Below, piece after piece: positions 1-64,000 of a stretch of 64,000 bases of DNA. The notes beneath the pieces were generated by a model that had not been told where the DNA came from, ran no database searches, and was given only the letters and a program-made list of their open reading frames with translations. The DNA lies in contig SKKN01000023.1 in the NCBI GenBank assembly GCA_007121455.1, positions 1 to 64,000 on the forward strand, in the 5' to 3' direction. The stretch comes from Gemmatimonadota bacterium. Lineage in GTDB: Bacteria; Gemmatimonadota; Gemmatimonadetes; Longimicrobiales; Gaopeijiaceae. The position numbers and the translations under genes were made by a program. The number at the start of each line of letters is the position of its first letter. Positions within the stretch are counted from its first letter, which is position 1.

Positions 1-39
1 CCGGCACATGTCCGGGATCCCGCAAGTGCGTGAGCTCCA

Positions 40-68
40 GATCCGTCCATGGCTCTTTGGGACGGATC
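40..68. terminator. Inverted repeat, possible terminator of an upstream gene
   Basis: A perfect nine-base stem GATCCGTCC / GGACGGATC (40-48 and 60-68) encloses an 11-base loop. No T-tract follows on either strand, so it is only a candidate terminator, probably for a gene outside the left edge. The rest of 1-268 shows no convincing gene; an AT-rich spot near 183-191 could be a -10 region for the lipoprotein. Confidence 0.35.
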
Positions 69-268
69 GCTCAGCCGCGGGGCCACGGGCGGAGGCGCGG
101 CACGTGGGCAGCGGGAGGTGGGCCACTCGGGTCACGCGGATGTTGCCGTGCGCGTTTTGCTGGCGATCTCCTGGCGAATCGCTAATTATAGAGCAAGCTC
201 CGGGACGCGTGTGCGAGTTGGAGCGGAATCCGGCCCGGCGGATGCTGCTTCCTGTACGAGAGGGGGCG

Positions 269-928
269 ATGATGCGCCGGTTGGGATCATTCGGGGTCGC
301 GCTCATGGCGAGCGCGTTGATGGCTGGATGTGATCAGAGTGCAGATGAAGCTTCGGCGTCGGCGGATTCGAGCGTGGATGCATCCGCCGACCTGGAGGCG
401 GAGCTCACGGCTGCCCGCGCGGCGGCCGAACGCTTTCAGGATGTGGAAGTAGCGTTGGCGGAGGGCTACATCCAGGACCCGATGGGGATGTGCGAAACGG
501 CAGAGATGATGGGCCGTCCGGCATCCGATGGTGCGATGGGCATCCACTACTTCCGACCGGATCTCCTCCAGATCACGGCCGTGGAACCTCGCGTCAACGG
601 CATGGGGACCCACACGGACTTCTCCCAGCCCGGGGTGCTCCTGTATGAACCTCAGGAAGATGGTTCCATGGAGCTCGTGGGAGTGGAGAACGTCGTGTTT
701 CGCGACGCGTGGCATGAAGCCGGCCATACCGAGCCGCCGTCGTTCGCGGGAGTTCCCTTTGACTACATGGAGAACGATCCGGCGACGGAGCTCGATGAGG
801 CTCATATGTTCGAGCCGCACTACGACCTCCACGTGTGGCTTTTCCGCGACAACCCGAACGGAATGTTCGCACAGTTCAACCCATCGGTGACGTGTGAGCA
901 CCACGCAGGTGAGGAGCACGCGCATTAG
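269..928 (+). CDS. Conserved hypothetical lipoprotein
   Basis: About 219 residues. The open frame extends to base 8, but the start is placed at the ATG pair 269/272 because AGAGGGGG lies just upstream and the product then begins with a clean lipoprotein signal: two arginines, a hydrophobic stretch and the lipobox LMAGC, followed by a Ser/Asp/Ala-rich linker. The mature part is rich in His, Asp and Glu, with conserved-looking blocks such as MGIHYFRP, PGVLLYEP and HYDLHVWLFRDNPNGMF, and it ends in a His-rich tail. I recognise it as a widespread family of uncharacterised secreted proteins but know of no function; the histidines hint at metal binding (inference). It stands alone, upstream of the polysaccharide locus. 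Confidence 0.8.
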   Translation: MMRRLGSFGVALMASALMAGCDQSADEASASADSSVDASADLEAELTAARAAAERFQDVEVALAEGYIQDPMGMCETAEMMGRPASDGAMGIHYFRPDLLQITAVEPRVNGMGTHTDFSQPGVLLYEPQEDGSMELVGVENVVFRDAWHEAGHTEPPSFAGVPFDYMENDPATELDEAHMFEPHYDLHVWLFRDNPNGMFAQFNPSVTCEHHAGEEHAH

Positions 929-960
929 GTTGCCGGCGTAGGGAGCGGAGGGTGACGGCC

Positions 961-990
961 TTGTACCCAAAGGATCGGGGTGTCTATTCT
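961..990 (+). promoter_or_regulatory. Candidate sigma-70 promoter for the GT2 gene
   Basis: TTGTAC (961-966), an 18-base spacer and TATTCT (985-990) resemble a housekeeping promoter. Transcription would begin near 997, downstream of the GTG at 980, which favours the TTG start at 1049 for the next gene. Confidence 0.4.
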
Positions 991-1048
991 TGGGAGGGTA
1001 GCCCCCCGCTCCCCCACGCCCGCAAACCAGGTCGGAATCGAGGAGAAC

Positions 1049-1936
1049 TTGGCCTCCAGGCGTTCCCCCCCCACCCCCCTGGTCACAGCGGTGGTTCTCA
1101 ACTGGTGTGACGCGGCTGCGACGACGGCATGCGTCACGTCCCTTCAGGAGTCCGACTATCCCCGGCTTTCGATCCTCATCGTGGACAACGGGTCCCCCGA
1201 TGGATCAGGGGAGGAGCTCCATGCGCGGTTTCCGGATGTAGGCTTCCTTCAAACCGGTGAGAACCTCGGATATACCGGAGGGAACAACCGCGGGATCTGG
1301 AAGGCTTTGGACGAGGGATCGGACTATGTGCTGGTCCTGAACCACGACACGCTCGTCGAACCGGATGTGGTGAGCACGCTCGTCGAAAGCGGGGAGGCTT
1401 CACCCGGCGCGGCTGCCATCGCCCCTACGGTGGTGCGAATGGATGACCCCGACCAGATCTGGTACGGCGGAGGCGCGTTCGACCCGACGCGGGGCCTTGG
1501 CATACACTGGAACGGAAACGGCAAGCTGCCCGGATCCAGCGAGCCGCAGGAAGTGACCTTCTTTTCCGGGTGCAGCGTCCTTCTGCGTGCACAGGCGCTG
1601 CGGGAGGTCGGGGCGTTTGCAGAAGGATACTTTCTCTACATCGAGGACGCGGAGCTCTCGATCCGTCTCGTTCAGGCCGGGTGGACGATCCTGCACGACC
1701 CCCGCGCCCACGTCCGTCACCGCGCCCCACCGCGCGGGGAGGAGCCGAGACCCGAGCAGATCCGCTACCGTGACCGGAACCGGCGCAGGCTCGTTCGGGA
1801 GCACCTGGGTCTGGGTCAGCGGGTACGGTTCAGCGCGTGGTTCTATCCTACGCGAGTGATCCACCTCATCCGGTACCTCGGCCGCGGCGACATCCCCCGA
1901 GCAGAAGCGATCTTGAAAGGGTTGATGGAACGGTAG
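1049..1936 (+). CDS. GT2 family glycosyltransferase (rhamnosyltransferase-like)
   Basis: About 295 residues with a GT-A fold. The N-terminal nucleotide-binding strand reads VTAVVLNW, followed by LIVDNGS and LNHDT, where the Asp of the metal-binding motif sits, then an acceptor block with FFSGCSVLLRAQ and EDAELSIRLVQAG. This pattern is typical of WbbL-like transferases that add sugars to lipid-linked O-antigen or capsule units at the cytoplasmic face. The start is TTG 1049, preceded by AGGAG; GTG 980 (preceded by AAAGGA) is the alternative and adds 23 residues, but a promoter-like element overlaps it. Sugar specificity cannot be read from sequence. It converges on the minus-strand export gene 36 bases further on. 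Confidence 0.85.
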   Translation: MASRRSPPTPLVTAVVLNWCDAAATTACVTSLQESDYPRLSILIVDNGSPDGSGEELHARFPDVGFLQTGENLGYTGGNNRGIWKALDEGSDYVLVLNHDTLVEPDVVSTLVESGEASPGAAAIAPTVVRMDDPDQIWYGGGAFDPTRGLGIHWNGNGKLPGSSEPQEVTFFSGCSVLLRAQALREVGAFAEGYFLYIEDAELSIRLVQAGWTILHDPRAHVRHRAPPRGEEPRPEQIRYRDRNRRRLVREHLGLGQRVRFSAWFYPTRVIHLIRYLGRGDIPRAEAILKGLMER

Positions 1937-1972
1937 CAGGTGGCCAGGGCAGAGGTGCTACAAGGGCCGTTC

Positions 1973-2626
1973 CTATCGGAGGACCTGGATCAGGATCCCG
2001 GCGATCCCGATCGTAGCGCTGACCAGAAATGGGCTGTTCCGGTCGATCCAGCGTCGGCGATCGACGAAGATCTGGTCTCCCGAGCGGATATCGACGGACA
2101 GGAGGTCCGTCTGGGGGGTGACTTCCGTCAGAACCACCTCCCCCTGTCGCATGATCTGGATCCGCCCCAGATCCCCCTCGCGGTTCGCTCCCCCCGCCAT
2201 GGCGACGACGCCTGCGAGACTCACGGTGGGGTCCACGGCGAGGAGCCCGGGCTCGTTCACTTCTCCGAGCACGTAGACGCGCCGGAGCGGCGTAATCGTG
2301 ATGGAAGGGTTCCGGAGCTCGACTTCGTATTCGGCGATCAGCCGATCCCGGAGGTCACGCACGGGAATCCCGCTGACCGTCACCCGGCCGAGGAGAGGGA
2401 GCGTTACGACCCCCATTTCGTTCACGATGAACTTCCCGCTCATTGCCTCCTCTCTCCAGATCTCCACCTCGAGGGCGTCCCCGGGGAGGAGTGTGAAGCC
2501 TCCGGGATCTGACTCGGCGGAAAGCTGAGCGGCCGCGTCCTGCGCGACGAAGGGGCTACAGGGGATCGTGCCGTGGCCCCCCACGAGCAGGAGAATGAGG
2601 GCCGAGAAGAGTGTGCGCTGCATCAT
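1973..2626 (-). CDS. Polysaccharide export protein, minimal Wza-like (SLBB)
   Basis: 217 residues. A Sec signal peptide (about residues 1-33, ending in DAAAQ) precedes a Poly_export domain (LLPGDALEVEIWREE, about 45-120) and one SLBB domain (RVYVLGEVNEPGLLAVD, about 125-190). It ends in a hydrophobic segment (FLVSATIGIAGILIQVL) instead of the amphipathic helix expected for the Wza outer-membrane pore, so it may anchor in a membrane by its C-terminus. No lipobox is evident. AGAGG lies six bases before the start. It is divergent from the ligase-like gene and resembles the exporter encoded at 29925-30560. The likely role is passage of polymer through the periplasm or outer membrane. Confidence 0.88.
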   Translation of the reverse strand: MMQRTLFSALILLLVGGHGTIPCSPFVAQDAAAQLSAESDPGGFTLLPGDALEVEIWREEAMSGKFIVNEMGVVTLPLLGRVTVSGIPVRDLRDRLIAEYEVELRNPSITITPLRRVYVLGEVNEPGLLAVDPTVSLAGVVAMAGGANREGDLGRIQIMRQGEVVLTEVTPQTDLLSVDIRSGDQIFVDRRRWIDRNSPFLVSATIGIAGILIQVLR

Positions 2627-2781
2627 GGATCGCCTCTGTGACTCGGGGATGTCGGCCGGGGCGCTACTCCACGGCTCAGCGCGTTACAAGGTGTCAGCAG
2701 CCGCTCCCACGCATGCGATCCGACAACGATCAGCAGTCCGGTTTCGCACCCCGTCTCGTCGGTCCAGCGGGAGGCTGGTAT

Positions 2782-2793
2782 TGTTATGTATAC
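2782..2793 (+). promoter_or_regulatory. Candidate extended -10 element for the ligase-like gene
   Basis: TG-T-TATGTA followed by TAC forms an extended -10 motif in the 197-base divergent gap between the SLBB exporter and the ligase-like gene. No good -35 is visible. Transcription would start near 2797 and give a leader of about 27 bases to the TTG at 2824. For the opposite gene TTGTAA-N17-TAGCGC is a weaker candidate on the minus strand. Confidence 0.3.
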
Positions 2794-2823
2794 GGACCCT
2801 CTCCCCACGACTTCGTCCGCGCT

Positions 2824-4110
2824 TTGAGTGACCGGCTCCTGATCTTGTGGCTCGCTCTCCTGGGTGCGAGCCGTGTCGACCTTCTCGCAGGAGGGGGGGC
2901 CTTCGTCCTTACGCCCTTTCTGGTCCTGTCCCCTGTCCTGATCGGGGTGGAGCTCTGGAGGCTTGCCGGCGACGGGTCGTCCTTCCGCCTTCCTGACCGT
3001 GCCGCATCGTTCGTTCTCGCGATCCTGGCTCTCCTCTCCCTCCTTCTCGCTTCGACCTTCCTCAGCTACGATCTCGTCACGTCCTCCCAGCGCTTCGCCC
3101 TCCTCCTCGTCCAGGTCGCGTTCGTGCTGCTCGTGGGCCTCGCGTTGGCGAGCCGGCCGGACCCGGGCGCAATCCTCCTGAAGGGTTTCGTGGCCGGGCT
3201 TGGAGTCGCAGTCGCCTTCAGCGTGCTCCAGCTCGCCGTCTGGTTCCTGCCCACCCTCTGGCCGGTGGTCTTCCAGAGAGTGGTGGACCTCGAACCCGGT
3301 AGCTATGCCGGTATCGTGCCACGCCTTACCGGCGCTTCCCACGACGCGAACCTCGGCGCGATCCAACTGGTCGTCTATCTCGCGGTGATTCTCGTGCTGT
3401 CGGCGCCATCCCGGGTCCGAACGGTCCTCGTGTCCGTGGGCGCGGGCGCGGTCGTGCTGACCCTCTCCCGCTCGGGCGTGCTCGCGGGCCTGACGCTCTG
3501 GGTGGCGATGGTGCTCATGCGGCGCCGGGTCCGGCTGACGCCAGTGGGGGTCGGCACCGTGGGAGCGGCGACGGCCGTGATCCTCACGCTCCTCCTTCTT
3601 GCGCCGGGCACCCTGGATCCACTCGTCGCGCCCGTCGACGCGGTTGGCCAGCGCCTCACCGTCGGGGAGCGGTCCGCGAGTGAACACGCCGCTCTCCTCG
3701 CCCGGGGGTGGGAGGTCGGAACCGAGAGCGTGAAGCACGCGCTCCTGGGGGTCGGGTACGGGAACGCATACATCATGGTGCAGGACATATTCCCGGGGAA
3801 CGAGTATGGGAACTTCCATTCGCTTTTCGTGACGCTATTCGCCGAGGCGGGTGCGATCGCCGCACTGTCTGCAGTGGCGATCTTCGGGGTGGCTTTTTTC
3901 CGTGGAGGGTCATACGCTCCGCTCATCGCCGCTCTCTTCGTCTTCAACCTCTTCCAGCAGGCCCACACGGAGCCGGCCCTCTGGTTGAGCCTGATGCTCG
4001 CATGGATGGGGATCGGGGTGTGGGAGCAGGCACCGGACGCGTTCGGGGAGGTCGAACCGTTGCAGTTCCGGGAGGAAAGAGACCTCCGGTCATCGGGGGT
4101 CCGGTCGTGA
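2824..4110 (+). CDS. O-antigen ligase/polymerase family membrane protein (Wzy_C)
   Basis: About 428 residues with roughly ten to twelve hydrophobic segments. The periplasmic-loop signatures of the Wzy_C family are present: RLTGASHDANLGAIQL, LTLSRSGVLAGL, and near the C-terminus GNFHSLFVTLFAEAGAIA, with the conserved His-x-x-x-x-x-x-x-x-Glu-x-Gly pattern. Such proteins either polymerise repeat units (Wzy) or ligate finished glycan to an acceptor (WaaL-like); sequence alone does not decide. The start is TTG 2824 because the frame upstream is not hydrophobic and lies across a promoter-like element. The stop overlaps the next start (GTGA at 4107-4110), so translation of the lipoprotein is probably coupled. 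Confidence 0.8.
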   Translation: MSDRLLILWLALLGASRVDLLAGGGAFVLTPFLVLSPVLIGVELWRLAGDGSSFRLPDRAASFVLAILALLSLLLASTFLSYDLVTSSQRFALLLVQVAFVLLVGLALASRPDPGAILLKGFVAGLGVAVAFSVLQLAVWFLPTLWPVVFQRVVDLEPGSYAGIVPRLTGASHDANLGAIQLVVYLAVILVLSAPSRVRTVLVSVGAGAVVLTLSRSGVLAGLTLWVAMVLMRRRVRLTPVGVGTVGAATAVILTLLLLAPGTLDPLVAPVDAVGQRLTVGERSASEHAALLARGWEVGTESVKHALLGVGYGNAYIMVQDIFPGNEYGNFHSLFVTLFAEAGAIAALSAVAIFGVAFFRGGSYAPLIAALFVFNLFQQAHTEPALWLSLMLAWMGIGVWEQAPDAFGEVEPLQFREERDLRSSGVRS

Positions 4111-5027
4111 GGGCCCGGATGAGCTTCGCGGTGATCGGGGTCGTCTTCTCCCTGGCCCTTGCGGGGTGCTCCGATGTCTTTACGGAGCCCTTCGAGTACG
4201 GAACCGTGGAAGTCTCGGCAGAGAGGCGGACAGGGGATCCCGTTCCCGAGATGGACTTTCTCCTCTTTTCCGGCACCCGACACCTCGAATGGGGAGTGAC
4301 GGACGAAGAAGGGCTCATCGTCTTCCGGTTCGTTCCGCACGAGCCGGTCGGGGTCTTAGCTCATCCGGCCGACGTGTACATTCCGACCGATCCTGAAACC
4401 GGCTACGTCACGACCTTCCTCATGAGCGAAGGAGACGAGCGGCGGTTCACCTTCACCTTCTTCAAGGTCGGTCCCGGTTCGATCATGGCGACCGTAGAGG
4501 ATCCTGAGGAGGAGCCGATCGCAGATGTCCGACTGCAACTCTTCTCTCCGCAGGCACCGATCGAGGAGGGGCTCACCGATGGGGCCGGCGAACACACCTT
4601 CACCGACGTGCCGTTCGGAATCTACGGCGTGAGGGTGATCGGGGGGCCGGTCCAGCTGCCGCCGGGCGTCGGCGTCTTCCAGGACGGTCTGATCGCGGAA
4701 GCCGATCTGGTGGAGCGGGTGCATTTCGTGCTCGAACGTTGTCTGGGCGAAGTGCGGGCGTTGGCCTACGATGAAACCGGAGATCCGCTCGAGGACGTCC
4801 CTTTCACGATCTACCGGCCGGAGGTGATCGTGGATGAAGGGTCGTCCGGAGCCACCGGGGAGCACCTGTTCAGCGAGCTCCCATGTGGAGAGTATGGCGT
4901 ATCCGTGGGAGCGGTCCCCGGCTATGAGCTCATCGATCCCCCGGCAGGATTTCTCGACGGGCTCCTCGTGGAGCGGGGGTCCGAGCTGAGCGTAGAATTC
5001 ACCTTCTCGGAATGCTGCGAGGAGTGA
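4107..5027 (+). CDS. Lipoprotein with tandem carboxypeptidase-regulatory/SpaA-like domains
   Basis: 306 residues. A short Arg-containing N-region, a hydrophobic stretch and the lipobox LALAGC mark a lipoprotein. Three similar beta-sandwich units follow (about 30-120, 125-215, 220-305), each with a Gly-x-x-x-F turn (GLIVFRFVPHEPVGV, AGEHTFTDVPFGIYGV, TGEHLFSELPCGEYGV), the pattern of carboxypeptidase-regulatory-like or SpaA/Cna-B domains. It lacks enzyme motifs; a structural or binding role at the outer membrane is inferred. GTG 4107 overlaps the ligase-like stop; ATG 4119 is an alternative start. Its last 29 bases overlap, in convergent orientation, the 3' end of the Wzc-like gene. Confidence 0.8.
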   Translation: MRARMSFAVIGVVFSLALAGCSDVFTEPFEYGTVEVSAERRTGDPVPEMDFLLFSGTRHLEWGVTDEEGLIVFRFVPHEPVGVLAHPADVYIPTDPETGYVTTFLMSEGDERRFTFTFFKVGPGSIMATVEDPEEEPIADVRLQLFSPQAPIEEGLTDGAGEHTFTDVPFGIYGVRVIGGPVQLPPGVGVFQDGLIAEADLVERVHFVLERCLGEVRALAYDETGDPLEDVPFTIYRPEVIVDEGSSGATGEHLFSELPCGEYGVSVGAVPGYELIDPPAGFLDGLLVERGSELSVEFTFSECCEE

Positions 5028-7341
5028 ACCGGGAGCGGACGTCGTTCAGCACCACTCCGAGGAGGTTGCCCCCCGTCCGGCGGATCTGCTCGGCGGCCTC
5101 TGCGACAGCCTCTGTTGCCGTCTTCTCGCTCCGGGCGACGAGGAGCGCCCCGTCCGCGAGGGAGGTGAGAACCACTGCGTCGTGACCGATCGCGAGTGGA
5201 GACGTGTCGAGGATCACCACGTCGTAGGCTTCTCGGAGCCGTCCGAGGAAGGCACGGACCTTCTCCGATGTGAGAATCTCGAGCGGGTGGCCGGAGGCAG
5301 TTCCTGCGGGCAGGATGTGCAACGTTCCCGCGGAGTCACCCCCACCGGCCTCGTGGCGTGCCTCCTCGAGCGGTCCGCCGGAAACGGCAGCACGGACCCA
5401 GCCGGGGTGGGCGGGAACCCGGAAGATCGAGTGAAGGGTGCCGCTACGGAGGTCGCCGTCGAGAAGGACCACGCGGAGCCCCTGCTCGACTAGAGCCACA
5501 GCGAGGTTGGCAGCCACCGTGGACCGGCCGTCGTCCGGTTCGGGGCTCGCGACGACGATCGTACGGGGGGTGGCGTCCCTCGAGAGGAGGGTGAGGGCGA
5601 GGGCCCGGTATCCCTCGGACGCGGGCTGCCAGGGGTCGCTGCGGGTGACCGGGTTGGCGTCCTTGGTTCCGGCCCTTTTCCGGAAGGTTGGGATGATCCC
5701 CAATACCGGTCCTCCTGCCGCCTCCTGCGCATCCCGCTTCGAGCGGATGTTCCGGTTCGTACTCTCGGCCACGACCACGCCGAAGAGTCCGACCATCAAT
5801 CCGAGCACGATGCTCAGGACGAGGCTGATCTCCGGGCGGGGGAAGGCCGGGCGGTCCTCGATCACGCCGACGTCGACCGGCCGTGCGCGCGCATCGTCGA
5901 TCGCTTCCTGCACCTGGGCTTCGGTGAGCCGACCCTGGAGGAAGAGGTAGACCTCCGTGAGAAGCTTCTGCTCCCGCACCCGTCGCGCATACTCGAGCTC
6001 CACCTCGGGCATCGCCTCGAGCTCCGCGGAGAACCGCGAAAGCGAGGAGGAGGTCGACGCCAATTGGGTGTCGAGTCCCTCCAGGTAGTCCGTCGCGAGC
6101 GTGTGGATTTGCTCCTCGATCTCATGGACCCGCTCCTGAATCATCCGGACATCGACGTTCTGAGCCGTGCGCTGGACGAGGAGCTCGGAACGGCTGTTCT
6201 CCAGCTCCGTGAGCGCTTCCAGCAATCCCTGCACCGCACCGTTCTGGAGGAACGTCGGGAAGGTGGCGAGTTGACGGTACGGGGTTTCAGATCGGGGTGC
6301 AGCCTCACGGGTGCTGACATGCGTCAGGAACTCCGCAAGCGCCTCCCGTTCGACCTCGATGGCGTCGTGATGGACCTGGAGCTCGGCGATCCGCTTCACC
6401 TGCTGCGTCGCCTGTTCCTCGGGCGCGATGATCCGCTGCAACTCCTGGTATGCCTGGAGCCGGTCATCCGCCTCGGCGAGCTGAGCAGAGTAATGAGCGA
6501 CCTGCTCGGACAGGATCTCCACCTCACGGCGGGAGTCGCTCCTGTTCATCGTCTCGGAGTAATCCAGAAAGCTTCCGACGATCCTGTTCACCACCTCCTG
6601 GGCGAGATGCGGGTCCTGGTGCCGGTAGCTGACGGTGACGAGTCGGGAGCGTGTATCCTCTCGTCGGATGTCGAGATCTCGTCGGAGGCGCTGCACCATC
6701 CTCCGAAATGGGGCAACCTTGAACTGAACGACACGGGGGGGGGCCTCGGCGAGCTCCGGCTCCAGGAGGAAACGCATCTGCCCCACGGCGAATGGCTCTC
6801 CGATCGTCACCCGCTCCGGAAGCTCCACCTCTTCCCGGGTCCACCGCGAGGATACGTCGTACGTGCCGTCCGACTGGAGCCTCATCGTGTACGTTCCTCG
6901 AGGCGCATCGAGCCCGGCGTCCAGGACGTGGAGCACCGAGGTCCGGAACTCCCGCCACGGGCGGCTGAGGCTCACGTGGAGGGCGAGGGAGTCCGCAACG
7001 GCTTCGACGAGGAGGCGGCTTCCGAGCACACCGATCTCCGTCTCGACCTCCGTGTCTCCCAACCCCGGCAGATCGAGTCCCATCGGGATGGCGTCTTCGA
7101 GTCCGGCCATAAGGCCGCCACCACCCGTTGCCTGGGACGATCTCACCCGCACCGAAGCTTCGCTCTCCCAGACGGGGGGGAGGAGGAGGGTGACCAGCAT
7201 CACCACCGCGACCGCGCCTCCGGCAAGGCCGAAAAAGAGCTTCCAGCGCCGCCGCAGGGCCCGTTTCAGGTCCCGGAGGTTCAACTCCGAGCCACCGGAG
7301 CGGGTTGTTCGGCCTGGGGGGACATTCGATCGTCGATCCAT
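4999..7341 (-). CDS. Wzc-like polysaccharide co-polymerase with degenerate BY-kinase domain
   Basis: 780 residues. An N-terminal transmembrane helix (about 37-58) begins a Wzz domain, followed by a long coiled periplasmic region (about 220-480) and a second helix (about 505-530). The C-terminal domain (about 590-780) has the bacterial tyrosine-kinase fold: Walker A-like PDDGRSTVAANLA, Walker A' VVLLDGDLRS and Walker B VVILDTSPLA. The Walker A lysine is replaced by Arg606, and the C-terminus (RFTPRSIPRR) has no tyrosine cluster. ATP hydrolysis and autophosphorylation are therefore doubtful; it may act as a structural chain-length regulator or a partner of the canonical Wzc encoded at 30604-33054. 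It follows the Wzi-like gene by 21 bases in one minus-strand operon. Confidence 0.88.
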   Translation of the reverse strand: MDRRSNVPPGRTTRSGGSELNLRDLKRALRRRWKLFFGLAGGAVAVVMLVTLLLPPVWESEASVRVRSSQATGGGGLMAGLEDAIPMGLDLPGLGDTEVETEIGVLGSRLLVEAVADSLALHVSLSRPWREFRTSVLHVLDAGLDAPRGTYTMRLQSDGTYDVSSRWTREEVELPERVTIGEPFAVGQMRFLLEPELAEAPPRVVQFKVAPFRRMVQRLRRDLDIRREDTRSRLVTVSYRHQDPHLAQEVVNRIVGSFLDYSETMNRSDSRREVEILSEQVAHYSAQLAEADDRLQAYQELQRIIAPEEQATQQVKRIAELQVHHDAIEVEREALAEFLTHVSTREAAPRSETPYRQLATFPTFLQNGAVQGLLEALTELENSRSELLVQRTAQNVDVRMIQERVHEIEEQIHTLATDYLEGLDTQLASTSSSLSRFSAELEAMPEVELEYARRVREQKLLTEVYLFLQGRLTEAQVQEAIDDARARPVDVGVIEDRPAFPRPEISLVLSIVLGLMVGLFGVVVAESTNRNIRSKRDAQEAAGGPVLGIIPTFRKRAGTKDANPVTRSDPWQPASEGYRALALTLLSRDATPRTIVVASPEPDDGRSTVAANLAVALVEQGLRVVLLDGDLRSGTLHSIFRVPAHPGWVRAAVSGGPLEEARHEAGGGDSAGTLHILPAGTASGHPLEILTSEKVRAFLGRLREAYDVVILDTSPLAIGHDAVVLTSLADGALLVARSEKTATEAVAEAAEQIRRTGGNLLGVVLNDVRSRFTPRSIPRR

Positions 7342-7362
7342 AGGAGACCGCCTGGCGCCTGA

Positions 7363-9069
7363 TCAGGGAAGAGGCCTTCCACTGGCGAGAGTGACCTGAA
7401 CCGTATGATTTCGAATGTCCACCCCGCGATCCTCGGAATCGGACACGGGCTGGGCCTGAAAGAGGTAGTTGAGCCGGATCGAAGGTGCGTACTCCGCCGA
7501 GACCCGCAGCGGCCCTGCTTGGGCGGTCGCCCGCACCCCCATGAGGAGCGTGACGTCCGCACGTCGGAACTCGGGCAAGTACGTATAGAGCGCCTCGTTC
7601 TCCCACCGGATCCGGGCACCGTACACCCCCGCGCTCCAGCGTCGCCCGAGGACATCGGCGGCGAGCCACTGGCTCGAGCCGCTCGGGCCGATTGCGGCGC
7701 CGATCGTCCGCCCGCGGTGCGTATACCCCTGCGGGACGGCGCGGCTCGCGTACCACTCTCCGGGGGGCCGGATCCGGTAGCTCGTGCTTGGCTCCAGGTT
7801 CGTGATCTCGGTCTGGAAGCGGAAGTGGGTCGAACCAGGAGCCGACCGTGCATATTGCATGCCTACCGTGTAGCCACGGGAGTGATCGGGGAGCTCCAGC
7901 AGGTCGCGTAGGCTCTTCGGCTGCTCGTAGCGTCCCCATTCCCCGAAGGCCTCGAATCCAGCGCCCGGAAACACCCACCTTGCGAAGAGGGTGAAGAGCT
8001 GATCCCGGTCCGGTGCGAGAAGCGTATCGCCTGGAGCCGTGCTCGGTCGTCCCGCACTACGGAATACGTCGAGCGCGCTGCCCAGGGGGAGTCGACCGGA
8101 AGGCGCGTACACCGCGCGCGCGACCCCGATGGTGAGGTTCGGCTCGAATGCCGGAGCCAGGGTCAGGGCCAGGGCGCTCAACGATCGGTGGTCGTTCTCC
8201 GGGTCGAAGTCGAAGTAGTCCGACTCGACGAGCCGGCCCAGCAACCACCGCGCCTCCACGTTCCCGGCTCGAGTTTCGAGGGGTCGTTCCGTGCGCAGGA
8301 AGAGGTGAGGGATCCCGGGAGCCTGGGCGCTCATCAGGAGTCCGTTGCGGATGCCCGGGCCCCACCAGAGGTTCTCCGTAGCGGCGCCGAACGCCACCCG
8401 GCCGGTCCGCACCGTGAAGCTGCTCTGTCCGAGCTCGAGGAAGGTCCTCGGCTCCGTTCCAAAGCGGAGTGGGAGGTCCATCGACGCCGGCGGGTAGTGG
8501 AAGAGCGATGCCAGAACATGCCGGTCCCGCGGCAGCCCCGCCTCCGGAAAGGACGCTGTCTGGAACGCCCGGTTCTCTTCACGCACCACGTGCGGCGCCA
8601 GGATGAGCGCCGCGTTTCGGAAGCGGAAGCGAACACCCGCGGTGAGCTGGGTCGAAAGCCCGCGGCCCGCCCAGAGGGACCCCTGATTCATCGAATGGGG
8701 CAGGTCGGAGTTCCAGACCGTACGGAGCTCGGGGCTGAGGAGAGACCAGAAGACCGCGTTCTCCGCCGGGACATCCCAGAACGGCTCGTACCCGAGCGAT
8801 ACCGACAGGGTGGAAGGAGAGCGGAGAAGGAAACCCCTCGTGGAGGATCCTCGTGTCAGGTGGGCCAGGCGGAGGCGGTCCTCGTCCTCTCGCCCGAGGA
8901 TAGGAAGGGGAAGGAACGGCACGTCGGGAAGGTCGGAATGGAGAGCCTGGAGGGTCGGGATGGAGTCACCAGCCGGACCGAATGCACCCGCGTCCGGCAC
9001 GGGAACTCCGACGGGCGAAGCCGCCCCGACCGCGACAGAGCAGATGAGTGGAAGCAACCCGAAGAGCAT
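7363..9069 (-). CDS. Capsule assembly Wzi-family outer-membrane protein (first copy)
   Basis: 568 residues with an N-terminal hydrophobic signal sequence (about 1-17). The rest is rich in alternating beta strands. Family-like blocks include FWSLLSPELRTVWNSDLPHSMNQGS, split across strands, WAGRGLSTQLTAG, MDLPLRFG and NLWWGPGIRNGLLMS; the last resembles the Wzi constriction and substrate-binding segment. Wzi proteins are beta-barrels that help anchor capsule at the cell surface. It is the first gene of a minus-strand pair with the Wzc-like gene. Paralogues lie at 10105-11775 and 37000-38532. The ribosome-binding site is weak, and an in-frame stop lies just upstream of ATG 9069, so the start is well fixed. 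Confidence 0.83.
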   Translation of the reverse strand: MLFGLLPLICSVAVGAASPVGVPVPDAGAFGPAGDSIPTLQALHSDLPDVPFLPLPILGREDEDRLRLAHLTRGSSTRGFLLRSPSTLSVSLGYEPFWDVPAENAVFWSLLSPELRTVWNSDLPHSMNQGSLWAGRGLSTQLTAGVRFRFRNAALILAPHVVREENRAFQTASFPEAGLPRDRHVLASLFHYPPASMDLPLRFGTEPRTFLELGQSSFTVRTGRVAFGAATENLWWGPGIRNGLLMSAQAPGIPHLFLRTERPLETRAGNVEARWLLGRLVESDYFDFDPENDHRSLSALALTLAPAFEPNLTIGVARAVYAPSGRLPLGSALDVFRSAGRPSTAPGDTLLAPDRDQLFTLFARWVFPGAGFEAFGEWGRYEQPKSLRDLLELPDHSRGYTVGMQYARSAPGSTHFRFQTEITNLEPSTSYRIRPPGEWYASRAVPQGYTHRGRTIGAAIGPSGSSQWLAADVLGRRWSAGVYGARIRWENEALYTYLPEFRRADVTLLMGVRATAQAGPLRVSAEYAPSIRLNYLFQAQPVSDSEDRGVDIRNHTVQVTLASGRPLP

Positions 9070-9256
9070 TTGGGCAGGGTCTCACCACAGGACATCGAGA
9101 GGCGTACGACTTCGAGGTGGTGCCTCTCTCCTTCATAATCGAACTTCCCTGCACCCGTCAACCCGCGGCACGCCGGTCGGATCGATCCTTGCTTCCTTGT
9201 TCGGCACCTCCCGCGCCTTGCTGGTGCGCAGCCCGAACTCGAGGAGGCGGAACCCG

Positions 9257-10108
9257 ATGTACACCAGGACTCGTGACGCTCCTTCGCCCGGAGCGGAAGC
9301 GAAGGGCACCTCTCCTCGTGCCGGGCGCGGGGTGTTGAGGCGAATAGCTTGCACGGGGCGGGACACCCTCCATGCACTCAGCCGCCCTGCGCGCCGGGCG
9401 GCTCGGATCGCCCGGACCCGGATCTTCTCGCTCCGGGAAGGAAGGCACCACGAACAGTATTTTCCGAACCCCACGCTCCGGGAGTGCGTCGGATACCGGC
9501 CGAGCCGCACGGACATCTCGGACCATCTGAGCACTCTCTTCTTCACGGCCCTGGCGCAGAATGCGCGCCTCATCGTGGAGTTGGGAACACGTGGAGGGGA
9601 GAGCACGCGCACGCTCCTGGCGGCCGCGTCCCTCCTCGATGCACACGTGCTGAGCGTGGACATCGAGAACTGCTCCAGCCTCGACCTCCCCCACGACGAG
9701 CACTGGAGCTTCGTCGAAGCGGACGATGTCTCCTTCGGGCGGAGCGGGTTTCTGGAGTGGTGTGCAGCGGAAGGCGCGGCCCCCGAGATCGACCTCCTCT
9801 TCATCGATACTTCGCACGAGTACGAACACACCGTAGAGGAGCTCGACGTGTGGCTTCCCCACCTCGCGGAGAACGGTGTGGCGGTGTTTCACGACACGAA
9901 CATGAGGGAGGGAGTCTATGTCCGGATGGACGGTACCGTCGGGCACGGTTGGGACAACGAGCGGGGGGTCATCCGGGCGATCGAGGAGCGACTCGGAGCG
10001 TCCTTCGACGAAAACCGGCACTTCGCAGATGTCGCCGGGGAATTCCTCGTGATCCACTACCCTCACTGCAACGGGCTCACGCTCCTGAAGCGGCGCATGG
10101 TGGAATGA
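9257..10108 (+). CDS. Class I SAM-dependent methyltransferase-like protein
   Basis: 283 residues. After a basic N-terminal stretch of about 75 residues, the SAM-binding Rossmann core appears: motif I IVELGTRGGESTRTLL, an acidic strand end LSVDIEN, then IDLLFIDTSHEYEHTVEEL and GVAVFHDTN. This matches the Methyltransf_24/cephalosporin hydroxylase-like group often found in exopolysaccharide loci, where members methylate sugars. Substrate is unknown. ATG 9257 has GAGGAGG about nine bases upstream. The gene opens a plus-strand run and is joined to the Wzi-like gene by an ATGA overlap. The divergent gap 9070-9256 must hold promoters for both directions; none is clear. Confidence 0.8.
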   Translation: MYTRTRDAPSPGAEAKGTSPRAGRGVLRRIACTGRDTLHALSRPARRAARIARTRIFSLREGRHHEQYFPNPTLRECVGYRPSRTDISDHLSTLFFTALAQNARLIVELGTRGGESTRTLLAAASLLDAHVLSVDIENCSSLDLPHDEHWSFVEADDVSFGRSGFLEWCAAEGAAPEIDLLFIDTSHEYEHTVEELDVWLPHLAENGVAVFHDTNMREGVYVRMDGTVGHGWDNERGVIRAIEERLGASFDENRHFADVAGEFLVIHYPHCNGLTLLKRRMVE

Positions 10109-11775
10109 GAAGGGAACCCGCGGTCGGACGGCAATCTGCGCGAGCCGTGCTCCTCCTCCTGGTGGCGTCGTCGTTGATTTCGCCCCGCACCCCTTCGGCG
10201 GAGGCACAGGAATCCCAGCCAGCGCCTGTCATGGAGGAGGTATTCGCGGGGGAGGAGTTGGATCTCTATCTCCGGACGCTCCAGAACGTGGGTCGGGCTG
10301 CGTTCTACCCCTGGGCGATACGCGCCTTCTCGCCGCGGGAGGTGGAGGAACTGGCGGTAGCCGACTCGCTGCACCCGTGGGAGTCCCGCTACGCCTTCCG
10401 AATGGAGGGAAGCGAACGCTTCCGGTACGGGCTCATCCATCCACGTGCGACGGCGATCTACAACTCGACGTTCCCCTATGGGGGCAACGACGGTCCGCTC
10501 TGGGCAGGGAAGGGCCTCACCGGTGCCGTGCAGATCGGAGGATACCTGCGCTATGGGCCCGTCTCCTTCGTGCTGGCTCCCGTCGCCTTCCGCTCGCAGA
10601 ACCTGGACTTCGAGCCGGCACCGATCGGAAGAGGAGAGGGTCAGGTCTACGCAAGCCCCCTCTCGCCAGGCAACATCGACCTCCCGCAGCGGTTCGGCCC
10701 GGATCCGTACGCCCGCCTCGACATGGGGAGCTCTACGCTCCGGGTCGATGCTGTCGGGGTCACCGTGGGCGTCTCCACTGCGGCACAGCACTGGGGGCCC
10801 CTCTGGACGCACCCGCTCATCCTGGGGCCGAATGCCGGCGGTTTCCCGCACGCGTTCGCAGGCACGCAGCGTCCGATCCCGATCCTGATCGGGGACCTTC
10901 ACCTTCGGTACGTGATCGGTCGGCTGGACGAGTCGGATCAGAGCCCCGCTCAGGCCGAGGACTCCCGCCGCTTCATGGGTGGTCTCACAGCAGTGTATCT
11001 CCCGCGCGGACTCCCGGGCCTGGAGCTTGGGTTCTCGCGGTTCATCCACCGCGAATGGCCTGCGGATGGGCTTGGGTCGAGCCACCTGCGCCAGCCCTTC
11101 GAGATCGGGTTCAAGCAGAGCATTCCGGACGCGGACGAGCGGTTCGCCAACAACCAGCTCGCCTCCGTCTTCGGCCGCTGGAACGTTCCGGGCGCCGGAT
11201 TCGAGATCTTTGGGGAGTTCGTTCGGATCGATCATGCCTTCACGACCCGTGTCTTCGTGGTGGAGCCCGATGATTTGAGTGGGTACGCCCTCGGACTCCG
11301 GCGGGTGTGGGAAGGGCCAGATGACGCGCTCACGGTCCTCCGGGGCGAGGTATTCAGCACGGTCAGCTCGCATCGGCAACGAGGAGGTGCTCGCCTCAGC
11401 CTCGCCTACCGTGCGCGGCACATGTACCGCCACTCCGGGATCGTACAGGGGCACACGCACCGGGGGCAGCTTCTCGCCTCCCCGGCGGGCCATGGCGGCG
11501 CAGGCTCCACCCTCGGAATCGATCGATATCACCGGAACGGCCGGTGGAGCGTGGAGTGGCACCGGAGGGTCGAGCGAGATCGTACGGTGGGGATCGTGGG
11601 GTCGGATCCCGCCGACATCGACGTCACCTATGTGTTGAGTGTCGACGCGGTTCGCTTCGAAGGCCCCGTCGACCTCGACGTGGGGTTGGCAGCCGCGTAC
11701 AACTTGAACCGATACCTCCAGGACGACGCCTTCAATTGGAACCTGCGGGTCGGGGCGAGGATGATACCGAGGTGA
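10105..11775 (+). CDS. Capsule assembly Wzi-family outer-membrane protein (second copy)
   Basis: 556 residues. A signal peptide (about 1-35, ending SAEAQ) is followed by a short helical segment and a beta-rich barrel. Blocks parallel to the first copy are WAGKGLTGAVQIGGYLR, IDLPQRFG, AAQHWGPLWTHPLILG and GFPHAF. Unlike the first copy it keeps the N-terminal region with YLRTLQNVGRA before the barrel. It begins inside the methyltransferase stop codon (ATGA) and overlaps the flippase gene (GTGA), so methyltransferase, barrel and flippase form one translationally coupled unit. The role is capsule attachment or exit at the outer membrane (family knowledge). Confidence 0.82.
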   Translation: MRREPAVGRQSARAVLLLLVASSLISPRTPSAEAQESQPAPVMEEVFAGEELDLYLRTLQNVGRAAFYPWAIRAFSPREVEELAVADSLHPWESRYAFRMEGSERFRYGLIHPRATAIYNSTFPYGGNDGPLWAGKGLTGAVQIGGYLRYGPVSFVLAPVAFRSQNLDFEPAPIGRGEGQVYASPLSPGNIDLPQRFGPDPYARLDMGSSTLRVDAVGVTVGVSTAAQHWGPLWTHPLILGPNAGGFPHAFAGTQRPIPILIGDLHLRYVIGRLDESDQSPAQAEDSRRFMGGLTAVYLPRGLPGLELGFSRFIHREWPADGLGSSHLRQPFEIGFKQSIPDADERFANNQLASVFGRWNVPGAGFEIFGEFVRIDHAFTTRVFVVEPDDLSGYALGLRRVWEGPDDALTVLRGEVFSTVSSHRQRGGARLSLAYRARHMYRHSGIVQGHTHRGQLLASPAGHGGAGSTLGIDRYHRNGRWSVEWHRRVERDRTVGIVGSDPADIDVTYVLSVDAVRFEGPVDLDVGLAAAYNLNRYLQDDAFNWNLRVGARMIPR

Positions 11776-13277
11776 TCCGTCTCGGGGGACGGCGGCTCGC
11801 GAGACACGCGGCCCTGAACCTCCTGGGCCAGGGGATCCCTCTTCTCGCAGCCCTTCCAGCGATTCCCCTCCTGATCGATGGGGCGGGGGCGGAGCGTTTC
11901 GGCCTCCTCACGATCGTCTGGGTCCTCATCGGATATGTGAGCCTCTTCGATTTCGGGGTCGGCCGGGCTCTCACCCATGCGGTAGCCGAGCGGATGGGAC
12001 GGGGCGCGGAGGGCGAGGTACGAGCGGTCGTGCGGATGGGCGTCGGGGTCGCGGCCGCGCTCTCCCTCGCCACGGGGCTCCTCGTCTTTCTGGCGGCACC
12101 CTTCGTCGTGTCCCCGCTCCAGCTCGAGCCGGAGCTCTCGAATGAGGTGGTCGGCGCCGTGCGGATCGTGGGGCTGGCCGTCCCGTCCGTGGTCCTCGCA
12201 GCGGTGCTCCGCGGAGTGCTGGAAGGCCTCCGCCGCTTCGGGGTCGTGAACGCCATCCGAATGCCCATGGGGGTCGCCACCTTTCTCGCTCCTCTCGTCG
12301 TCCTTCCCTGGTCGTCGCATCTCGCCGCATTGGTGGGGGCTCTTCTCCTCACGCGGATCCTCGGCCTGGCCGGCTACGGCTGGGCCGTCCGACGGGCCCT
12401 GTCGGGACCCGCGTTCGGACCGGGTCCGCGGGCTGTCGCGTCCGCGGAGGGGAGGCGGGCCCTCCTGCGCTATGGGGGCTGGGCGACGGTGAGCAATCTC
12501 GTAGGCCCCTTGATGGTCCACTTCGATCGGGTCGCGATCGGAGCTCTCCTCACCGCATCGGCGGTTGCGTTCTACACCACCCCCTTCGAAATCGTCCACC
12601 GGCTCCTCCTCATTCCGACCGCGGTGGTCGCTGCGTTCTTCCCCGCGTTCGCACAGACCGCTGGAGCCGGACATGGAGGTACCCCGCGGCTCTTCCGGGG
12701 CTCGGTGAGGGGCATCCTCCTTCTCGTGTTCCCACCCGCGCTCCTCCTCTTTGCCTTCGCGGACGAGGGGCTGACGCTCTGGGTCGGGCCGGAGTTTGCG
12801 ACGGAGGGTGCTGCGGTCGTCCGATGGCTCCTCGTTGGGATGACCGCCAACGCGGTGGCTCATGTCCCATTCGTGCTCCTCCAGGGGGTTGGCCGGCCGG
12901 ATGTGACGGCGAAGCTTCATCTGCTCGAGGTACCCCTGTACGCGCTGGCACTTATCTGGGCGCTCCCCCGCTACGGGATCACCGGTGCGGCGGTAGTCTG
13001 GGCTGCCCGGGCACTCGTGGATCTCGCTCTCCTCCTCGTTGCTTCCGCTCGACTCCTCCCCGAAACCGCTCCGGAAGCACTCCGGGCGGCCGCACTCCTC
13101 GCGCCTGTCCTCGGGATCCTCGCGCTGCCCCTCGCCCTGTCGGGGCCGCTCGCCCGGGCCACGCTGGTCGCCGGGATCACGCTGGGTGCGGTGCTGGCAG
13201 GGTTGCAGTGGGCACGCGGAGAACGCGCCGTGACCGGAGGCGAGATGAGTCCACGCTCGCCCACACTCTTCCGCTGA
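11772..13277 (+). CDS. Wzx-type polysaccharide repeat-unit flippase (MOP/PST family)
   Basis: 501 residues with about twelve to fourteen hydrophobic helices and few charged residues outside loops. Typical features of polysaccharide transporters are an N-terminal helix pair around LLGQGIPLLAALPAIPLL, GRALTHAVAERMG, FDRVAIGALLTASAVAFYTTPFEI and WVGPEF, the last matching a common Wzx loop. It would flip undecaprenyl-linked repeat units to the periplasm. GTG 11772 overlaps the preceding stop. The locus also encodes a PglK-like ABC flippase (18577-20367), an unusual redundancy. The 168 bases after this gene (13278-13445) are non-coding and end with a possible -10 element TATACA at 13359-13364. Confidence 0.87.
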   Translation: MIRLGGRRLARHAALNLLGQGIPLLAALPAIPLLIDGAGAERFGLLTIVWVLIGYVSLFDFGVGRALTHAVAERMGRGAEGEVRAVVRMGVGVAAALSLATGLLVFLAAPFVVSPLQLEPELSNEVVGAVRIVGLAVPSVVLAAVLRGVLEGLRRFGVVNAIRMPMGVATFLAPLVVLPWSSHLAALVGALLLTRILGLAGYGWAVRRALSGPAFGPGPRAVASAEGRRALLRYGGWATVSNLVGPLMVHFDRVAIGALLTASAVAFYTTPFEIVHRLLLIPTAVVAAFFPAFAQTAGAGHGGTPRLFRGSVRGILLLVFPPALLLFAFADEGLTLWVGPEFATEGAAVVRWLLVGMTANAVAHVPFVLLQGVGRPDVTAKLHLLEVPLYALALIWALPRYGITGAAVVWAARALVDLALLLVASARLLPETAPEALRAAALLAPVLGILALPLALSGPLARATLVAGITLGAVLAGLQWARGERAVTGGEMSPRSPTLFR

Positions 13278-13445
13278 AGCCTGGATCGAAGACGCGCCGG
13301 GGCCCTCCCCAGAGGCGCCCGCCCCACTTGCGTCGGGGCGAGCTTTGCCCGTATTTCGTATACATGGCGCGTGCGGATCCCCTCCGTGCGAGCCCCGTAC
13401 GGCGCTCACTCGAGCGTCGAGTCAGCGGCTCCGTCAGGTGTGCCC

Positions 13446-16127
13446 ATGGGACTGACGGGCACGGAGTGCGCCGACCCTGGACGTTCCTCCCCTGTTTCTG
13501 ATCACTACCTCCTTACCGGCCATCCTCTCGGAGCGATGAACCGACTCCTGGACGTGGCGGGGGCGGCGGCGCTTCTCATGCTCTCCGCACCCGTGATGCT
13601 CGTAGCCGCGCTCGTGGTGAAGCTCAGCTCGCCCGGCCCGGTGTTCTTTGCGCACTGGCGGTGCGGAAAGGACCACGAGCCGTTTAAGTGTTTCAAGTTT
13701 CGCACGATGGTGCGGGATGCCGAGCAGTGGCTCGAGAGCGACGAGAAGCTGAGGCAGGCGCACCGGCGGAACGGGTTCAAGCTTGCGACGGTCTGGGACC
13801 CACGGGTGACCCCGGTTGGGCGATTCCTTCGAACGACGCACCTCGACGAGCTTCCCCAGCTCTGGAACGTGCTGCGGGGAGAGATGTCCCTGGTCGGTCC
13901 GCGGCCGATCGTGGGCGAGGAGTTGAAGGAGTACGGCGAGCGGGCGGACGAACTCCTGAGCGTACGCCCCGGCATCTTCGGGGAATGGACCGCGATGGGC
14001 AGCGACCGGCCTCCATACCCGGGTCGGGTCGAGGTGGAGTTGTCGTACATAGAGGCTCCCTCCGTCTCACGATATCTCTCGGTCCTCTGTCGGAATCTTC
14101 CGGTGCTCATCCAGGGGCAAAAGGCGTCGTCTTCCTACGACCGGTTCCGGGCCGGCACCCTCGACATCACCGGGTCGGTCGGCCGAGTGGGGGCGGGGAC
14201 GGTCTCGAATGGAGGCCGCACCCTCACCTCGATCGCGGAATCGATCATCTTGAGCCTCCAAAAGAACCGCCGCGACGTCGCGATCGGGGTGTATGCAGGC
14301 GTCGCAGGTGTTGCATATGCGTTCGCCTTCCTGATCCGCTTCGAGTTTTCGGTTCCGGCTCCGTACGTTCTCACCCTCGTGATCACGTTCCCGGTCCTGG
14401 TGGCCATCCGGGTCGCCGCGAGCCAGATCTTCCGCTTGAATACCGGCCGGTGGCGATTCGTCGGCACCCAGGACGTCGTCCGGCTCGTGGGGACGACGCT
14501 GGTGGGGACCTTTGCGTTCTGGCTGACCCTTCTCCTCGTTCCCTTTCTGCCTCCGGTGCCCCGGTCGATTCTGCTCCTCGAGTGGATTCTGACGACCTCG
14601 GGAACTGCCGGCATCTGGATCACCTACCGGGTCTGCTTCGAGCGCCTCCGGCAGCGAGGGTCGAGGCTCACCAGCGATGCGACCCGCGTCCTCGTGGTGG
14701 GTGCGGGAGAGGCGGGGAATCTGTTGGCGCGGGAGATCCTCCGTTTTCCCACCGGTTACCGCCTCGTCGGGTTCGTGGACGACGACCCCCTCAAATGGGG
14801 CACGACGCTGCACGGGGTGGATGTGATCGGCGGCACGATCGAGCTCGCGATGATCGTGGAGGAGGCATTGGCCGAGGAAGTGATCATCGCGACGCCTTCG
14901 GCTACGCCCTCCCAGCTCCGGACGATCGTGACGAGGTGCGAAGAAGTGAACGCGCCCTTCAAGGTCCTGCCCGGGATCTCGGAGGTGCTCGCAGGGGACG
15001 TGAGCGTGAAGCAGCTACGCCCGCTTCGGATCGAGGACTTGCTGGGCCGGGAGCCGGTGAATCTGGAGCTTCCCGAGTTGGAGAAGGATCTCGAAGGCCG
15101 GTGCGTGCTGATCACCGGTGCGGCGGGCTCCATCGGCTCCGAACTCGCCCGGCAGGTCGCCCTCCACCGGCCGAAGAAGCTCATCCTCCTCGATCAGGCG
15201 GAGAGCGACCTCTACTTTCTGGAGCTGGAGCTCCGGAAGCGGCATCCGGAACTCTTTCTCGTACCCGTTATCGGGAACGTTCTCGATGAGGCGTGTGTGG
15301 GCACCCTCTTTCGCAGCTGTCATCCGGAGCGCGTCTTCCACGCAGCCGCCTACAAGCACGTGCCGATGATGGAGGCGAATGTGCGGGAGGCGATCCGGAA
15401 CAACGTGCTGGGGACGTGGAAGGTGGCGCGGATGGCAGGAGAGTATGGGTGCGAAAAGTTCGTCCTGATCTCCACGGACAAGGCGGTGGATCCCGCGAGC
15501 GTCATGGGCGCGACGAAGAGGGTGGCCGAGCTCGCGACGATGGCGTGCCATGACCGCTTCGGAGGCACGTCCTTCGTCGCCGTGCGGTTCGGAAACGTGT
15601 TGGGCTCGAACGGAAGCGTGATTCCGGTCTTCCAGCGGCAGCTCGAGGTCGGAGGCCCGCTCACGGTCACACATCCGGACGTGACGCGGTACTTCATGAC
15701 GACCTCGGAGGCTGTACAACTGGTCCTCCAGGCGTCCGTGTTGAAGGACGCGCAAGGGCAGGTGGCGATGCTCGACATGGGCGAGCCGGTCCGGATCGTG
15801 GAGCTGGCCGAGAACCTGGTCCGCCTCTCCGGGCTTCGCGTGGGGAGCGATGTGGACATCGTCTTCACCGGGCTTCGCCCCGGGGAGAAGCTCCACGAAC
15901 AGCTCGCCGCCGACCATGAACGGACGAGGGCCACAGCCGTCCGGAAGGTGCGGATCGTGGAGAGTTCCGGAGCATCCGCCGCTTTTTGCGCCACCTGGGA
16001 GCGGATGGAAGCGCTCGATCCGGAGATTGCTGCCGCCGACGGGGAGGACCTTCGCGTACTCCTCTCCCAACTGGTCGGCCTTCCTCACTCCGGGCTCAGT
16101 CAAACGGTGAGGGCTCGCGCTGTATGA
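13446..16127 (+). CDS. Fusion: phosphoglycosyl transferase + PglF/FlaA1-type UDP-sugar 4,6-dehydratase
   Basis: 893 residues. Residues about 30-220 form a monotopic PGT domain: membrane helix starting NRLLDVAG, FKFRTM, the catalytic Asp134-Glu135 in LDELPQLWN, and [10 protein letters not shown]. After a linker come four hydrophobic helices (about 275-390), a Rossmann domain (RVLVVGAGEAGN, VGFVDDDP, about 415-535) and an SDR domain (about 545-850) with ITGAAGSIGSE. Its triad is Ser676-Met687-Lys691 (STDKAV, VMGATK), the Ser-Met-Lys arrangement known for WbpM/PglF-type dehydratases. The protein would both make the 4-keto-6-deoxy UDP-sugar and start lipid-linked glycan synthesis. Starts at GTG 13371 and ATG 13536 are possible; none has a strong ribosome-binding site. 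No neighbour overlaps it. Confidence 0.9.
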   Translation: MGLTGTECADPGRSSPVSDHYLLTGHPLGAMNRLLDVAGAAALLMLSAPVMLVAALVVKLSSPGPVFFAHWRCGKDHEPFKCFKFRTMVRDAEQWLESDEKLRQAHRRNGFKLATVWDPRVTPVGRFLRTTHLDELPQLWNVLRGEMSLVGPRPIVGEELKEYGERADELLSVRPGIFGEWTAMGSDRPPYPGRVEVELSYIEAPSVSRYLSVLCRNLPVLIQGQKASSSYDRFRAGTLDITGSVGRVGAGTVSNGGRTLTSIAESIILSLQKNRRDVAIGVYAGVAGVAYAFAFLIRFEFSVPAPYVLTLVITFPVLVAIRVAASQIFRLNTGRWRFVGTQDVVRLVGTTLVGTFAFWLTLLLVPFLPPVPRSILLLEWILTTSGTAGIWITYRVCFERLRQRGSRLTSDATRVLVVGAGEAGNLLAREILRFPTGYRLVGFVDDDPLKWGTTLHGVDVIGGTIELAMIVEEALAEEVIIATPSATPSQLRTIVTRCEEVNAPFKVLPGISEVLAGDVSVKQLRPLRIEDLLGREPVNLELPELEKDLEGRCVLITGAAGSIGSELARQVALHRPKKLILLDQAESDLYFLELELRKRHPELFLVPVIGNVLDEACVGTLFRSCHPERVFHAAAYKHVPMMEANVREAIRNNVLGTWKVARMAGEYGCEKFVLISTDKAVDPASVMGATKRVAELATMACHDRFGGTSFVAVRFGNVLGSNGSVIPVFQRQLEVGGPLTVTHPDVTRYFMTTSEAVQLVLQASVLKDAQGQVAMLDMGEPVRIVELAENLVRLSGLRVGSDVDIVFTGLRPGEKLHEQLAADHERTRATAVRKVRIVESSGASAAFCATWERMEALDPEIAAADGEDLRVLLSQLVGLPHSGLSQTVRARAV

Positions 16128-16197
16128 GGGCGCGGACCGGATGATCCCGCTCGCAGCAGGTTTTTTTGCGCGGTGTGTTCTCAGAGAGAATACGCGT

Positions 16198-17325
16198 TCA
16201 CGGGCGAGAACGAGGGGTGGTTGCGCTGAACGTCTCGAGTTTTTCCTCGACGTACCTGGCGAGCTGTTGCCGGATGCGGATCCGGTCGAATTCGAGAGCC
16301 CGGCGGCGGGCGCGATCCGGATCCCACACGTGCTCGAGCGCTCGGGCGACCGCCCTGTTCAAGGCCTCGGAAGAGGGTTCGTGGAAGAAGACGCCGGTCT
16401 CGCCCTCCACTACGGTCTCGAGGGCTCCCCCCCTCCCATATGCTACGACCGGTTTGCCGCAGGCCATCGCCTCGAGTGGGGTGATGCCGAAGTCCTCCTC
16501 CCCGGGAAAGAGGAAGGCGGAGCACCCTCGGTAGTAGCGGACGAGTTCGGCAGGCTCCACCCAGCCGGTGAATTCGACGTTGGGCCCTGCCTTCCGGCGG
16601 AGGGCGCTCATCTCCGGGCCGTCTCCCACGACGACGAGCTTTCGGCCGGACGTCTTGCAGGCATCGACCGCGAGATCGGCGCGCTTGTAGCCGGTCAACT
16701 CGCCCACGAAGAGGAGATACCCTTCGTCCGCAGGATCTCCCGGCGTAAAGCGTTCGCAGTCGACCGGACAGTGGATCACATCGGCCTCGCGTCCCCAGTA
16801 GCGCTGGATCCGCTTTCGCACGTTCTCGGAGTTCGCGAGGAAATGATCGACTCGCTGGGCTCCGGCATAGTCCCAGACCCGGAGCCAGGCCGCGATCGGC
16901 CCCCAGAGCATCCTCCGGATGGGGCCCAGCGTCCGAGCGTATTCCGGAGCCATGTTCCAGAGGTACCGCATGGGAGTCTCGGTATAGCAGATGTGGCAGG
17001 TTTCCGGCTGCGTGATCACGCCCTTTGCAGGGCCGGACTCGGAGCTGATCACCAGGTCGTAGTCGCGGAGGTCGAAGGACTCGAGCGCCATGGGCATGAG
17101 CGGAAGGTACATCTGGTACCGGGAGACGCCGAAGGGCAGGCGTTGGATGAAGGACGGCGTCACCTTGTGGCGGTTGATCGTCTCCGACATGGCGTCGCGA
17201 TCGTACACGAGGGTGTAGAGGTCGGCCTCGGGGAAGAGCTCGCAGAAGAGCTCCAGCAGGCGCTCTCCACCTCGCATCTTTACGAGCCAGTAATGGACGA
17301 TGGCGACCCGCAGGGGACGAGTCAC
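16198..17325 (-). CDS. GT4 family glycosyltransferase
   Basis: 375 residues, GT-B fold. The N-terminal domain begins VAIVHYWLVKMRGGERLLE and contains CHICYTETPMRYLW, typical of WbaZ/mannosyltransferase-like enzymes. The C-terminal domain has LLFVGELTGYKRADLA, a nucleotide-binding block, and EEDFGITPLEAMACGKPVV, with the paired glutamates of GT4 retaining enzymes. It probably uses GDP-mannose or a UDP-sugar; this is not resolvable. GTG 17325 is chosen because homology-like sequence begins immediately after it. A strong inverted repeat lies one base upstream of this start. It is the only minus-strand gene between 9.1 and 40.7 kb, convergent with the fusion gene; the 70-base gap contains a run of seven T (16171-16177) but no clear stem. 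Confidence 0.86.
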   Translation of the reverse strand: MTRPLRVAIVHYWLVKMRGGERLLELFCELFPEADLYTLVYDRDAMSETINRHKVTPSFIQRLPFGVSRYQMYLPLMPMALESFDLRDYDLVISSESGPAKGVITQPETCHICYTETPMRYLWNMAPEYARTLGPIRRMLWGPIAAWLRVWDYAGAQRVDHFLANSENVRKRIQRYWGREADVIHCPVDCERFTPGDPADEGYLLFVGELTGYKRADLAVDACKTSGRKLVVVGDGPEMSALRRKAGPNVEFTGWVEPAELVRYYRGCSAFLFPGEEDFGITPLEAMACGKPVVAYGRGGALETVVEGETGVFFHEPSSEALNRAVARALEHVWDPDRARRRALEFDRIRIRQQLARYVEEKLETFSATTPRSRP

Positions 17326-17326
17326 C

Positions 17327-17356
17327 GCACCGGCCGCCCGAGGCCGGAGCCGGTGC
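17327..17356. repeat. Perfect inverted repeat next to the GT4 start
   Basis: GCACCGGC (17327-17334) and GCCGGTGC (17349-17356) form an eight-base perfect dyad around 14 bases. In the minus-strand transcript the hairpin would end one base before the GTG at 17325 and cover the expected ribosome-binding region. It could be a protein operator or an RNA hairpin limiting translation. Confidence 0.5.
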
Positions 17357-17482
17357 CGCTCGCTCCCCCCGGGATGAATCGTCTCACCAGGGCACGTCCT
17401 TGAATTCCGGTTGGAAAGGTGGGTCCGCCTTGCAAGGGCAGGGTAGGAACGTGAGGCGGTCCGGGCAAGGCGGAGGAGCCAG

Positions 17483-18580
17483 GTGAAGCTGGCCGTGGAC
17501 TCGTGTCTCCTCCATGGAGGGGGCATCGGACGGTACCTTCGGGAGTTGACGGCCCGATGGCTCGAGCGCAGCGAGATTCATGAGATCCTCTTCATGGGCG
17601 ACCCGGATGAACTCGACCCCTTTCTCGAGAAGCACGACGACCGACGCGTGGGTCGAGTTGTGGGGTGGCCGGGCGGACCCTATTCGGTCAGACGACACGT
17701 CAGTTGGCCTGGAGCGCCGCGCCGCGCCGCAGCCTCCGCGGACGTCACCTTCTTCCCCCACTATGACGTGCCTCTGTTCGGGGTGCCGAGCCCGTACGTC
17801 GTCACCGTTCACGACCTGACGCACTTCCGGGTTCCGGAAGCGTTCCCTGCGGTCAAGCGCTGGGCCGGTTGGCGTTTGCTCCGGAGGGCGGTGAAGGGTG
17901 CAGAGGAGGTGGTCACGGTCTCGGAGAGGAGCCGGAGGGATCTGGAGCACGCCTTTCCGAGGCGAACGCCGAGGATCCAGGTCGTGGCGAACGGAGTCTC
18001 GTCCACCTTCCGGCGTCCTTCCTCCGCGGGAGCGGATGAGCTCCCCCGTTCGTGGAACGAAAAGAAGCCGTACCTGCTCTTCACCGGTGGTGACCGTCCG
18101 CACAAGAACCTGCCGTTCGCCATCGAGGTGCATCGGCGGCTCAGGGAGGAGTGGCCTGATCTGCGCCTGCTGGTACTGGGCACGATCGAGGGGAACGGGC
18201 AGGGCCCGGACGGAGTGGTCGAGCTTGGTGCGCTCTCCGATGGGGAGCTACATGGGGCACTGGCCGACGCGATCGCGGTGTTGATCCCGTCCCTCTACGA
18301 AGGGTTCGGTCTCCCCGCGCTCGAGGCGATGGCGTGTGGAACTCCGGTGGTGGTGTCGAACCGGGGCTCGCTACCGGAGGTCGTGGGAGACGCCGCAAAG
18401 GTCCTCGACCCGGTGGCGCCGGAGCCCTGGGTACAGGCGGTGCTCGATCTCGTGGAGAAACCGGAAGCGCGCACGACATGGGTCCAAAAGGGAATCGAAC
18501 GAGTCGATGCTTTCTCCTGGAGCAAGGCGGCGGACCAGACGCTGAAGATCCTGACCGCGGCGCGGGAACGCCGGCGATGA
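17483..18580 (+). CDS. GT4 family glycosyltransferase
   Basis: 365 residues, GT-B fold. N-terminal MKLAVDSCLLHGGGIGRYL is the glycine-rich donor-side loop; VVTVHDLTHFRVPEAF is a block common in mannosyl- and rhamnosyltransferases of O-antigen loci. The C-terminal domain has LLFTGGDRPHKNLPFAIE and PSLYEGFGLPALEAMACGTPVV with the two catalytic-motif glutamates. GTG 17483 has GGAGG six bases upstream. It starts a long chain of overlapping genes running to 27494; its stop overlaps the ABC flippase start (ATGA). It adds one sugar of the lipid-linked oligosaccharide; donor and linkage are unknown. Confidence 0.88.
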   Translation: MKLAVDSCLLHGGGIGRYLRELTARWLERSEIHEILFMGDPDELDPFLEKHDDRRVGRVVGWPGGPYSVRRHVSWPGAPRRAAASADVTFFPHYDVPLFGVPSPYVVTVHDLTHFRVPEAFPAVKRWAGWRLLRRAVKGAEEVVTVSERSRRDLEHAFPRRTPRIQVVANGVSSTFRRPSSAGADELPRSWNEKKPYLLFTGGDRPHKNLPFAIEVHRRLREEWPDLRLLVLGTIEGNGQGPDGVVELGALSDGELHGALADAIAVLIPSLYEGFGLPALEAMACGTPVVVSNRGSLPEVVGDAAKVLDPVAPEPWVQAVLDLVEKPEARTTWVQKGIERVDAFSWSKAADQTLKILTAARERRR

Positions 18581-20367
18581 GAGGCACGGTCGCGAAGCTG
18601 CTGGCCCTGCTCACTCCCCGGGAGCGACGCCGCGGCCTCATCGTGCTGTGCATGATGCTGCTGCTGGCCGTGCTCGAAACCGCCGGAGTAGCCTCGGTGA
18701 TGCCCTTTCTCGCGATCCTCGGGAATCCCGAGATGGTGGAGGCCAACCCTGCCCTGAAGTGGGCGTTCGAACGGGGAGGTTTCAACTCCGTCGACAGCTT
18801 CCTCTTCGCCCTCGGAATCGGGGCGTTCCTGCTCGTGGTCTCGTCCGCACTCTTCCGGATCGTCACGACCTATGCGATGAACCGGTTCGTCCAGATGCGG
18901 CGGTATTCCATCGGTTCGCGCCTCCTTCAGGTCTACCTCAGGCAGCCGTACGTGTTCTTCTTGAATCGGAACAGCGCGGACCTTTCGAAGAGCATCCTCT
19001 CCGAGGTGGACGAGTTGGTGAGCAAGGTGATCAAGCCCGCGATCGACCTCACCGCATACGGCCTCGTCGCCGGCTTGCTCGTGGTGCTACTCGTCGCATT
19101 CGATCCGATGCTTGCCCTGGTGGTGACATTGATGATCGGGGGTGCCTACCTCGTCATCTACGTGGGTGTACGAGGCCTGTTGAACAGAATGGGGGGGGAC
19201 AGGGTGCTGGCGAATCGGGAGCGGTTCACAGCGGCGAGCGAGGCATTCGGGGGCATCAAGGACCTGAAGGTGCTCGGCCGGGAGGGGGCCTATGTGGCAC
19301 GCTTCCAGGATCCTGCCGCTCGGTTCGCTCGCTACCATTCCCTTGCCGCCACTTTGTCGGCAGCTCCCAAGTACCTGATCGAAGCCGTGGGGTTTGGTGG
19401 GTTGCTTGCGCTCTCCCTGGTGTTGATGAGCACCAGGGAAACGCTGGGAGAGGTCCTCCCCCTCCTCGGCCTCTACGCATTTGCCGGATACCGCCTGCTA
19501 CCGGCTGCCCAGCACATCTACGCAGCGGCCAGCGCGCTTCGCTTCGGGTTCCCCGCTGTGGAGGCGGTCTACCAGGACCTGTCCCAAAGACCGAAGACCG
19601 CACAGAAGCCGGCCGGAAAGCAGGCGCCCCTCCCCCTACGGCAGAGCATCCGCTTCGAGTCTGTCGGCTTCCGGTATCCCGGTGCAGAGAGGGACGCTCT
19701 CGAAGGGCTGGACATCACCATCCAGGCTCGAACCTCCGTCGCGTTCGTGGGGGAGACGGGAGCGGGGAAGACCACGGCGGTGGACCTCGTCCTCGGTCTA
19801 CTGGAACCCACACGTGGCAACATCCTGATCGACGACCAGGAGTTGGTCCCGGGGAACCTCCGTCGATGGCAACGCTCGATCGGATACGTCCCGCAGACGA
19901 TCTACCTTGCGGATGCATCCGTGTCCGAGAACATCGCCTTCGGCCTGGATCGGAGCGAGATCGACCAGGAAGCCGTGCAGCGCGCCGCGCGGATCGCGAA
20001 CATCCACACTTTCATTTCGAGCGAGCTGCCCCGAGGCTATGACACCGAGGTGGGCGAGCGCGGCGTGCGTCTGTCGGGTGGCCAGCGGCAGCGCATCGGG
20101 ATTGCCCGCGCCCTCTATCACGATCCGGCACTGCTGGTTCTGGACGAAGCCACGAGTGCGCTCGACAGTGGGACGGAACGAGCGATCATGGAATCCGTGG
20201 AGCGACTGAGCGGAGACAAGACGATCCTCATGATCGCTCACCGGATGAGCACGGTGAAGGGCTGTGACAAGATCATCGTCCTGGAGGGGGGGCGCGTACG
20301 GGGGGTGGGACGGTTCGAGGAGCTCAAGCACTCCAATGAGGTGTTCCGGAGGTTGGCGGTGGCATGA
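18577..20367 (+). CDS. PglK-like ABC transporter (lipid-linked oligosaccharide flippase)
   Basis: 596 residues: a fused membrane domain (six helices, about 20-310) and ATPase domain (about 350-590). The ATPase has Walker A GETGAGKTT, signature LSGGQRQRIGIARAL, Walker B LLVLDEATSALD and H-loop IAHRMST. From memory of the family, order, length and details (ETAGVASVMPFLAIL early, LYAFAGYRLLPAAQHIY before the ATPase) match Campylobacter PglK, which flips the undecaprenyl-linked N-glycan precursor. It sits in a glycosyltransferase chain with PglC, PglD and PglE homologues nearby, which supports this over a drug or lipid-A exporter. Substrate is inferred. ATGA overlaps occur on both sides. Confidence 0.85.
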   Translation: MRGTVAKLLALLTPRERRRGLIVLCMMLLLAVLETAGVASVMPFLAILGNPEMVEANPALKWAFERGGFNSVDSFLFALGIGAFLLVVSSALFRIVTTYAMNRFVQMRRYSIGSRLLQVYLRQPYVFFLNRNSADLSKSILSEVDELVSKVIKPAIDLTAYGLVAGLLVVLLVAFDPMLALVVTLMIGGAYLVIYVGVRGLLNRMGGDRVLANRERFTAASEAFGGIKDLKVLGREGAYVARFQDPAARFARYHSLAATLSAAPKYLIEAVGFGGLLALSLVLMSTRETLGEVLPLLGLYAFAGYRLLPAAQHIYAAASALRFGFPAVEAVYQDLSQRPKTAQKPAGKQAPLPLRQSIRFESVGFRYPGAERDALEGLDITIQARTSVAFVGETGAGKTTAVDLVLGLLEPTRGNILIDDQELVPGNLRRWQRSIGYVPQTIYLADASVSENIAFGLDRSEIDQEAVQRAARIANIHTFISSELPRGYDTEVGERGVRLSGGQRQRIGIARALYHDPALLVLDEATSALDSGTERAIMESVERLSGDKTILMIAHRMSTVKGCDKIIVLEGGRVRGVGRFEELKHSNEVFRRLAVA

Positions 20368-21149
20368 CCCACTCGGGACCCCCGGTGGAGGGAAGCCCGA
20401 CAATCTCCGTCGTCATTCCCACCTGCGATCGGCCCGAATTTGCCGAGCAAGCGATCGCTTCCGCATTGGCACAGACCCTTCCTCCGTCCCAGGTCATCCT
20501 CGTGGACAACGGATACAATCCGTTCGCGGGTCCACGCGACCGACACCGGCTCTCCGTGCTGCGACTGCCGCCGAGGTGTGGCGCATCGAGGGCCCGGAAC
20601 GCGGGGGCACGAGCAGCGAAGGGAGAGTATCTGGCATTCCTGGACGATGATGATTGGTGGTCTCCATCGTTTCTCGAAGAGCTCCACCGCACGCTGATCC
20701 GGGATGGCACGCGCTGCGGGTACGGGCGGAAGGATCGTTGGAGAGACGGCCGGCTGAGGCACTACAAGACGCCCGGTCCAGAGGATATGACCGTAGAGAA
20801 TCTACTCCGGCGAAACCCGGGGACCGGTGGGATGAATCTGCTGGTCGAGCGCCGCCTCTTCATCGAAATCGGGGGGTTCGACGAGGAGTTGCCGGCGAGC
20901 GAGGATCGAGCGTTCGCCCTGGAGGTTCTCCTGGCGGGGGAGGAGATCGCATGCGCCCCGAAGGCCGTGTCGGTGGCCCGTCATCACGATGGGGAGCGGC
21001 TCCGACAGGATCCCCGTCGGAGGCTCGCGTTCGTCTGGAAGTACCGGAGGCATCTGCCGCGGACCGAATGGGTCGGCCGCGCGCTGGAACTCTACGCGCA
21101 GTGGGCCTTCGGGATCTGCAGAACGATCTGGAGCCGTAGGCCGGCATGA
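20364..21149 (+). CDS. GT2 family glycosyltransferase
   Basis: 261 residues, GT-A fold. It has TISVVIPTCDRPEFAEQAI at the start, SRARNAGARAAKGEYLAFLDDDDWW with the metal-binding DxD, and a C-terminal acceptor region with IGGFDEELPASEDRAFALE, the glutamate-aspartate pair characteristic of inverting GT2 enzymes. It is shorter than many family members because the C-terminal extension is only about 50 residues and ends in a basic amphipathic stretch. It overlaps the ABC flippase and the pyruvyl transferase (ATGA on both sides). Donor sugar is unknown. Confidence 0.85.
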   Translation: MTHSGPPVEGSPTISVVIPTCDRPEFAEQAIASALAQTLPPSQVILVDNGYNPFAGPRDRHRLSVLRLPPRCGASRARNAGARAAKGEYLAFLDDDDWWSPSFLEELHRTLIRDGTRCGYGRKDRWRDGRLRHYKTPGPEDMTVENLLRRNPGTGGMNLLVERRLFIEIGGFDEELPASEDRAFALEVLLAGEEIACAPKAVSVARHHDGERLRQDPRRRLAFVWKYRRHLPRTEWVGRALELYAQWAFGICRTIWSRRPA

Positions 21150-21997
21150 CAGGGATCGACCGACTTCTGGACGGTGCACGGTGGTGGTGGAGAGAGGAGG
21201 TCGCGCGAAGGGGGCGCGGGCGCCATCGGGTGCCGGCCTATTGGTTCCCGAAAGCCAATTTCGGGGACGCGATGTCTCCGGATCTCATGAGGCATGTTCT
21301 GGGGTTGAAGCCCCTTCCCGTCCGCAGCCACTTCCCCGCGAAGCTCCTCGGCACCGGCAGCATCGTGCAACGGTCCCAGCCCGGCGATGTGATTTGGGGC
21401 TCGGGCCTCCTCTACCCCGTCGACATCCCGGTCGAGGGGCGCACCTTCCTTGCTGTTCGAGGTCCGAGAACGTGGAGCTGCATTTCAGGAGATGTCCCGG
21501 AGGTCTACGGCGACCCCGCGATGCTGCTGCCCCGGATTTATCGACCGAAGCGATCGCTCCGAACGTACGAGCTGGGGGTCGTCGCCCACTACCGTGACAA
21601 GGACGTGCTGCGAACGAACGATCCGTCGGTCTTGAACATCGATGTGGAGACATACGATTGGCGTGCGGTGGTCGACGACATATGCCGCTGCGATGTGATC
21701 GTCTCGTCCTCCCTTCACGGGATCATCGTAGCCGAATCCTACGGGGTCCCTGCCGTGTGGGTGCAGCCTACCGACCGCATCAAAGGCGGTCACTTCAAGT
21801 TCCTGGACTACTACGAGGGTACCGGCCGTGCGTCATCCGGGCCGTCTGCTTGGAGTGGGAGGCTCTCGCGGGTGACTGCATCGGCTCAGGCGCCACCGGT
21901 CCTGGATCCAGAGCCCCTGGTCCGTGCGTGGTGGGCTGACATCGGGGTCGGAGCGCGGTCACCATGGACAGACAACCATGAGACAGACCTTCGATGA
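21146..21997 (+). CDS. Polysaccharide pyruvyl transferase family protein
   Basis: 283 residues. Family hallmarks are WFPKANFGDAMSPDL near the start, the central FLAVRGPRTWSCI with VYGDPAMLLPR, and CDVIVSSSLHGIIVAESYGVPAVWV, where the conserved Ser-Leu-His-Gly motif lies. Enzymes of this family (ExoV, GumL, CsaB, WcaK) transfer pyruvate from phosphoenolpyruvate as a ketal to a sugar of the repeat unit, adding negative charge. It overlaps its neighbours by ATGA at both ends. The last roughly 40 residues are not conserved-looking. Which sugar is modified cannot be told. Confidence 0.85.
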   Translation: MTGIDRLLDGARWWWREEVARRGRGRHRVPAYWFPKANFGDAMSPDLMRHVLGLKPLPVRSHFPAKLLGTGSIVQRSQPGDVIWGSGLLYPVDIPVEGRTFLAVRGPRTWSCISGDVPEVYGDPAMLLPRIYRPKRSLRTYELGVVAHYRDKDVLRTNDPSVLNIDVETYDWRAVVDDICRCDVIVSSSLHGIIVAESYGVPAVWVQPTDRIKGGHFKFLDYYEGTGRASSGPSAWSGRLSRVTASAQAPPVLDPEPLVRAWWADIGVGARSPWTDNHETDLR

Positions 21998-22830
21998 TGC
22001 TGCAACGCGTCGAGCTGTTGGGGTCGATGGGAGCCGGGAAGACCACTCTGTTCAAGAATCTCCTCAAGTTGACGCGGAGACGGTCCGTGCCCTTCACCCT
22101 CAGCTCGGCAAAAAAGGAGAAGGAGGCCGTTCTCCTGAGGGAGTCGCGACGGCGATCCGTGCTCCATTACCTGGCCCTGAGAACCCTCTTCCGGGTGCCG
22201 TCACTGCGAGCTGCTCTCCTCAGGGAGAAGATCACCGCTTCGGCATGGCGGGCGCTGGAGTCCCGCCAGCACGATCTGGGTCCGGTCATCCATCACCTCT
22301 TTCACGAGCGAAGCGAAAGGGACGGGAATCCCACCCATAATCTGAGGCGTCTCGACTGGTTCATTCGAGACCTGACGGATGTCGTGCTGCTGGAGGCGCA
22401 CGGAGAGCCGACGGTTCTGTTGCACGATGAGTCACTCCTGCAACGAGGCCTGGGCTTCGGCTTCGGGACCAGAAACGGGTATGCGGAGGCGGAGCGTTAC
22501 TTCACCGTGGTCCCCCTTCCCACGGCCGTGATCCACCTGACCGGCTCGCCGGCGGTCCTGGCTGAACGGATTCGAACGCGGGACGGCCCCAAATCTCGAA
22601 AGCTCGCGCACGTCGATGAGGTCTGTCAGCTCTCCACTGCGGTTTGCAAAATCCTTCGACAGCGGCATTTGCCCGTGGTCCAGATCGACGCTCTCGGCGA
22701 TCCCCTCGAGAATGCCCGCCATGCGCTCGAAGAGCTGCAGAAGGTGCTGCGAAGAGAGGAGGGGCCTATAGGGCCGAGCCGCGATCAGACGTCGGAGGCT
22801 CGGGAACAGAGCGGGCGGAGGGTAGGCTGA
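21994..22830 (+). CDS. P-loop kinase-like protein of unknown substrate
   Basis: 278 residues. The N-terminus has a Walker A motif, LLGSMGAGKTTLFKNLL. A central HDESLLQRG may be the acidic/Arg substrate motif seen in nucleoside and deoxynucleoside kinases, and AVIHLTGSPAVLAERIRTRDG resembles the lid region of the thymidylate-kinase-like fold. No family assignment is certain. The gene lies between a pyruvyl transferase and a GT2 gene in a polysaccharide operon, so a role as a sugar, lipid-carrier or polymer kinase is possible, but this is inference. Tandem ATGs (21994, 21997) both overlap the upstream stop region; the first gives ATGA. The C-terminal 40 residues are charged and probably disordered. 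Confidence 0.7.
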   Translation: MMLQRVELLGSMGAGKTTLFKNLLKLTRRRSVPFTLSSAKKEKEAVLLRESRRRSVLHYLALRTLFRVPSLRAALLREKITASAWRALESRQHDLGPVIHHLFHERSERDGNPTHNLRRLDWFIRDLTDVVLLEAHGEPTVLLHDESLLQRGLGFGFGTRNGYAEAERYFTVVPLPTAVIHLTGSPAVLAERIRTRDGPKSRKLAHVDEVCQLSTAVCKILRQRHLPVVQIDALGDPLENARHALEELQKVLRREEGPIGPSRDQTSEAREQSGRRVG

Positions 22831-22919
22831 CGAAGGGCAAGGGGGTCGTCCCCGGACCGGAAGGCGCGGAAGGGGAAGGCCGTCCGCCGGATCATGAACT
22901 CGCGGGGCCCGGATCGGTG

Positions 22920-23846
22920 ATGGTTTCCGTGGTGATTCCGACGCACGATCGCGAGCACCTCGTGGGGCGTGCGATCGAGAGCGTGCTCGCCCAGAGCTAC
23001 TCGGATTGGGAATGTATCGTTGTCGACGATGCCTCGGTGGACTGCACGGAGCGGGTGGTGCGCGGGTTCGATGATCCCCGTATTCAGTACCTGCGACGAG
23101 ATGAGCAGGGCGGGGGGGCGGCTGCTCGGAACACCGGAATCCGGCAAGCCCGCGGGCGGTATGTGGCTTTCCTCGATTCCGACGACGAGTGGCTACCGCA
23201 CAAGCTCGAGCGCCAGATCGACGCCCTCGGGAGGAGCGACCTCCCGGACGTGGCGCTCGTGTACACGGGATCGACCGTGGTGCACGGAGGTTACCCCTCC
23301 GCCACACGTCCGGCCACGCATCGCGGGGACGTATACGAGACCGCCCTCCGGAGGAACATCATCGCGGAGACCTCGCGGGTGATGGTGGCGCGGGAAGCGC
23401 TCCTCGAGGTCGGCGGTTTCGATGAACGGCTTCCCGCGTCCCAGGACTTCGAGCTCTGGATCCGGATCGCCGCTCGCTACCCCGTCGAATGTGTGCCTGA
23501 AGCCCTCGTGCGGATCCACCGCTCGGACCGCGAGCGGCGAATCACCTCCGACTCCTCGGCCGTCTCCCGGGCTCGGGATCTCGTGTTCACGAAGCATCGG
23601 GCCCGCTACCGCGAAACGGGCCTCGAGTTCGATCGGATGATCCGGCTCGGGGTCCTCGCACATGGGCGGGCCTTCGATCGGGCGGAGGCGCGCCGATGGT
23701 ACCGCGGCGCGCGTAGGGTGCGGCCCTGGAACGCGGTTCCGTACTGCCTCCTCGGCGCCACGTTGATTCCGCAATCACTCGTTCGGCTGCTCGTCACCTC
23801 GACGGACTGGATGCGAGCGCAGTTTCGTCAGCGAATGGACTCGTGA
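22920..23846 (+). CDS. GT2 family glycosyltransferase
   Basis: About 308 residues from ATG 22920. GT-A motifs are VSVVIPTHDREHLVGRAI, CIVVDDASVD, ARNTGIRQARGRYVAFLDSDD, with the DxD equivalent, and VGGFDERLPASQDFELWIR. Around 210-308 is a helical C-terminus common in exopolysaccharide transferases. GTG 22917 is directly adjacent. The frame stays open to CTG 22827, which would give a CTGA overlap with the previous stop, has GGAGGG just upstream and adds 31 Pro/Gly-rich residues; that start cannot be excluded. Its stop overlaps the next gene (GTGA). Confidence 0.85.
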   Translation: MVSVVIPTHDREHLVGRAIESVLAQSYSDWECIVVDDASVDCTERVVRGFDDPRIQYLRRDEQGGGAAARNTGIRQARGRYVAFLDSDDEWLPHKLERQIDALGRSDLPDVALVYTGSTVVHGGYPSATRPATHRGDVYETALRRNIIAETSRVMVAREALLEVGGFDERLPASQDFELWIRIAARYPVECVPEALVRIHRSDRERRITSDSSAVSRARDLVFTKHRARYRETGLEFDRMIRLGVLAHGRAFDRAEARRWYRGARRVRPWNAVPYCLLGATLIPQSLVRLLVTSTDWMRAQFRQRMDS

Positions 23847-25042
23847 GAGAGACCTCCCTGGTCTGCCTCCTCGACAAGGAGGCGCCACCGGAACACTCCT
23901 TCGTCGACGGAATGCTCGCGAAGGTCCTCGGGCGCGAGCCGGACCTCCACGTATACCTCGTCGTATCGAGGCCGCCGGGGGCCGGGATCGAATGGGAGCG
24001 CGTCCGTCGCCATCACGATGCGGTCTGCCTGCCCGTGCTCGCTCGGCGGCGCGGGATGGGGCGCATCACGAACTTCGTGCGAGGTGCCCTGGTCGTCCGG
24101 GCCTTGATTCGTCGTGAACGATCCAAGGGGCGGCAGGTGGTCCTGTTCGTCCGAAACGAGCCGACGTATCTGCTGATCGCCGCCGCGTTCAAGCATCGCT
24201 GCGATCGACTGATCTTCCAGAGCAGCTTTCCTCATGAGGAGACCCACCCCCGCCCTCTGATGCGATGGGGAGCGAAGCTTCTCTACCGGATCGCACGAAG
24301 TCCCGTCGATGCGGTGTTAGCGGTGAGCCCCACGGGACTCGAACGGGTCGAGCGGCTCTTCCCGGCTGCGAGCCTGGGCCGCTACATCCCGCTGATGGCG
24401 GATGTGCCCGGAGAAGCCGGAAGGAGGAGTGTGACACCCGCACAGACGACAGGCCCTGAGCCCCTTCGGTTCATCTACATTGGGGACCACGCACGCTCTC
24501 GCCAGTTCGAGGTGGTCTTCGCGGCGCTCGCTGCGGCCGTCGAACGGGGGTTCGAGGGCCGCGTCGAGTTCGTTGGGGCCGATCCGGGGGAGTTGACGCA
24601 CATACGCTCCCTGGCGCACGTGCCCGAACTGGAGTCGGTGGGTGTGCTCTCCTTCCGCGCGAAGGTGCCGAGGTCCGAGGTCTGGGATCTGCTTCACTCC
24701 GCGGACGTGGGGCTCAGCCTTTTGCCCCGCAGTGCCATGAACCGGGAGCGTTCACCCACGAAGCTCACGGAGTACATGGGGGCGGGGCTCGCGGTGCTTG
24801 CCACCCGGGGGGTTCCCCTCCAGGAGTCGTTCATCGAAGAATCCGGAGGGGGCCTTCTGGTGGAGTGGTCCGAGAATGCGATTCGGGACGGCTTTCTGGC
24901 CCTATCGAAGGATCCGTCGAAGGTACGGGCGATGAAAAGGAGAGCGGCCGAGTACGCGGCGAGGGAACTCCGCTACGAGAGCTGTCGGGGCATCTTCCGG
25001 GAGTTGATGGGGGCGCAGCTGTCTCGCCCCGCGCACACGTGA
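23843..25042 (+). CDS. GT4-like glycosyltransferase
   Basis: 399 residues. The N-terminal Rossmann domain is divergent (SLVCLLDKEAPPEHSFVDG), while the middle has VDAVLAVSPTGLERVERLF and RFIYIGDHARSRQFEVV, and the C-terminus has LLPRSAMNRERSPTKLTEYMGAGLAVLATRG, a GT4 nucleotide-sugar-binding helix with Glu. It resembles glycosyltransferases near PglA or capsule biosynthesis enzymes but is not assignable. GTG 23843 overlaps the upstream stop and its own stop overlaps the membrane protein start (GTGA). Probably adds one sugar of the repeat. Confidence 0.78.
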   Translation: MRETSLVCLLDKEAPPEHSFVDGMLAKVLGREPDLHVYLVVSRPPGAGIEWERVRRHHDAVCLPVLARRRGMGRITNFVRGALVVRALIRRERSKGRQVVLFVRNEPTYLLIAAAFKHRCDRLIFQSSFPHEETHPRPLMRWGAKLLYRIARSPVDAVLAVSPTGLERVERLFPAASLGRYIPLMADVPGEAGRRSVTPAQTTGPEPLRFIYIGDHARSRQFEVVFAALAAAVERGFEGRVEFVGADPGELTHIRSLAHVPELESVGVLSFRAKVPRSEVWDLLHSADVGLSLLPRSAMNRERSPTKLTEYMGAGLAVLATRGVPLQESFIEESGGGLLVEWSENAIRDGFLALSKDPSKVRAMKRRAAEYAARELRYESCRGIFRELMGAQLSRPAHT

Positions 25043-26340
25043 GCTTCGACGGCATTCCGATCACCTTCGACGAGCTTCTGCTCTCCGCGGTCTCCCTCGG
25101 GCTGGGAGGGGCGGTGCTGGTGTGGAGCGTTCGCCACGGGCGCCATCTCGTACTTCCGCTTGCCGCAGCGCTCGTCATCCGGGCCCTCGTGGCGGTGGCG
25201 CACCGGCTCTGGAACGTGGTGCCTCAGGGCCGATCCGATGCGGTGCGATTCGAGCGGTTCGCCTGGGAGTGGTCTCAGAGCGGCTGCGGACGAGTCTGGG
25301 AACACCTCCACCTCAGCGGCTCCTACGTATACAGCTACATCCTGGGCGAATTGTACGCCTGCACCGCGCGCGCCCCTCTGATGGCCCAGATGCTGAACGT
25401 CGTCCTGGGCGTGTGGATCGTCTACCTGATCGCGAGGACGACGCAGATGGTCTGGGGTCGGGATGCCGCGGTGCGGATCGCCTGGGTCGCGGCGGTGTTT
25501 CCGGCTCTCATCATCTACTCGACGGTGACGCTCAGAGAGGTCTGGGTCGTAGTCGGGTTCATGAGCGGCGTCTACTTCCTCGTGCGGTGGGTGGAGTGCG
25601 GACGGACCTCCTGTTTCGCCATGGCGATTGCCGGCTTCCTCGTCGCTTCGCTCTTCCACGGCGCGATGTTCTTCGCTGTCGTCGCGGTGATGGGCGTGCT
25701 CATGGTGCAGGCTCTGGGTGCCCTCCTCAGGCTCCCTCGTGTCGGATCCGCGAAACGGTCCGTCGTCGGAGGGGCGCTCTTCTCCGTTGTCCTCGGAACG
25801 TTTGCATATGGCGGGCTCGACCAGCTCCACCTTTCGAGCGTGGGCGATCTCTACCGCCTGGGTGACGACGGGCTCGGCACGATCGAGGCGGTAGGTGGGG
25901 CCGGGATGAGGGGGGGGACCGCTTATCCCGAATACCTGATGCCGAGGGGGGAGGTGGATATCATATGGCAGACCGTGCCGCGAATGGCGTATCTGCTGAT
26001 CGGGCCACCGCCGTGGGAGGTCACGAGCCCGGCCCTGCTGATCGGCTTTCTCGACAGTCTGTTCTACATCCTCGCAATCGTGCTGCTCTGGCGGTACCGA
26101 CACCGGTGGTGGCACCGGCCAGAACTGAGACTCCTGTTCGTGATCGGGCTGAGCCTCACGTTCGTCTACGGGTGGGGGACTTCGAACTTCGGGACCGGTC
26201 TCCGGCACCGTGCAAAATTCGTGGGGCTCTTGATGATCATGGTGGCGGGACTGCTCGGACGGCGCGCCCGTCGGGCGCCTCGAGCCCCTCCTGAACGGGT
26301 TCGGCGGACCGACTCGACTCCGGTGCGCGGGAAGGCATGA
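25039..26340 (+). CDS. Wzy-like multipass membrane protein (possible repeat-unit polymerase)
   Basis: 433 residues with about ten to eleven hydrophobic segments spread across the length and a basic tail. Notable soluble parts are HRLWNVVPQGRSDAVRFERFAWEW, split here into HRLWNVVPQGRSDA and the following stretch, then STVTLREVWVVV and GTGLRHRAKFVGLLM near the C-terminus. The Thr-Leu-Arg-Glu and Arg-His-Arg-x-Lys blocks resemble those in EpsG/Wzy-like or GT39-like proteins, but I cannot assign a family firmly. A polymerase is the function most expected between glycosyltransferases. GTG 25039 overlaps the preceding stop and its own stop forms ATGA with the next gene. Confidence 0.72.
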   Translation: MSFDGIPITFDELLLSAVSLGLGGAVLVWSVRHGRHLVLPLAAALVIRALVAVAHRLWNVVPQGRSDAVRFERFAWEWSQSGCGRVWEHLHLSGSYVYSYILGELYACTARAPLMAQMLNVVLGVWIVYLIARTTQMVWGRDAAVRIAWVAAVFPALIIYSTVTLREVWVVVGFMSGVYFLVRWVECGRTSCFAMAIAGFLVASLFHGAMFFAVVAVMGVLMVQALGALLRLPRVGSAKRSVVGGALFSVVLGTFAYGGLDQLHLSSVGDLYRLGDDGLGTIEAVGGAGMRGGTAYPEYLMPRGEVDIIWQTVPRMAYLLIGPPPWEVTSPALLIGFLDSLFYILAIVLLWRYRHRWWHRPELRLLFVIGLSLTFVYGWGTSNFGTGLRHRAKFVGLLMIMVAGLLGRRARRAPRAPPERVRRTDSTPVRGKA

Positions 26341-26372
26341 GGATTGCAGACCGGGAAGGCATGCGGATTGCA
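26329..26372 (+). repeat. 24-base tandem duplication of a translation start
   Basis: A 20-base unit occurs at 26329-26348 and 26353-26372 with one mismatch (GGGAAGGCATG-A/C-GGATTGCA), at an offset of 24 bases, exactly eight codons. Each copy carries GGAAGG followed by an in-frame ATG (26337 and 26361), so the PglA-like gene has two nearly identical initiation sites. Confidence 0.85.
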
Positions 26373-27494
26373 ATCATAGGCACCATTTCGTCCTCCATGG
26401 TGAGTTTTCGCGGCCCTCTCCTCGATGCCCTGGCCGCTGCTCGACACCAGGTGTTCGCGTTCGCGATCGATTACGACGAGGAGACGGAGAGGGCCGTGAG
26501 GGTGCTGGGTGCGACCCCGGTTCACTTCAAGCTGGACCGTACCGGAACGAGCCCGCTTCACGATGCCCGCTCGGTCCTGACGCTCACCGCGCTCCTTCGG
26601 AGGCACCGCATCGAGCTGATGCTGAGCTATTTCCTCAAGCCGGTGATCTACGGAACGACTGCCGCAGCGCTCGCCCGGGTCCGGAATCGCTTCGCTCTCC
26701 TGCCGGGCCTGGGATATGCGTTCACCGGCGACGACCTGCACCCTCGATCCCGGCGCTCCTTCCGGCGCCGGCTCGTTCGCAGCGCGATCAAGCCGATGCT
26801 CCGCGCCACCCTTGCTCTGAACGAGCGGGTGTTCTTCTACAACCCCGACGACATCGAGGAACTCACCGCTCTGAACCTCCTGGACCCGCGAAAGGTCGAA
26901 CGGCTCAACGGCACCGGAGTGGACGTCGAGTCGTTCTCCGCCTCGGCGCCGGTGACGCATCCGGTCTCCTTCCTGCTCGCCGCACGCCTCCTCGACGAGA
27001 AGGGCATTCGGGAGTATGCCGATGCCGCTCGACGGGTCAAGGCTCAGTGCCCGCACGTCCGGATCGTCCTTCTGGGAGGGGAGGATTCCAACCCGGGAGC
27101 CATACCGACACGGGAGGTGCGGGGTTGGGTCGAGGAAGGGCTCCTCGAGTGGCCGGGCCATGTTTCGGACATCCGTCCTTGGCTCGATATGAGCAGCGTA
27201 TACGTGCTGCCCTCCTATCGGGAGGGGGTTCCCCGAAGCACCCAGGAGGCGATGGCCAAGGGACGTCCGATCATCACCACGGATGCACCGGGGTGTCGTG
27301 AGACCGTGAGGGAGGGAGAGAACGGGTTCCTGGTTCCGGTTTGGGACTCGGAAGCGCTGGCGGACCGGATGATGCGGTTTGTGCGGGAGCCGCAGTACAT
27401 CTCCCGAATGGGCCGGGTCAGCCGCCGGATGGCCGAGGAGCGCTTCGACGTGCACGCGATCAACCGGCGCATCCTCGAGGTCATGGGGCTCTGA
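26337..27494 (+). CDS. PglA-like GT4 glycosyltransferase
   Basis: 385 residues from ATG 26337 or 377 from ATG 26361; both lie in the duplicated start region. The second gives the canonical Rossmann opening MRIAIIGTISSSMVSFRG. The N-domain includes YFLKPVIYGTTAAALA and FALLPGLGYAFTG; the C-domain has ERLNGTGVDVESF, FLLAARLLDEKGIREYADA and LPSYREGVPRSTQEAMAKGRPIITTD. This is the PglA/TuaC-like branch of GT4; PglA adds GalNAc to undecaprenyl-diphospho-bacillosamine in Campylobacter. The position directly upstream of PglC-, PglD- and PglE-like genes supports the assignment. ATGA overlap upstream, seven-base gap downstream. Confidence 0.86.
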   Translation: MRIADREGMRIAIIGTISSSMVSFRGPLLDALAAARHQVFAFAIDYDEETERAVRVLGATPVHFKLDRTGTSPLHDARSVLTLTALLRRHRIELMLSYFLKPVIYGTTAAALARVRNRFALLPGLGYAFTGDDLHPRSRRSFRRRLVRSAIKPMLRATLALNERVFFYNPDDIEELTALNLLDPRKVERLNGTGVDVESFSASAPVTHPVSFLLAARLLDEKGIREYADAARRVKAQCPHVRIVLLGGEDSNPGAIPTREVRGWVEEGLLEWPGHVSDIRPWLDMSSVYVLPSYREGVPRSTQEAMAKGRPIITTDAPGCRETVREGENGFLVPVWDSEALADRMMRFVREPQYISRMGRVSRRMAEERFDVHAINRRILEVMGL

Positions 27495-27501
27495 GCGAAC
27501 G

Positions 27502-28134
27502 ATGGGCCGGGACGCCACCTACCAGCACGTGAAAAGGGCCCTTGATGTCGTGGTCGCAGGCACGGGGCTGGTCGTGCTTCTTCCGTCGATGTTCGTCATC
27601 GGTGTCGCGGTGCTCGTGTCCGTGGGACGGCCGGTGCTGTTCCGCCAAGCGCGCCCGGGGCTCCACGGCGAGCTGTTCACGATCCTGAAGTTCCGCACCA
27701 TGAGGCACGAGCAGGACGAGGCTGGGCGGCCTCGTCCGGACCATCAACGGCTCACCCGAGTCGGTCGCCTCCTCCGTTCGACGAGCCTCGACGAGTTGCC
27801 GGAGCTCTGGAACGTGTTCAAGGGAGAGATGAGCCTGGTGGGCCCTCGCCCTCTCCTGGTCAACTACCTCCCACTCTACTCCGAAGAGCAGGTGCGGCGG
27901 CACGAAGTTCGACCGGGCATCACCGGATGGGCCCAGGTCAACGGTCGGAACTCCGTACCGTGGGAGGAACGTTTTCGAATGGACGTCTGGTACGTGGAGA
28001 ATCGAAGCCTTCTCCTCGACCTCCGGATCCTGGCGACGACGCTCCTGAGGGTCGTGCAGGCACGGGACATCTCCGCACCGGGACACGTCGCCCAACCACC
28101 GTTTCAAGGTCGGGAGGAGCGGACCTCTCGATGA
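27502..28134 (+). CDS. PglC-like phosphoglycosyl transferase
   Basis: 210 residues, close to the 200 of Campylobacter PglC. A single re-entrant membrane helix (about 10-37) follows [10 protein letters not shown]; then come [21 protein letters not shown] in part, [24 protein letters not shown] with the Asp-Glu catalytic pair, and [20 protein letters not shown]. Such monotopic enzymes transfer phospho-sugar from a UDP-sugar to undecaprenyl phosphate. With PglD- and PglE-like genes next to it, UDP-bacillosamine is the likely donor. It ends in an ATGA overlap with the acetyltransferase gene. The window's second PGT is the domain fused to the dehydratase. Confidence 0.92.
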
Positions 28135-28796
28135 TCGACGCGGTGCTTGGCGCCGGAGGCCACGGAAGGGAGTTGATCGAGCTTCTTCGAGATGCCGCCT
28201 CACCGACCGGTGGGCCTGATCGGGAGATGGTCGTGCTCGATGACGATCCGGAGCTTCACGGGACCAGGGTGGGAGGCGTAGCAGTCGCAGGGCCCCTCTC
28301 GATGCTCACTCGACTCGGTCCGGAAGTGTCGTGCTATCTCGGCGTCGGCTACCCGGAGGTGAAGCGGCGAATCTTCGAGGCCGTCCCGGGCGTTCCTGTA
28401 GACTGGCCTCCGGCCGTTCACCGGTTTTCGGCCATCGGTGGGGACGTCGAGGTCGGGCGAGGTGTGCTCGTCCAGGCCGGGTGTGTCGTCACGACGGGGG
28501 TGAAGGTCGGCGGCTTCGCCACCCTGAACGTAGGAGCGACGGTCAGCCACGACTGCACCGTGGCCGAGTGGGCTACCCTTTCGCCGGGAGTCCACATCGC
28601 CGGAAACGTCTCGATCGGGGAAGGGGCCTTCCTCGGAATCGGGGCTTCGGTGATCCAGAACGTGCGGATCGGCGCCTGGAGCGTGGTCGGAGCAGGCGCA
28701 TTGGTTCTGGAGGACGTGGAGCCGCACTCGGTGGTCGTGGGAGTGCCTGCACGGCCGATTCCCACATACAAGAAAGGTAGCCATGGCAGCCCGTGA
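28131..28796 (+). CDS. PglD/NeuD-like sugar O/N-acetyltransferase
   Basis: 221 residues. The N-terminal Rossmann-like domain (about 1-85) has VLGAGGHGRELIELL and VVLDDDPELHG, the UDP-sugar-binding half. The C-terminal left-handed beta-helix (about 90-215) has hexapeptide repeats, with ATVSHDCTVAEWATLSPG containing the catalytic-type His, and VVVGVPARPI at the end. PglD acetylates the 4-amino group of the UDP-4-amino sugar with acetyl-CoA. It is joined by ATGA to PglC and overlaps the aminotransferase gene by 14 bases, giving the gene order C-D-E. Confidence 0.9.
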   Translation: MIDAVLGAGGHGRELIELLRDAASPTGGPDREMVVLDDDPELHGTRVGGVAVAGPLSMLTRLGPEVSCYLGVGYPEVKRRIFEAVPGVPVDWPPAVHRFSAIGGDVEVGRGVLVQAGCVVTTGVKVGGFATLNVGATVSHDCTVAEWATLSPGVHIAGNVSIGEGAFLGIGASVIQNVRIGAWSVVGAGALVLEDVEPHSVVVGVPARPIPTYKKGSHGSP

Positions 28797-29928
28797 ACTC
28801 GTGCCCCGGATCTATCTTTCTCCTCCGCACATGGAGGGGGAGGAAACAGAGCTGCTCCGGAACGCGCTCGAGTCGAACTGGGTCGCCCCTGTGGGGCCCC
28901 ATGTCGATGCGTTCGAAAGCGAGTTCTCCGAGAGCGTTGGGTCCCGCCACGCGGTTGCCCTCAACTCCGGAACCGCAGCCCTCCACCTTGCGTTGCGGGT
29001 CACCGGAGTCGGAGCCGGCGATCAGGTGATCGTGCCGAGCCTGACCTTCGTGGCCAGTGTCAATCCGATCCGATATCTCGGAGCGGAGCCGGTCTTCGTG
29101 GACAGCGAAAGGGCCTCCTGGAACCTCGATCCCGACCTCCTCGAGGAGACTCTCCACCGAAGGGCTCGCGCGGGGCGCCTCCCCGCTGCGGTCGTCGTCG
29201 TCCATCTGTACGGGCAGGTGGCGGACCTCGAGCGGATCCGGACGGTTTGCGAGGAGCACGGAGTCCCGATGATCGAGGACGCGGCCGAAGCGCTTGGTGC
29301 CCGGTACGATGGCCGTGGCCCCGGCACATTCGGTCGGGCCGGCATCTTCTCATTCAACGGGAACAAGATCATCACCACTTCCGGGGGGGGGATGCTCGTC
29401 ACGAACGACGAACAGCTCGCCGGCCGAGCCCGGAAGCTTGCCACGCAGGCTCGCGATCCGGCACCCCATTACGAGCATTCCGAGCTCGGGTACAACTACA
29501 GGCTCAGCAATCTCCTGGCGGCCGTTGGAAGGGTGCAGCTCCGGGTGCTGGACGAGCGGGTCCGGGCCCGTCGGGCGAACTTCCGAAGCTACCAGGAGCG
29601 ACTCGCCGACCTCCCCGGCCTCTCGTTCCAGCCGGAGGCCCCGTGGGCCACCCATACGCGCTGGCTCACGTGCCTTCTCGTGAAGAGGGATGAGTTCGGA
29701 GCTGCGCCGGAGGAGATCCGATCCGCCCTCGAGGCAGAGAACATCGAATCCCGCCCGGTCTGGAAGCCGATGCACCTTCAGCCGCTGTACCGAGGGTGTG
29801 AACGACTCGGCGGCAAGGTCTGCGAGGATCTCTTCCACCGAGGGCTCTGCCTGCCTTCCGGCTCCGCGCTCACGACCGCCGACCTGGACCGTGTGACGGA
29901 TGTGGTGCGGGCGGTACACCGGCCATGA
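28783..29928 (+). CDS. PglE-like UDP-4-keto-sugar aminotransferase (DegT/DnrJ/EryC1/StrS)
   Basis: 381 residues, PLP-dependent fold type I. It opens with IYLSPPHMEGEETELL, characteristic of PglE-like members, then VALNSGTAALHLALRV, IEDAAEALGARYDG and FSFNGNKIITTSGGGML, where Lys195 should bind PLP, and ELGYNYRLSNLLAAVGRVQL near the dimer interface. It would aminate the 4-keto-6-deoxy sugar made by the dehydratase domain at 13446-16127, before acetylation by the PglD-like enzyme. The start lies 14 bases inside the acetyltransferase gene, and its stop overlaps the exporter start (ATGA), tying sugar synthesis to export. Confidence 0.92.
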   Translation: MAARELVPRIYLSPPHMEGEETELLRNALESNWVAPVGPHVDAFESEFSESVGSRHAVALNSGTAALHLALRVTGVGAGDQVIVPSLTFVASVNPIRYLGAEPVFVDSERASWNLDPDLLEETLHRRARAGRLPAAVVVVHLYGQVADLERIRTVCEEHGVPMIEDAAEALGARYDGRGPGTFGRAGIFSFNGNKIITTSGGGMLVTNDEQLAGRARKLATQARDPAPHYEHSELGYNYRLSNLLAAVGRVQLRVLDERVRARRANFRSYQERLADLPGLSFQPEAPWATHTRWLTCLLVKRDEFGAAPEEIRSALEAENIESRPVWKPMHLQPLYRGCERLGGKVCEDLFHRGLCLPSGSALTTADLDRVTDVVRAVHRP

Positions 29929-30560
29929 AGCGGGACCGGCGTCGGGAGCGGTTCCTGCTCCTTCTTCTCCTCCTCCTCTGGGCTGCTCCGGGGGCGATCC
30001 AGGCACAGCTCCCACCGGACACCCCCGAGGTCCTCCGTGCCGGGGACCTCATCCAGATCGAGGTCTGGCGTCAGGAGGAGTTCAGCGGAGAGTTCGCCAT
30101 CACCGCATCCGGGTCGATCGCGCACCCACTTTACAGGACGATCTCGGCGGCAAACCGGCCGATCGACGACGTCGAAGCGGAGCTGCGGGAGTTCCTCACC
30201 GCGTTCGAGGCCAACCCGAACTTCGTGGTCGACGCCCTCTTCCGGGTGGCCGTGGGAGGGGAAGTGCGCGAGCCGAGCATCCACACGGTGCGGCCGGGCG
30301 CCACGGTCGCCGAAGTGGTCGCGATGACGGGGGGCATCACGGAGCGCGGCCGACTGGATCATGTGCTCCTTCGACGTGGGGGCGAGGCGTACCGACTCGA
30401 CCTGACCGATCCGCAACGAGGCCTGCGCGACGTGACCGTGCGCTCCGGGGACGAAATCGTCGTCGAACGGCGCCGGGATGTTTTTCGCGACTACATCGCA
30501 CCCGTTTCCAGCGTGCTGGGAGCGGTCCTGACGCTTTCTCGAGTGCTCAACCTCTTCTGA
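29925..30560 (+). CDS. Polysaccharide export protein, minimal Wza-like (SLBB), second copy
   Basis: 211 residues. A signal peptide with an Arg-rich N-region and a long Leu stretch is cleaved near AIQAQ. The Poly_export domain reads LRAGDLIQIEVWRQEEFSGEF, in two strands, and the SLBB domain has VAVGGEVREPSIHTVRPG and VVAMTGGITERG. Like the exporter at 1973-2626 it ends in a hydrophobic segment (about 187-211, SVLGAVLTLSRVLNLF) and lacks a lipobox. It overlaps the PglE-like stop and lies 43 bases before the canonical Wzc gene, so it probably works with it. Confidence 0.88.
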   Translation: MKRDRRRERFLLLLLLLLWAAPGAIQAQLPPDTPEVLRAGDLIQIEVWRQEEFSGEFAITASGSIAHPLYRTISAANRPIDDVEAELREFLTAFEANPNFVVDALFRVAVGGEVREPSIHTVRPGATVAEVVAMTGGITERGRLDHVLLRRGGEAYRLDLTDPQRGLRDVTVRSGDEIVVERRRDVFRDYIAPVSSVLGAVLTLSRVLNLF

Positions 30561-30603
30561 TAATGACGGTGCTCGCCCTCGATCGATCAGGAGGAGGCGA
30601 CCG

Positions 30604-33054
30604 ATGACCGATCGGCTTCCCGGACGTCCGAGGCGTCTGCCCGTTGAAAGGGCAAAGCCGGATGCGGGGAGGGTCGCTTTCTCCGAGCGTGATGGGCCTT
30701 CGGACGAGGTCGGGCTGCGGGACGTACTCGGAATCCTTCGGCGGCGGCTCTGGCTCTTCGTCATCCTCGGGCTGGCGGTCGGGGCAGGGGCGACGGGCTG
30801 GGCCTCCTTTCACGCGCCGACGTACGAGGCGCAGGCCGTGGTTCGCCTCGATGGGACTGCGGGGAGTTCCATGGGGGGGGTCGCAGGGGAGCTGCGGCTC
30901 CTCGGGATCGGTGGGGCGCGGGGAGGCCCGAGCTCTCTCCTCTCGGAGGTCGAGCTCTTCCACAGCCAGAGAATCCTCGAGACCGTGGTGGATCAGGTCG
31001 GGCTCCGGTTGACCTCGCCGACCCGTGGTTTTCCGAGAAGCCTCGTCGAGGGCGTCGTGGTCGATCCAGATGCACCGGCCGATACCCTCTCCCTTCGTTT
31101 CCGGAGCGAGTCCGTGGAGGCCGCCGGCTCCGGGGCCATCCAGAGCGCCGGTTACGGTGAGGGTCTCGTGTTCCCCCAGCTCCGCTTCACGATCGCGGAG
31201 CAGCCTCCCGTGGAAAAGGCAACCCTCCTCCTTCGAAGCCCCGGCCAGGCGACGCTCGCTCTCGAAGATCGGCTGACCGTGGAGGTGCGGGAGGGGACGG
31301 ACGTCGTGGATGTCCGCTACCAGGACCCGGACCCGCACTTCGCACAGCTCGTAGTGAACACGGCTGTCCGCGTCTTCCACGCGGACCACGAGGAGCGGGC
31401 CCGCCGCGAGTCCTTCCTCAGGCGGGTGTTCGTCGAGGAGCAGCTCTCGCAGGCGCGCGACGCGCTCGAGAGCCTGCAGGACGTGCTCGGCGACTTCAGG
31501 ACACGTGAGCGGGTATTCAGCTCCCGAGAGTGGTTTGCCGGGCAGCAGGCCGGGCTCATGGAGCTACAGATCCGTCGCGAGGAGCTGGAGGCGGATCGCC
31601 GAATGTACAGCACGATCATGGACGGCCTTCAAGGTGGGGATCCCGAACGGTCCGCGGAACGTCTCGAGACGCTCGTGGCAGCTCCCGAAGTGGCGGGAAA
31701 CCTCGTCGTCGGAAATCTCTACCGCGAGCTGGTTCGCTACGAGACCGTGCGGGACTCGCTCGTCGGTGGACCGTGGGGAGCGGCGGCCGACAACCCGGAT
31801 GTAGCATGGACCGAGCAGCAGATCGACAACGTCCGCCGGCGCCTGGAGCGGGCGGTCCGGAGTCATCTCGACGCCCTCGATGTCAGGATCGAAGCGCTCG
31901 GGGAGTTCCGGGAGCGGATGGGGGAGGAGATGGAGACGCTCGCGGCCACGGAGGCTGAGGAGGCCCGTCTCGTCCATCAGGTGGAATCGATGAGCCGCAC
32001 CGCCGACCGGTTGAGCGAGGAGTACTTCGCTGCGCGGATGGCCGAGGAGACAGCAGAGGGCCGGGTGGACATCGTCGACCTCGCCCCGCTCCCGCTCCGG
32101 GGGTCCGGGATGAGCCTCCCGCTGGTCCTGGTGCTCGGAGTCGCGCTGGGGCTCATGGTCGGCGGAGTGGCGGCGTTCGTGCTCGAGGGCCTGAATACCT
32201 CTATCCGCAGGGAGGAGGAGCTCGAAGGGGCCCTTCAGATCCCCGCGGTCGGTGTGATCCCCCAGATCGTGCCAGGGAAGTGGGGCGACCTTCGAAGGCG
32301 GCTACTCTCCAGCGGCCGGGCGGATCGGACGGCCGCCGCCGGACCCGGACGGCGCTCGAACAGCCTGCGAAAGGATGGCCGACTCGTCGTCACACTCCTC
32401 CCGGAGCCTTCGGCCTCGTCGGAGGCCTACCGCACGCTTCGGACGAACCTCCTCTTCTCCGACGGATCCCACGAACTGAGGAGTATCGTCGTCACCAGCC
32501 CCGACGCCACGGAAGGGAAGACGACGACGGCGGCGAACCTCGCAGTGGCCTACGCTCAACACGGGCTCGAGGTGCTCGTCCTCGATTGTGATCTCCGCAA
32601 CCCGAAGCTCCATGAGACCTTCGGGATGGAACTCACTCCGGGGCTCGTGGAGGTTCTCCTCGACGGGGATGATCCTTCCGTGGCCGTTCAACCCTTCGGC
32701 GGTACGGAGAACCTTTTCGTCCTCCTCGCAGGTCGGCGTCCGCGGAATCCGACCGAGCTTCTCGGTGGGACCCGGATGCGCAATGCCCTCGCATGTTTCC
32801 ACGAGCAGTTCGACATGGTGATCATCGACACCCCTCCCCTCGCGGCGGGTGCAGATGGCGCAATCGTGGGGGCCCAGGCAGATGGCGTTCTGCTCGTCGT
32901 GCGGGCGGGCTCGACCGAGGAGGAGCCGGCCCGGCACGCGGTTCACCAGCTCGACACGGTCGGGGCTCGCGTCATCGGCGGCGTGTTGAACGATCCGGAT
33001 GGAGAGCTGCCGAAGTACGGGCGGTACCCTGCGTACTCCTCCGAGGGGCGGTAG
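30604..33054 (+). CDS. Wzc-type polysaccharide co-polymerase/tyrosine autokinase
   Basis: 816 residues. The Wzz domain starts with a membrane helix (about 55-75), a coiled periplasmic region spans about 240-490, and a second helix lies near 500-525. The kinase domain (about 590-800) is intact: Walker A TSPDATEGKTTTAANLA with Lys639, Walker A' VLVLDCDLRNPKLH and Walker B MVIIDTPPLA. The C-terminus KYGRYPAYSSEGR has three tyrosines suited to autophosphorylation. It should control polymer length and export through cycles of phosphorylation. A strong ribosome-binding site AGGAGGAGG precedes ATG 30604. A 100-base gap with hairpins separates it from the Wzz gene. Confidence 0.92.
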   Translation: MTDRLPGRPRRLPVERAKPDAGRVAFSERDGPSDEVGLRDVLGILRRRLWLFVILGLAVGAGATGWASFHAPTYEAQAVVRLDGTAGSSMGGVAGELRLLGIGGARGGPSSLLSEVELFHSQRILETVVDQVGLRLTSPTRGFPRSLVEGVVVDPDAPADTLSLRFRSESVEAAGSGAIQSAGYGEGLVFPQLRFTIAEQPPVEKATLLLRSPGQATLALEDRLTVEVREGTDVVDVRYQDPDPHFAQLVVNTAVRVFHADHEERARRESFLRRVFVEEQLSQARDALESLQDVLGDFRTRERVFSSREWFAGQQAGLMELQIRREELEADRRMYSTIMDGLQGGDPERSAERLETLVAAPEVAGNLVVGNLYRELVRYETVRDSLVGGPWGAAADNPDVAWTEQQIDNVRRRLERAVRSHLDALDVRIEALGEFRERMGEEMETLAATEAEEARLVHQVESMSRTADRLSEEYFAARMAEETAEGRVDIVDLAPLPLRGSGMSLPLVLVLGVALGLMVGGVAAFVLEGLNTSIRREEELEGALQIPAVGVIPQIVPGKWGDLRRRLLSSGRADRTAAAGPGRRSNSLRKDGRLVVTLLPEPSASSEAYRTLRTNLLFSDGSHELRSIVVTSPDATEGKTTTAANLAVAYAQHGLEVLVLDCDLRNPKLHETFGMELTPGLVEVLLDGDDPSVAVQPFGGTENLFVLLAGRRPRNPTELLGGTRMRNALACFHEQFDMVIIDTPPLAAGADGAIVGAQADGVLLVVRAGSTEEEPARHAVHQLDTVGARVIGGVLNDPDGELPKYGRYPAYSSEGR

Positions 33055-33086
33055 ACGGTGCCGGCCTGCCGACGCAGGGGCATGAA

Positions 33087-33106
33087 CTCGCGGAGCGTGC
33101 CGCGAG
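33087..33106. promoter_or_regulatory. Hairpin in the wzc-wzz gap
   Basis: CTCGCGG (33087-33093) and CCGCGAG (33100-33106) form a perfect seven-base stem with a six-base loop, with no T-tract after it. Further on, GCAGGCCTGC (33128-33137) is a ten-base palindrome. The pair could lower read-through into the downstream genes or serve as a processing site. A 21-codon frame starting at ATG 33082 spans the hairpin but has a poorly placed ribosome-binding site. Confidence 0.35.
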
Positions 33107-33154
33107 CGCAGGACCGGCGCGGTTGTTGCAGGCCTGCCCGAGCGTGAGAGACGT

Positions 33155-34297
33155 ATGAGTGACACCCCCATGACCACCGCTGGAGCGATGGAACCCAATC
33201 GGGATCCCGGCAATCCGCGACCCGACGACGAGATCTCCCTCCTCCATCTCCTGAGCGTTCTCCTCAGGCGGCGGTATGCAATCGCTGCATGGACCATAGG
33301 GACGACATTGCTCGTCGTTGCGTATTCCATATTCACCTTTTCGCCGACGTACACCTCTGATACTTCCTTCATCCCGCAGGGAGCCGCGCGTGGCGGAGGC
33401 GAGCTCCGGGCGATGGCCGGCCGGTTCGGTGTCAGCGTCCCTTCGGAGGGAGCGAGCGAATCCCCGGCGTTCTACTCCGAGCTCCTCCGGTCACGGGAGA
33501 TTCTGCGACAGGTGCTCGGCGACACGTTCGCGGTGAATCAGGTTCGCCGAGGGGAGACGGTCCATCGCACCGGCACCGTCCTCGAGCTGAACGGGATCGA
33601 GAGCGAGGACATGACGATCCGTCGCGACCGAGGCGTTCGCTGGCTCAGGAACGCTATAGCGACGACGACGAGGCCCGAGATTGGTTCGGTCACGCTGTCC
33701 GTCACTACGGCGTGGCCCGAGGTCTCCGCCGGGATCGCCCGACGGCTCGTCACGCTCGTGAACGACTTCAACCTGCAGACCCGGCAGTCGCAGGCCGCGG
33801 CCGAGCGGACCTTCACCGAGGAGCGGCTGTCCGAAGCACGGGACGAGCTTCTCCACGCCGAGAACGAGCTCAAGCGCTTCCTCGAGGCGAACCGGCAGTT
33901 CGAAAATTCGCCCGAGCTCCTCTTCGAGTACGATCGACTCGGGCGGCAGGTCGCACTTCGCCAGGACGTGGTGGCTTCCCTCAGCCAGTCCTACGAGCAG
34001 GCCCGGATCACCGAGGTGAGGAACCTCCCGATCATCACCGTCGTGGAGCCTCCCGAGGAGCCCGTGCAGAGGGACCCGCGTGGCCTGGCGCTCCGTGCCG
34101 TCCTCGGCCTCATGCTCGGCGGAGTCATGGGGGTTTCCTTCGCGTTCGGTCGGGAGGTGGTGCGCCGGAGGCGGGAGGCAGGGGATCCTATGTACCAGGA
34201 GTTCCACGAAGTATGGGAGGAGACGCTGAACGATCTCGGGTGGCCGCGCCGGAGGAAGCTCGGTCCCGGCTCGACCCGCGACGGGGAGGATGTGTGA
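33155..34297 (+). CDS. Wzz-family chain-length determinant protein without kinase domain
   Basis: 380 residues. After a polar N-terminus, a helix (about 45-65, AIAAWTIGTTLLVVAYSIF) leads into the Wzz periplasmic domain with a coiled stretch (about 205-265, ERLSEARDELLHAENELKRF). VVEPPEEPVQRDPRGLALR then leads to the second helix (about 310-335), the usual proline-rich segment before TM2. A short basic cytoplasmic tail of about 45 residues replaces the kinase. It likely sets chain length together with the adjacent Wzc. GTGA overlap with the large SLBB gene shows coupling. Confidence 0.88.
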   Translation: MSDTPMTTAGAMEPNRDPGNPRPDDEISLLHLLSVLLRRRYAIAAWTIGTTLLVVAYSIFTFSPTYTSDTSFIPQGAARGGGELRAMAGRFGVSVPSEGASESPAFYSELLRSREILRQVLGDTFAVNQVRRGETVHRTGTVLELNGIESEDMTIRRDRGVRWLRNAIATTTRPEIGSVTLSVTTAWPEVSAGIARRLVTLVNDFNLQTRQSQAAAERTFTEERLSEARDELLHAENELKRFLEANRQFENSPELLFEYDRLGRQVALRQDVVASLSQSYEQARITEVRNLPIITVVEPPEEPVQRDPRGLALRAVLGLMLGGVMGVSFAFGREVVRRRREAGDPMYQEFHEVWEETLNDLGWPRRRKLGPGSTRDGEDV

Positions 34298-36990
34298 CCG
34301 CCATGCGCCCTTGGAAGTCGTTCCTGATCCTCTTCGCTCTTGTGGGGGGTGGCTTTCTCGCGCACGCACCTCTCCTTCTCGAGCTGGGCCTCGCCGCCCA
34401 GACTCCCGAGGAGCTTCGGCGGGAGGCGGGGCAGCGCACCGGCCAACCGCTCTCCGATGAAGAGGTCCTGCGCCGGATCCGGGCATCCGGGATGAGCCCC
34501 TCCGAGATTCGCAGGGAGCTGGAGCGTCGAGGGGTCGATCCCCGGGTGGCGGAAGCCTTCCTCCAGGGGACGGCGGACGGTGTGGCCGCCGGGACGGACC
34601 TCGTGCCTCTGCTGGAGGTCCTCTCCGAGCGGGAGGCGGAGGGTCCACGGGGAGAGATCCCACCTCCGGCAGCGAGGCCGGACGAGGCGGACGTCGGTGA
34701 TTCCGAACCTCCAGTCTACGGGCGTCACCTCTTCGGGCGCGCAACCTCCGAGTTCGTCGCGATCACCACCGGGCCGGTTCCTCGGGATTATCGCCTGGGG
34801 CCGGACGATGAGCTCACGCTCGTCGTCACGGGGGATGTGGAGTTGGCATACGACCTTCGCGTATCCCGCGAGGGGGCGATCGTCATTCCCGACGTGGGTC
34901 GGTTATTCGTGAGCGGTCGCACGATGGAGGAGCTGCAGGATGTCCTCTTCCAACGACTCTCTCAGATCTACTCGGGAATCCGGAGGGGACCGGACGCAAC
35001 CACGCACTTCGACGTGAGCATGGGCCGGCTCCGCTCGAACCAGGTCTATGTGATCGGCGAGGTGGAGCGGCCCGCGGCCTACGAGGTGAGCGGGCTCGCC
35101 ACGGTCCTCACGGCACTCTACCACGCAGGGGGACCGACCCGGGCCGGATCCTTCCGCGAAGTTCGGGTCAACCGTGGAGGGGAGACGATCGCCACGGTCG
35201 ACCTCTACGAGTATCTGGCGCGAGGGGTCGCTGAATCCGATGTCCGGTTGGAGCACGGAGACGTGGTCTTCGTGCCTCCCGCACGGCAGCGGGTCGAGCT
35301 CAGCGGATCCGTGGTGCGGCCCGGACGTTTCGAGCTCTCCTTCGGGGAAAGCCTGCGCGACCTCCTCGAGCACTCCGGCGGCGTGCGCCCCGAAGCCGAG
35401 CTGCGACGGGTCCAGATCGAACGGATCCTCGATCCCGGGGACCGCGGTCCCGGCCGGGACCGAGCGATCCTCGACGTGCCTGTGGGGGACCTGGAGTCCG
35501 ATGGCCGGGAGCCCATTCCGATCCGCGACGGCGACCGCGTCCGGATCTTCGCCGTGCTGGACGAGTTGGAGAACCAGGTCACGGTGAGCGGGGGTGTCTG
35601 GCGCCCGGGCACATACGCGGTGGGCCCCAACACGCGGCTCTGGGAGGTCATCGAGCGGGCGGGGGGCCTGGTGCCGGATGTGGTCGAAGGTCGAGCGCAG
35701 ATCCAGCGCCTGCGCTCGGACTGGACCCGAACCCTCATTCCGGTCGTCCTCGACCCGCAGAGCGGGGAAGACCCCCTGATCCAGAGCAGGGACGAGATCC
35801 TCGTCTATGCTGCCCGGGACTTGAGGGAGGATCGCCAGGTGTCGGTGGGAGGATGGGTCCGGGAGCCGGGTATGTATCCCTACAGCGAAGGGATGACGGT
35901 GGCGGATCTGGTCCTCCGGGCGGGCGGACTCCGAACCGGTGCCTACCTCTCCGAGGCCGAGGTGTCGCGTGTGGTGATGACTCAGGAGCGGACCCAGCTT
36001 CTCACTGAAAGCCATCCGGTGCGGCTGGACAGCGCTCTCGTCTTCGATCGCGCTCGCCCGGACGGTGCCGGGAATCCTGCGGGAGACATCTCTCGCACGG
36101 AAGCCGGAACGTTCACGTTGGAAAACCTCGATGCGGTCTATATCCGGAAGGCCCCCGGATTCGATCCGCAGGAGACGGTCGTGGTGACCGGGGAGGTGCT
36201 CTTTCCTGGGCCATACTCGATCTCCAGTCGCGGCGAGCGCCTCTCCGATCTCATGGAGCGGGCCGGAGGTCTGACTGTTGAGGCATACCCCGAGGGCTTC
36301 CAGCTCTGGCGGGTACGGGATCTGGGTCGACAGGCGGATCCCGACTGGACAGCCGTGGATCGATTCGACCGGTTCGCCCGTGACTCCGAGACGACGTTCA
36401 CGGCGCCGGCCGGGCGAACCGTCAGTCCTGCCGAGGTCTCCGACCTGGAGCGGGCACTCCAGGAGGAGGACGACCTCGACCGGATCCGGGAGCTGGAAAC
36501 CCGGCTCGAGTGGGCGCGTGCACAGGAGCAGATCGAGGATCGAGAGATGCGGACCCGGGTCGGGATCGATCTCGCCCGGGTGATGGACGACCCGGATCAC
36601 CCCGCGAACATCTTCGTGCACCCGAACGACTCGATCCACGTGCCGACGTACATTCCAACCGTCGACGTGCGGGGAGCGGTGGCCGCCCCCACGATGGTTC
36701 TCTACCGTCCCGGGGCGGGTCTCGACTACTACATCCGGCAAGCGGGCGGATACGTGGAGGGCGCGGACGAGGACCGGGTCCGAATCCAGTTCGCGAATGG
36801 TGAGGTGGCGACCCGGGGGCGAAGTGTGTTCTTCATCGGAGGCGGGATCGCCCGACCCGACCCCGGCAGCGTGGTCACGGTCCCGAGGAAGGAACGCGAG
36901 GAGAGGATCGCGTTCAGGGACGTGCTGGGGATCGCCACCTCGACCGCGACGGCCGTAGGAACGATTCTGCTGGCGCTTTCCAGGTTCTGA
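34294..36990 (+). CDS. Giant polysaccharide export protein with six SLBB domains
   Basis: 898 residues, far longer than Wza (about 380). A signal sequence (about 8-32) is followed by a helical region with EVLRRIRASGMSPSEIRREL, a Poly_export domain (about 165-240, YRLGPDDELTLVVTGDVEL), then six SLBB-like units whose cores read VYVIGEVERPAAY, VELSGSVVRPGRF, VTVSGGVWRPGTY, VSVGGWVREPGMY, VVVTGEVLFPGPY and VDVRGAVAAPTMV. A charged helical insertion lies before the last unit (about 710-760). A hydrophobic C-terminal segment (ATAVGTILLALSRF) ends it. It probably forms a long periplasmic conduit for the polymer. GTG 34294 overlaps the Wzz stop; ATG 34303 is an alternative. Confidence 0.88.
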   Translation: MTAMRPWKSFLILFALVGGGFLAHAPLLLELGLAAQTPEELRREAGQRTGQPLSDEEVLRRIRASGMSPSEIRRELERRGVDPRVAEAFLQGTADGVAAGTDLVPLLEVLSEREAEGPRGEIPPPAARPDEADVGDSEPPVYGRHLFGRATSEFVAITTGPVPRDYRLGPDDELTLVVTGDVELAYDLRVSREGAIVIPDVGRLFVSGRTMEELQDVLFQRLSQIYSGIRRGPDATTHFDVSMGRLRSNQVYVIGEVERPAAYEVSGLATVLTALYHAGGPTRAGSFREVRVNRGGETIATVDLYEYLARGVAESDVRLEHGDVVFVPPARQRVELSGSVVRPGRFELSFGESLRDLLEHSGGVRPEAELRRVQIERILDPGDRGPGRDRAILDVPVGDLESDGREPIPIRDGDRVRIFAVLDELENQVTVSGGVWRPGTYAVGPNTRLWEVIERAGGLVPDVVEGRAQIQRLRSDWTRTLIPVVLDPQSGEDPLIQSRDEILVYAARDLREDRQVSVGGWVREPGMYPYSEGMTVADLVLRAGGLRTGAYLSEAEVSRVVMTQERTQLLTESHPVRLDSALVFDRARPDGAGNPAGDISRTEAGTFTLENLDAVYIRKAPGFDPQETVVVTGEVLFPGPYSISSRGERLSDLMERAGGLTVEAYPEGFQLWRVRDLGRQADPDWTAVDRFDRFARDSETTFTAPAGRTVSPAEVSDLERALQEEDDLDRIRELETRLEWARAQEQIEDREMRTRVGIDLARVMDDPDHPANIFVHPNDSIHVPTYIPTVDVRGAVAAPTMVLYRPGAGLDYYIRQAGGYVEGADEDRVRIQFANGEVATRGRSVFFIGGGIARPDPGSVVTVPRKEREERIAFRDVLGIATSTATAVGTILLALSRF

Positions 36991-36999
36991 GGAGGTCCG

Positions 37000-38532
37000 C
37001 TGGCTTCCGTCCGCAGGTCGGCTTCCTCTTTGCTGCTCCTCTTCGCCTTGCCGGGGGCGATCGGGGCGCAGGACGGTGGGGTGGGCTCCATGAGCCTTTC
37101 TCTCCCTGCCGACCACTGGGCCCCGGCCGCGCTCGAGCGGTTGGATGGGATCGCGGAAGTCGGCCCCTGGGGATCGTGGGGCTTTCGCACCCCGTCCCGC
37201 TCCCAGGTCCTCGCGGCTTTCGAGGTAGTCGAGGCCCGTGCCGATTCCGAGTCGGTGCGGGATCTCGCACGGGCCTATGGGGAGCGCTTCCGAGAGGAGT
37301 TCTCCAGCGTGACATCGGACTCCTCCGAATCGACTGCTCGCTGGGTCGGCGGGCATGTGGACGCGCGAGCGGGGCGGCGCTCGGGTGCGTTGCGAACAGG
37401 CTCGGGCTACCTCGACCACCCCACGTTCCGGGATCCGGAGCCGGCTGGCGAGCCGGTCCATGTGTTCGGTGAGGTGGGTGGAGCCCTGGAGGTGGGCCGG
37501 GTGGCGTTCGCGGGCCGTATCGGGACGGATGCGAACACCACCCCGCGAGTCACGGAGCTTTACGGAGCGGCGAGCCTGCGGAGCCTCGAGCTATGGGTAG
37601 GCCGCCGGGCGCCGGCCTTCGGAGCCGGGATGAGTGGCACGATCGTTCTGGACGGCCTCGTTCCACTGGATGGTGGGGGGGCGGGGCTCGCCGCCCCCGT
37701 CCGCCTTCCATGGATCCTCGAGCACCTCGGGCCGATCCGATTCGAGACCCACCTTGCGCGGCTGGCGGCCAGCGGCGAGATCGGCTCCCCCTGGTTCTGG
37801 GCCGCGCGCGGCTCCCTCGCTCCCCATCCCAGAGTGGGGCTTGGGCTCAACCGCGCGGCCATCTTCGGAGGGGACGGGAGTCCCCCGGTGAACCTCCGCA
37901 ACGTCGGACTCATGATTCTCGGAACCCGTCCGGACGAGGACTTCTCCGACGAGCTCAGCCGGACGTTTTTTTCGAACCAAGTCCTCTCGGTCGATCTCAG
38001 GTTGCGCGCCAACGTGGCCGCGGCGCCCATCTCCCTTTACCTCGAATGGGGGATGGAGGATGGCTCCGGGGCGTGGAAGAACGTGCCCGGGATCGTCGGG
38101 GGAGTCCACGTGCCCTTCCTGCCCCGGCTCCCGGAACTCTCGCTCGGTGTCGAGCGCACCCACTTCGCCCGCTCCTGCTGCGGAAACCCGGCTTGGTACC
38201 GGCATGCGCACTTCAGTGGCGGATGGGCGGATGACGGAGTACCCCTGGGTCATTCGCTCGGAGGCCACGGAGGCGAGTGGCTTCTGCATGGGCGCGCCGA
38301 CCTGGGGAGCGCCGCTCTCCGCTCCTCGTGGCGCCTCTTCCACCGCGAGCGGGGCGCCGAAAACCTGTATGCGCCGGACCGAGAGGGGACGAGCCTCGGC
38401 GTCGCCCTGCAGCTCGAGGGCCGGCTTCGCCCGGGGTTGGACCTCGTGGTCGATGGCAGCTACGAGCGCGGCGGTGGAGCGGATCGGTGGGAAGACACGC
38501 GTGCTTTTCTGGGCATTCGGACATATTTTTGA
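37000..38532 (+). CDS. Capsule assembly Wzi-family outer-membrane protein (third copy)
   Basis: About 510 residues. The start is placed at CTG 37000: GGAGG ends five bases upstream, and the resulting N-terminus (ASVRRSASSLLLLFALPGAIGAQ, split here as ASVRRSASS plus LLLLFALPGAIGAQ) is a complete signal peptide. The next usable codon, TTG 37030, would remove the positively charged part. The mature protein has ADHWAPAALERLDG near the N-terminus, then beta-rich barrel sequence with ELWVGRRAPAFGAGMSGTIVL and a C-terminal strand ending in Phe (LGIRTYF), as expected for outer-membrane insertion. It is the most divergent of the three Wzi-like copies. It closes the right-hand export set. Confidence 0.78.
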   Translation: MASVRRSASSLLLLFALPGAIGAQDGGVGSMSLSLPADHWAPAALERLDGIAEVGPWGSWGFRTPSRSQVLAAFEVVEARADSESVRDLARAYGERFREEFSSVTSDSSESTARWVGGHVDARAGRRSGALRTGSGYLDHPTFRDPEPAGEPVHVFGEVGGALEVGRVAFAGRIGTDANTTPRVTELYGAASLRSLELWVGRRAPAFGAGMSGTIVLDGLVPLDGGGAGLAAPVRLPWILEHLGPIRFETHLARLAASGEIGSPWFWAARGSLAPHPRVGLGLNRAAIFGGDGSPPVNLRNVGLMILGTRPDEDFSDELSRTFFSNQVLSVDLRLRANVAAAPISLYLEWGMEDGSGAWKNVPGIVGGVHVPFLPRLPELSLGVERTHFARSCCGNPAWYRHAHFSGGWADDGVPLGHSLGGHGGEWLLHGRADLGSAALRSSWRLFHRERGAENLYAPDREGTSLGVALQLEGRLRPGLDLVVDGSYERGGGADRWEDTRAFLGIRTYF

Positions 38533-38547
38533 GCGGGAGAGGGATTC

Positions 38548-39150
38548 CTGACGCATCGGGGTCAAACCCTCCCGGACAACCCTCGACACCTCTGGATTCT
38601 CGAGGCCTTGTCCGACGGAGGACACGTTTCGCAGCGGACGCTCGCCGAGCGGCTGGGAATGGCAGCGAGTCTCGTGAACCGTCTCATTCGGGAGCTCATG
38701 GACCGCGGCCTCCTCGAGGTGGTGGATGCCGACGTGCGGCCCTTCGCATATCGCCTCACTGTCGATGGACGGGGGTATCGCCGTCGGCTGAGCCATCAGC
38801 ACTACCGGTCCGTGCTGGGGAGCTTCCGCGAGGTACAGGAAGCGATCCGGAAGCGGCTCCGCGGGGTTCTGGAGAAAGGGGTGCGACGCCTCGTCTTCTA
38901 CGGAGCGGGAGAGATCATGGACGCGACGCTTCCCCTCGCGTGGGAGGAGGGGCTCGAGGTCGTGGGGCTCGTCGATGACGATCCCCGAAAACAGGGGCGG
39001 GAACGGGACGGACTCGTCGTCCGGTCTCCGTCTTCCATCCCCTTGCTGAACCCGGACGGGATCCTCATCACTACATACAAGCATGCTCCAGAGATCCGCT
39101 CCCGCCTGGGGAATGAGATATCTTCCTCGCTTCCGGTGTTGGAGTTGTGA
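38548..39150 (+). CDS. Winged-helix regulator with C-terminal Rossmann (nucleotide-sugar-like) domain
   Basis: About 200 residues. The N-terminal winged helix (about 12-75) includes RHLWILEALSDGGHVSQRTL, AERLGMAASLVNRLIREL and a wing ending FAYRLTVDG, like MarR-type regulators associated with exopolysaccharide loci. A linker helix leads to a Rossmann-like domain (about 108-200) with RRLVFYGAGEIMDATL and VVGLVDDDPRKQG. The same GAG...DDDP pattern appears in the dehydratase fusion and the PglD-like protein here, suggesting binding of a UDP-sugar. CTG 38548, five bases after GGGAGAGGG, is the only NTG codon upstream of the conserved first helix; TTG 38608 would truncate it. Probably a local transcription regulator of the locus. 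Confidence 0.75.
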   Translation: MTHRGQTLPDNPRHLWILEALSDGGHVSQRTLAERLGMAASLVNRLIRELMDRGLLEVVDADVRPFAYRLTVDGRGYRRRLSHQHYRSVLGSFREVQEAIRKRLRGVLEKGVRRLVFYGAGEIMDATLPLAWEEGLEVVGLVDDDPRKQGRERDGLVVRSPSSIPLLNPDGILITTYKHAPEIRSRLGNEISSSLPVLEL

Positions 39151-39272
39151 GTGAGCGACTCGAAGACTGGCTCGGGCTCGCCGGGAACTGGCCGGCGGCA
39201 CGGCTCCTGCGGCGTCACCGAGCACGCGTCCGGCGGTGGATCATCCCTGAACCCCTGAAGGTCGAGTCATGA
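39147..39272 (+). CDS. 41-residue small protein stitched between regulator and ugd
   Basis: GTG 39147 lies in the overlap GTGA with the regulator stop, and the TGA at 39270-39272 overlaps the ugd start (ATGA), so the frame exactly bridges the two genes. The product has an acidic amphipathic start (SERLEDWLGLAGNW), a strongly basic middle (LLRRHRARVRRWIIPEP) and no signal peptide or Cys. I do not recognise a family. Exact stitching at both ends, typical of this operon, is the evidence that it is translated; an alternative is that it serves only to couple translation to ugd. Confidence 0.6.
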   Translation: MSERLEDWLGLAGNWPAARLLRRHRARVRRWIIPEPLKVES

Positions 39273-40615
39273 ATGTCACTGTAGTGGGAAGTGGGTACGT
39301 AGGACTCGTTCTTGGAGCCTGCCTTGCCGAGAGCGGAAACGACGTGATTTGCGTGGATCGAGACGAGGAGAAGGTTCGGGAACTGTCCAGAGGACGGATC
39401 CCGATCCACGAGCCGGGCTTGGACGATCTCGTAGGGCGAAACCTCGACGACGGGCGCCTCCGTTTCAGCACCGACCTCGCCGAAGGGGTGCGCGCGTCGG
39501 ACGTCATCTTCATCGCCGTGGGGACGCCGCAGGGTGAGGACGGCTCCGCAGATCTCCAGCACGTCCTGGATGTCGCGCGTGGGATCGGTCGGCAGATGGA
39601 TGGAGAGAAGGTCGTCGTGACGAAGAGCACGGTCCCGGTGGGAACTGCGCTCCACGTTCGGGCCGCGATCGAGGAGAACGCCTCCCACCCCGTACACGTC
39701 TGCTCGAATCCCGAGTTCCTGAAGGAGGGGGCGGCAGTCGACGACTTCATGAAGCCCGACCGCGTCGTGCTCGGCGTGGAGAGCGAAAAGGCGCGCGTGG
39801 TGCTCGAGGACCTCTACTCCCCGTTCGTCCGAACGGGGAATCCGATCCTCTTCATGGATGTCGCGTCCGCCGAGATCACGAAGTATGCAGCGAACGGCAT
39901 GCTCGCCACCCGGATCAGCTTCATGAACATGATCGCCAGGCTCTGTGAAGCCGCCGGTGCGGACGTGGACCTGGTCCGGCACGGGGTGGGGACGGACTCC
40001 CGGATCGGCTCCGCGTTCCTTTTCCCCGGGATCGGATACGGCGGTTCGTGCTTCCCGAAGGATGTGAAGGCTTTGATGCGGACCTTCGCGGACCTCGATC
40101 AGGACGGTGCGCTGCTCCAGGCCGTGGAAGATGTGAACGAGCGCCAGAAGGCCCTCCTGCTCGACCGGGTGGTGGACCGCTTCGGAGCCGACCTGTCCGG
40201 CCGCGCCTTTGCCGCATGGGGTCTCGCCTTCAAGCCCGGGACCGATGATATGCGGGAAGCTCCGAGCTTGACGGTGATCGACGGGCTCCTCGAGCGGGGT
40301 GCCGAGGTCCGCGCACACGATCCCGAGGCGGCGAAGAATGCTCGGGCCTGGTGGGGAGAGCGGATCACCTACTGCGAGACGAACTACGACTGTCTGAAAG
40401 GGGCGGATGCGCTTCTGATCCACACGGAGTGGCAGCCGTATCGGAGGCCCGACTTCGAGCGGGTCCGGGCGCTCCTTCGAACACCGGCCATCTTTGATGG
40501 ACGCAACCTCTATCGGCCTCAGCGGATGCAGGAGCTGGGCTTCGAATACTACTCCGTCGGAAGGCCCGCCGTGACGGAGCGAGCTCTCTCCGGCGCATCC
40601 GGGCGGGAACTCTGA
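39269..40615 (+). CDS. ugd: UDP-glucose 6-dehydrogenase
   Basis: 448 residues. The NAD-binding domain begins VTVVGSGYVGLVLGACLAE and includes VIFIAVGTPQ and VVTKSTVPVGT. The central domain has SNPEFLKEGAAVDDF, and the catalytic Cys261 lies in GYGGSCFPKD. The C-terminal UDP-binding domain has AFKPGTDDMREAPSLTVI. The enzyme oxidises UDP-glucose to UDP-glucuronate with two NAD+. The product feeds UDP-xylose synthase at 41443-42420 and the 4-epimerase at 43189-44178. GAAGG lies seven to eight bases before ATG 39269, and the start overlaps the small upstream gene. Confidence 0.97.
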   Translation: MNVTVVGSGYVGLVLGACLAESGNDVICVDRDEEKVRELSRGRIPIHEPGLDDLVGRNLDDGRLRFSTDLAEGVRASDVIFIAVGTPQGEDGSADLQHVLDVARGIGRQMDGEKVVVTKSTVPVGTALHVRAAIEENASHPVHVCSNPEFLKEGAAVDDFMKPDRVVLGVESEKARVVLEDLYSPFVRTGNPILFMDVASAEITKYAANGMLATRISFMNMIARLCEAAGADVDLVRHGVGTDSRIGSAFLFPGIGYGGSCFPKDVKALMRTFADLDQDGALLQAVEDVNERQKALLLDRVVDRFGADLSGRAFAAWGLAFKPGTDDMREAPSLTVIDGLLERGAEVRAHDPEAAKNARAWWGERITYCETNYDCLKGADALLIHTEWQPYRRPDFERVRALLRTPAIFDGRNLYRPQRMQELGFEYYSVGRPAVTERALSGASGREL

Positions 40616-40635
40616 AAGGCCCGCGGACAAACGAA

Positions 40636-40668
40636 GGCGGGGACTCCCCTTCTTGGCGAGCCCCCGCC
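40636..40668. terminator. Convergent hairpin terminator between ugd and barrel gene
   Basis: GGCGGGG (40636-40642) and CCCCGCC (40662-40668) form a seven-base G/C stem with a 19-base loop, placed between the converging genes. No T-run follows on either strand, so efficiency is uncertain. Confidence 0.5.
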
Positions 40669-40710
40669 CCGTCATATCCGGATCATTCTACGATCCCGGC
40701 GATGAACATG

Positions 40711-41343
40711 TCACCAGTTCCGTGGCACGTGAAACCGGAGTCCGAGGTCGAAGGAGAGGTACTGGATGTCCATGTCTCCCCCCAGCTCGATCGGACCGAT
40801 GTCGACGATTTCCAGCTCCGGAGTGATCGAGTTGTAGCGCACGGACGGCGAAACGGAGAACCAGTCGCCGAAGATCGGGGCGTCGAAGCCGACCGACCCC
40901 TGGAAGCCCAGCTCACGGTCCGTCTGGAAATCGACCTCCTCGATGAGGAACCGCGTCCGGTGGGCGATGAGGCCGCCGCGGACCCACGGGACGATGTTCC
41001 CGGCCATCTGGGGAGCTTCGAACTGGACTCCAGCCTCGTAACCGGTTACCCGGATCTCGTCGCCCGCTCCGCAGATCTCGCAGTCGAACATGTCCCGTGT
41101 CCAGCCTGCGTAGATCCCGATGTTCGCGTTCATCATGAGCGAGGCCCCGAATCCCATCCCGACGTCGGATTCAGCTTCGACGAACTCATTCGCGAAGTCA
41201 CCGATCGGGAAGCCGTAGGATCCCCGGGCCTCGAGCGTCAGGACCCGTTCGCCCGTCACCGTTCGCTGCTGCGCATCGACGGGGGCGCTGAGCATGAGGA
41301 GCGGCACCAGGAGCGCCGCGCACGTTGCCATGGTACGTTTCAT
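40711..41343 (-). CDS. Small outer-membrane beta-barrel protein
   Basis: 210 residues. ATG 41343 is chosen because GGAGG lies eight bases upstream; an ATG nine codons earlier lacks this. A signal peptide (KRTMATCAALLVPLLMLSAP, cleaved near VDAQ) precedes alternating strands with Gly and aromatics (LEARGSYGFPIGDFA, VPWVRGGLIAHRT) and a C-terminal aromatic strand ending RFHVPRNW, the insertion signal of barrel proteins. Two cysteines (DCEIC) sit in a likely loop. It resembles the outer-membrane beta-barrel (OmpW/OprG-size) class; function unknown. It is a single-gene unit with its own promoter. Confidence 0.8.
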   Translation of the reverse strand: MKRTMATCAALLVPLLMLSAPVDAQQRTVTGERVLTLEARGSYGFPIGDFANEFVEAESDVGMGFGASLMMNANIGIYAGWTRDMFDCEICGAGDEIRVTGYEAGVQFEAPQMAGNIVPWVRGGLIAHRTRFLIEEVDFQTDRELGFQGSVGFDAPIFGDWFSVSPSVRYNSITPELEIVDIGPIELGGDMDIQYLSFDLGLRFHVPRNW

Positions 41344-41370
41344 TCTATCAACCTCCGCCTGATGGTTCAT

Positions 41371-41398
41371 TCCATACGATGGCTGAGATAACGTGCAA
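41371..41398 (-). promoter_or_regulatory. Candidate sigma-70 promoter of the barrel gene
   Basis: On the minus strand TTGCAC, a 16-base spacer and TATGGA lie 28 bases before the start codon. The 99-base gap also has to serve UDP-xylose synthase in the other direction, where AT-rich sequence (41417-41437) but no clear -35 is seen. Confidence 0.4.
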
Positions 41399-41442
41399 AG
41401 TGCGTGCCGGAGGTGGGCATAAGTGTTAAGTTTTTGTGACGC

Positions 41443-42420
41443 ATGAAAATACGAGGTCTACGCATCGTCATTACGGGGGCGGCGGGTTTCCTGGGGTCCC
41501 ACCTCGTGGACCGCTTCCTGGCGGAAGGTTACCGGGTGATCGGAGTCGACAACTTCGTGACGGGCCGGAAGGAAAACCTGGCTCATCTCGAAGGGAATCG
41601 CTTTTTTTCCTTTGTCGAGTACGATGTCTCCCTCCCCCTCTATTTCGCGGACGATCTGGACGGTGTCCTGCACTTCGCCTCGCCCGCGAGTCCGGCGGAC
41701 TACCTGGACCTCCCGATCCAGACGCTGAAGGTTGGAAGCCTCGGCACCCATAACATGCTCGGGCTCGCGAAGGCCAAAGGCGCTCGTTTCCTCCTCGCGT
41801 CGACCTCGGAGGTCTACGGGGACCCGCAGGAGCACCCGCAGCCCGAGACCTACTGGGGACATGTGAACCCGGTCGGGCCCCGGGGCGTCTACGACGAAGC
41901 GAAGCGGTTCGCCGAGGCGATGACGATGGCGTACCAGAGGACCCATGGGACTCGGACCCGGATCGCGCGCATCTTCAACACGTATGGCCCTCGGATGAGG
42001 CCAGCGGATGGTCGGGTCGTTTCGAACTTCATCGTCCAGGCCCTGCAGGGGAAACCGATCACCGTGTATGGGGACGGCTCCCAGACGCGCTCTTTTTGTT
42101 TCGTGGACGACCTCGTGGAAGGCCTCTACCGCCTGTACCGCTCGGATCATCCCGGTCCGGTGAACCTCGGGAATCCCGACGAGTTCACGATCCAGGAGCT
42201 CGCCCGGACCGTGATCGAAGAAACGGGAAGCACCTCGAAGATCGAGCGTCGCCCTCTCCCGGAGGACGACCCGCAGGTGCGTTGCCCGGATATCTCCCGC
42301 GCACGAAGCGCCCTGTCCTGGGAGCCCGGTGTTTCGCTTCGGGAGGGTCTGCGCCGAACGATCCCCCACTTCCGGCGATTGGTGGAGGAGGGTGAGGCGC
42401 AGGCTCGGAACTTGAGTTGA
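41443..42420 (+). CDS. UDP-glucuronate decarboxylase (UDP-xylose synthase)
   Basis: 325 residues, extended SDR. The NAD motif is [16 protein letters not shown], followed by the [12 protein letters not shown] block, [22 protein letters not shown], the active-site [11 protein letters not shown] with Tyr-x-x-x-Lys, and [10 protein letters not shown]. The SPASP and YDEAKR blocks are diagnostic of UXS rather than of 4-epimerases. It converts UDP-glucuronate to UDP-xylose. No ribosome-binding site is visible before ATG 41443. It is followed by the ElyC-like gene with a ten-base gap. Confidence 0.93.
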
Positions 42421-42430
42421 CGGAGACTGC

Positions 42431-43192
42431 TTGTTCTTCTTGAAGCAGCTCGTGGGCGCGCTCATCATGCCGATGCCCATCATTCTCTTCCTCCTCGGAG
42501 TGGGGGTCGTCCTTCTCTGGTTCGCGAACCGTCGGCAGGGGCTCGGGAAGGCGCTCGTCACGATCGGCGCCCTGCTTCTGTTCCTCGCCTCCTTCCCTCC
42601 CCTCGCACACCGCCTCATCCAACCGATTGAGCGCGAGTTTCCACATCTCATCGATGCGCGCTTCGTCGATGAGGAAGTGCGCTGGATCGTGGTGCTCGGA
42701 GGGGGGGTGAGTTCCGATCTGGATGTTCAGCCGCACGTTCGAGTCAGCGACGAGGCCCTTTTCCGGGTGATGGAGGGGGTTCGCCTGCACCGAGCGCTTC
42801 CGGATACACGGATCCTCTTCTCGGGTCGGGGCGGGTCGCGTACGCTCACCACAGCTCAGGCGAACGCGGAGGTCGCACGGAGCTTTGGTGTCTCCGAGAC
42901 GGCGATCGAGGTCGACCCCGACCCTCGGGACACGGGCGAGGAGGCGAGGGCTGCTGCGGAATGGATCGAGCCGGGGGAACGTTTCCTGCTCGTCACCTCG
43001 GCAGCACATCTCCCCCGCGCCATGATTCATTTCCGGGCGGAGGGGCTGGATCCGATTCCCTCTCCCGCACACAGATATGCGTTGGGTACTCCCGGGGGCC
43101 TCCGGGGCCATTTTCCTCAGGCCAGGGCATTGCGGATGACAGAGCGGACGATCCACGAGCGGGCGGGCATTTTCTGGGCCAGGATGAGATGA
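42431..43192 (+). CDS. ElyC/SanA/YdcF family membrane protein (DUF218)
   Basis: 253 residues. Two N-terminal helices (about 8-30 and 40-57) are followed by a DUF218 domain: IVVLGGGVSSD, RVMEGVRLHRALPDTRILFSG, DTGEEARAAAEWI and FLLVTSAAHLPRAM. E. coli ElyC influences peptidoglycan and enterobacterial common antigen lipid-carrier metabolism, so a role in undecaprenyl-linked intermediates is plausible (inference). TTG 42431 has GGAGA six bases upstream. Its stop overlaps the epimerase start (ATGA). Confidence 0.85.
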   Translation: MFFLKQLVGALIMPMPIILFLLGVGVVLLWFANRRQGLGKALVTIGALLLFLASFPPLAHRLIQPIEREFPHLIDARFVDEEVRWIVVLGGGVSSDLDVQPHVRVSDEALFRVMEGVRLHRALPDTRILFSGRGGSRTLTTAQANAEVARSFGVSETAIEVDPDPRDTGEEARAAAEWIEPGERFLLVTSAAHLPRAMIHFRAEGLDPIPSPAHRYALGTPGGLRGHFPQARALRMTERTIHERAGIFWARMR

Positions 43193-44178
43193 GCGTGCTC
43201 GTCACCGGCGCTGCCGGGTTCATCGGCTCCCACCTCTCCGAACGACTCCTCGAGCGAGGGGAAGAGGTCGTGGGCCTCGACCTCTTCGACGATTTCTATG
43301 ATCCCCGTGTCAAGGAGCGGAACGTCCGCCGACTCCGGGAGCGAGATGGCTTCACGCTCGTCCGTGGCGACATCCGGGACGGGGACCGCCTCCGGGAGCT
43401 CCCTGCCGGCGTAGAGGCTGTGGTCCATCTCGCCGCCCGGGCGGGGGTCCGCCCCTCGATCGAGCAGCCCGTCCTCTACTCGGACGTGAACATCCGGGGC
43501 ACCTCCGCGCTCCTCGATCTCGCTCGGGAGCGGGGGATCGGGACCTTCCTCTTCGGATCCTCCTCCTCGGTCTACGGAAACAATGAGAAGGTCCCCTTCT
43601 CCGAAGAGGATCCCGTCGAGCACCCGATCTCCCCCTACGCCGCGACGAAGCGCTCGGGGGAACTCCTCTGCCATACTACCGCGCACCTCGATGGGATTAC
43701 CTGCGTGTGCCTCCGGTTCTTTACCGTCTTCGGCCCCCGCCAGCGTCCGGACCTCGCGATCCACAAGTTCGCGCGCCTGCTTGCACGCGGGGAGGAGATC
43801 CCGATGTTCGGAGACGGCAGCACAGAACGCGACTATACGTTCATCGATGACATCCTCCAGGGGGTGGAAGGCGCCCTGGAGTTTGCGAGGAACGGGAAGG
43901 CCACACAGGTCGCGTCCGGGCCTCCGTTCCACATCGTCAATCTCGGGGAAAGTCGCACGATCGCCCTCTCCGAAATGATCCGCGTGTTGGGGGACGAGAT
44001 GGGGGTCGAGCCCAGGATCCGGCGCCTCCCGATGCAGCCCGGTGACGTGCTTCGCACATGGGCCGACACCTCCCGTGCCGGCGAGCTCTTCGACTACCGG
44101 CCCAGCTGGAGTTTTCGCGAAGGTATCCGGGAGTTCCTGCGTTGGTTCGAAGAGGAAGGGAGTGCCGGGGACCCGTGA
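43189..44178 (+). CDS. UDP-glucuronate 4-epimerase-like SDR protein
   Basis: 329 residues, extended SDR. It has VLVTGAAGFIGSHLSERL, LDLFDDFYDPRVKERN, whose N/D-rich loop matches UDP-glucuronate epimerases (CapI/LspL), AARAGVRPSIEQP, SSSSVYGNNEKVPF, YAATKRSGE with the catalytic Tyr and Lys, and FFTVFGPRQRPDLAI. It should interconvert UDP-glucuronate and UDP-galacturonate. It starts in the ElyC stop (ATGA) and is the last gene of the ugd-derived sugar group. Confidence 0.9.
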   Translation: MSVLVTGAAGFIGSHLSERLLERGEEVVGLDLFDDFYDPRVKERNVRRLRERDGFTLVRGDIRDGDRLRELPAGVEAVVHLAARAGVRPSIEQPVLYSDVNIRGTSALLDLARERGIGTFLFGSSSSVYGNNEKVPFSEEDPVEHPISPYAATKRSGELLCHTTAHLDGITCVCLRFFTVFGPRQRPDLAIHKFARLLARGEEIPMFGDGSTERDYTFIDDILQGVEGALEFARNGKATQVASGPPFHIVNLGESRTIALSEMIRVLGDEMGVEPRIRRLPMQPGDVLRTWADTSRAGELFDYRPSWSFREGIREFLRWFEEEGSAGDP

Positions 44179-44186
44179 GCCTGGGC

Positions 44187-44250
44187 CCCTCCACTTCACC
44201 GGTCTCTCTTCTTTTCCCCCTGCTTCTTCCCCTCCACGTCCCTCTCAGGT
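44187..44250 (+). terminator. Pyrimidine-rich, G-poor tract, possible Rho site
   Basis: Downstream of the epimerase stop the plus strand is almost entirely C and T with few G for about 60 bases, the composition of Rho-utilisation sites, and it has no stem-loop. It lies between converging genes, where termination is expected. Confidence 0.35.
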
Positions 44251-45438
44251 CGACGCCCTGCTCTCTCCTCCCGCGGGGCTCCTTTCCCTCTCGTCCATCA
44301 TCGAGCGTCCGGCATGGAGGGCCACCACGAACGCCCCCAGCCCGAGGAGCGTCGCTGCCACGAAGGCGAGGGCCCCGAGCAGCGGAGTCAGTTCGACCAC
44401 CAGGAGAATGAGCCCGCCCAGAAGGAAGCCCGCCACGGCCCCTGCCCGCCCCTCCCCGACCCGGGTCCCCAAAATGCGGTGACCGATCCAGAGCGCAGGG
44501 ACGAGGCGTGCGAGGTAAAGGGAGATCAAGAAGCTCGCCATCAAGATCAGGGCGAGCGGAAGCCCGACGATCGTGAGGAGCGCCGCGCCGATGGCGAGCG
44601 GGAAGCCGACGACCCACAGGAGACCGAGGCCCGCCGCCGCGCCCGGGCGCCGCTGAAGGCTGCGTGCGGAGCCCAGCGCGAGCCGGGGGAAGAGAAGCGC
44701 GAAAACCGTCCCGGTGAGGAGGAAGCCCAGGATCCAGAACCCTCGGAGCATCCATCCGAGGTGCGGCACCTGCGGCGTCCGCGCCTCGAATGCGGCGATC
44801 TCGCCCCCGATCTGCGCAGCAGGATTGATGCTCACTCCCTCTTCGGGCACACGGTAGCGAAGCTCTCCATCGATGCGGGCGGAAGGGCCGAGGCGGAACC
44901 GTCTCGATTCGATCGCGACGGAGCCGTCCACGAATCCATCGATCACGATCTCGTCCCCGACGGCTCGGAGGTGGCGTTCGATCGCGCCGTCCACGATCAC
45001 CAGGCCTCCTGCGAGATAGGCATTTCCGCCGACGCGAGAGAGTTCGTTCAGGTGAACGCGCCCACCCGCGATCGTCACGTTCCGCCCCACCTCACCCCGC
45101 ATCTCGATCTCGCCTCCCGCCGCGCGCGCGTTCCCGTCCACCCGCCCGTCGACGACCTGGCTGCCACCCGCCCCCAGGTAATCGCCTTCCGCCTCACCCG
45201 CAAAGGAGATCGCCCCACCGGCCAGGATCACGTCCCCGGGCACCCGTCCGGTGACCACCGGCGCTCGTCCGACGGCGAGCATGTCCCCTCCCCATAGCGT
45301 CACGGCAGACTCCTCCCCAACCTGCGGTGGCGGGTCGCATCCCGCCGCGCCGATGAGAACGAGGAGGAGGGCGAGGGAGCAGGAGGCCGGACGGGAGCGG
45401 GTCGCGGTCGAGGAGGGAAGGGAGGAAGCGAATGTCAT
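44245..45438 (-). CDS. Bactofilin-like lipoprotein with C-terminal membrane domain
   Basis: 397 residues. ATG 45438 has AAGGAGAG eight bases upstream, ahead of a lipoprotein-type signal (LVLIGAAGC). The N-terminal half (about 45-215) is a polymer-forming, right-handed beta-helix-like region of short repeats (GDVILAGGAISFAGEAEGD, GNARAAGGEIEMRGEVG, GNAYLAGGLVIVDGAIE), as in bactofilins. The C-terminal half has four to five helices (about 245-385) rich in Leu and Gly. The combination is seen in polymer-forming membrane proteins of unknown function; it may scaffold the envelope. Convergent with the epimerase. Confidence 0.75.
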   Translation of the reverse strand: MTFASSLPSSTATRSRPASCSLALLLVLIGAAGCDPPPQVGEESAVTLWGGDMLAVGRAPVVTGRVPGDVILAGGAISFAGEAEGDYLGAGGSQVVDGRVDGNARAAGGEIEMRGEVGRNVTIAGGRVHLNELSRVGGNAYLAGGLVIVDGAIERHLRAVGDEIVIDGFVDGSVAIESRRFRLGPSARIDGELRYRVPEEGVSINPAAQIGGEIAAFEARTPQVPHLGWMLRGFWILGFLLTGTVFALLFPRLALGSARSLQRRPGAAAGLGLLWVVGFPLAIGAALLTIVGLPLALILMASFLISLYLARLVPALWIGHRILGTRVGEGRAGAVAGFLLGGLILLVVELTPLLGALAFVAATLLGLGAFVVALHAGRSMMDERERSPAGGESRAST

Positions 45439-45512
45439 GGGCAGGCTCTCCTTGGCCAGGGCCGGGTACAGGACCGGTCTCGATCCGACGTAGGAGCAGC
45501 AACGTCCGTGCT

Positions 45513-45536
45513 CGGGGTCGAACCCCTCCGACCCCG
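45513..45536. repeat. Inverted repeat in the 275-base divergent gap
   Basis: CGGGGTCG (45513-45520) and CGACCCCG (45529-45536) form a perfect eight-base stem with an eight-base loop, in the gap between the bactofilin-like gene and the epimerase. A regulatory site is possible. The rest of 45439-45713 shows no gene; a strong AGGAGAGG before 45714 belongs to the epimerase. Confidence 0.4.
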
Positions 45537-45713
45537 GTGCGCCTGGACCGCAACCGCCACAAGACCCGTCCCGATCCGGTATGGGTGAAACCCTCGACGG
45601 GGCGACCTGTTGCGTCCGTCGGCCGGGTGCTCGCGGCACCTCCCTTGCACAGTCCTCACGCTTCGTACAACGTGCGATCGTACGCGATACCCTACAAGGA
45701 GAGGTAGACATCC

Positions 45714-46691
45714 ATGCCGAATACCGCGTCAGATACTGCGCTCGTGACCGGTGGGGCGGGCTTCATCGGCTCGCATCTCGTCCGCCGCCTCCTCGAGGAA
45801 GGGATCCGGGTCCGGGTTCTCGACGACTTCTCCACCGGAAAGCGGGAGAACCTCGAGGCGGTGGATGGGGAGGTCGAGCTGATCGAAGGCTCGATCACCG
45901 ACCTCGCCCTCTGCCGAACGGCATGCGAGGGAGTGGATTGGGTCTTCCACCAGGCGGCCATCCCTTCGGTGCAGCGGAGCGTGGAGGAGCCCCTCGCCAC
46001 CCACGACGCGGATGCGACGGGTACGCTGAACGTGCTCCTCGGCGCTCGGGACGCAGGCGTGCGGCGGCTCGTCTACGCGGGCTCGAGCTCAGCCTACGGT
46101 GATACGGAGGCCTTCCCCAAACGAGAAGACATGAGCCCCGTGCCTCTCTCTCCCTATGCGGCGGCCAAGCTCTCGGGCGAGCAGTACGCGGGGGTGGCGT
46201 GGCATGTCTACGGGCTCGAGACCGTGGTGTTGCGCTACTTCAACATCTTCGGCCCCCGGCAGGACCCGGGATCCCCATACTCCGGAGTGATTTCCCTCTT
46301 CGTCGCCGCGGCGGTGGACGAGGAAGCACCGACGATCCATGGGGATGGGGAGCAAACGCGGGACTTCACATACGTGACGAATGCGGTGGATGCGAACCTG
46401 GCCGCTCTCCGGGCTCCGACCGAGGCCGTTGCCGGGAAAGTGTTCAACGTGGGCTGCGGCGATCGGATCACGGTGAACCGGCTCTGGAGCGAGATCCGAG
46501 ACCTCGTGGGCACGTCGGTCGAGGTGAGGTACGGTCCCGCTCGTGCCGGGGACGTTCGGCACTCACAGGCGGATCTCACCCGGAGCCGGGAGGCGCTCGG
46601 ATACGCCCCTGCGATCGACCTGCGGGAAGGCCTCCGGCGCACGGTCGACTGGCTCCGTGAGACCTTGGACCGGAGCGCGGACGCCGCCTGA
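45714..46691 (+). CDS. NAD-dependent sugar-nucleotide 4-epimerase (WbpP/GalE-like)
   Basis: 325 residues, extended SDR: ALVTGGAGFIGSHLVRRL, LDDFSTGKRENL, QAAIPSVQRSVEEP, AGSSSAYGD, YAAAKLSGEQY with Tyr-x-x-x-Lys, and LRYFNIFGPRQDPGSPYSG. The last block is typical of WbpP/Gne epimerases acting on UDP-GlcNAc or UDP-GlcNAc-uronate, more than of GalE. It probably makes a galacto-configured UDP-sugar for the polymer. AGGAGAGG precedes ATG 45714 by about ten bases. It appears monocistronic. Confidence 0.9.
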   Translation: MPNTASDTALVTGGAGFIGSHLVRRLLEEGIRVRVLDDFSTGKRENLEAVDGEVELIEGSITDLALCRTACEGVDWVFHQAAIPSVQRSVEEPLATHDADATGTLNVLLGARDAGVRRLVYAGSSSAYGDTEAFPKREDMSPVPLSPYAAAKLSGEQYAGVAWHVYGLETVVLRYFNIFGPRQDPGSPYSGVISLFVAAAVDEEAPTIHGDGEQTRDFTYVTNAVDANLAALRAPTEAVAGKVFNVGCGDRITVNRLWSEIRDLVGTSVEVRYGPARAGDVRHSQADLTRSREALGYAPAIDLREGLRRTVDWLRETLDRSADAA

Positions 46692-46712
46692 GGGGCTGGA
46701 GTTCCACCCCCC

Positions 46713-46740
46713 TTCGCCCTCCCTTCCGAGTCGTTATATT
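46713..46740 (+). promoter_or_regulatory. Candidate promoter of the TPR-to-secA operon
   Basis: TATATT (46735-46740) is the clearest -10 in the 168-base gap; TTCGCC sixteen bases upstream is a poor -35. The transcript would have a leader of about 110 bases containing GC-rich partial dyads before GGAGG at the TPR gene. Confidence 0.35.
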
Positions 46741-46859
46741 GCACGGTTGGTGCGCCGGATGTCTCACCCGGTCCCGCTTCCCCGTGCACCGGGGATCGAA
46801 GGGAAGCCCGCCGGGTTACACCTGACGGGTGCCCCAGCCGACCTGCAACGGAGGGGGGG

Positions 46860-47666
46860 ATGGAAGAAGAGGTGGCCACAGAGCGTTGGACCCCGGTGAA
46901 GGAGCCTGCCGGTGAGGGGGGCGGTCCGACCCTGAGCCAACTCCTTCAGAGGGGAGCCGCTGCGTGGGAGCGAGACGAGTTCGACGCTGCCCTCAGGAGC
47001 TTTCGTGAGGTGCTCGAGCTTCGTCCCGACTTTCCCGACGTTCGGAACAAGGTGGGGCTATGCCGGGCGATGCTGGGTGACGTCGAGGGCTCCCTCGACG
47101 ACTTCGACCATGCCGTGCGTGTGAACCCGGGGTATTGCGAGGCCCATCTGAATCGAGCGATCGTGTTGAGCGAGCTCGGCCGCTACGAGGAGGCGGGCGA
47201 AGCATTCGCCCGTGCGGAAGAGTCGAGTCGCCACTCCGGCGAGAATTTCCCTGCGGATCTCGGTAACAGGATCGCGGGCGCGCATGCACAACTGGGCGAT
47301 CTCTATATGGATGCGAGCGACGTCCACCGCGCCTCCGAGGAGTACGATCGTGCCCTCGAGGTGCGTCCGGGGTTTCTCGACATCCGGAGCAAGCGCGCGC
47401 ATGCGCTGATGGAGATGGGAAAGCTGGAGCGAGCGAAGCGGGAGCTCGAGGATGTCGTGGAGGCGAACCCCTTTTTCCTTGGGGCGAGAATCCGGCTCGG
47501 CGTCGTGCTCCACCGGATGGGGGAGACGGAGCAGGCCGTGGCTCAATGGATGCGCTGCCTCGCCCAGAACCCGAGGAATCGCAAGACGCGGGCGTACCTG
47601 GCTTCGGTGGGCCGGAAGGATTCGCTTCCGGTGCCGGAGGATCGGGAAGGAGCGGCCGAAGCGTGA
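46860..47666 (+). CDS. Cytoplasmic tetratricopeptide-repeat protein
   Basis: 268 residues, no signal peptide. At least five TPR units are visible (about 30-63, 64-97, 98-131, 150-183, 184-217), with consensus pieces such as AWERDEFDAALRSFREVLEL, DVHRASEEYDRALEVRPGF and KLERAKRELEDVVEANPFF. Tetratricopeptide repeats mediate protein contacts; the partner is unknown. GGAGG lies right before ATG 46860. It begins a coupled group (TPR, TPR lipoprotein, aminotransferase, BamD, NadD) leading to secA. GTGA overlap with the next gene. Confidence 0.88.
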   Translation: MEEEVATERWTPVKEPAGEGGGPTLSQLLQRGAAAWERDEFDAALRSFREVLELRPDFPDVRNKVGLCRAMLGDVEGSLDDFDHAVRVNPGYCEAHLNRAIVLSELGRYEEAGEAFARAEESSRHSGENFPADLGNRIAGAHAQLGDLYMDASDVHRASEEYDRALEVRPGFLDIRSKRAHALMEMGKLERAKRELEDVVEANPFFLGARIRLGVVLHRMGETEQAVAQWMRCLAQNPRNRKTRAYLASVGRKDSLPVPEDREGAAEA

Positions 47667-48616
47667 GGTCACTGCGCTCGGGAGCCGTGGCTTCCCTCGT
47701 TCTGGTTCTCATCCTTTCCTGGGGCTGCACGGCCCTCGGGTCGGACGAGGGGGCGCTCCTGCGAGGCGACGAGGCCTTCGCACGGGGAGACGTGCAGGAA
47801 GCGCTCGCCGAGTATCGGCTCGCCGTCCGCCAGGGAGCGGAGGATGCGCCCACGCTTCTGAGGGCCGCGCACGCCTACGCTCTCGTTGGACGCCTCGACG
47901 AGGCCCGCGATCACTACCGCCAGGCGCTGGCGCTCGACCCGGGGCTCGTCGACCAGGCGGTCTCGAGCCTCGTCCATTCGGCTCGGGACGCGAATGGACG
48001 GGGCGATCAGATCGGCGCTGCCTCCGCCCTGGAATTCGTGCTGGAGATCCGGCCCGGAGTTTCCGTCGGTGACCTCGCCCTTCCTCTCGCGCGCCACTTC
48101 GGTCGTACCGGCCAGTATGCGGAGGCTCTTCCGTACTACCACAAGGCGCTTGCGGACGCCGGAGCCGAGACGGATCCGGAGCTCGTGTTCGAGCTCGCGA
48201 TGGCCTACGAGGAGCTGGGAGACTGTGAGCGGGCCATCCTCTACTTCGAGGAGGTCCGGGACGAGGTGGTGGTCAGCCGACGGGACCGGGTCGACTGGCA
48301 CGTGGGAAGCTGCTCCTACCGGCTCGGACGGGAGGCCAGGCAGAACGACGAAGTGGACGATGCCATCCGCTACCTCGATACGCTGATCAGCCTCGGCGAG
48401 CCTCGGAACCTCCTCGCGCAGGCGCATTTCGAGCAAGGAGAGGTCTACGCGAAGGTGGGGGAGTGCGACCGCGCCGTGCAGGCGTTCGAGGCGGTGCAGC
48501 GAAGTGAGCTCACCGCCCCGCCCTTTCTGGTCCAACGCGCCCAGGAACGGGTGGATGAGATCCGCTTCGGTCAGGGTTGCTCTACCGGCTCCTCCTCTCG
48601 GTCGTCCTGGCCTTGA
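47663..48616 (+). CDS. TPR-repeat lipoprotein
   Basis: 317 residues. The start GTG 47663 gives an Arg-containing N-region, a hydrophobic core and LILSWGC, a loose lipobox. TPR-like helices cover about 30-300 (RGDEAFARGDVQEALAEYRL, RLDEARDHYRQALAL, DCERAILYFEEV, ECDRAVQAFEAV). Periplasmic TPR lipoproteins often assist outer-membrane or envelope assembly; with BamD two genes on, such a role is inferred. GTGA overlap upstream, TTGA overlap downstream. Confidence 0.83.
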   Translation: MRSLRSGAVASLVLVLILSWGCTALGSDEGALLRGDEAFARGDVQEALAEYRLAVRQGAEDAPTLLRAAHAYALVGRLDEARDHYRQALALDPGLVDQAVSSLVHSARDANGRGDQIGAASALEFVLEIRPGVSVGDLALPLARHFGRTGQYAEALPYYHKALADAGAETDPELVFELAMAYEELGDCERAILYFEEVRDEVVVSRRDRVDWHVGSCSYRLGREARQNDEVDDAIRYLDTLISLGEPRNLLAQAHFEQGEVYAKVGECDRAVQAFEAVQRSELTAPPFLVQRAQERVDEIRFGQGCSTGSSSRSSWP

Positions 48617-49740
48617 GCGGAGTCCCCCTGCTCGATCTTCGTGCCCAGCACGCTGTCGTCGGCGACGCCGTGGCGGAGGCGGTCGCAGGAGTGGTGGAGT
48701 CCCAGAGCTTCATCCTGGGCCTGGTCGTGGAGGAGTTCGAGGCCGAGATCGCAAGTCTCCTGAACGTGCGCCACGCGATCGGCTGCGCGAGCGGCACCGA
48801 TGCGCTCCTCCTCCCTCTGAAGGCACTCGATCCGAAGCCCGGCGACGAGGTGATCCTGCCCGCGTTCACCTTCTTTGCCACCGCCGGGGCGGTGTGGAAC
48901 GCAGGGTTCCGTCCGGTCTTCTGCGACGTGGACCCCGTCACCTTCAACGTGACGCGCGAGACACTCGAGGTCCGGTGGACGAAGTGGACCCGAGCGGTGA
49001 TTCCGGTCCATCTCTTCGGCCAGATGGCGCCGATGGAGGAAATCGGGGCTCTCGCCCGAGAGCGCGGTGCGTTCGTCCTCGAAGATGCCGCGCAGGCGCT
49101 CGGCGCTCGACAGCGGACGGCGGAGGGAGGGGAGGCAGCCGCCGGTTCGGTAGGAGATGCCGGAGCCTTCTCCTTCTTTCCGACCAAGAACCTCGGCGGC
49201 TACGGGGACGGCGGGCTCATGACGACGAACGACGACGGCCTGGCCGACGCGCTCAGGAAGCTCCGGGTCCACGGCGGCCGGCAGATGTATGACCACGAGC
49301 TCGTCGGGACGAATTCCCGCCTCGACGCGCTCCAGGCGGCGGTGCTCCGGGCGAAGCTGCCCCACCTCCCGGCCTGGACCGAAGCTCGCCGAAAGAACGC
49401 CTGCCTCTACCATGGAGCGCTGGCGGAGGTGGAGGGGATCACGCTTCCCGAAACCCTTCCCGTGAACCTCCACGTCTACAACCAGTATACAGTGCGGGCG
49501 GAGGACCGGGATCGCCTGCGCACGCACCTCCAGGATCGGGGGATCGGGTCCGGGGTGTATTATCCTGTTCCCCTCCATCTCCAACCCTGCTTTGCATCGC
49601 TTGGGCAGGGCGAGGGAGACCTGCCGGTTTCGGAGGAGGCGAGTCGCGAGGTGTTGAGTCTCCCGGTCTTTCCGGAGTTGGGGGAGGCGCGGATCGAAAT
49701 CGTCACGGACGCCGTTCGTGAGTTTTACGGAACCCGATGA
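48613..49740 (+). CDS. DegT/DnrJ/EryC1/StrS family sugar aminotransferase
   Basis: 375 residues from TTG 48613, which overlaps the upstream stop (TTGA) and gives the family-typical opening SGVPLLDLRAQHA; earlier starts would add a non-conserved hydrophobic stretch. Motifs are GCASGTDALLLPLKAL, LPAFTFFATAGAV, LEDAAQALGA, FSFFPTKNLGGYGDGG with the PLP Lys192, and NSRLDALQAAVLRAKL. It would aminate a keto-sugar nucleotide, perhaps a WbpE-type 3-keto UDP-GlcNAc uronate. Its place in an envelope-assembly operon, away from the glycosyltransferases, is odd. ATGA overlap with bamD. Confidence 0.9.
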   Translation: MSGVPLLDLRAQHAVVGDAVAEAVAGVVESQSFILGLVVEEFEAEIASLLNVRHAIGCASGTDALLLPLKALDPKPGDEVILPAFTFFATAGAVWNAGFRPVFCDVDPVTFNVTRETLEVRWTKWTRAVIPVHLFGQMAPMEEIGALARERGAFVLEDAAQALGARQRTAEGGEAAAGSVGDAGAFSFFPTKNLGGYGDGGLMTTNDDGLADALRKLRVHGGRQMYDHELVGTNSRLDALQAAVLRAKLPHLPAWTEARRKNACLYHGALAEVEGITLPETLPVNLHVYNQYTVRAEDRDRLRTHLQDRGIGSGVYYPVPLHLQPCFASLGQGEGDLPVSEEASREVLSLPVFPELGEARIEIVTDAVREFYGTR

Positions 49741-50516
49741 AAAGGATGTCCGACGTGGTGGGGAAGGGACAACGACGTGGATCGCTCTGGCGGGTCTTCG
49801 CCCTCGTGGCGGGGCTCGTGTTGGGGGCGTGTGCGTCCCAGCCCCCATACGCGGGCCTTGGCGCGAACGAGCTCTTCGACTGGGCGCTCGAGCATTACGA
49901 GGAAGAGGAGTGGGAGGATGCGACCGAGGCGTTCGAACGCTTCATCGCGAGTCACCCGACGCATGCCAGGCGCGCGGAGGCTCAGTACTTGCTCGCCCGC
50001 TCGTTTCTGGAACAGGGGGAGCACCTCACGGCCGTCTCGGAGTTCGACCGGTTCCTCCAGCGTTGGCCCGTTCACGCGCTCACGCCACAGGCGTCGCTCG
50101 GGGTTTGTGAGGCCTACGCGGCGCTGTCGCCCATCCCACAACGGGACCAGACGTACACCCAAAGGGCGCGTGACGCCTGCGCGCGCACCGTCTCGGAGTT
50201 CCCGAACCACGAGATCACGCCTGAAGCGGTGGCGGTCCGGGACCAAATGACCGAGCGCCTGGCCGAGCGCGAGTACCAGGTCGGCCGCTTCTATCAGCGG
50301 CGGGACCTCCACGACTCGGCGATCCTCTCCTTCGAGCGCATATTGGAGCAGTATGCGGATACGGAGTGGGCCCCCCGAGCCCTGCTCGAGATGTACCATT
50401 CGTACCAGGCGATCGGATGGAACCAGGAGGCGGAAGAGACGCGAGAGGAGCTCCTCTCCCTCTTTCCCGACTCTGCGGAGGCCCGGGAGGTTCAGAGCGA
50501 TCGTGATGGGCGGTGA
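49737..50516 (+). CDS. bamD: Outer-membrane assembly lipoprotein BamD-like
   Basis: 259 residues, matching the family length. A basic N-region and hydrophobic stretch lead to the lipobox LVLGAC. TPR helices follow: FDWALEHYEEEEWEDATEAF, FIASHPTHARRAEAQYLLA, SEFDRFLQRWPVHALTP and FYQRRDLHDSAILSFERIL. BamD is the essential lipoprotein of the barrel-assembly machine; no other BAM gene is in the window. It overlaps the aminotransferase stop (ATGA) and the nadD start by 11 bases. Confidence 0.85.
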   Translation: MKRMSDVVGKGQRRGSLWRVFALVAGLVLGACASQPPYAGLGANELFDWALEHYEEEEWEDATEAFERFIASHPTHARRAEAQYLLARSFLEQGEHLTAVSEFDRFLQRWPVHALTPQASLGVCEAYAALSPIPQRDQTYTQRARDACARTVSEFPNHEITPEAVAVRDQMTERLAEREYQVGRFYQRRDLHDSAILSFERILEQYADTEWAPRALLEMYHSYQAIGWNQEAEETREELLSLFPDSAEAREVQSDRDGR

Positions 50517-51141
50517 GGGCTACCCTCGCCCGCCCGCCGGCCGGACCCGGGTCGGGATCTTCGGTGGGACGTTCGATCCATTTCACGTCGGACATCTCGT
50601 CGTGGCGCAGGACGTCCTCGAGGCCCTGACGCTCGACCGCGTCCTGTTCGTCCCCGCCGCCTCCCCTCCTCACAAGGGGGACGCGGTGCTCGCTCCCGCC
50701 GAGCTTCGTCTCCGGATGGTGGCCCAGTCCGTATCCGGTGATCCCCGTTTCGACGCGATCGACCTGGAGCTTCGGAGAGACGGGCCATCCTATACGGTCG
50801 ACACCCTGAAGGAGCTGGAGGCGACGGAGCCCGACGCGGCTCTCCACCTTCTCATGGGCGTGGACCAATGGGCGGCGTTTGGGAGCTGGCGAGAGCCCGG
50901 GGAGATCGCCCGCCGCGCCCGAATCGTGGTGATGACCCGGAACGGGGAGCGTGCTTCGGATGTGGTGGGCGCGGCCGAAGCCGACGCCGGGAGTGCCTGG
51001 GATGTGCACGACGTCCCCGTGACCCGAATCGACCTCTCCTCGACAGGCATCCGAACCAGGGTCGCGGACGGTCGATCCGTCCGCTACCTCGTCCCCGAGC
51101 CGGTTCGCAGGATCATCGAGACCGAGAAGCTGTATAGGTAG
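50506..51141 (+). CDS. nadD: Nicotinate-nucleotide adenylyltransferase
   Basis: 211 residues. The nucleotidyltransferase signature GIFGGTFDPFHVGHLVVAQ lies near the start, LFVPAASPPHKGD follows, and IDLSSTGIRTRVADGRSVRYLVP is the second conserved block with the SSTxIR motif. It makes deamido-NAD from nicotinate mononucleotide and ATP in NAD synthesis. ATG 50506 is preceded by a GTG at 50503; the first ten residues are a variable extension. It overlaps bamD by 11 bases and ends five bases before secA. Confidence 0.95.
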   Translation: MGGEGYPRPPAGRTRVGIFGGTFDPFHVGHLVVAQDVLEALTLDRVLFVPAASPPHKGDAVLAPAELRLRMVAQSVSGDPRFDAIDLELRRDGPSYTVDTLKELEATEPDAALHLLMGVDQWAAFGSWREPGEIARRARIVVMTRNGERASDVVGAAEADAGSAWDVHDVPVTRIDLSSTGIRTRVADGRSVRYLVPEPVRRIIETEKLYR

Positions 51142-51145
51142 CTCT

Positions 51146-54478
<3,333 letters not shown>

Positions 54479-54603
54479 TCGGGGGAGTACCTTCAGGCTG
54501 ATCCTTCCGACCTGGGGCGGCGACCGTTCTCGACTCTGCGCTCCAGGACAGGCGGTCCCGCTCCACCATGGGCGCGCGCGGAGCACGGCACGATCGTGTC
54601 TGC

Positions 54604-55404
54604 ATGTCTTCCTCCTCCCGGTCGTCCCCGTGTTCAGCCCATGGCCTCCTGCCCGATCCGGAGCCCGACTCCCTACTGCGCGCCCGCCCGAGTCCGGCCT
54701 CGGCTCCGATCCATACGTGGCCGGCCGGGGAGCGGCCCCGTGAGCGCCTCCAGCACGCCGGTCCCCAGGCCCTCGCGGTTCGGGAGCTGCTCGCGATCCT
54801 AATCGGAAGTGGAGGACGCGATGGCTCGGCCCTCGACGTCGCGAGACGGCTCCTGGATCGCGGTGGCGGCTCGTTGCGGGAACTCGGAAGCCTGGGGTTT
54901 CAGGAACTCCGGGCCGTCCCGGGAGTCGGGAGCGCGACAGCAGCCCGGATCGGGGCGGCCATCGAACTGAGCAGAAGGGTCGCGGCCGAGGAAGCCGGCG
55001 AGCGGCCCCGGATTCGCGGACCACAGGATGTCCACCGGCTCATGGCTCCCCACCTGCGCGACCTGTCGCACGAAGAGTTTCACGCGCTGATCCTGAACAC
55101 GCGCCACCGGGTCCTACGGGACGTGCTCGTCACCCGCGGCATCCTCGATGCCTCCCTGATCCACCCCCGCGAGGTGTTCCGCCCCGCCATCGCGGACAGC
55201 GCTGCGTCTGTCGTATTGGTGCACAACCACCCCTCGGGAGACCCGGAGCCGTCTCCCGAGGACCGCCGTGTCACCCGCCAGTTGCAGGAAGCCGGCCGGA
55301 CGGTGGGCATCCAGGTGTTGGACCACGTCGTGATCGGAGACGGCCGCTGGGCGTCGGCCCTTCCAGAGGCGGTCGGAAGGGACCGGGAAGTCCCTCCCCC
55401 CTGA
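54604..55404 (+). CDS. radC: RadC-family JAB-domain protein
   Basis: 266 residues from ATG 54604; the family-typical part begins near HTWPAGERPRERL (about residue 36), so the Ser/Pro-rich front may not be translated, but no better start codon is visible. A helix-hairpin-helix region (FQELRAVPGVGSATAARIGA) is followed by the JAB metalloprotease-like domain with ASVVLVHNHPSGDPEPSPED, the metal-binding His-x-His and Asp. The real function of RadC proteins is unsettled; involvement in DNA processing is presumed. It lies between secA and relA/spoT with 125 bases of non-coding sequence before it. Confidence 0.85.
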   Translation: MSSSSRSSPCSAHGLLPDPEPDSLLRARPSPASAPIHTWPAGERPRERLQHAGPQALAVRELLAILIGSGGRDGSALDVARRLLDRGGGSLRELGSLGFQELRAVPGVGSATAARIGAAIELSRRVAAEEAGERPRIRGPQDVHRLMAPHLRDLSHEEFHALILNTRHRVLRDVLVTRGILDASLIHPREVFRPAIADSAASVVLVHNHPSGDPEPSPEDRRVTRQLQEAGRTVGIQVLDHVVIGDGRWASALPEAVGRDREVPPP

Positions 55405-55429
55405 AAATCGACGGGTTCCGAGTTAGATT
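55401..55429 (+). promoter_or_regulatory. Candidate promoter giving a leaderless relA/spoT transcript
   Basis: CTGAAA (55401-55406), a 17-base spacer and TAGATT (55424-55429) resemble a sigma-70 promoter. The ATG at 55438 is only eight bases after the -10, and no ribosome-binding site precedes it. Confidence 0.35.
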
Positions 55430-55437
55430 TCGGAATC

Positions 55438-57663
55438 ATGAAGCTTCCGGCCGCGCAGTCCCCCCCTACCACGACCCCCACGATCCGTGGGCTACCCCGG
55501 AGCCTCGCCCGGGCGTTGGAGGCGTACGCCGACCGCCTGGACATCGACCGGATCCGGGAGGCATACGAACTCGCGGTCGCAGCCCACGAGGGCCAGAAGC
55601 GAGCCTCGGGACACAATTACGTCTCCCATACGGTGGAGGTGGCGACGATCCTGGCTCAGCTCAAGCTGGATACCGCGTCGATCGTGGCCGGGCTCGTACA
55701 CGACGTGGTCGAGGACACGGCATGGAGTCTCACCGATGTCGAGGAGCGGTTCGGCGAGGATGTGGCGGGAATCGTCGACGGGGTCACGAAGATCGGAAAA
55801 GTGCGGTTCCGGTCCCATACCGAGCGACAGGCCGAGAACTACCGGAAGCTCCTCCTCTCGATGGCGGAGGACGCGAGGGTCATCCTGATCAAGCTGGCGG
55901 ACCGGGTCCACAACATGCGGACCCTGGAGTACCTCCCCCGCGAGAAGCAGCGCCGCGTCGCTCTGGAGACCCGGGAGATCTACGCACCGCTCGCCCACCG
56001 CCTCGGCATGGCCCAGATGAAGTGGGAGCTGGAGGATCTCTCCTTCAAGTTCCTGGAGCCGGACGAGTACGAGGACCTGCGACGGAAAGTCCAGCAACGA
56101 AGAAAGGAGCGGGAGCGCCAGGTCCTGGAGGTGCAACGGCCCCTGGAGGAGCTCCTCCAGGGGCACGGGATCCCCGCCGAGGTGACCGGGCGTCCGAAGC
56201 ACCTCTGGTCCATCTACCGGAAGATGAAGACGCGGGGCAAGCCGTACGAGGAGATCTACGATCTGATGGCGATGCGGGTGATCACCGACTCCGTGCAGAA
56301 CTGCTATGGGGCGCTGGGGCTCATTCACTCGATGTGGACGCCGGTCCAGGAGCGTTTTCACGACTACATCGCAACCCCGAAGTCGAACATGTACCGCTCC
56401 CTCCACACCACGGTGTTTGGGCCGGGCGGTCGGCGCTACGAGATCCAGATCCGCACGGAAGAGATGCACCGAACCGCCGAGAACGGCATCGCGTCCCACT
56501 GGCGCTACAAGGAAGGCGGCGAAGAGGCGGGCGAGGGAGACGTGGACGAAGCGCTTTCCTGGTTCCGGCAGGTTCTCGAATGGCAGCAGGAGGCGTCCGA
56601 GCCGGAGGAGTTCATGGAATTCCTCAAGATGGACCTCTTCCTCGGGGAGATCTTCGTCTTCACGCCGAAGGGGGAGGTGAAACAGCTTCCAGTCGGAGCC
56701 ACGCCGATCGACTTCGCCTTCCAGGTGCATACCGAGGTGGGCCTGCGTTGCGCCGGAGCGAAGGTGAACGGTCGGATCGCTCCTCTTTCCCGGGAGCTCA
56801 AGAATGGCGATACGGTCGAGATCCTGACTTCTTCGAAGCAGCGGCCGAGTCGGGATTGGCTCGCGTTCGTGAAAACGTCACGCGCTCGGCAGCGAATTCG
56901 CCATTGGGTCCGCCAGGAGGAGTTCGAGCACTCCGTTGAACTCGGAAAGGATTTCCTCGAGCGGGAGTTGAAGAAGATCCGTGCTCCGAAGCCTTCCGAG
57001 GGGAACCTGGAGAAAGCCGCGGAGGCCCTGGAGTACCCCGACTTCGACCATGTCTACGCGGCACTCGGTCGGGGGGACATCGGGCCGACGGCCGTGCTTC
57101 GGGCGTTGGTGCCGGAGGAGGAGATCGAGGAGGCGAGCCAGCGGCCTCCGACTCCTCTTCAGCGGATCGCCGATAAGCTTCGACGCTCGGACAAGGGCGT
57201 CCGGATCCAGGGCCTGGAAAACCTCATGGTCAGGTATTCCCAGTGCTGCCAGCCAGTGCCCGGGGATGACGTGATCGGCTACATCACGGTCGGGAGGGGA
57301 GTGTCGATCCACCGGAAGGACTGCCCGAACGTCTTGAACCTCCAGGACCAGGAGCGGAGGGTCGAGATTCAATGGACCGCCGAGCAGGGGGATCGCTTCT
57401 TCGTGAAGCTCTCCACCAGGGGGTCGGACCGACGGGGGCTCCTCTCGGATATCGCCCAGGCGATCTCCGACACCGGTACCGACATCCAGCATGCAGACAT
57501 TCGCTCCGTGGACGGCGGGATGATCGGGGAGTTCGTGGTGGAGGTACAGGATCTGAGCCACCTCAACAAGGTGGTGAAGGGGGTCTCCCGGGTGAAAGGG
57601 GTCCTGTCCGTGGAGCGGAGGGAATCGTTCGGTGAATCGGACCTGGTCGAAGGGAGCTCCTGA
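55438..57663 (+). CDS. Bifunctional (p)ppGpp synthetase/hydrolase, RelA/SpoT family
   Basis: 741 residues with the full long-RSH layout. The HD hydrolase domain (about 45-205) keeps HDVVED at 88-93; the synthetase domain (about 235-360) has YDLMAMRVI and EIQIRTEEMHRTAENGIASHW, in two parts; the TGS domain (about 395-460) has IFVFTPKGEVKQLP; a zinc-finger-like region (about 595-640) has YSQCCQPVPGDDVIGY and DCPN; the ACT domain is about 655-735. Intact HD residues predict hydrolase activity, so this is probably the bifunctional Rel type. It makes and degrades the stringent-response alarmone. Its stop overlaps the next gene as CTGA. Confidence 0.96.
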   Translation: MKLPAAQSPPTTTPTIRGLPRSLARALEAYADRLDIDRIREAYELAVAAHEGQKRASGHNYVSHTVEVATILAQLKLDTASIVAGLVHDVVEDTAWSLTDVEERFGEDVAGIVDGVTKIGKVRFRSHTERQAENYRKLLLSMAEDARVILIKLADRVHNMRTLEYLPREKQRRVALETREIYAPLAHRLGMAQMKWELEDLSFKFLEPDEYEDLRRKVQQRRKERERQVLEVQRPLEELLQGHGIPAEVTGRPKHLWSIYRKMKTRGKPYEEIYDLMAMRVITDSVQNCYGALGLIHSMWTPVQERFHDYIATPKSNMYRSLHTTVFGPGGRRYEIQIRTEEMHRTAENGIASHWRYKEGGEEAGEGDVDEALSWFRQVLEWQQEASEPEEFMEFLKMDLFLGEIFVFTPKGEVKQLPVGATPIDFAFQVHTEVGLRCAGAKVNGRIAPLSRELKNGDTVEILTSSKQRPSRDWLAFVKTSRARQRIRHWVRQEEFEHSVELGKDFLERELKKIRAPKPSEGNLEKAAEALEYPDFDHVYAALGRGDIGPTAVLRALVPEEEIEEASQRPPTPLQRIADKLRRSDKGVRIQGLENLMVRYSQCCQPVPGDDVIGYITVGRGVSIHRKDCPNVLNLQDQERRVEIQWTAEQGDRFFVKLSTRGSDRRGLLSDIAQAISDTGTDIQHADIRSVDGGMIGEFVVEVQDLSHLNKVVKGVSRVKGVLSVERRESFGESDLVEGSS

Positions 57664-58814
57664 TCGAAGTCCTCATCGATGAGATCCTGAAGGAGGAGGT
57701 TTCGAGCGCTTCGCCCGGCCTCGAAATCGGGCGATCTCGCGAGGGACGCCCTGTGCTCGGCTGGAAATTCGGTGCGAGGGATGCTGCCGGCCCCGGCGCC
57801 GAACGGCCCGAATCAGAAGCCCGGGGCGGCCGAGGGTCTCCCGAAAACGTTCCGGTGCGGGTGAGCCTGCTGGGCGGCTGTCATGCCGACGAGCCGGTGG
57901 GGCCGCGCTTCCTCCGCCACCTCGTGGCTTGGCTCTCACACCGGTCGCAGAAGGCCCTTTGCCGCAACGAGGGCCCGCTCGACAACGTCGAATGGTGGAT
58001 CGTCCCTCATGCCAACCCGGATGGAGAGGTTCGGAACCGGTCGTGGCAGGAGCACGGGGCCCCGGAGTACGACGTCGCGGCCTACCTCGAGGGCGCGGTG
58101 CGGGAGGCTCCGGGCGACGACATCGAATTCGGGTTCCCGCACGGTCCGGAAGACCACGGAGCACGGCCGGAAAACCAAGCGATCTATCGGTGGTGGAGTG
58201 AAGCGGCAGGGCCTTTCGCACTCCACGCCAGCCTCCACGGGATGGGGTTCGCAGCAGGGCCATGGTTCCTCCTGGAGCCGGCCTGGCTCGAACCCGGTTC
58301 ACCGAAGAGAGCTGAGCCGCTGATCGAGAGGATGGCGGCTCGAGTCGGGGAGGCGGGCTACCTCCTCCACGATGTGGATCGCGGGGGCGAGAAGGGTTTT
58401 ACCCGGGTCCGGAGGGGCTTTTGCACGCGGCCGGATTCGGATGCCATGAAGAGGTACTTTCTCCAATCGGGGGATGAGGAGACCGCGAGCCGCTTCCACC
58501 CGAGCTCCATGGAAACCGTCCGTCGGCTCGCCGGCGAACGCGCGTCTCCCCCCGGACCTCTGACTCTCGTCTCCGAGAACCCCCTCTTCCTCACGCCCGG
58601 CGTGGGCGACGATCTGGGACCACCCGACCCCGCAGCGGAGCGGTGGAAGGATCGTATCGCGGGGTGGCGGAATGCCCTCGCGCAGGGACACCATCCGGAA
58701 GCCGTTCGCAGGGAAGCTGGAGAAGCGGGGCTGCGGCCGATGCCCACCCTGGATCAGATGCGCCTCCAGTGGGGCCTCATCGTCGCAGGCCTCGAGCTCG
58801 TGACGCCTGATTAG
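57660..58814 (+). CDS. M14-family zinc carboxypeptidase-like protein
   Basis: About 384 residues. The conserved part starts before the first standard start codon (GTG 57753): LEIGRSREGRPVLGWKFG is a family-typical N-terminus. CTG 57660, in a CTGA overlap with the relA/spoT stop and preceded by AGGGAG, is the best start. Zinc ligands are His75 and Glu78 in GGCHADEP, and a later His in FALHASLHGMG; VPHANPDGEVRNR is the substrate-binding block; SENPLF may hold the catalytic Glu. No signal peptide is seen, so it is probably cytoplasmic. It may trim peptides or act as a succinylglutamate desuccinylase-like amidase; substrate unknown. Confidence 0.82.
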   Translation: MIEVLIDEILKEEVSSASPGLEIGRSREGRPVLGWKFGARDAAGPGAERPESEARGGRGSPENVPVRVSLLGGCHADEPVGPRFLRHLVAWLSHRSQKALCRNEGPLDNVEWWIVPHANPDGEVRNRSWQEHGAPEYDVAAYLEGAVREAPGDDIEFGFPHGPEDHGARPENQAIYRWWSEAAGPFALHASLHGMGFAAGPWFLLEPAWLEPGSPKRAEPLIERMAARVGEAGYLLHDVDRGGEKGFTRVRRGFCTRPDSDAMKRYFLQSGDEETASRFHPSSMETVRRLAGERASPPGPLTLVSENPLFLTPGVGDDLGPPDPAAERWKDRIAGWRNALAQGHHPEAVRREAGEAGLRPMPTLDQMRLQWGLIVAGLELVTPD

Positions 58815-58868
58815 CGACGACCCGAAGGCATGCTCCCGCTTGCCGGGCGCTGCCGGGCCGGCGGCACC

Positions 58869-58899
58869 TGGGCACCATTCGCCCCGCATACGGTATACC
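58869..58899 (+). promoter_or_regulatory. Candidate promoter giving a near-leaderless uvrB transcript
   Basis: TATACC (58894-58899) lies five bases before the uvrB ATG; TGGGCA (58869-58874) with a 19-base spacer is a weak -35. No ribosome-binding site lies upstream of ATG 58905. No LexA-like box is visible. Confidence 0.3.
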
Positions 58900-58904
58900 G
58901 TGCG

Positions 58905-60908
58905 ATGACCAAGCCCACCTTCAAGATCGACGCCCCCTACCAGCCCGCTGGCGACCAGCCGAAGGCGATCTGCGAGCTTACGGATGCGCTCGACCGTGGC
59001 GACCGTTTCCAAACGCTGCTCGGTGCGACGGGGACCGGCAAGACGCTCACCATGGCTCACGTGATCGCAGAGCACGCGCGGCCGACGCTCGTCATGTCCC
59101 ACAACAAGACGCTGGCTGCCCAACTCTACGGGGAGTTGAAGGGTCTCCTGCCCAAGAACGCCATCGAGTACTTCGTCTCCTACTATGACTACTACCAGCC
59201 GGAGGCCTACGTACCGGCGACGGACACGTACATCGAGAAAGACGCATCGATCAACGAGGACATCGATCGATTGCGTCTGCGCGCGACCTCCTCGCTGTTC
59301 GAGCGGGAAGACGTCGTCGTCGTCGCCTCGGTGTCGTGCATCTATGGCCTGGGAAATCCCGAGGACTATCGAGCCCTCATGGTGGAGGCGGAGGTGGGGG
59401 AGCCGCTCGGACGGAACGACTTCCTGCGGAGCCTGGTGCAGATCCAATACAAGCGGAACGACCTTCTGTTCGAACGTGGCCATTTCCGGGTCCGCGGCGA
59501 CACCGTCGAGGTGTTTCCCGCCTACGAGGAGCAGGCTCTTCGCGTCGAGTTCTGGGGAGACGACGTGGAGCGCATCACCCGATTCGATCCGCTCACTGGA
59601 GAGATCATCACCTCCCTGGACCGGACGGCGATCTATCCGGCCAGCCACTACGTCACGCACCGCCAGACGATTGAAGAGGCCGTCCCCCACATCCGGGAGG
59701 AGCTCGAGGAGCAGGTGGCTCGCTTCCAGCGGGAGGGCCGGCTCCTCGAGGCGCAGCGCCTCGAGAACCGGACGAACTTCGACATCGAGATGATGTTGGA
59801 GATCGGAACCTGTCCGGGGATCGAGAATTATGCGCGATACATGGCGGGGCGAAATGCAGGGGACCGGCCGTCCTGCCTTCTCGATTACTTCCCCGACGAC
59901 TTCCTGCTCATCGTGGACGAGTCGCACGTTTCCCTCCCACAGATCCACGGTATGTACCGTGGGGACCGCTCGAGGAAGGAAACCCTCGTCGACCACGGTT
60001 TCCGGCTTCCCAGCGCCCTCGACAACCGCCCGCTCACCTACGAGGAGTGGGAGTCGATGGTTCACCAGGGCGTTTTCGTCTCCGCCACTCCGGGGGAGCG
60101 GGAGCTCGAGCTCTCGGGAGGGGTGGTGGTGGAGCAGATCATCCGACCGACGGGTCTCGTCGATCCTCAGGTCGAAGTTCGGCCCGTCCACCGACAGGTC
60201 GACGATCTCCTTGCGGAGATCAGGGTCCGGGAGGAGCGGGGGGAGCGGGTCCTCGTCACGACCCTCACAAAGCGGATGGCGGAGGACCTGACGGAGTACT
60301 TTCAGGGAGTGGGAGTTCGGGTGCGGTACATGCACTCGGATATCGATGCCATCGAACGGATGGACATCCTGCGCGGCTTGCGCCTCGGGCGATTCGACGT
60401 GCTCGTGGGCATCAACCTCCTGCGGGAGGGACTCGATCTTCCCGAGGTGTCCCTGGTGGCCATTCTCGATGCGGACAAAGAGGGATTCCTTCGGGATCAC
60501 CGCTCACTCATCCAGACGATCGGTCGTGCGGCGCGCAATGTGCAGGGTATGGCGATCCTTTACGCGGACAGGATCACCGGCTCCATGCGTCGGTGCATCG
60601 ACGAGACGACCCGTCGGCGCGAGATTCAACTTGAGCACAACCGGGAGCAGGGAATCACTCCGGAGACGATTCGGAAGAGCGTAGCGGAGATCGAGTTCTC
60701 CACCCGGGTCGCTGACGCCCGGGGGCGCCCGCTTCCGAAGGTGGCCGAGAGGAAGGCGAGCTACCTGGACGAGGTGAACGAGGAGGAGTACATCAAGATT
60801 CTGGAGAAGGAGATGGAGGAGGCTTCGAACACCCTGGACTACGAGAAGGCGGCGGTGCTTCGGGACCAGATCCTGGAGCTCAAGGCCTCGACCGGAGCGG
60901 TGAAGTGA
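58905..60908 (+). CDS. uvrB: Excinuclease ABC subunit B
   Basis: 667 residues, normal length. Walker A is GATGTGKT with Lys46; the beta-hairpin region has [21 protein letters not shown], in part; [17 protein letters not shown] is the DEAD-like motif region; helicase motifs V and VI are [19 protein letters not shown], in part, and QTIGRAARN; the C-terminal UVR motif is [18 protein letters not shown]. It binds damaged DNA with UvrA and recruits UvrC for nucleotide-excision repair. ATG 58905 gives the standard N-terminus [17 protein letters not shown]; 25 upstream codons are open but not conserved-looking. Confidence 0.98.
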
Positions 60909-60957
60909 CCCTGGTAGCGGCAGGGATGCGGAAAGGTAACGCGCGAAAGGAGACAGC

Positions 60958-61425
60958 GTGATTCTGAAGGAAGCCGACCTGGTACGCTGGGGAGAGGAAG
61001 TGGGCCGGTCCGTGAAACCTCCGGTCTTCATCGGGTTGCGCGGGGAGCTTGGGGCGGGAAAGTCCGTCCTCGCCCGCGCGATCGCCTCGGGTGCAGGTGT
61101 CGAGCGCCCGATGCCCTCGCCAACCTTCAACCTTCTCTTTCGCTACCCTGCGCGGGAGGAAGTCCAGGTCGTCCATCTGGACCTCTACCGGCTTCGTGAC
61201 CCCGAGGAGCTGTGGGAGTTGGGTTGGGAGGAGCTCGGGTCCGACGGAGAGATCGTGCTCGTGGAATGGCCGGAGCGCGCCGGGCCGCACCTGCCGGAGC
61301 ATCGATGGGACATCCGACTCACGCCACCCGAGCCTGGTTCCAAGCTTCGCATCGTGGAGGTGGTCCGCGAGGGAAGCCCTCCTCACCTCACGGGATTTCC
61401 TGTCACGATCGAAAGCGTCACGTGA
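60958..61425 (+). CDS. tsaE: tRNA threonylcarbamoyladenosine ATPase TsaE
   Basis: 155 residues. The P-loop reads LRGELGAGKSVLARAI, followed by SPTFNLLFRY and VHLDLYRLRDPEELWELGWEE, both hallmark blocks, and VLVEWPERA. TsaE is the ATPase partner of TsaB and TsaD in t6A modification of tRNA. GTG 60958 has AAAGGAG seven to eight bases upstream. The gene begins a tight group with tsaB and rimI; its stop overlaps tsaB (GTGA). Confidence 0.95.
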   Translation: MILKEADLVRWGEEVGRSVKPPVFIGLRGELGAGKSVLARAIASGAGVERPMPSPTFNLLFRYPAREEVQVVHLDLYRLRDPEELWELGWEELGSDGEIVLVEWPERAGPHLPEHRWDIRLTPPEPGSKLRIVEVVREGSPPHLTGFPVTIESVT

Positions 61426-62252
61426 GTGGACCGGTGCGGCCCCGTCCACTGGTCGTGGCGTTCGACACCTCCGGCTCCCTCGGCTCCGTGGCCGTGGCGG
61501 AGGGATCCGATGTCATCGCGAGGGAGTTCCTGACGCGCCGAGGCGAACACGCAGCGCACCTGGTTCCGATGGTCCGTCGGGCGCTCGCTTCGGTCGGAGC
61601 CACCGCGGCAGACATCGCCGAGGTCGTCGTCGGATCCGGTCCCGGCTCGTTCACCGGCGTCAGGGTCGCAGCTGCGACCGCAAAAGGCCTCGTTCGTTCC
61701 CTCGGAGTTCCGCTGTGGCCGGTCTCGAGCCTCGCCGCCGCCGCTGCTTCGGCCGAAGCGCACCTGCCCTTTCCGATTCGGCCAGGTGCTGCGGCAGAGG
61801 ATGGCGAGGAGGGGGTCGACGTCTTGTCCGGCCAACCGCCCTCGCGTGCGGACGAGCTGCAGGACCTCGAACCCAAGGATGTTCTGCGACCCCGCTTCGT
61901 CCTCTTCGATGCCCGTGGGGACAGGGTGTACGCCGGCTGTTACCAGTTCCTCGATGGGGGGATCGAAAACGTCGTCCCACCCCGTCCGGCCCGGATCGGT
62001 GGGGTGATCGAAGAGGGCGCACCCCCCGGCACGTTTTTCTGCGGGGATGGTGCCCTTCGCCACTCCGAGGCCCTGATGTCCGCGGGTCACCCCGTTCTCG
62101 CCCTCCCGGCCGGGATCCCCACCGCAGAAGGCCTCCTCCAGGTGCACCGAGCCCTCGGCTCCCGTCCTCCCGAGACGGCGCCCGGGCGATGGGAGCCGGA
62201 GTACCTCCGAGCGTGGAAAGGAGTGAGGCTCCAGATCGAGTCCGCGACGTGA
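61422..62252 (+). CDS. tsaB: tRNA threonylcarbamoyladenosine biosynthesis protein TsaB
   Basis: 276 residues, somewhat longer than usual. The ASKHA fold opens VVAFDTSGSLGSVAVAE, and EVVVGSGPGSFTGVRVAAATAKGL is the family signature in two parts. A low-complexity insertion (about 118-150, with EDGEEGVDVLSG) separates the halves. TsaB is the non-catalytic scaffold paired with TsaD in t6A synthesis. It overlaps tsaE and rimI by GTGA on both sides, a widely conserved order. Confidence 0.95.
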   Translation: MSGPVRPRPLVVAFDTSGSLGSVAVAEGSDVIAREFLTRRGEHAAHLVPMVRRALASVGATAADIAEVVVGSGPGSFTGVRVAAATAKGLVRSLGVPLWPVSSLAAAAASAEAHLPFPIRPGAAAEDGEEGVDVLSGQPPSRADELQDLEPKDVLRPRFVLFDARGDRVYAGCYQFLDGGIENVVPPRPARIGGVIEEGAPPGTFFCGDGALRHSEALMSAGHPVLALPAGIPTAEGLLQVHRALGSRPPETAPGRWEPEYLRAWKGVRLQIESAT

Positions 62253-62842
62253 GCCGGCAACGCCTCGACCCGCACGTGTCTCTGGACCAGGGTGCCGCCG
62301 TACCCTCCAGCTCACCGGTCCGGGTCCGGCCCATGGTGGCCGAAGACGTGCCCCAGGTGATCGAAATCGAGCGACGTGCGTTCTCCACTCCCTGGTCGGG
62401 CAAGGCGTTTCGAGACCTTCTGGAGCATGACGAGGTCTTGCTCCGCGTCCTGGAGGTACCGGACGGCGAGGCGGTGGACCAGGAGGGTGAGCACCGGGTC
62501 GAGGGGAGCGGCGCAGCGACTCCGCCCGAGGGCGAGGATTCGACCGCGAGGGGTGCCGTGGCCGGATACGCGGTGACCTGGGCTTTGGGTCGAGAGGGGG
62601 AGTTGGCCAACTTCGCCCTGGCAGAGCGTTATCGCGGGCGCGGGCTCGCGAGCTGGTTCCTCGATGCGCTCCTGGCAGAAATCCGGGAGCGCGGCGTTCG
62701 GACCCTCTTTCTCGAGGTTCGCGCTTCGAACGAGCCGGCGCTACGCCTCTACAGGACGATCGGCTTCCAGGAGGTCGGTCGTCGGTCCGGATATTACACC
62801 CATCCACCCGAGGATGCACTGATCATGCTCAAGGAGCTCTGA
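62249..62842 (+). CDS. rimI: Ribosomal-protein-alanine N-acetyltransferase RimI
   Basis: 197 residues. GNAT-fold motifs are [20 protein letters not shown], the acetyl-CoA loop [20 protein letters not shown] and [23 protein letters not shown], in part. An N-terminal extension of about 28 residues and an acidic insertion (about 70-100, [12 protein letters not shown]) make it longer than E. coli RimI (148). RimI acetylates the N-terminus of ribosomal protein S18. GTGA overlap with tsaB; hemB starts three bases after its stop. Confidence 0.92.
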
Positions 62843-62844
62843 CG

Positions 62845-63831
62845 ATGTCCCGCTTCCCGCTTTATCGCTCTCGTCGGTTTCGCCGAACGGAATCCCTCCG
62901 TTCCCTCGTTCGCGAAACGCGGCTCTCTGCGGAAGGGCTCGTCCTGCCTCTCTTCGTGATGCCGGGTACGGGCGTGCGGGAGAACGTGGCTTCGATGCCG
63001 GGAGTGGATCGCACCTCCGTGGATGAGCTCGTGCGCGACGGGGAAGCCGCTCTTCAGGCCGGGGTTCGCGCCGTCCTCCTCTTCGGGATCCCGTCGAAGA
63101 AGGATGAGCGGGGGAGCGGTGCCTACGCGGAGGATGGAATCGTCCAGCAGGCGGTGCGCCGGCTCACGGAGGAGGTTCCGGAGCTCGTCGTGATCACCGA
63201 CCTTTGCCTGTGCGAGTACATGTCCCATGGGCATTGCGGGGTCCTGGAAGATGGAGAGGTTCTGAACGATCCCACCCTCGAGCTCCTAGCCCGGACCGCC
63301 GTGAGCCAGGCTCGCGCGGGTGCCGATGTCATTGCTCCGTCCGACATGATGGACGGGCGAGTCGGGGCGATTCGGGCCGCACTCGACGAAGCGGGGTTCA
63401 CGGAGCTTCCGATCCTCAGCTATGCCGCGAAGTTCGCGTCCGCATTCTACGGGCCCTTTCGAGACGCTGCCGATTCATCCCCCACTTCGGGCGACCGAAG
63501 GGGCTATCAGATGGATGCAGCGAATGCGGACGAAGCTCTGCGCGAGGTCTTCCTCGATCTGGAAGAGGGGGCGGACGCGGTCATGGTCAAGCCCGCCCTT
63601 CCTTACCTGGACGTCATCCAGAAGGTGAAGGAGGAGACCGGGTACCCCGTTGCGGCGTACCATGTCTCGGGCGAATACGCGGCGATCATGGCAGCTCATG
63701 AGAAAGGATGGCTGGATGCCGATGCCTGCCTCCTGGAAATCTTTCTGGCCCTGCGTCGCGCCGGCGCCGACATCGTCATCTCGTACGGCGCTCGCCGTCT
63801 CGCACGGTCCCTCCGGCAGGGACCGGGGTAG
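62845..63831 (+). CDS. hemB: Delta-aminolevulinic acid dehydratase (porphobilinogen synthase)
   Basis: 328 residues. The zinc-type cysteine cluster [14 protein letters not shown] marks the Zn-dependent class. Schiff-base lysines are Lys196 ([15 protein letters not shown]) and Lys249 ([12 protein letters not shown]). [15 protein letters not shown] is the C-terminal signature. It condenses two 5-aminolevulinate molecules to porphobilinogen for haem. It lies three bases after rimI, so it is probably co-transcribed with the t6A genes. Confidence 0.97.
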
Positions 63832-63894
63832 GCCTCGGCAGGTCCCCTGGATGCAACGGTGGAAACATCTGTAGTCAACGAGGGGCTCGTCGCG

Positions 63895-63923
63895 TTGACC
63901 GGGTTCCGGCAGCCCGGTATCTT
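63895..63923 (+). promoter_or_regulatory. Sigma-70 promoter with dyad in the spacer
   Basis: TTGACC (63895-63900), a 17-base spacer and TATCTT (63918-63923) form the best promoter in the window. The dyad CCGGG...CCCGG (63899-63917) fills the spacer, as an operator would. It faces the gene beginning at 63977; the leader also contains a small stem TTCCCT/AGGGAA (63948-63953, 63962-63967) that touches the ribosome-binding site. Confidence 0.6.
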
Positions 63924-63976
63924 CCACCGTACGCGGGAAACCGCATGTTCCCTTTTTGTTCAGGGAAGGAGTCCTC

Positions 63977-64000
63977 ATGGTCCGCTCCGGTGGGACGATT
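63977..64000 (+). CDS. 5' end of a gene cut by the window edge
   Basis: ATG 63977 has AAGGAG (63966-63971) at ideal distance and lies 54 bases after a good promoter. Only eight codons (MVRSGGTI) are inside the window, so the product cannot be named. Confidence 0.55.

Follow-up and report, generated by a model that had tools for sequence, protein, structure and literature searches.

Bifunctional monoPGTs (Bi-PGTs), in which another functional domain is attached at the N- or C-terminus, form a described class according to the accessible text of PMC10942596, which cites O'Toole et al. 2021, and sugar-modifying domains on small monoPGTs are mentioned in PMC12802240. In their accessible passages, neither text names a PglF partner or describes a WbaP-type PGT that is joined to an entire PglF, or a mismatch of pathways within one protein. 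The protein described here carries a functional domain joined to the terminus of a monoPGT core, in this case a complete membrane PglF on a WbaP-type PGT, and belongs to this already described kind. Sugar-modifying enzymes are reportedly among three common kinds of monoPGT fusion, as the abstract of O'Toole et al. 2021 is said to put it.

Salmonella WbaP, a large PGT, has the same type of PGT catalytic domain as the fusion and also contains four-TM and DUF modules. In WbaP these modules precede the PGT and no dehydratase is present, whereas in the fusion they follow the PGT. Campylobacter PglC shares the monoPGT core, the DE dyad and PRP with the fused PGT, but its loop length and C-terminal tail are missing from the latter. 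UDP-Gal-using WbaP and UDP-diNAcBac-using PglC differ in loop, C-terminus and aromatic box, and the differences in loop and C-terminus may account for the sugar specificity of both enzymes (PMC10942596). The same TM, DUF and SDR layout and the same catalytic residues as in the fusion are found in C. jejuni PglF, which is about 40% identical over the solved part and, unlike the fusion, is without a PGT domain. The occurrence of four-TM and DUF modules in both PGTs and PglF-like dehydratases has been called puzzling (PMC10942596).

Reading frame and domain layout

The fused gene, part of a surface-polysaccharide cluster, occupies positions 13446-16127 (+) of the analysed 64,000-nucleotide stretch of Gemmatimonadota DNA (here called the window). 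Its 893 residues are read through without a stop or a change of frame. Pfam profiles locate Bac_transf at residues 33-221 (profile 2-177 of 179, E 2.7e-51), CoA_binding_3 (PF13727) at 336-507 (E 8.5e-10) and Polysacc_synt_2 (PF02719) at 554-838 (profile 1-291 of 293, E 2.3e-104). With domains near full length, the original prediction of a PGT and a PglF/FlaA1-type dehydratase in one uninterrupted frame is confirmed, and Asp134-Glu135, Ser676, Met687 and Lys691 sit where it had placed them.

The monotopic PGT domain comprises residues 31-228 (13536-14129, +) with a hydrophobic segment at 33-64. It is followed by an interdomain linker of residues 229-265 (14130-14240, +), of which 229-259 are predicted to be disordered by AlphaFold2. 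The PglF part begins with four predicted membrane helices at residues ~275-407 (14268-14666, +), modelled as 275-298, 305-328, 341-363 and 373-407; hydropathy shows three peaks inside 277-372 compared to these four helices. A Rossmann-like CoA_binding_3 (DUF) domain at residues ~410-515 (14673-14990, +), also matched by 3nkl, leads to the SDR 4,6-dehydratase domain with its STDK...M...K signature (residues 554-838; 15105-15959, +). The AlphaFold2 model, calculated from an input alignment of 15 rows, exhibits a mean pLDDT of 81 with well folded PGT and PglF parts, and because its pTM is 0.51 it does not fix the relative packing of the two halves.

Possible starts are Met1 (ATG 13446), a GTG at 13371 and Met31 (ATG 13536). 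A weak AGGTG lies upstream of the start at 13446, residues 1-26 are predicted to be disordered, and homology begins at residue 31. Codon-position G+C keeps one phase throughout linker 229-265 (GC3 0.75 and 0.88), so there is no sign of the hidden frameshift between two genes that had been named as a possible refutation. Of the internal starts that could yield a separate PglF product, GTG248 and TTG269 are present, neither with a well-placed Shine-Dalgarno sequence.

Assignment of the two halves

The PGT half possesses a complete Bac_transf core with PRP, an N-terminal hydrophobic, putatively re-entrant helix and the Asp134-Glu135 dyad in THLDELPQLWN (codons 13845-13850). Asp134 is invariant among the relatives; Glu135 is kept here and lost in three fusions of other bacteria. 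Comparison with WbaP gave 137.7 bits (E 3.5e-39) versus 82.8 bits (E 2e-22) with PglC. The alignment tracks WbaP through the helix-turn-helix and the loop region and ends at the end of the WbaP core, while that to PglC stops at residue 167 of its 205; a PglC-like mobile loop and the conserved C-terminal tail are missing. Judged by its sequence, the fused PGT is WbaP-type and not PglC-like. It is not a large PGT of the WbaP/WcaJ kind, as the four-TM and DUF modules come after the PGT core and belong to PglF.

At residues ~174-190 (~13965-14020) the fused PGT, like its relatives in Gemmatimonadota, shows PGIFGxWTxxG, where WbaP and PglC have PGxTGxxQVxGR. By this signature, the PGTs concerned are classed as a distinct subfamily. 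Since the family has its own motif, PGIFGEWTA in place of the usual PGxTG, a WbaP-like sugar specificity of the fused PGT is a guess.

For the dehydratase half, C. jejuni PglF is the closest enzyme by sequence (E 1.1e-73). Its structure matches the model with Z 43.3 and an rmsd of 1.9 over 337 residues, compared to a lower Z of 32.7 for the inverting PseB-type enzyme 2gn4; the list of this fold search was taken up by the SDR domain and is uninformative on the PGT and TM parts. Ser676, Met687 and Lys691 are located in ISTDKAVDPASVMGATK, and together with Asp678 and Lys679 they are invariant in the alignment with relatives. With TM helices, CoA_binding_3 and Polysacc_synt_2 as well as TDK, Met and Lys, the half has the architecture of a PglF-type retaining 4,6-dehydratase. 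Stand-alone PglF homologues occur throughout the phylum, the best one being 73% identical (genome G001), and are collinear with the fusion from residue ~242-270 on; TM helices and DUF are therefore assigned to PglF. No other PglF-type dehydratase was found in the window's genome, in which the fusion carries the sole copy.

Gene neighbourhood and origin of the fusion

Directly upstream of the fusion lies a Wzx-type flippase (11544-13277, +; Pfam Polysacc_synt), and downstream, on the opposite strand, a GT4 glycosyltransferase (16198-17526, -), whose homologue adjoins a stand-alone PGT in G032, G304 and G018. The same glycosyltransferase cluster also holds an ABC exporter whose membrane and ATPase parts are fused (18334-20367, +).

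Eleven kb downstream of the fusion, in the same cluster, PglC-, PglD- and PglE-type genes are contiguous at 27.5-29.9 kb. The separate PGT (27532-28134, +; frame from 27379) matches PglC along its full length including the C-terminal tail common to PglC (PDB PglC, E 1.9e-59). It is followed by a PglD/NeuD-type sugar N-acetyltransferase (28140-28796, +, start approximate), which reaches 181.7 bits against TIGR03570 (cut-off 160.8) and matches PglD structures, and by a PglE-type sugar aminotransferase (28783-29928, +; PF01041, 3.4e-108; 1o61/4ztc, about 1e-90). A full PglF-E-D-C set is thus present, yet the PglC in it is not the fused PGT; a better PglC adjoins PglD and PglE. The original reading, which placed the two halves at the PglC and PglF steps of a single pathway, could not be upheld. 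Of the 21 related genomes, only the window's own and G009 combine PglF with close homologues of PglC and PglE. Further, the window contains two Wzc-type, one Wzz-type chain-length and two Wzi-like proteins (4999-7341, -; 30604-33054, +; 33155-34297, +; 7363-9069, -; ~10050-11775, +), a set suggestive of two neighbouring systems for polysaccharide assembly.

In G032 the locus reads Wzc - Wzi - Wzi - GT4 - Wzx - PGT - GT4 - PglF, all as separate genes, with PGT and PglF 1.5 kb apart. The GT4 between them is the homologue of the gene directly downstream of the fusion, where it lies on the opposite strand. This arrangement points towards a local rearrangement that probably brought the PGT and PglF genes together before they fused. 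Unfused PGT and PglF also share a locus in G304 and a contig in G190, in all three cases without a close PglE. A second copy of the fused gene was found in none of 58 relatives, 395 genomes of the phylum and 121 genomes of the family.

In the PglF tree the fusion pairs with the unfused G001 protein as its sister (99% SH-aLRT), and PGT-PglF fusion needs at least four changes. In the PGT tree the fused PGT falls inside a clade (100/100) of Gemmatimonadota PGTs, the rest of which are unfused, the other fused PGTs lie elsewhere, and fused rows are united in 0 of 200 bootstrap trees.

The PGT-then-dehydratase order, which might have been unique, recurs in Nitrospirota, Acidobacteriota and Eisenbacteria. 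A contig scan revealed one-frame PGT-PglF fusions in Ca. Manganitrophus, Troglogloeales, an SZUA-72 bin, Terriglobia and Eisenbacteria. Those of Ca. Manganitrophus/Troglogloeales (L037, L041, L043), Terriglobia (L054) and Eisenbacteria (L047) have the same order, a PGT followed by a full PglF, and on the trees their origins are separate from that of the window fusion. Two further candidates, L034 (847 aa) and L128 (873 aa), which had drawn suspicion by their long open frames, were rejected since their PGT frames are without dehydratase. A separate PGT directly upstream of PglF is frequent (Desulfuromusa, Geobacter, Geotalea, Methylophilus and Chitinophagaceae, among others), and this frequent adjacency may have made repeated fusion easy. 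The neighbour order PGT then PglF occurs on annotated plasmids too. No record in the plasmid collection has a single place covering 80% of the fusion; in the best plasmid records listed, the match covers sugar transferase genes and dehydratase genes that each have an annotation of their own.

Function of the fused enzyme

We lean towards a bifunctional enzyme, specific to this lineage and co-localising its activities: the dehydratase would supply a diNAcBac branch, and the PGT would initiate chains with another, WbaP-type sugar. The fusion itself, the types of its domains, their residues, the neighbouring genes and the independent origin are established; activities, sugars and benefit of the fusion are inferred. 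The enzyme would have arisen by in-frame joining, in this lineage, of two genes from the same polysaccharide locus. The complete PglF-type C-terminal half would convert UDP-GlcNAc into UDP-4-keto-6-deoxy-GlcNAc. As this is the genome's only PglF-type enzyme, its product most likely goes to the enzymes of PglE and PglD type, and to the separate PGT of PglC type, encoded downstream. The WbaP-type N-terminal half would transfer, via covalent Asp134, a different sugar-1-phosphate to undecaprenyl phosphate and start the chain. Fusion would hold both activities at one membrane face in equal dose. Product channelling from half to half is unlikely, because two soluble enzymes for the PglE and PglD steps, and probably also a different PGT, intervene. 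Of the purposes originally proposed for the fusion, co-localisation at the membrane remains a reasonable inference, while coupling of PglC and PglF within a single pathway is not supported in view of the WbaP-type PGT and the separate PglC.

It is quite improbable that the fused PGT acts as the PglC counterpart, using UDP-diNAcBac that PglE and PglD derive from the product of its own dehydratase, so that the fusion couples supply to initiation. PGT and PglF do form one chain, PglD and PglE types lie within the same cluster, and PGT genes beside PglF are common elsewhere, many of them closer to the PglC-type PGT. However, the fused PGT reaches 137 bits against WbaP and 83 against PglC and lacks the PglC tail, the better PglC adjoins PglD/PglE, and stand-alone relatives of the fused PGT exist without PglF or PglE. 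Alternatively, the PGT may take a different sugar made via PglF, such as a 4-reduced or 4-amino one, of the conserved Wzc-Wzi-Wzi-Wzx locus, with both halves forming one short pathway. The unfused pairs in G032, G304 and G190 favour this, and in accordance with them the original role of PglF may be to supply a sugar belonging to the PGT's own locus, which counts against the co-localising enzyme with two separate sugars. We nevertheless consider a single short pathway unlikely. A long PglF is absent from 7 of the 14 family genomes with this PGT type (among them some incomplete assemblies); this argues against the PGT strictly requiring a sugar derived from PglF, and a dedicated 4-reductase beside PglF was not recognised in G032.

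A regulatory role, in which a WbaP-type PGT without its own four-TM/DUF modules borrows those of PglF and the nucleotide-sensing domain controls both activities as in a permuted large PGT, appears highly doubtful. The modules are common to WbaP and PglF, precisely these parts recur in the fusion, permuted, and the WbaP DUF is stabilised by uridine nucleotides, with UMP inhibiting WbaP at 4.1 uM (PMC10942596). Against this, close relatives of the fused PGT exist without these modules, and the model (pTM 0.51) offers no confident interdomain contact. A sequencing or assembly error joining two genes is hardly credible: the fused gene is known from one assembly only, its relatives have separate genes, and a single assembly leaves room for a substitution error that removed a stop, but the coding phase is constant, no stop occurs, the linker GC3 is coding-like and similar fusions are found in independent genomes. 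Tentatively, the co-localising enzyme might also be a mismatched fusion, in which the WbaP-type initiating PGT of one glycan is tied to the dehydratase supplying the starting sugar of another, so that two pathways competing for undecaprenyl phosphate are coupled, possibly via the nucleotide-sensing DUF of the PglF half.

That PGT and PglF became fused repeatedly and independently in several phyla suggests a benefit from keeping them together at the membrane, and these proteins are natural constructs for telling co-localisation, regulation and channelling apart. The window fusion also warns against taking a fused PGT for the PglC of its partner's pathway.

In three Nitrospirota-type fusions the Glu of the dyad, which the window protein retains, is replaced (L037:6161-8773, L041:230-2722 and L043:1-2436; D-R, D-Q and D-V). 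L037 also has an intact PglC-type PGT gene (4866-5567) immediately upstream of the fusion. There the fused PGT may be a non-catalytic scaffold. PglF is directly followed by a second dehydratase, shorter and of Polysacc_synt_2 type, in G007, G037 and G009 (L015:639-3673, L014:551-4009, L144:6186-10338), where a single locus may thus have two UDP-GlcNAc dehydratases at work.
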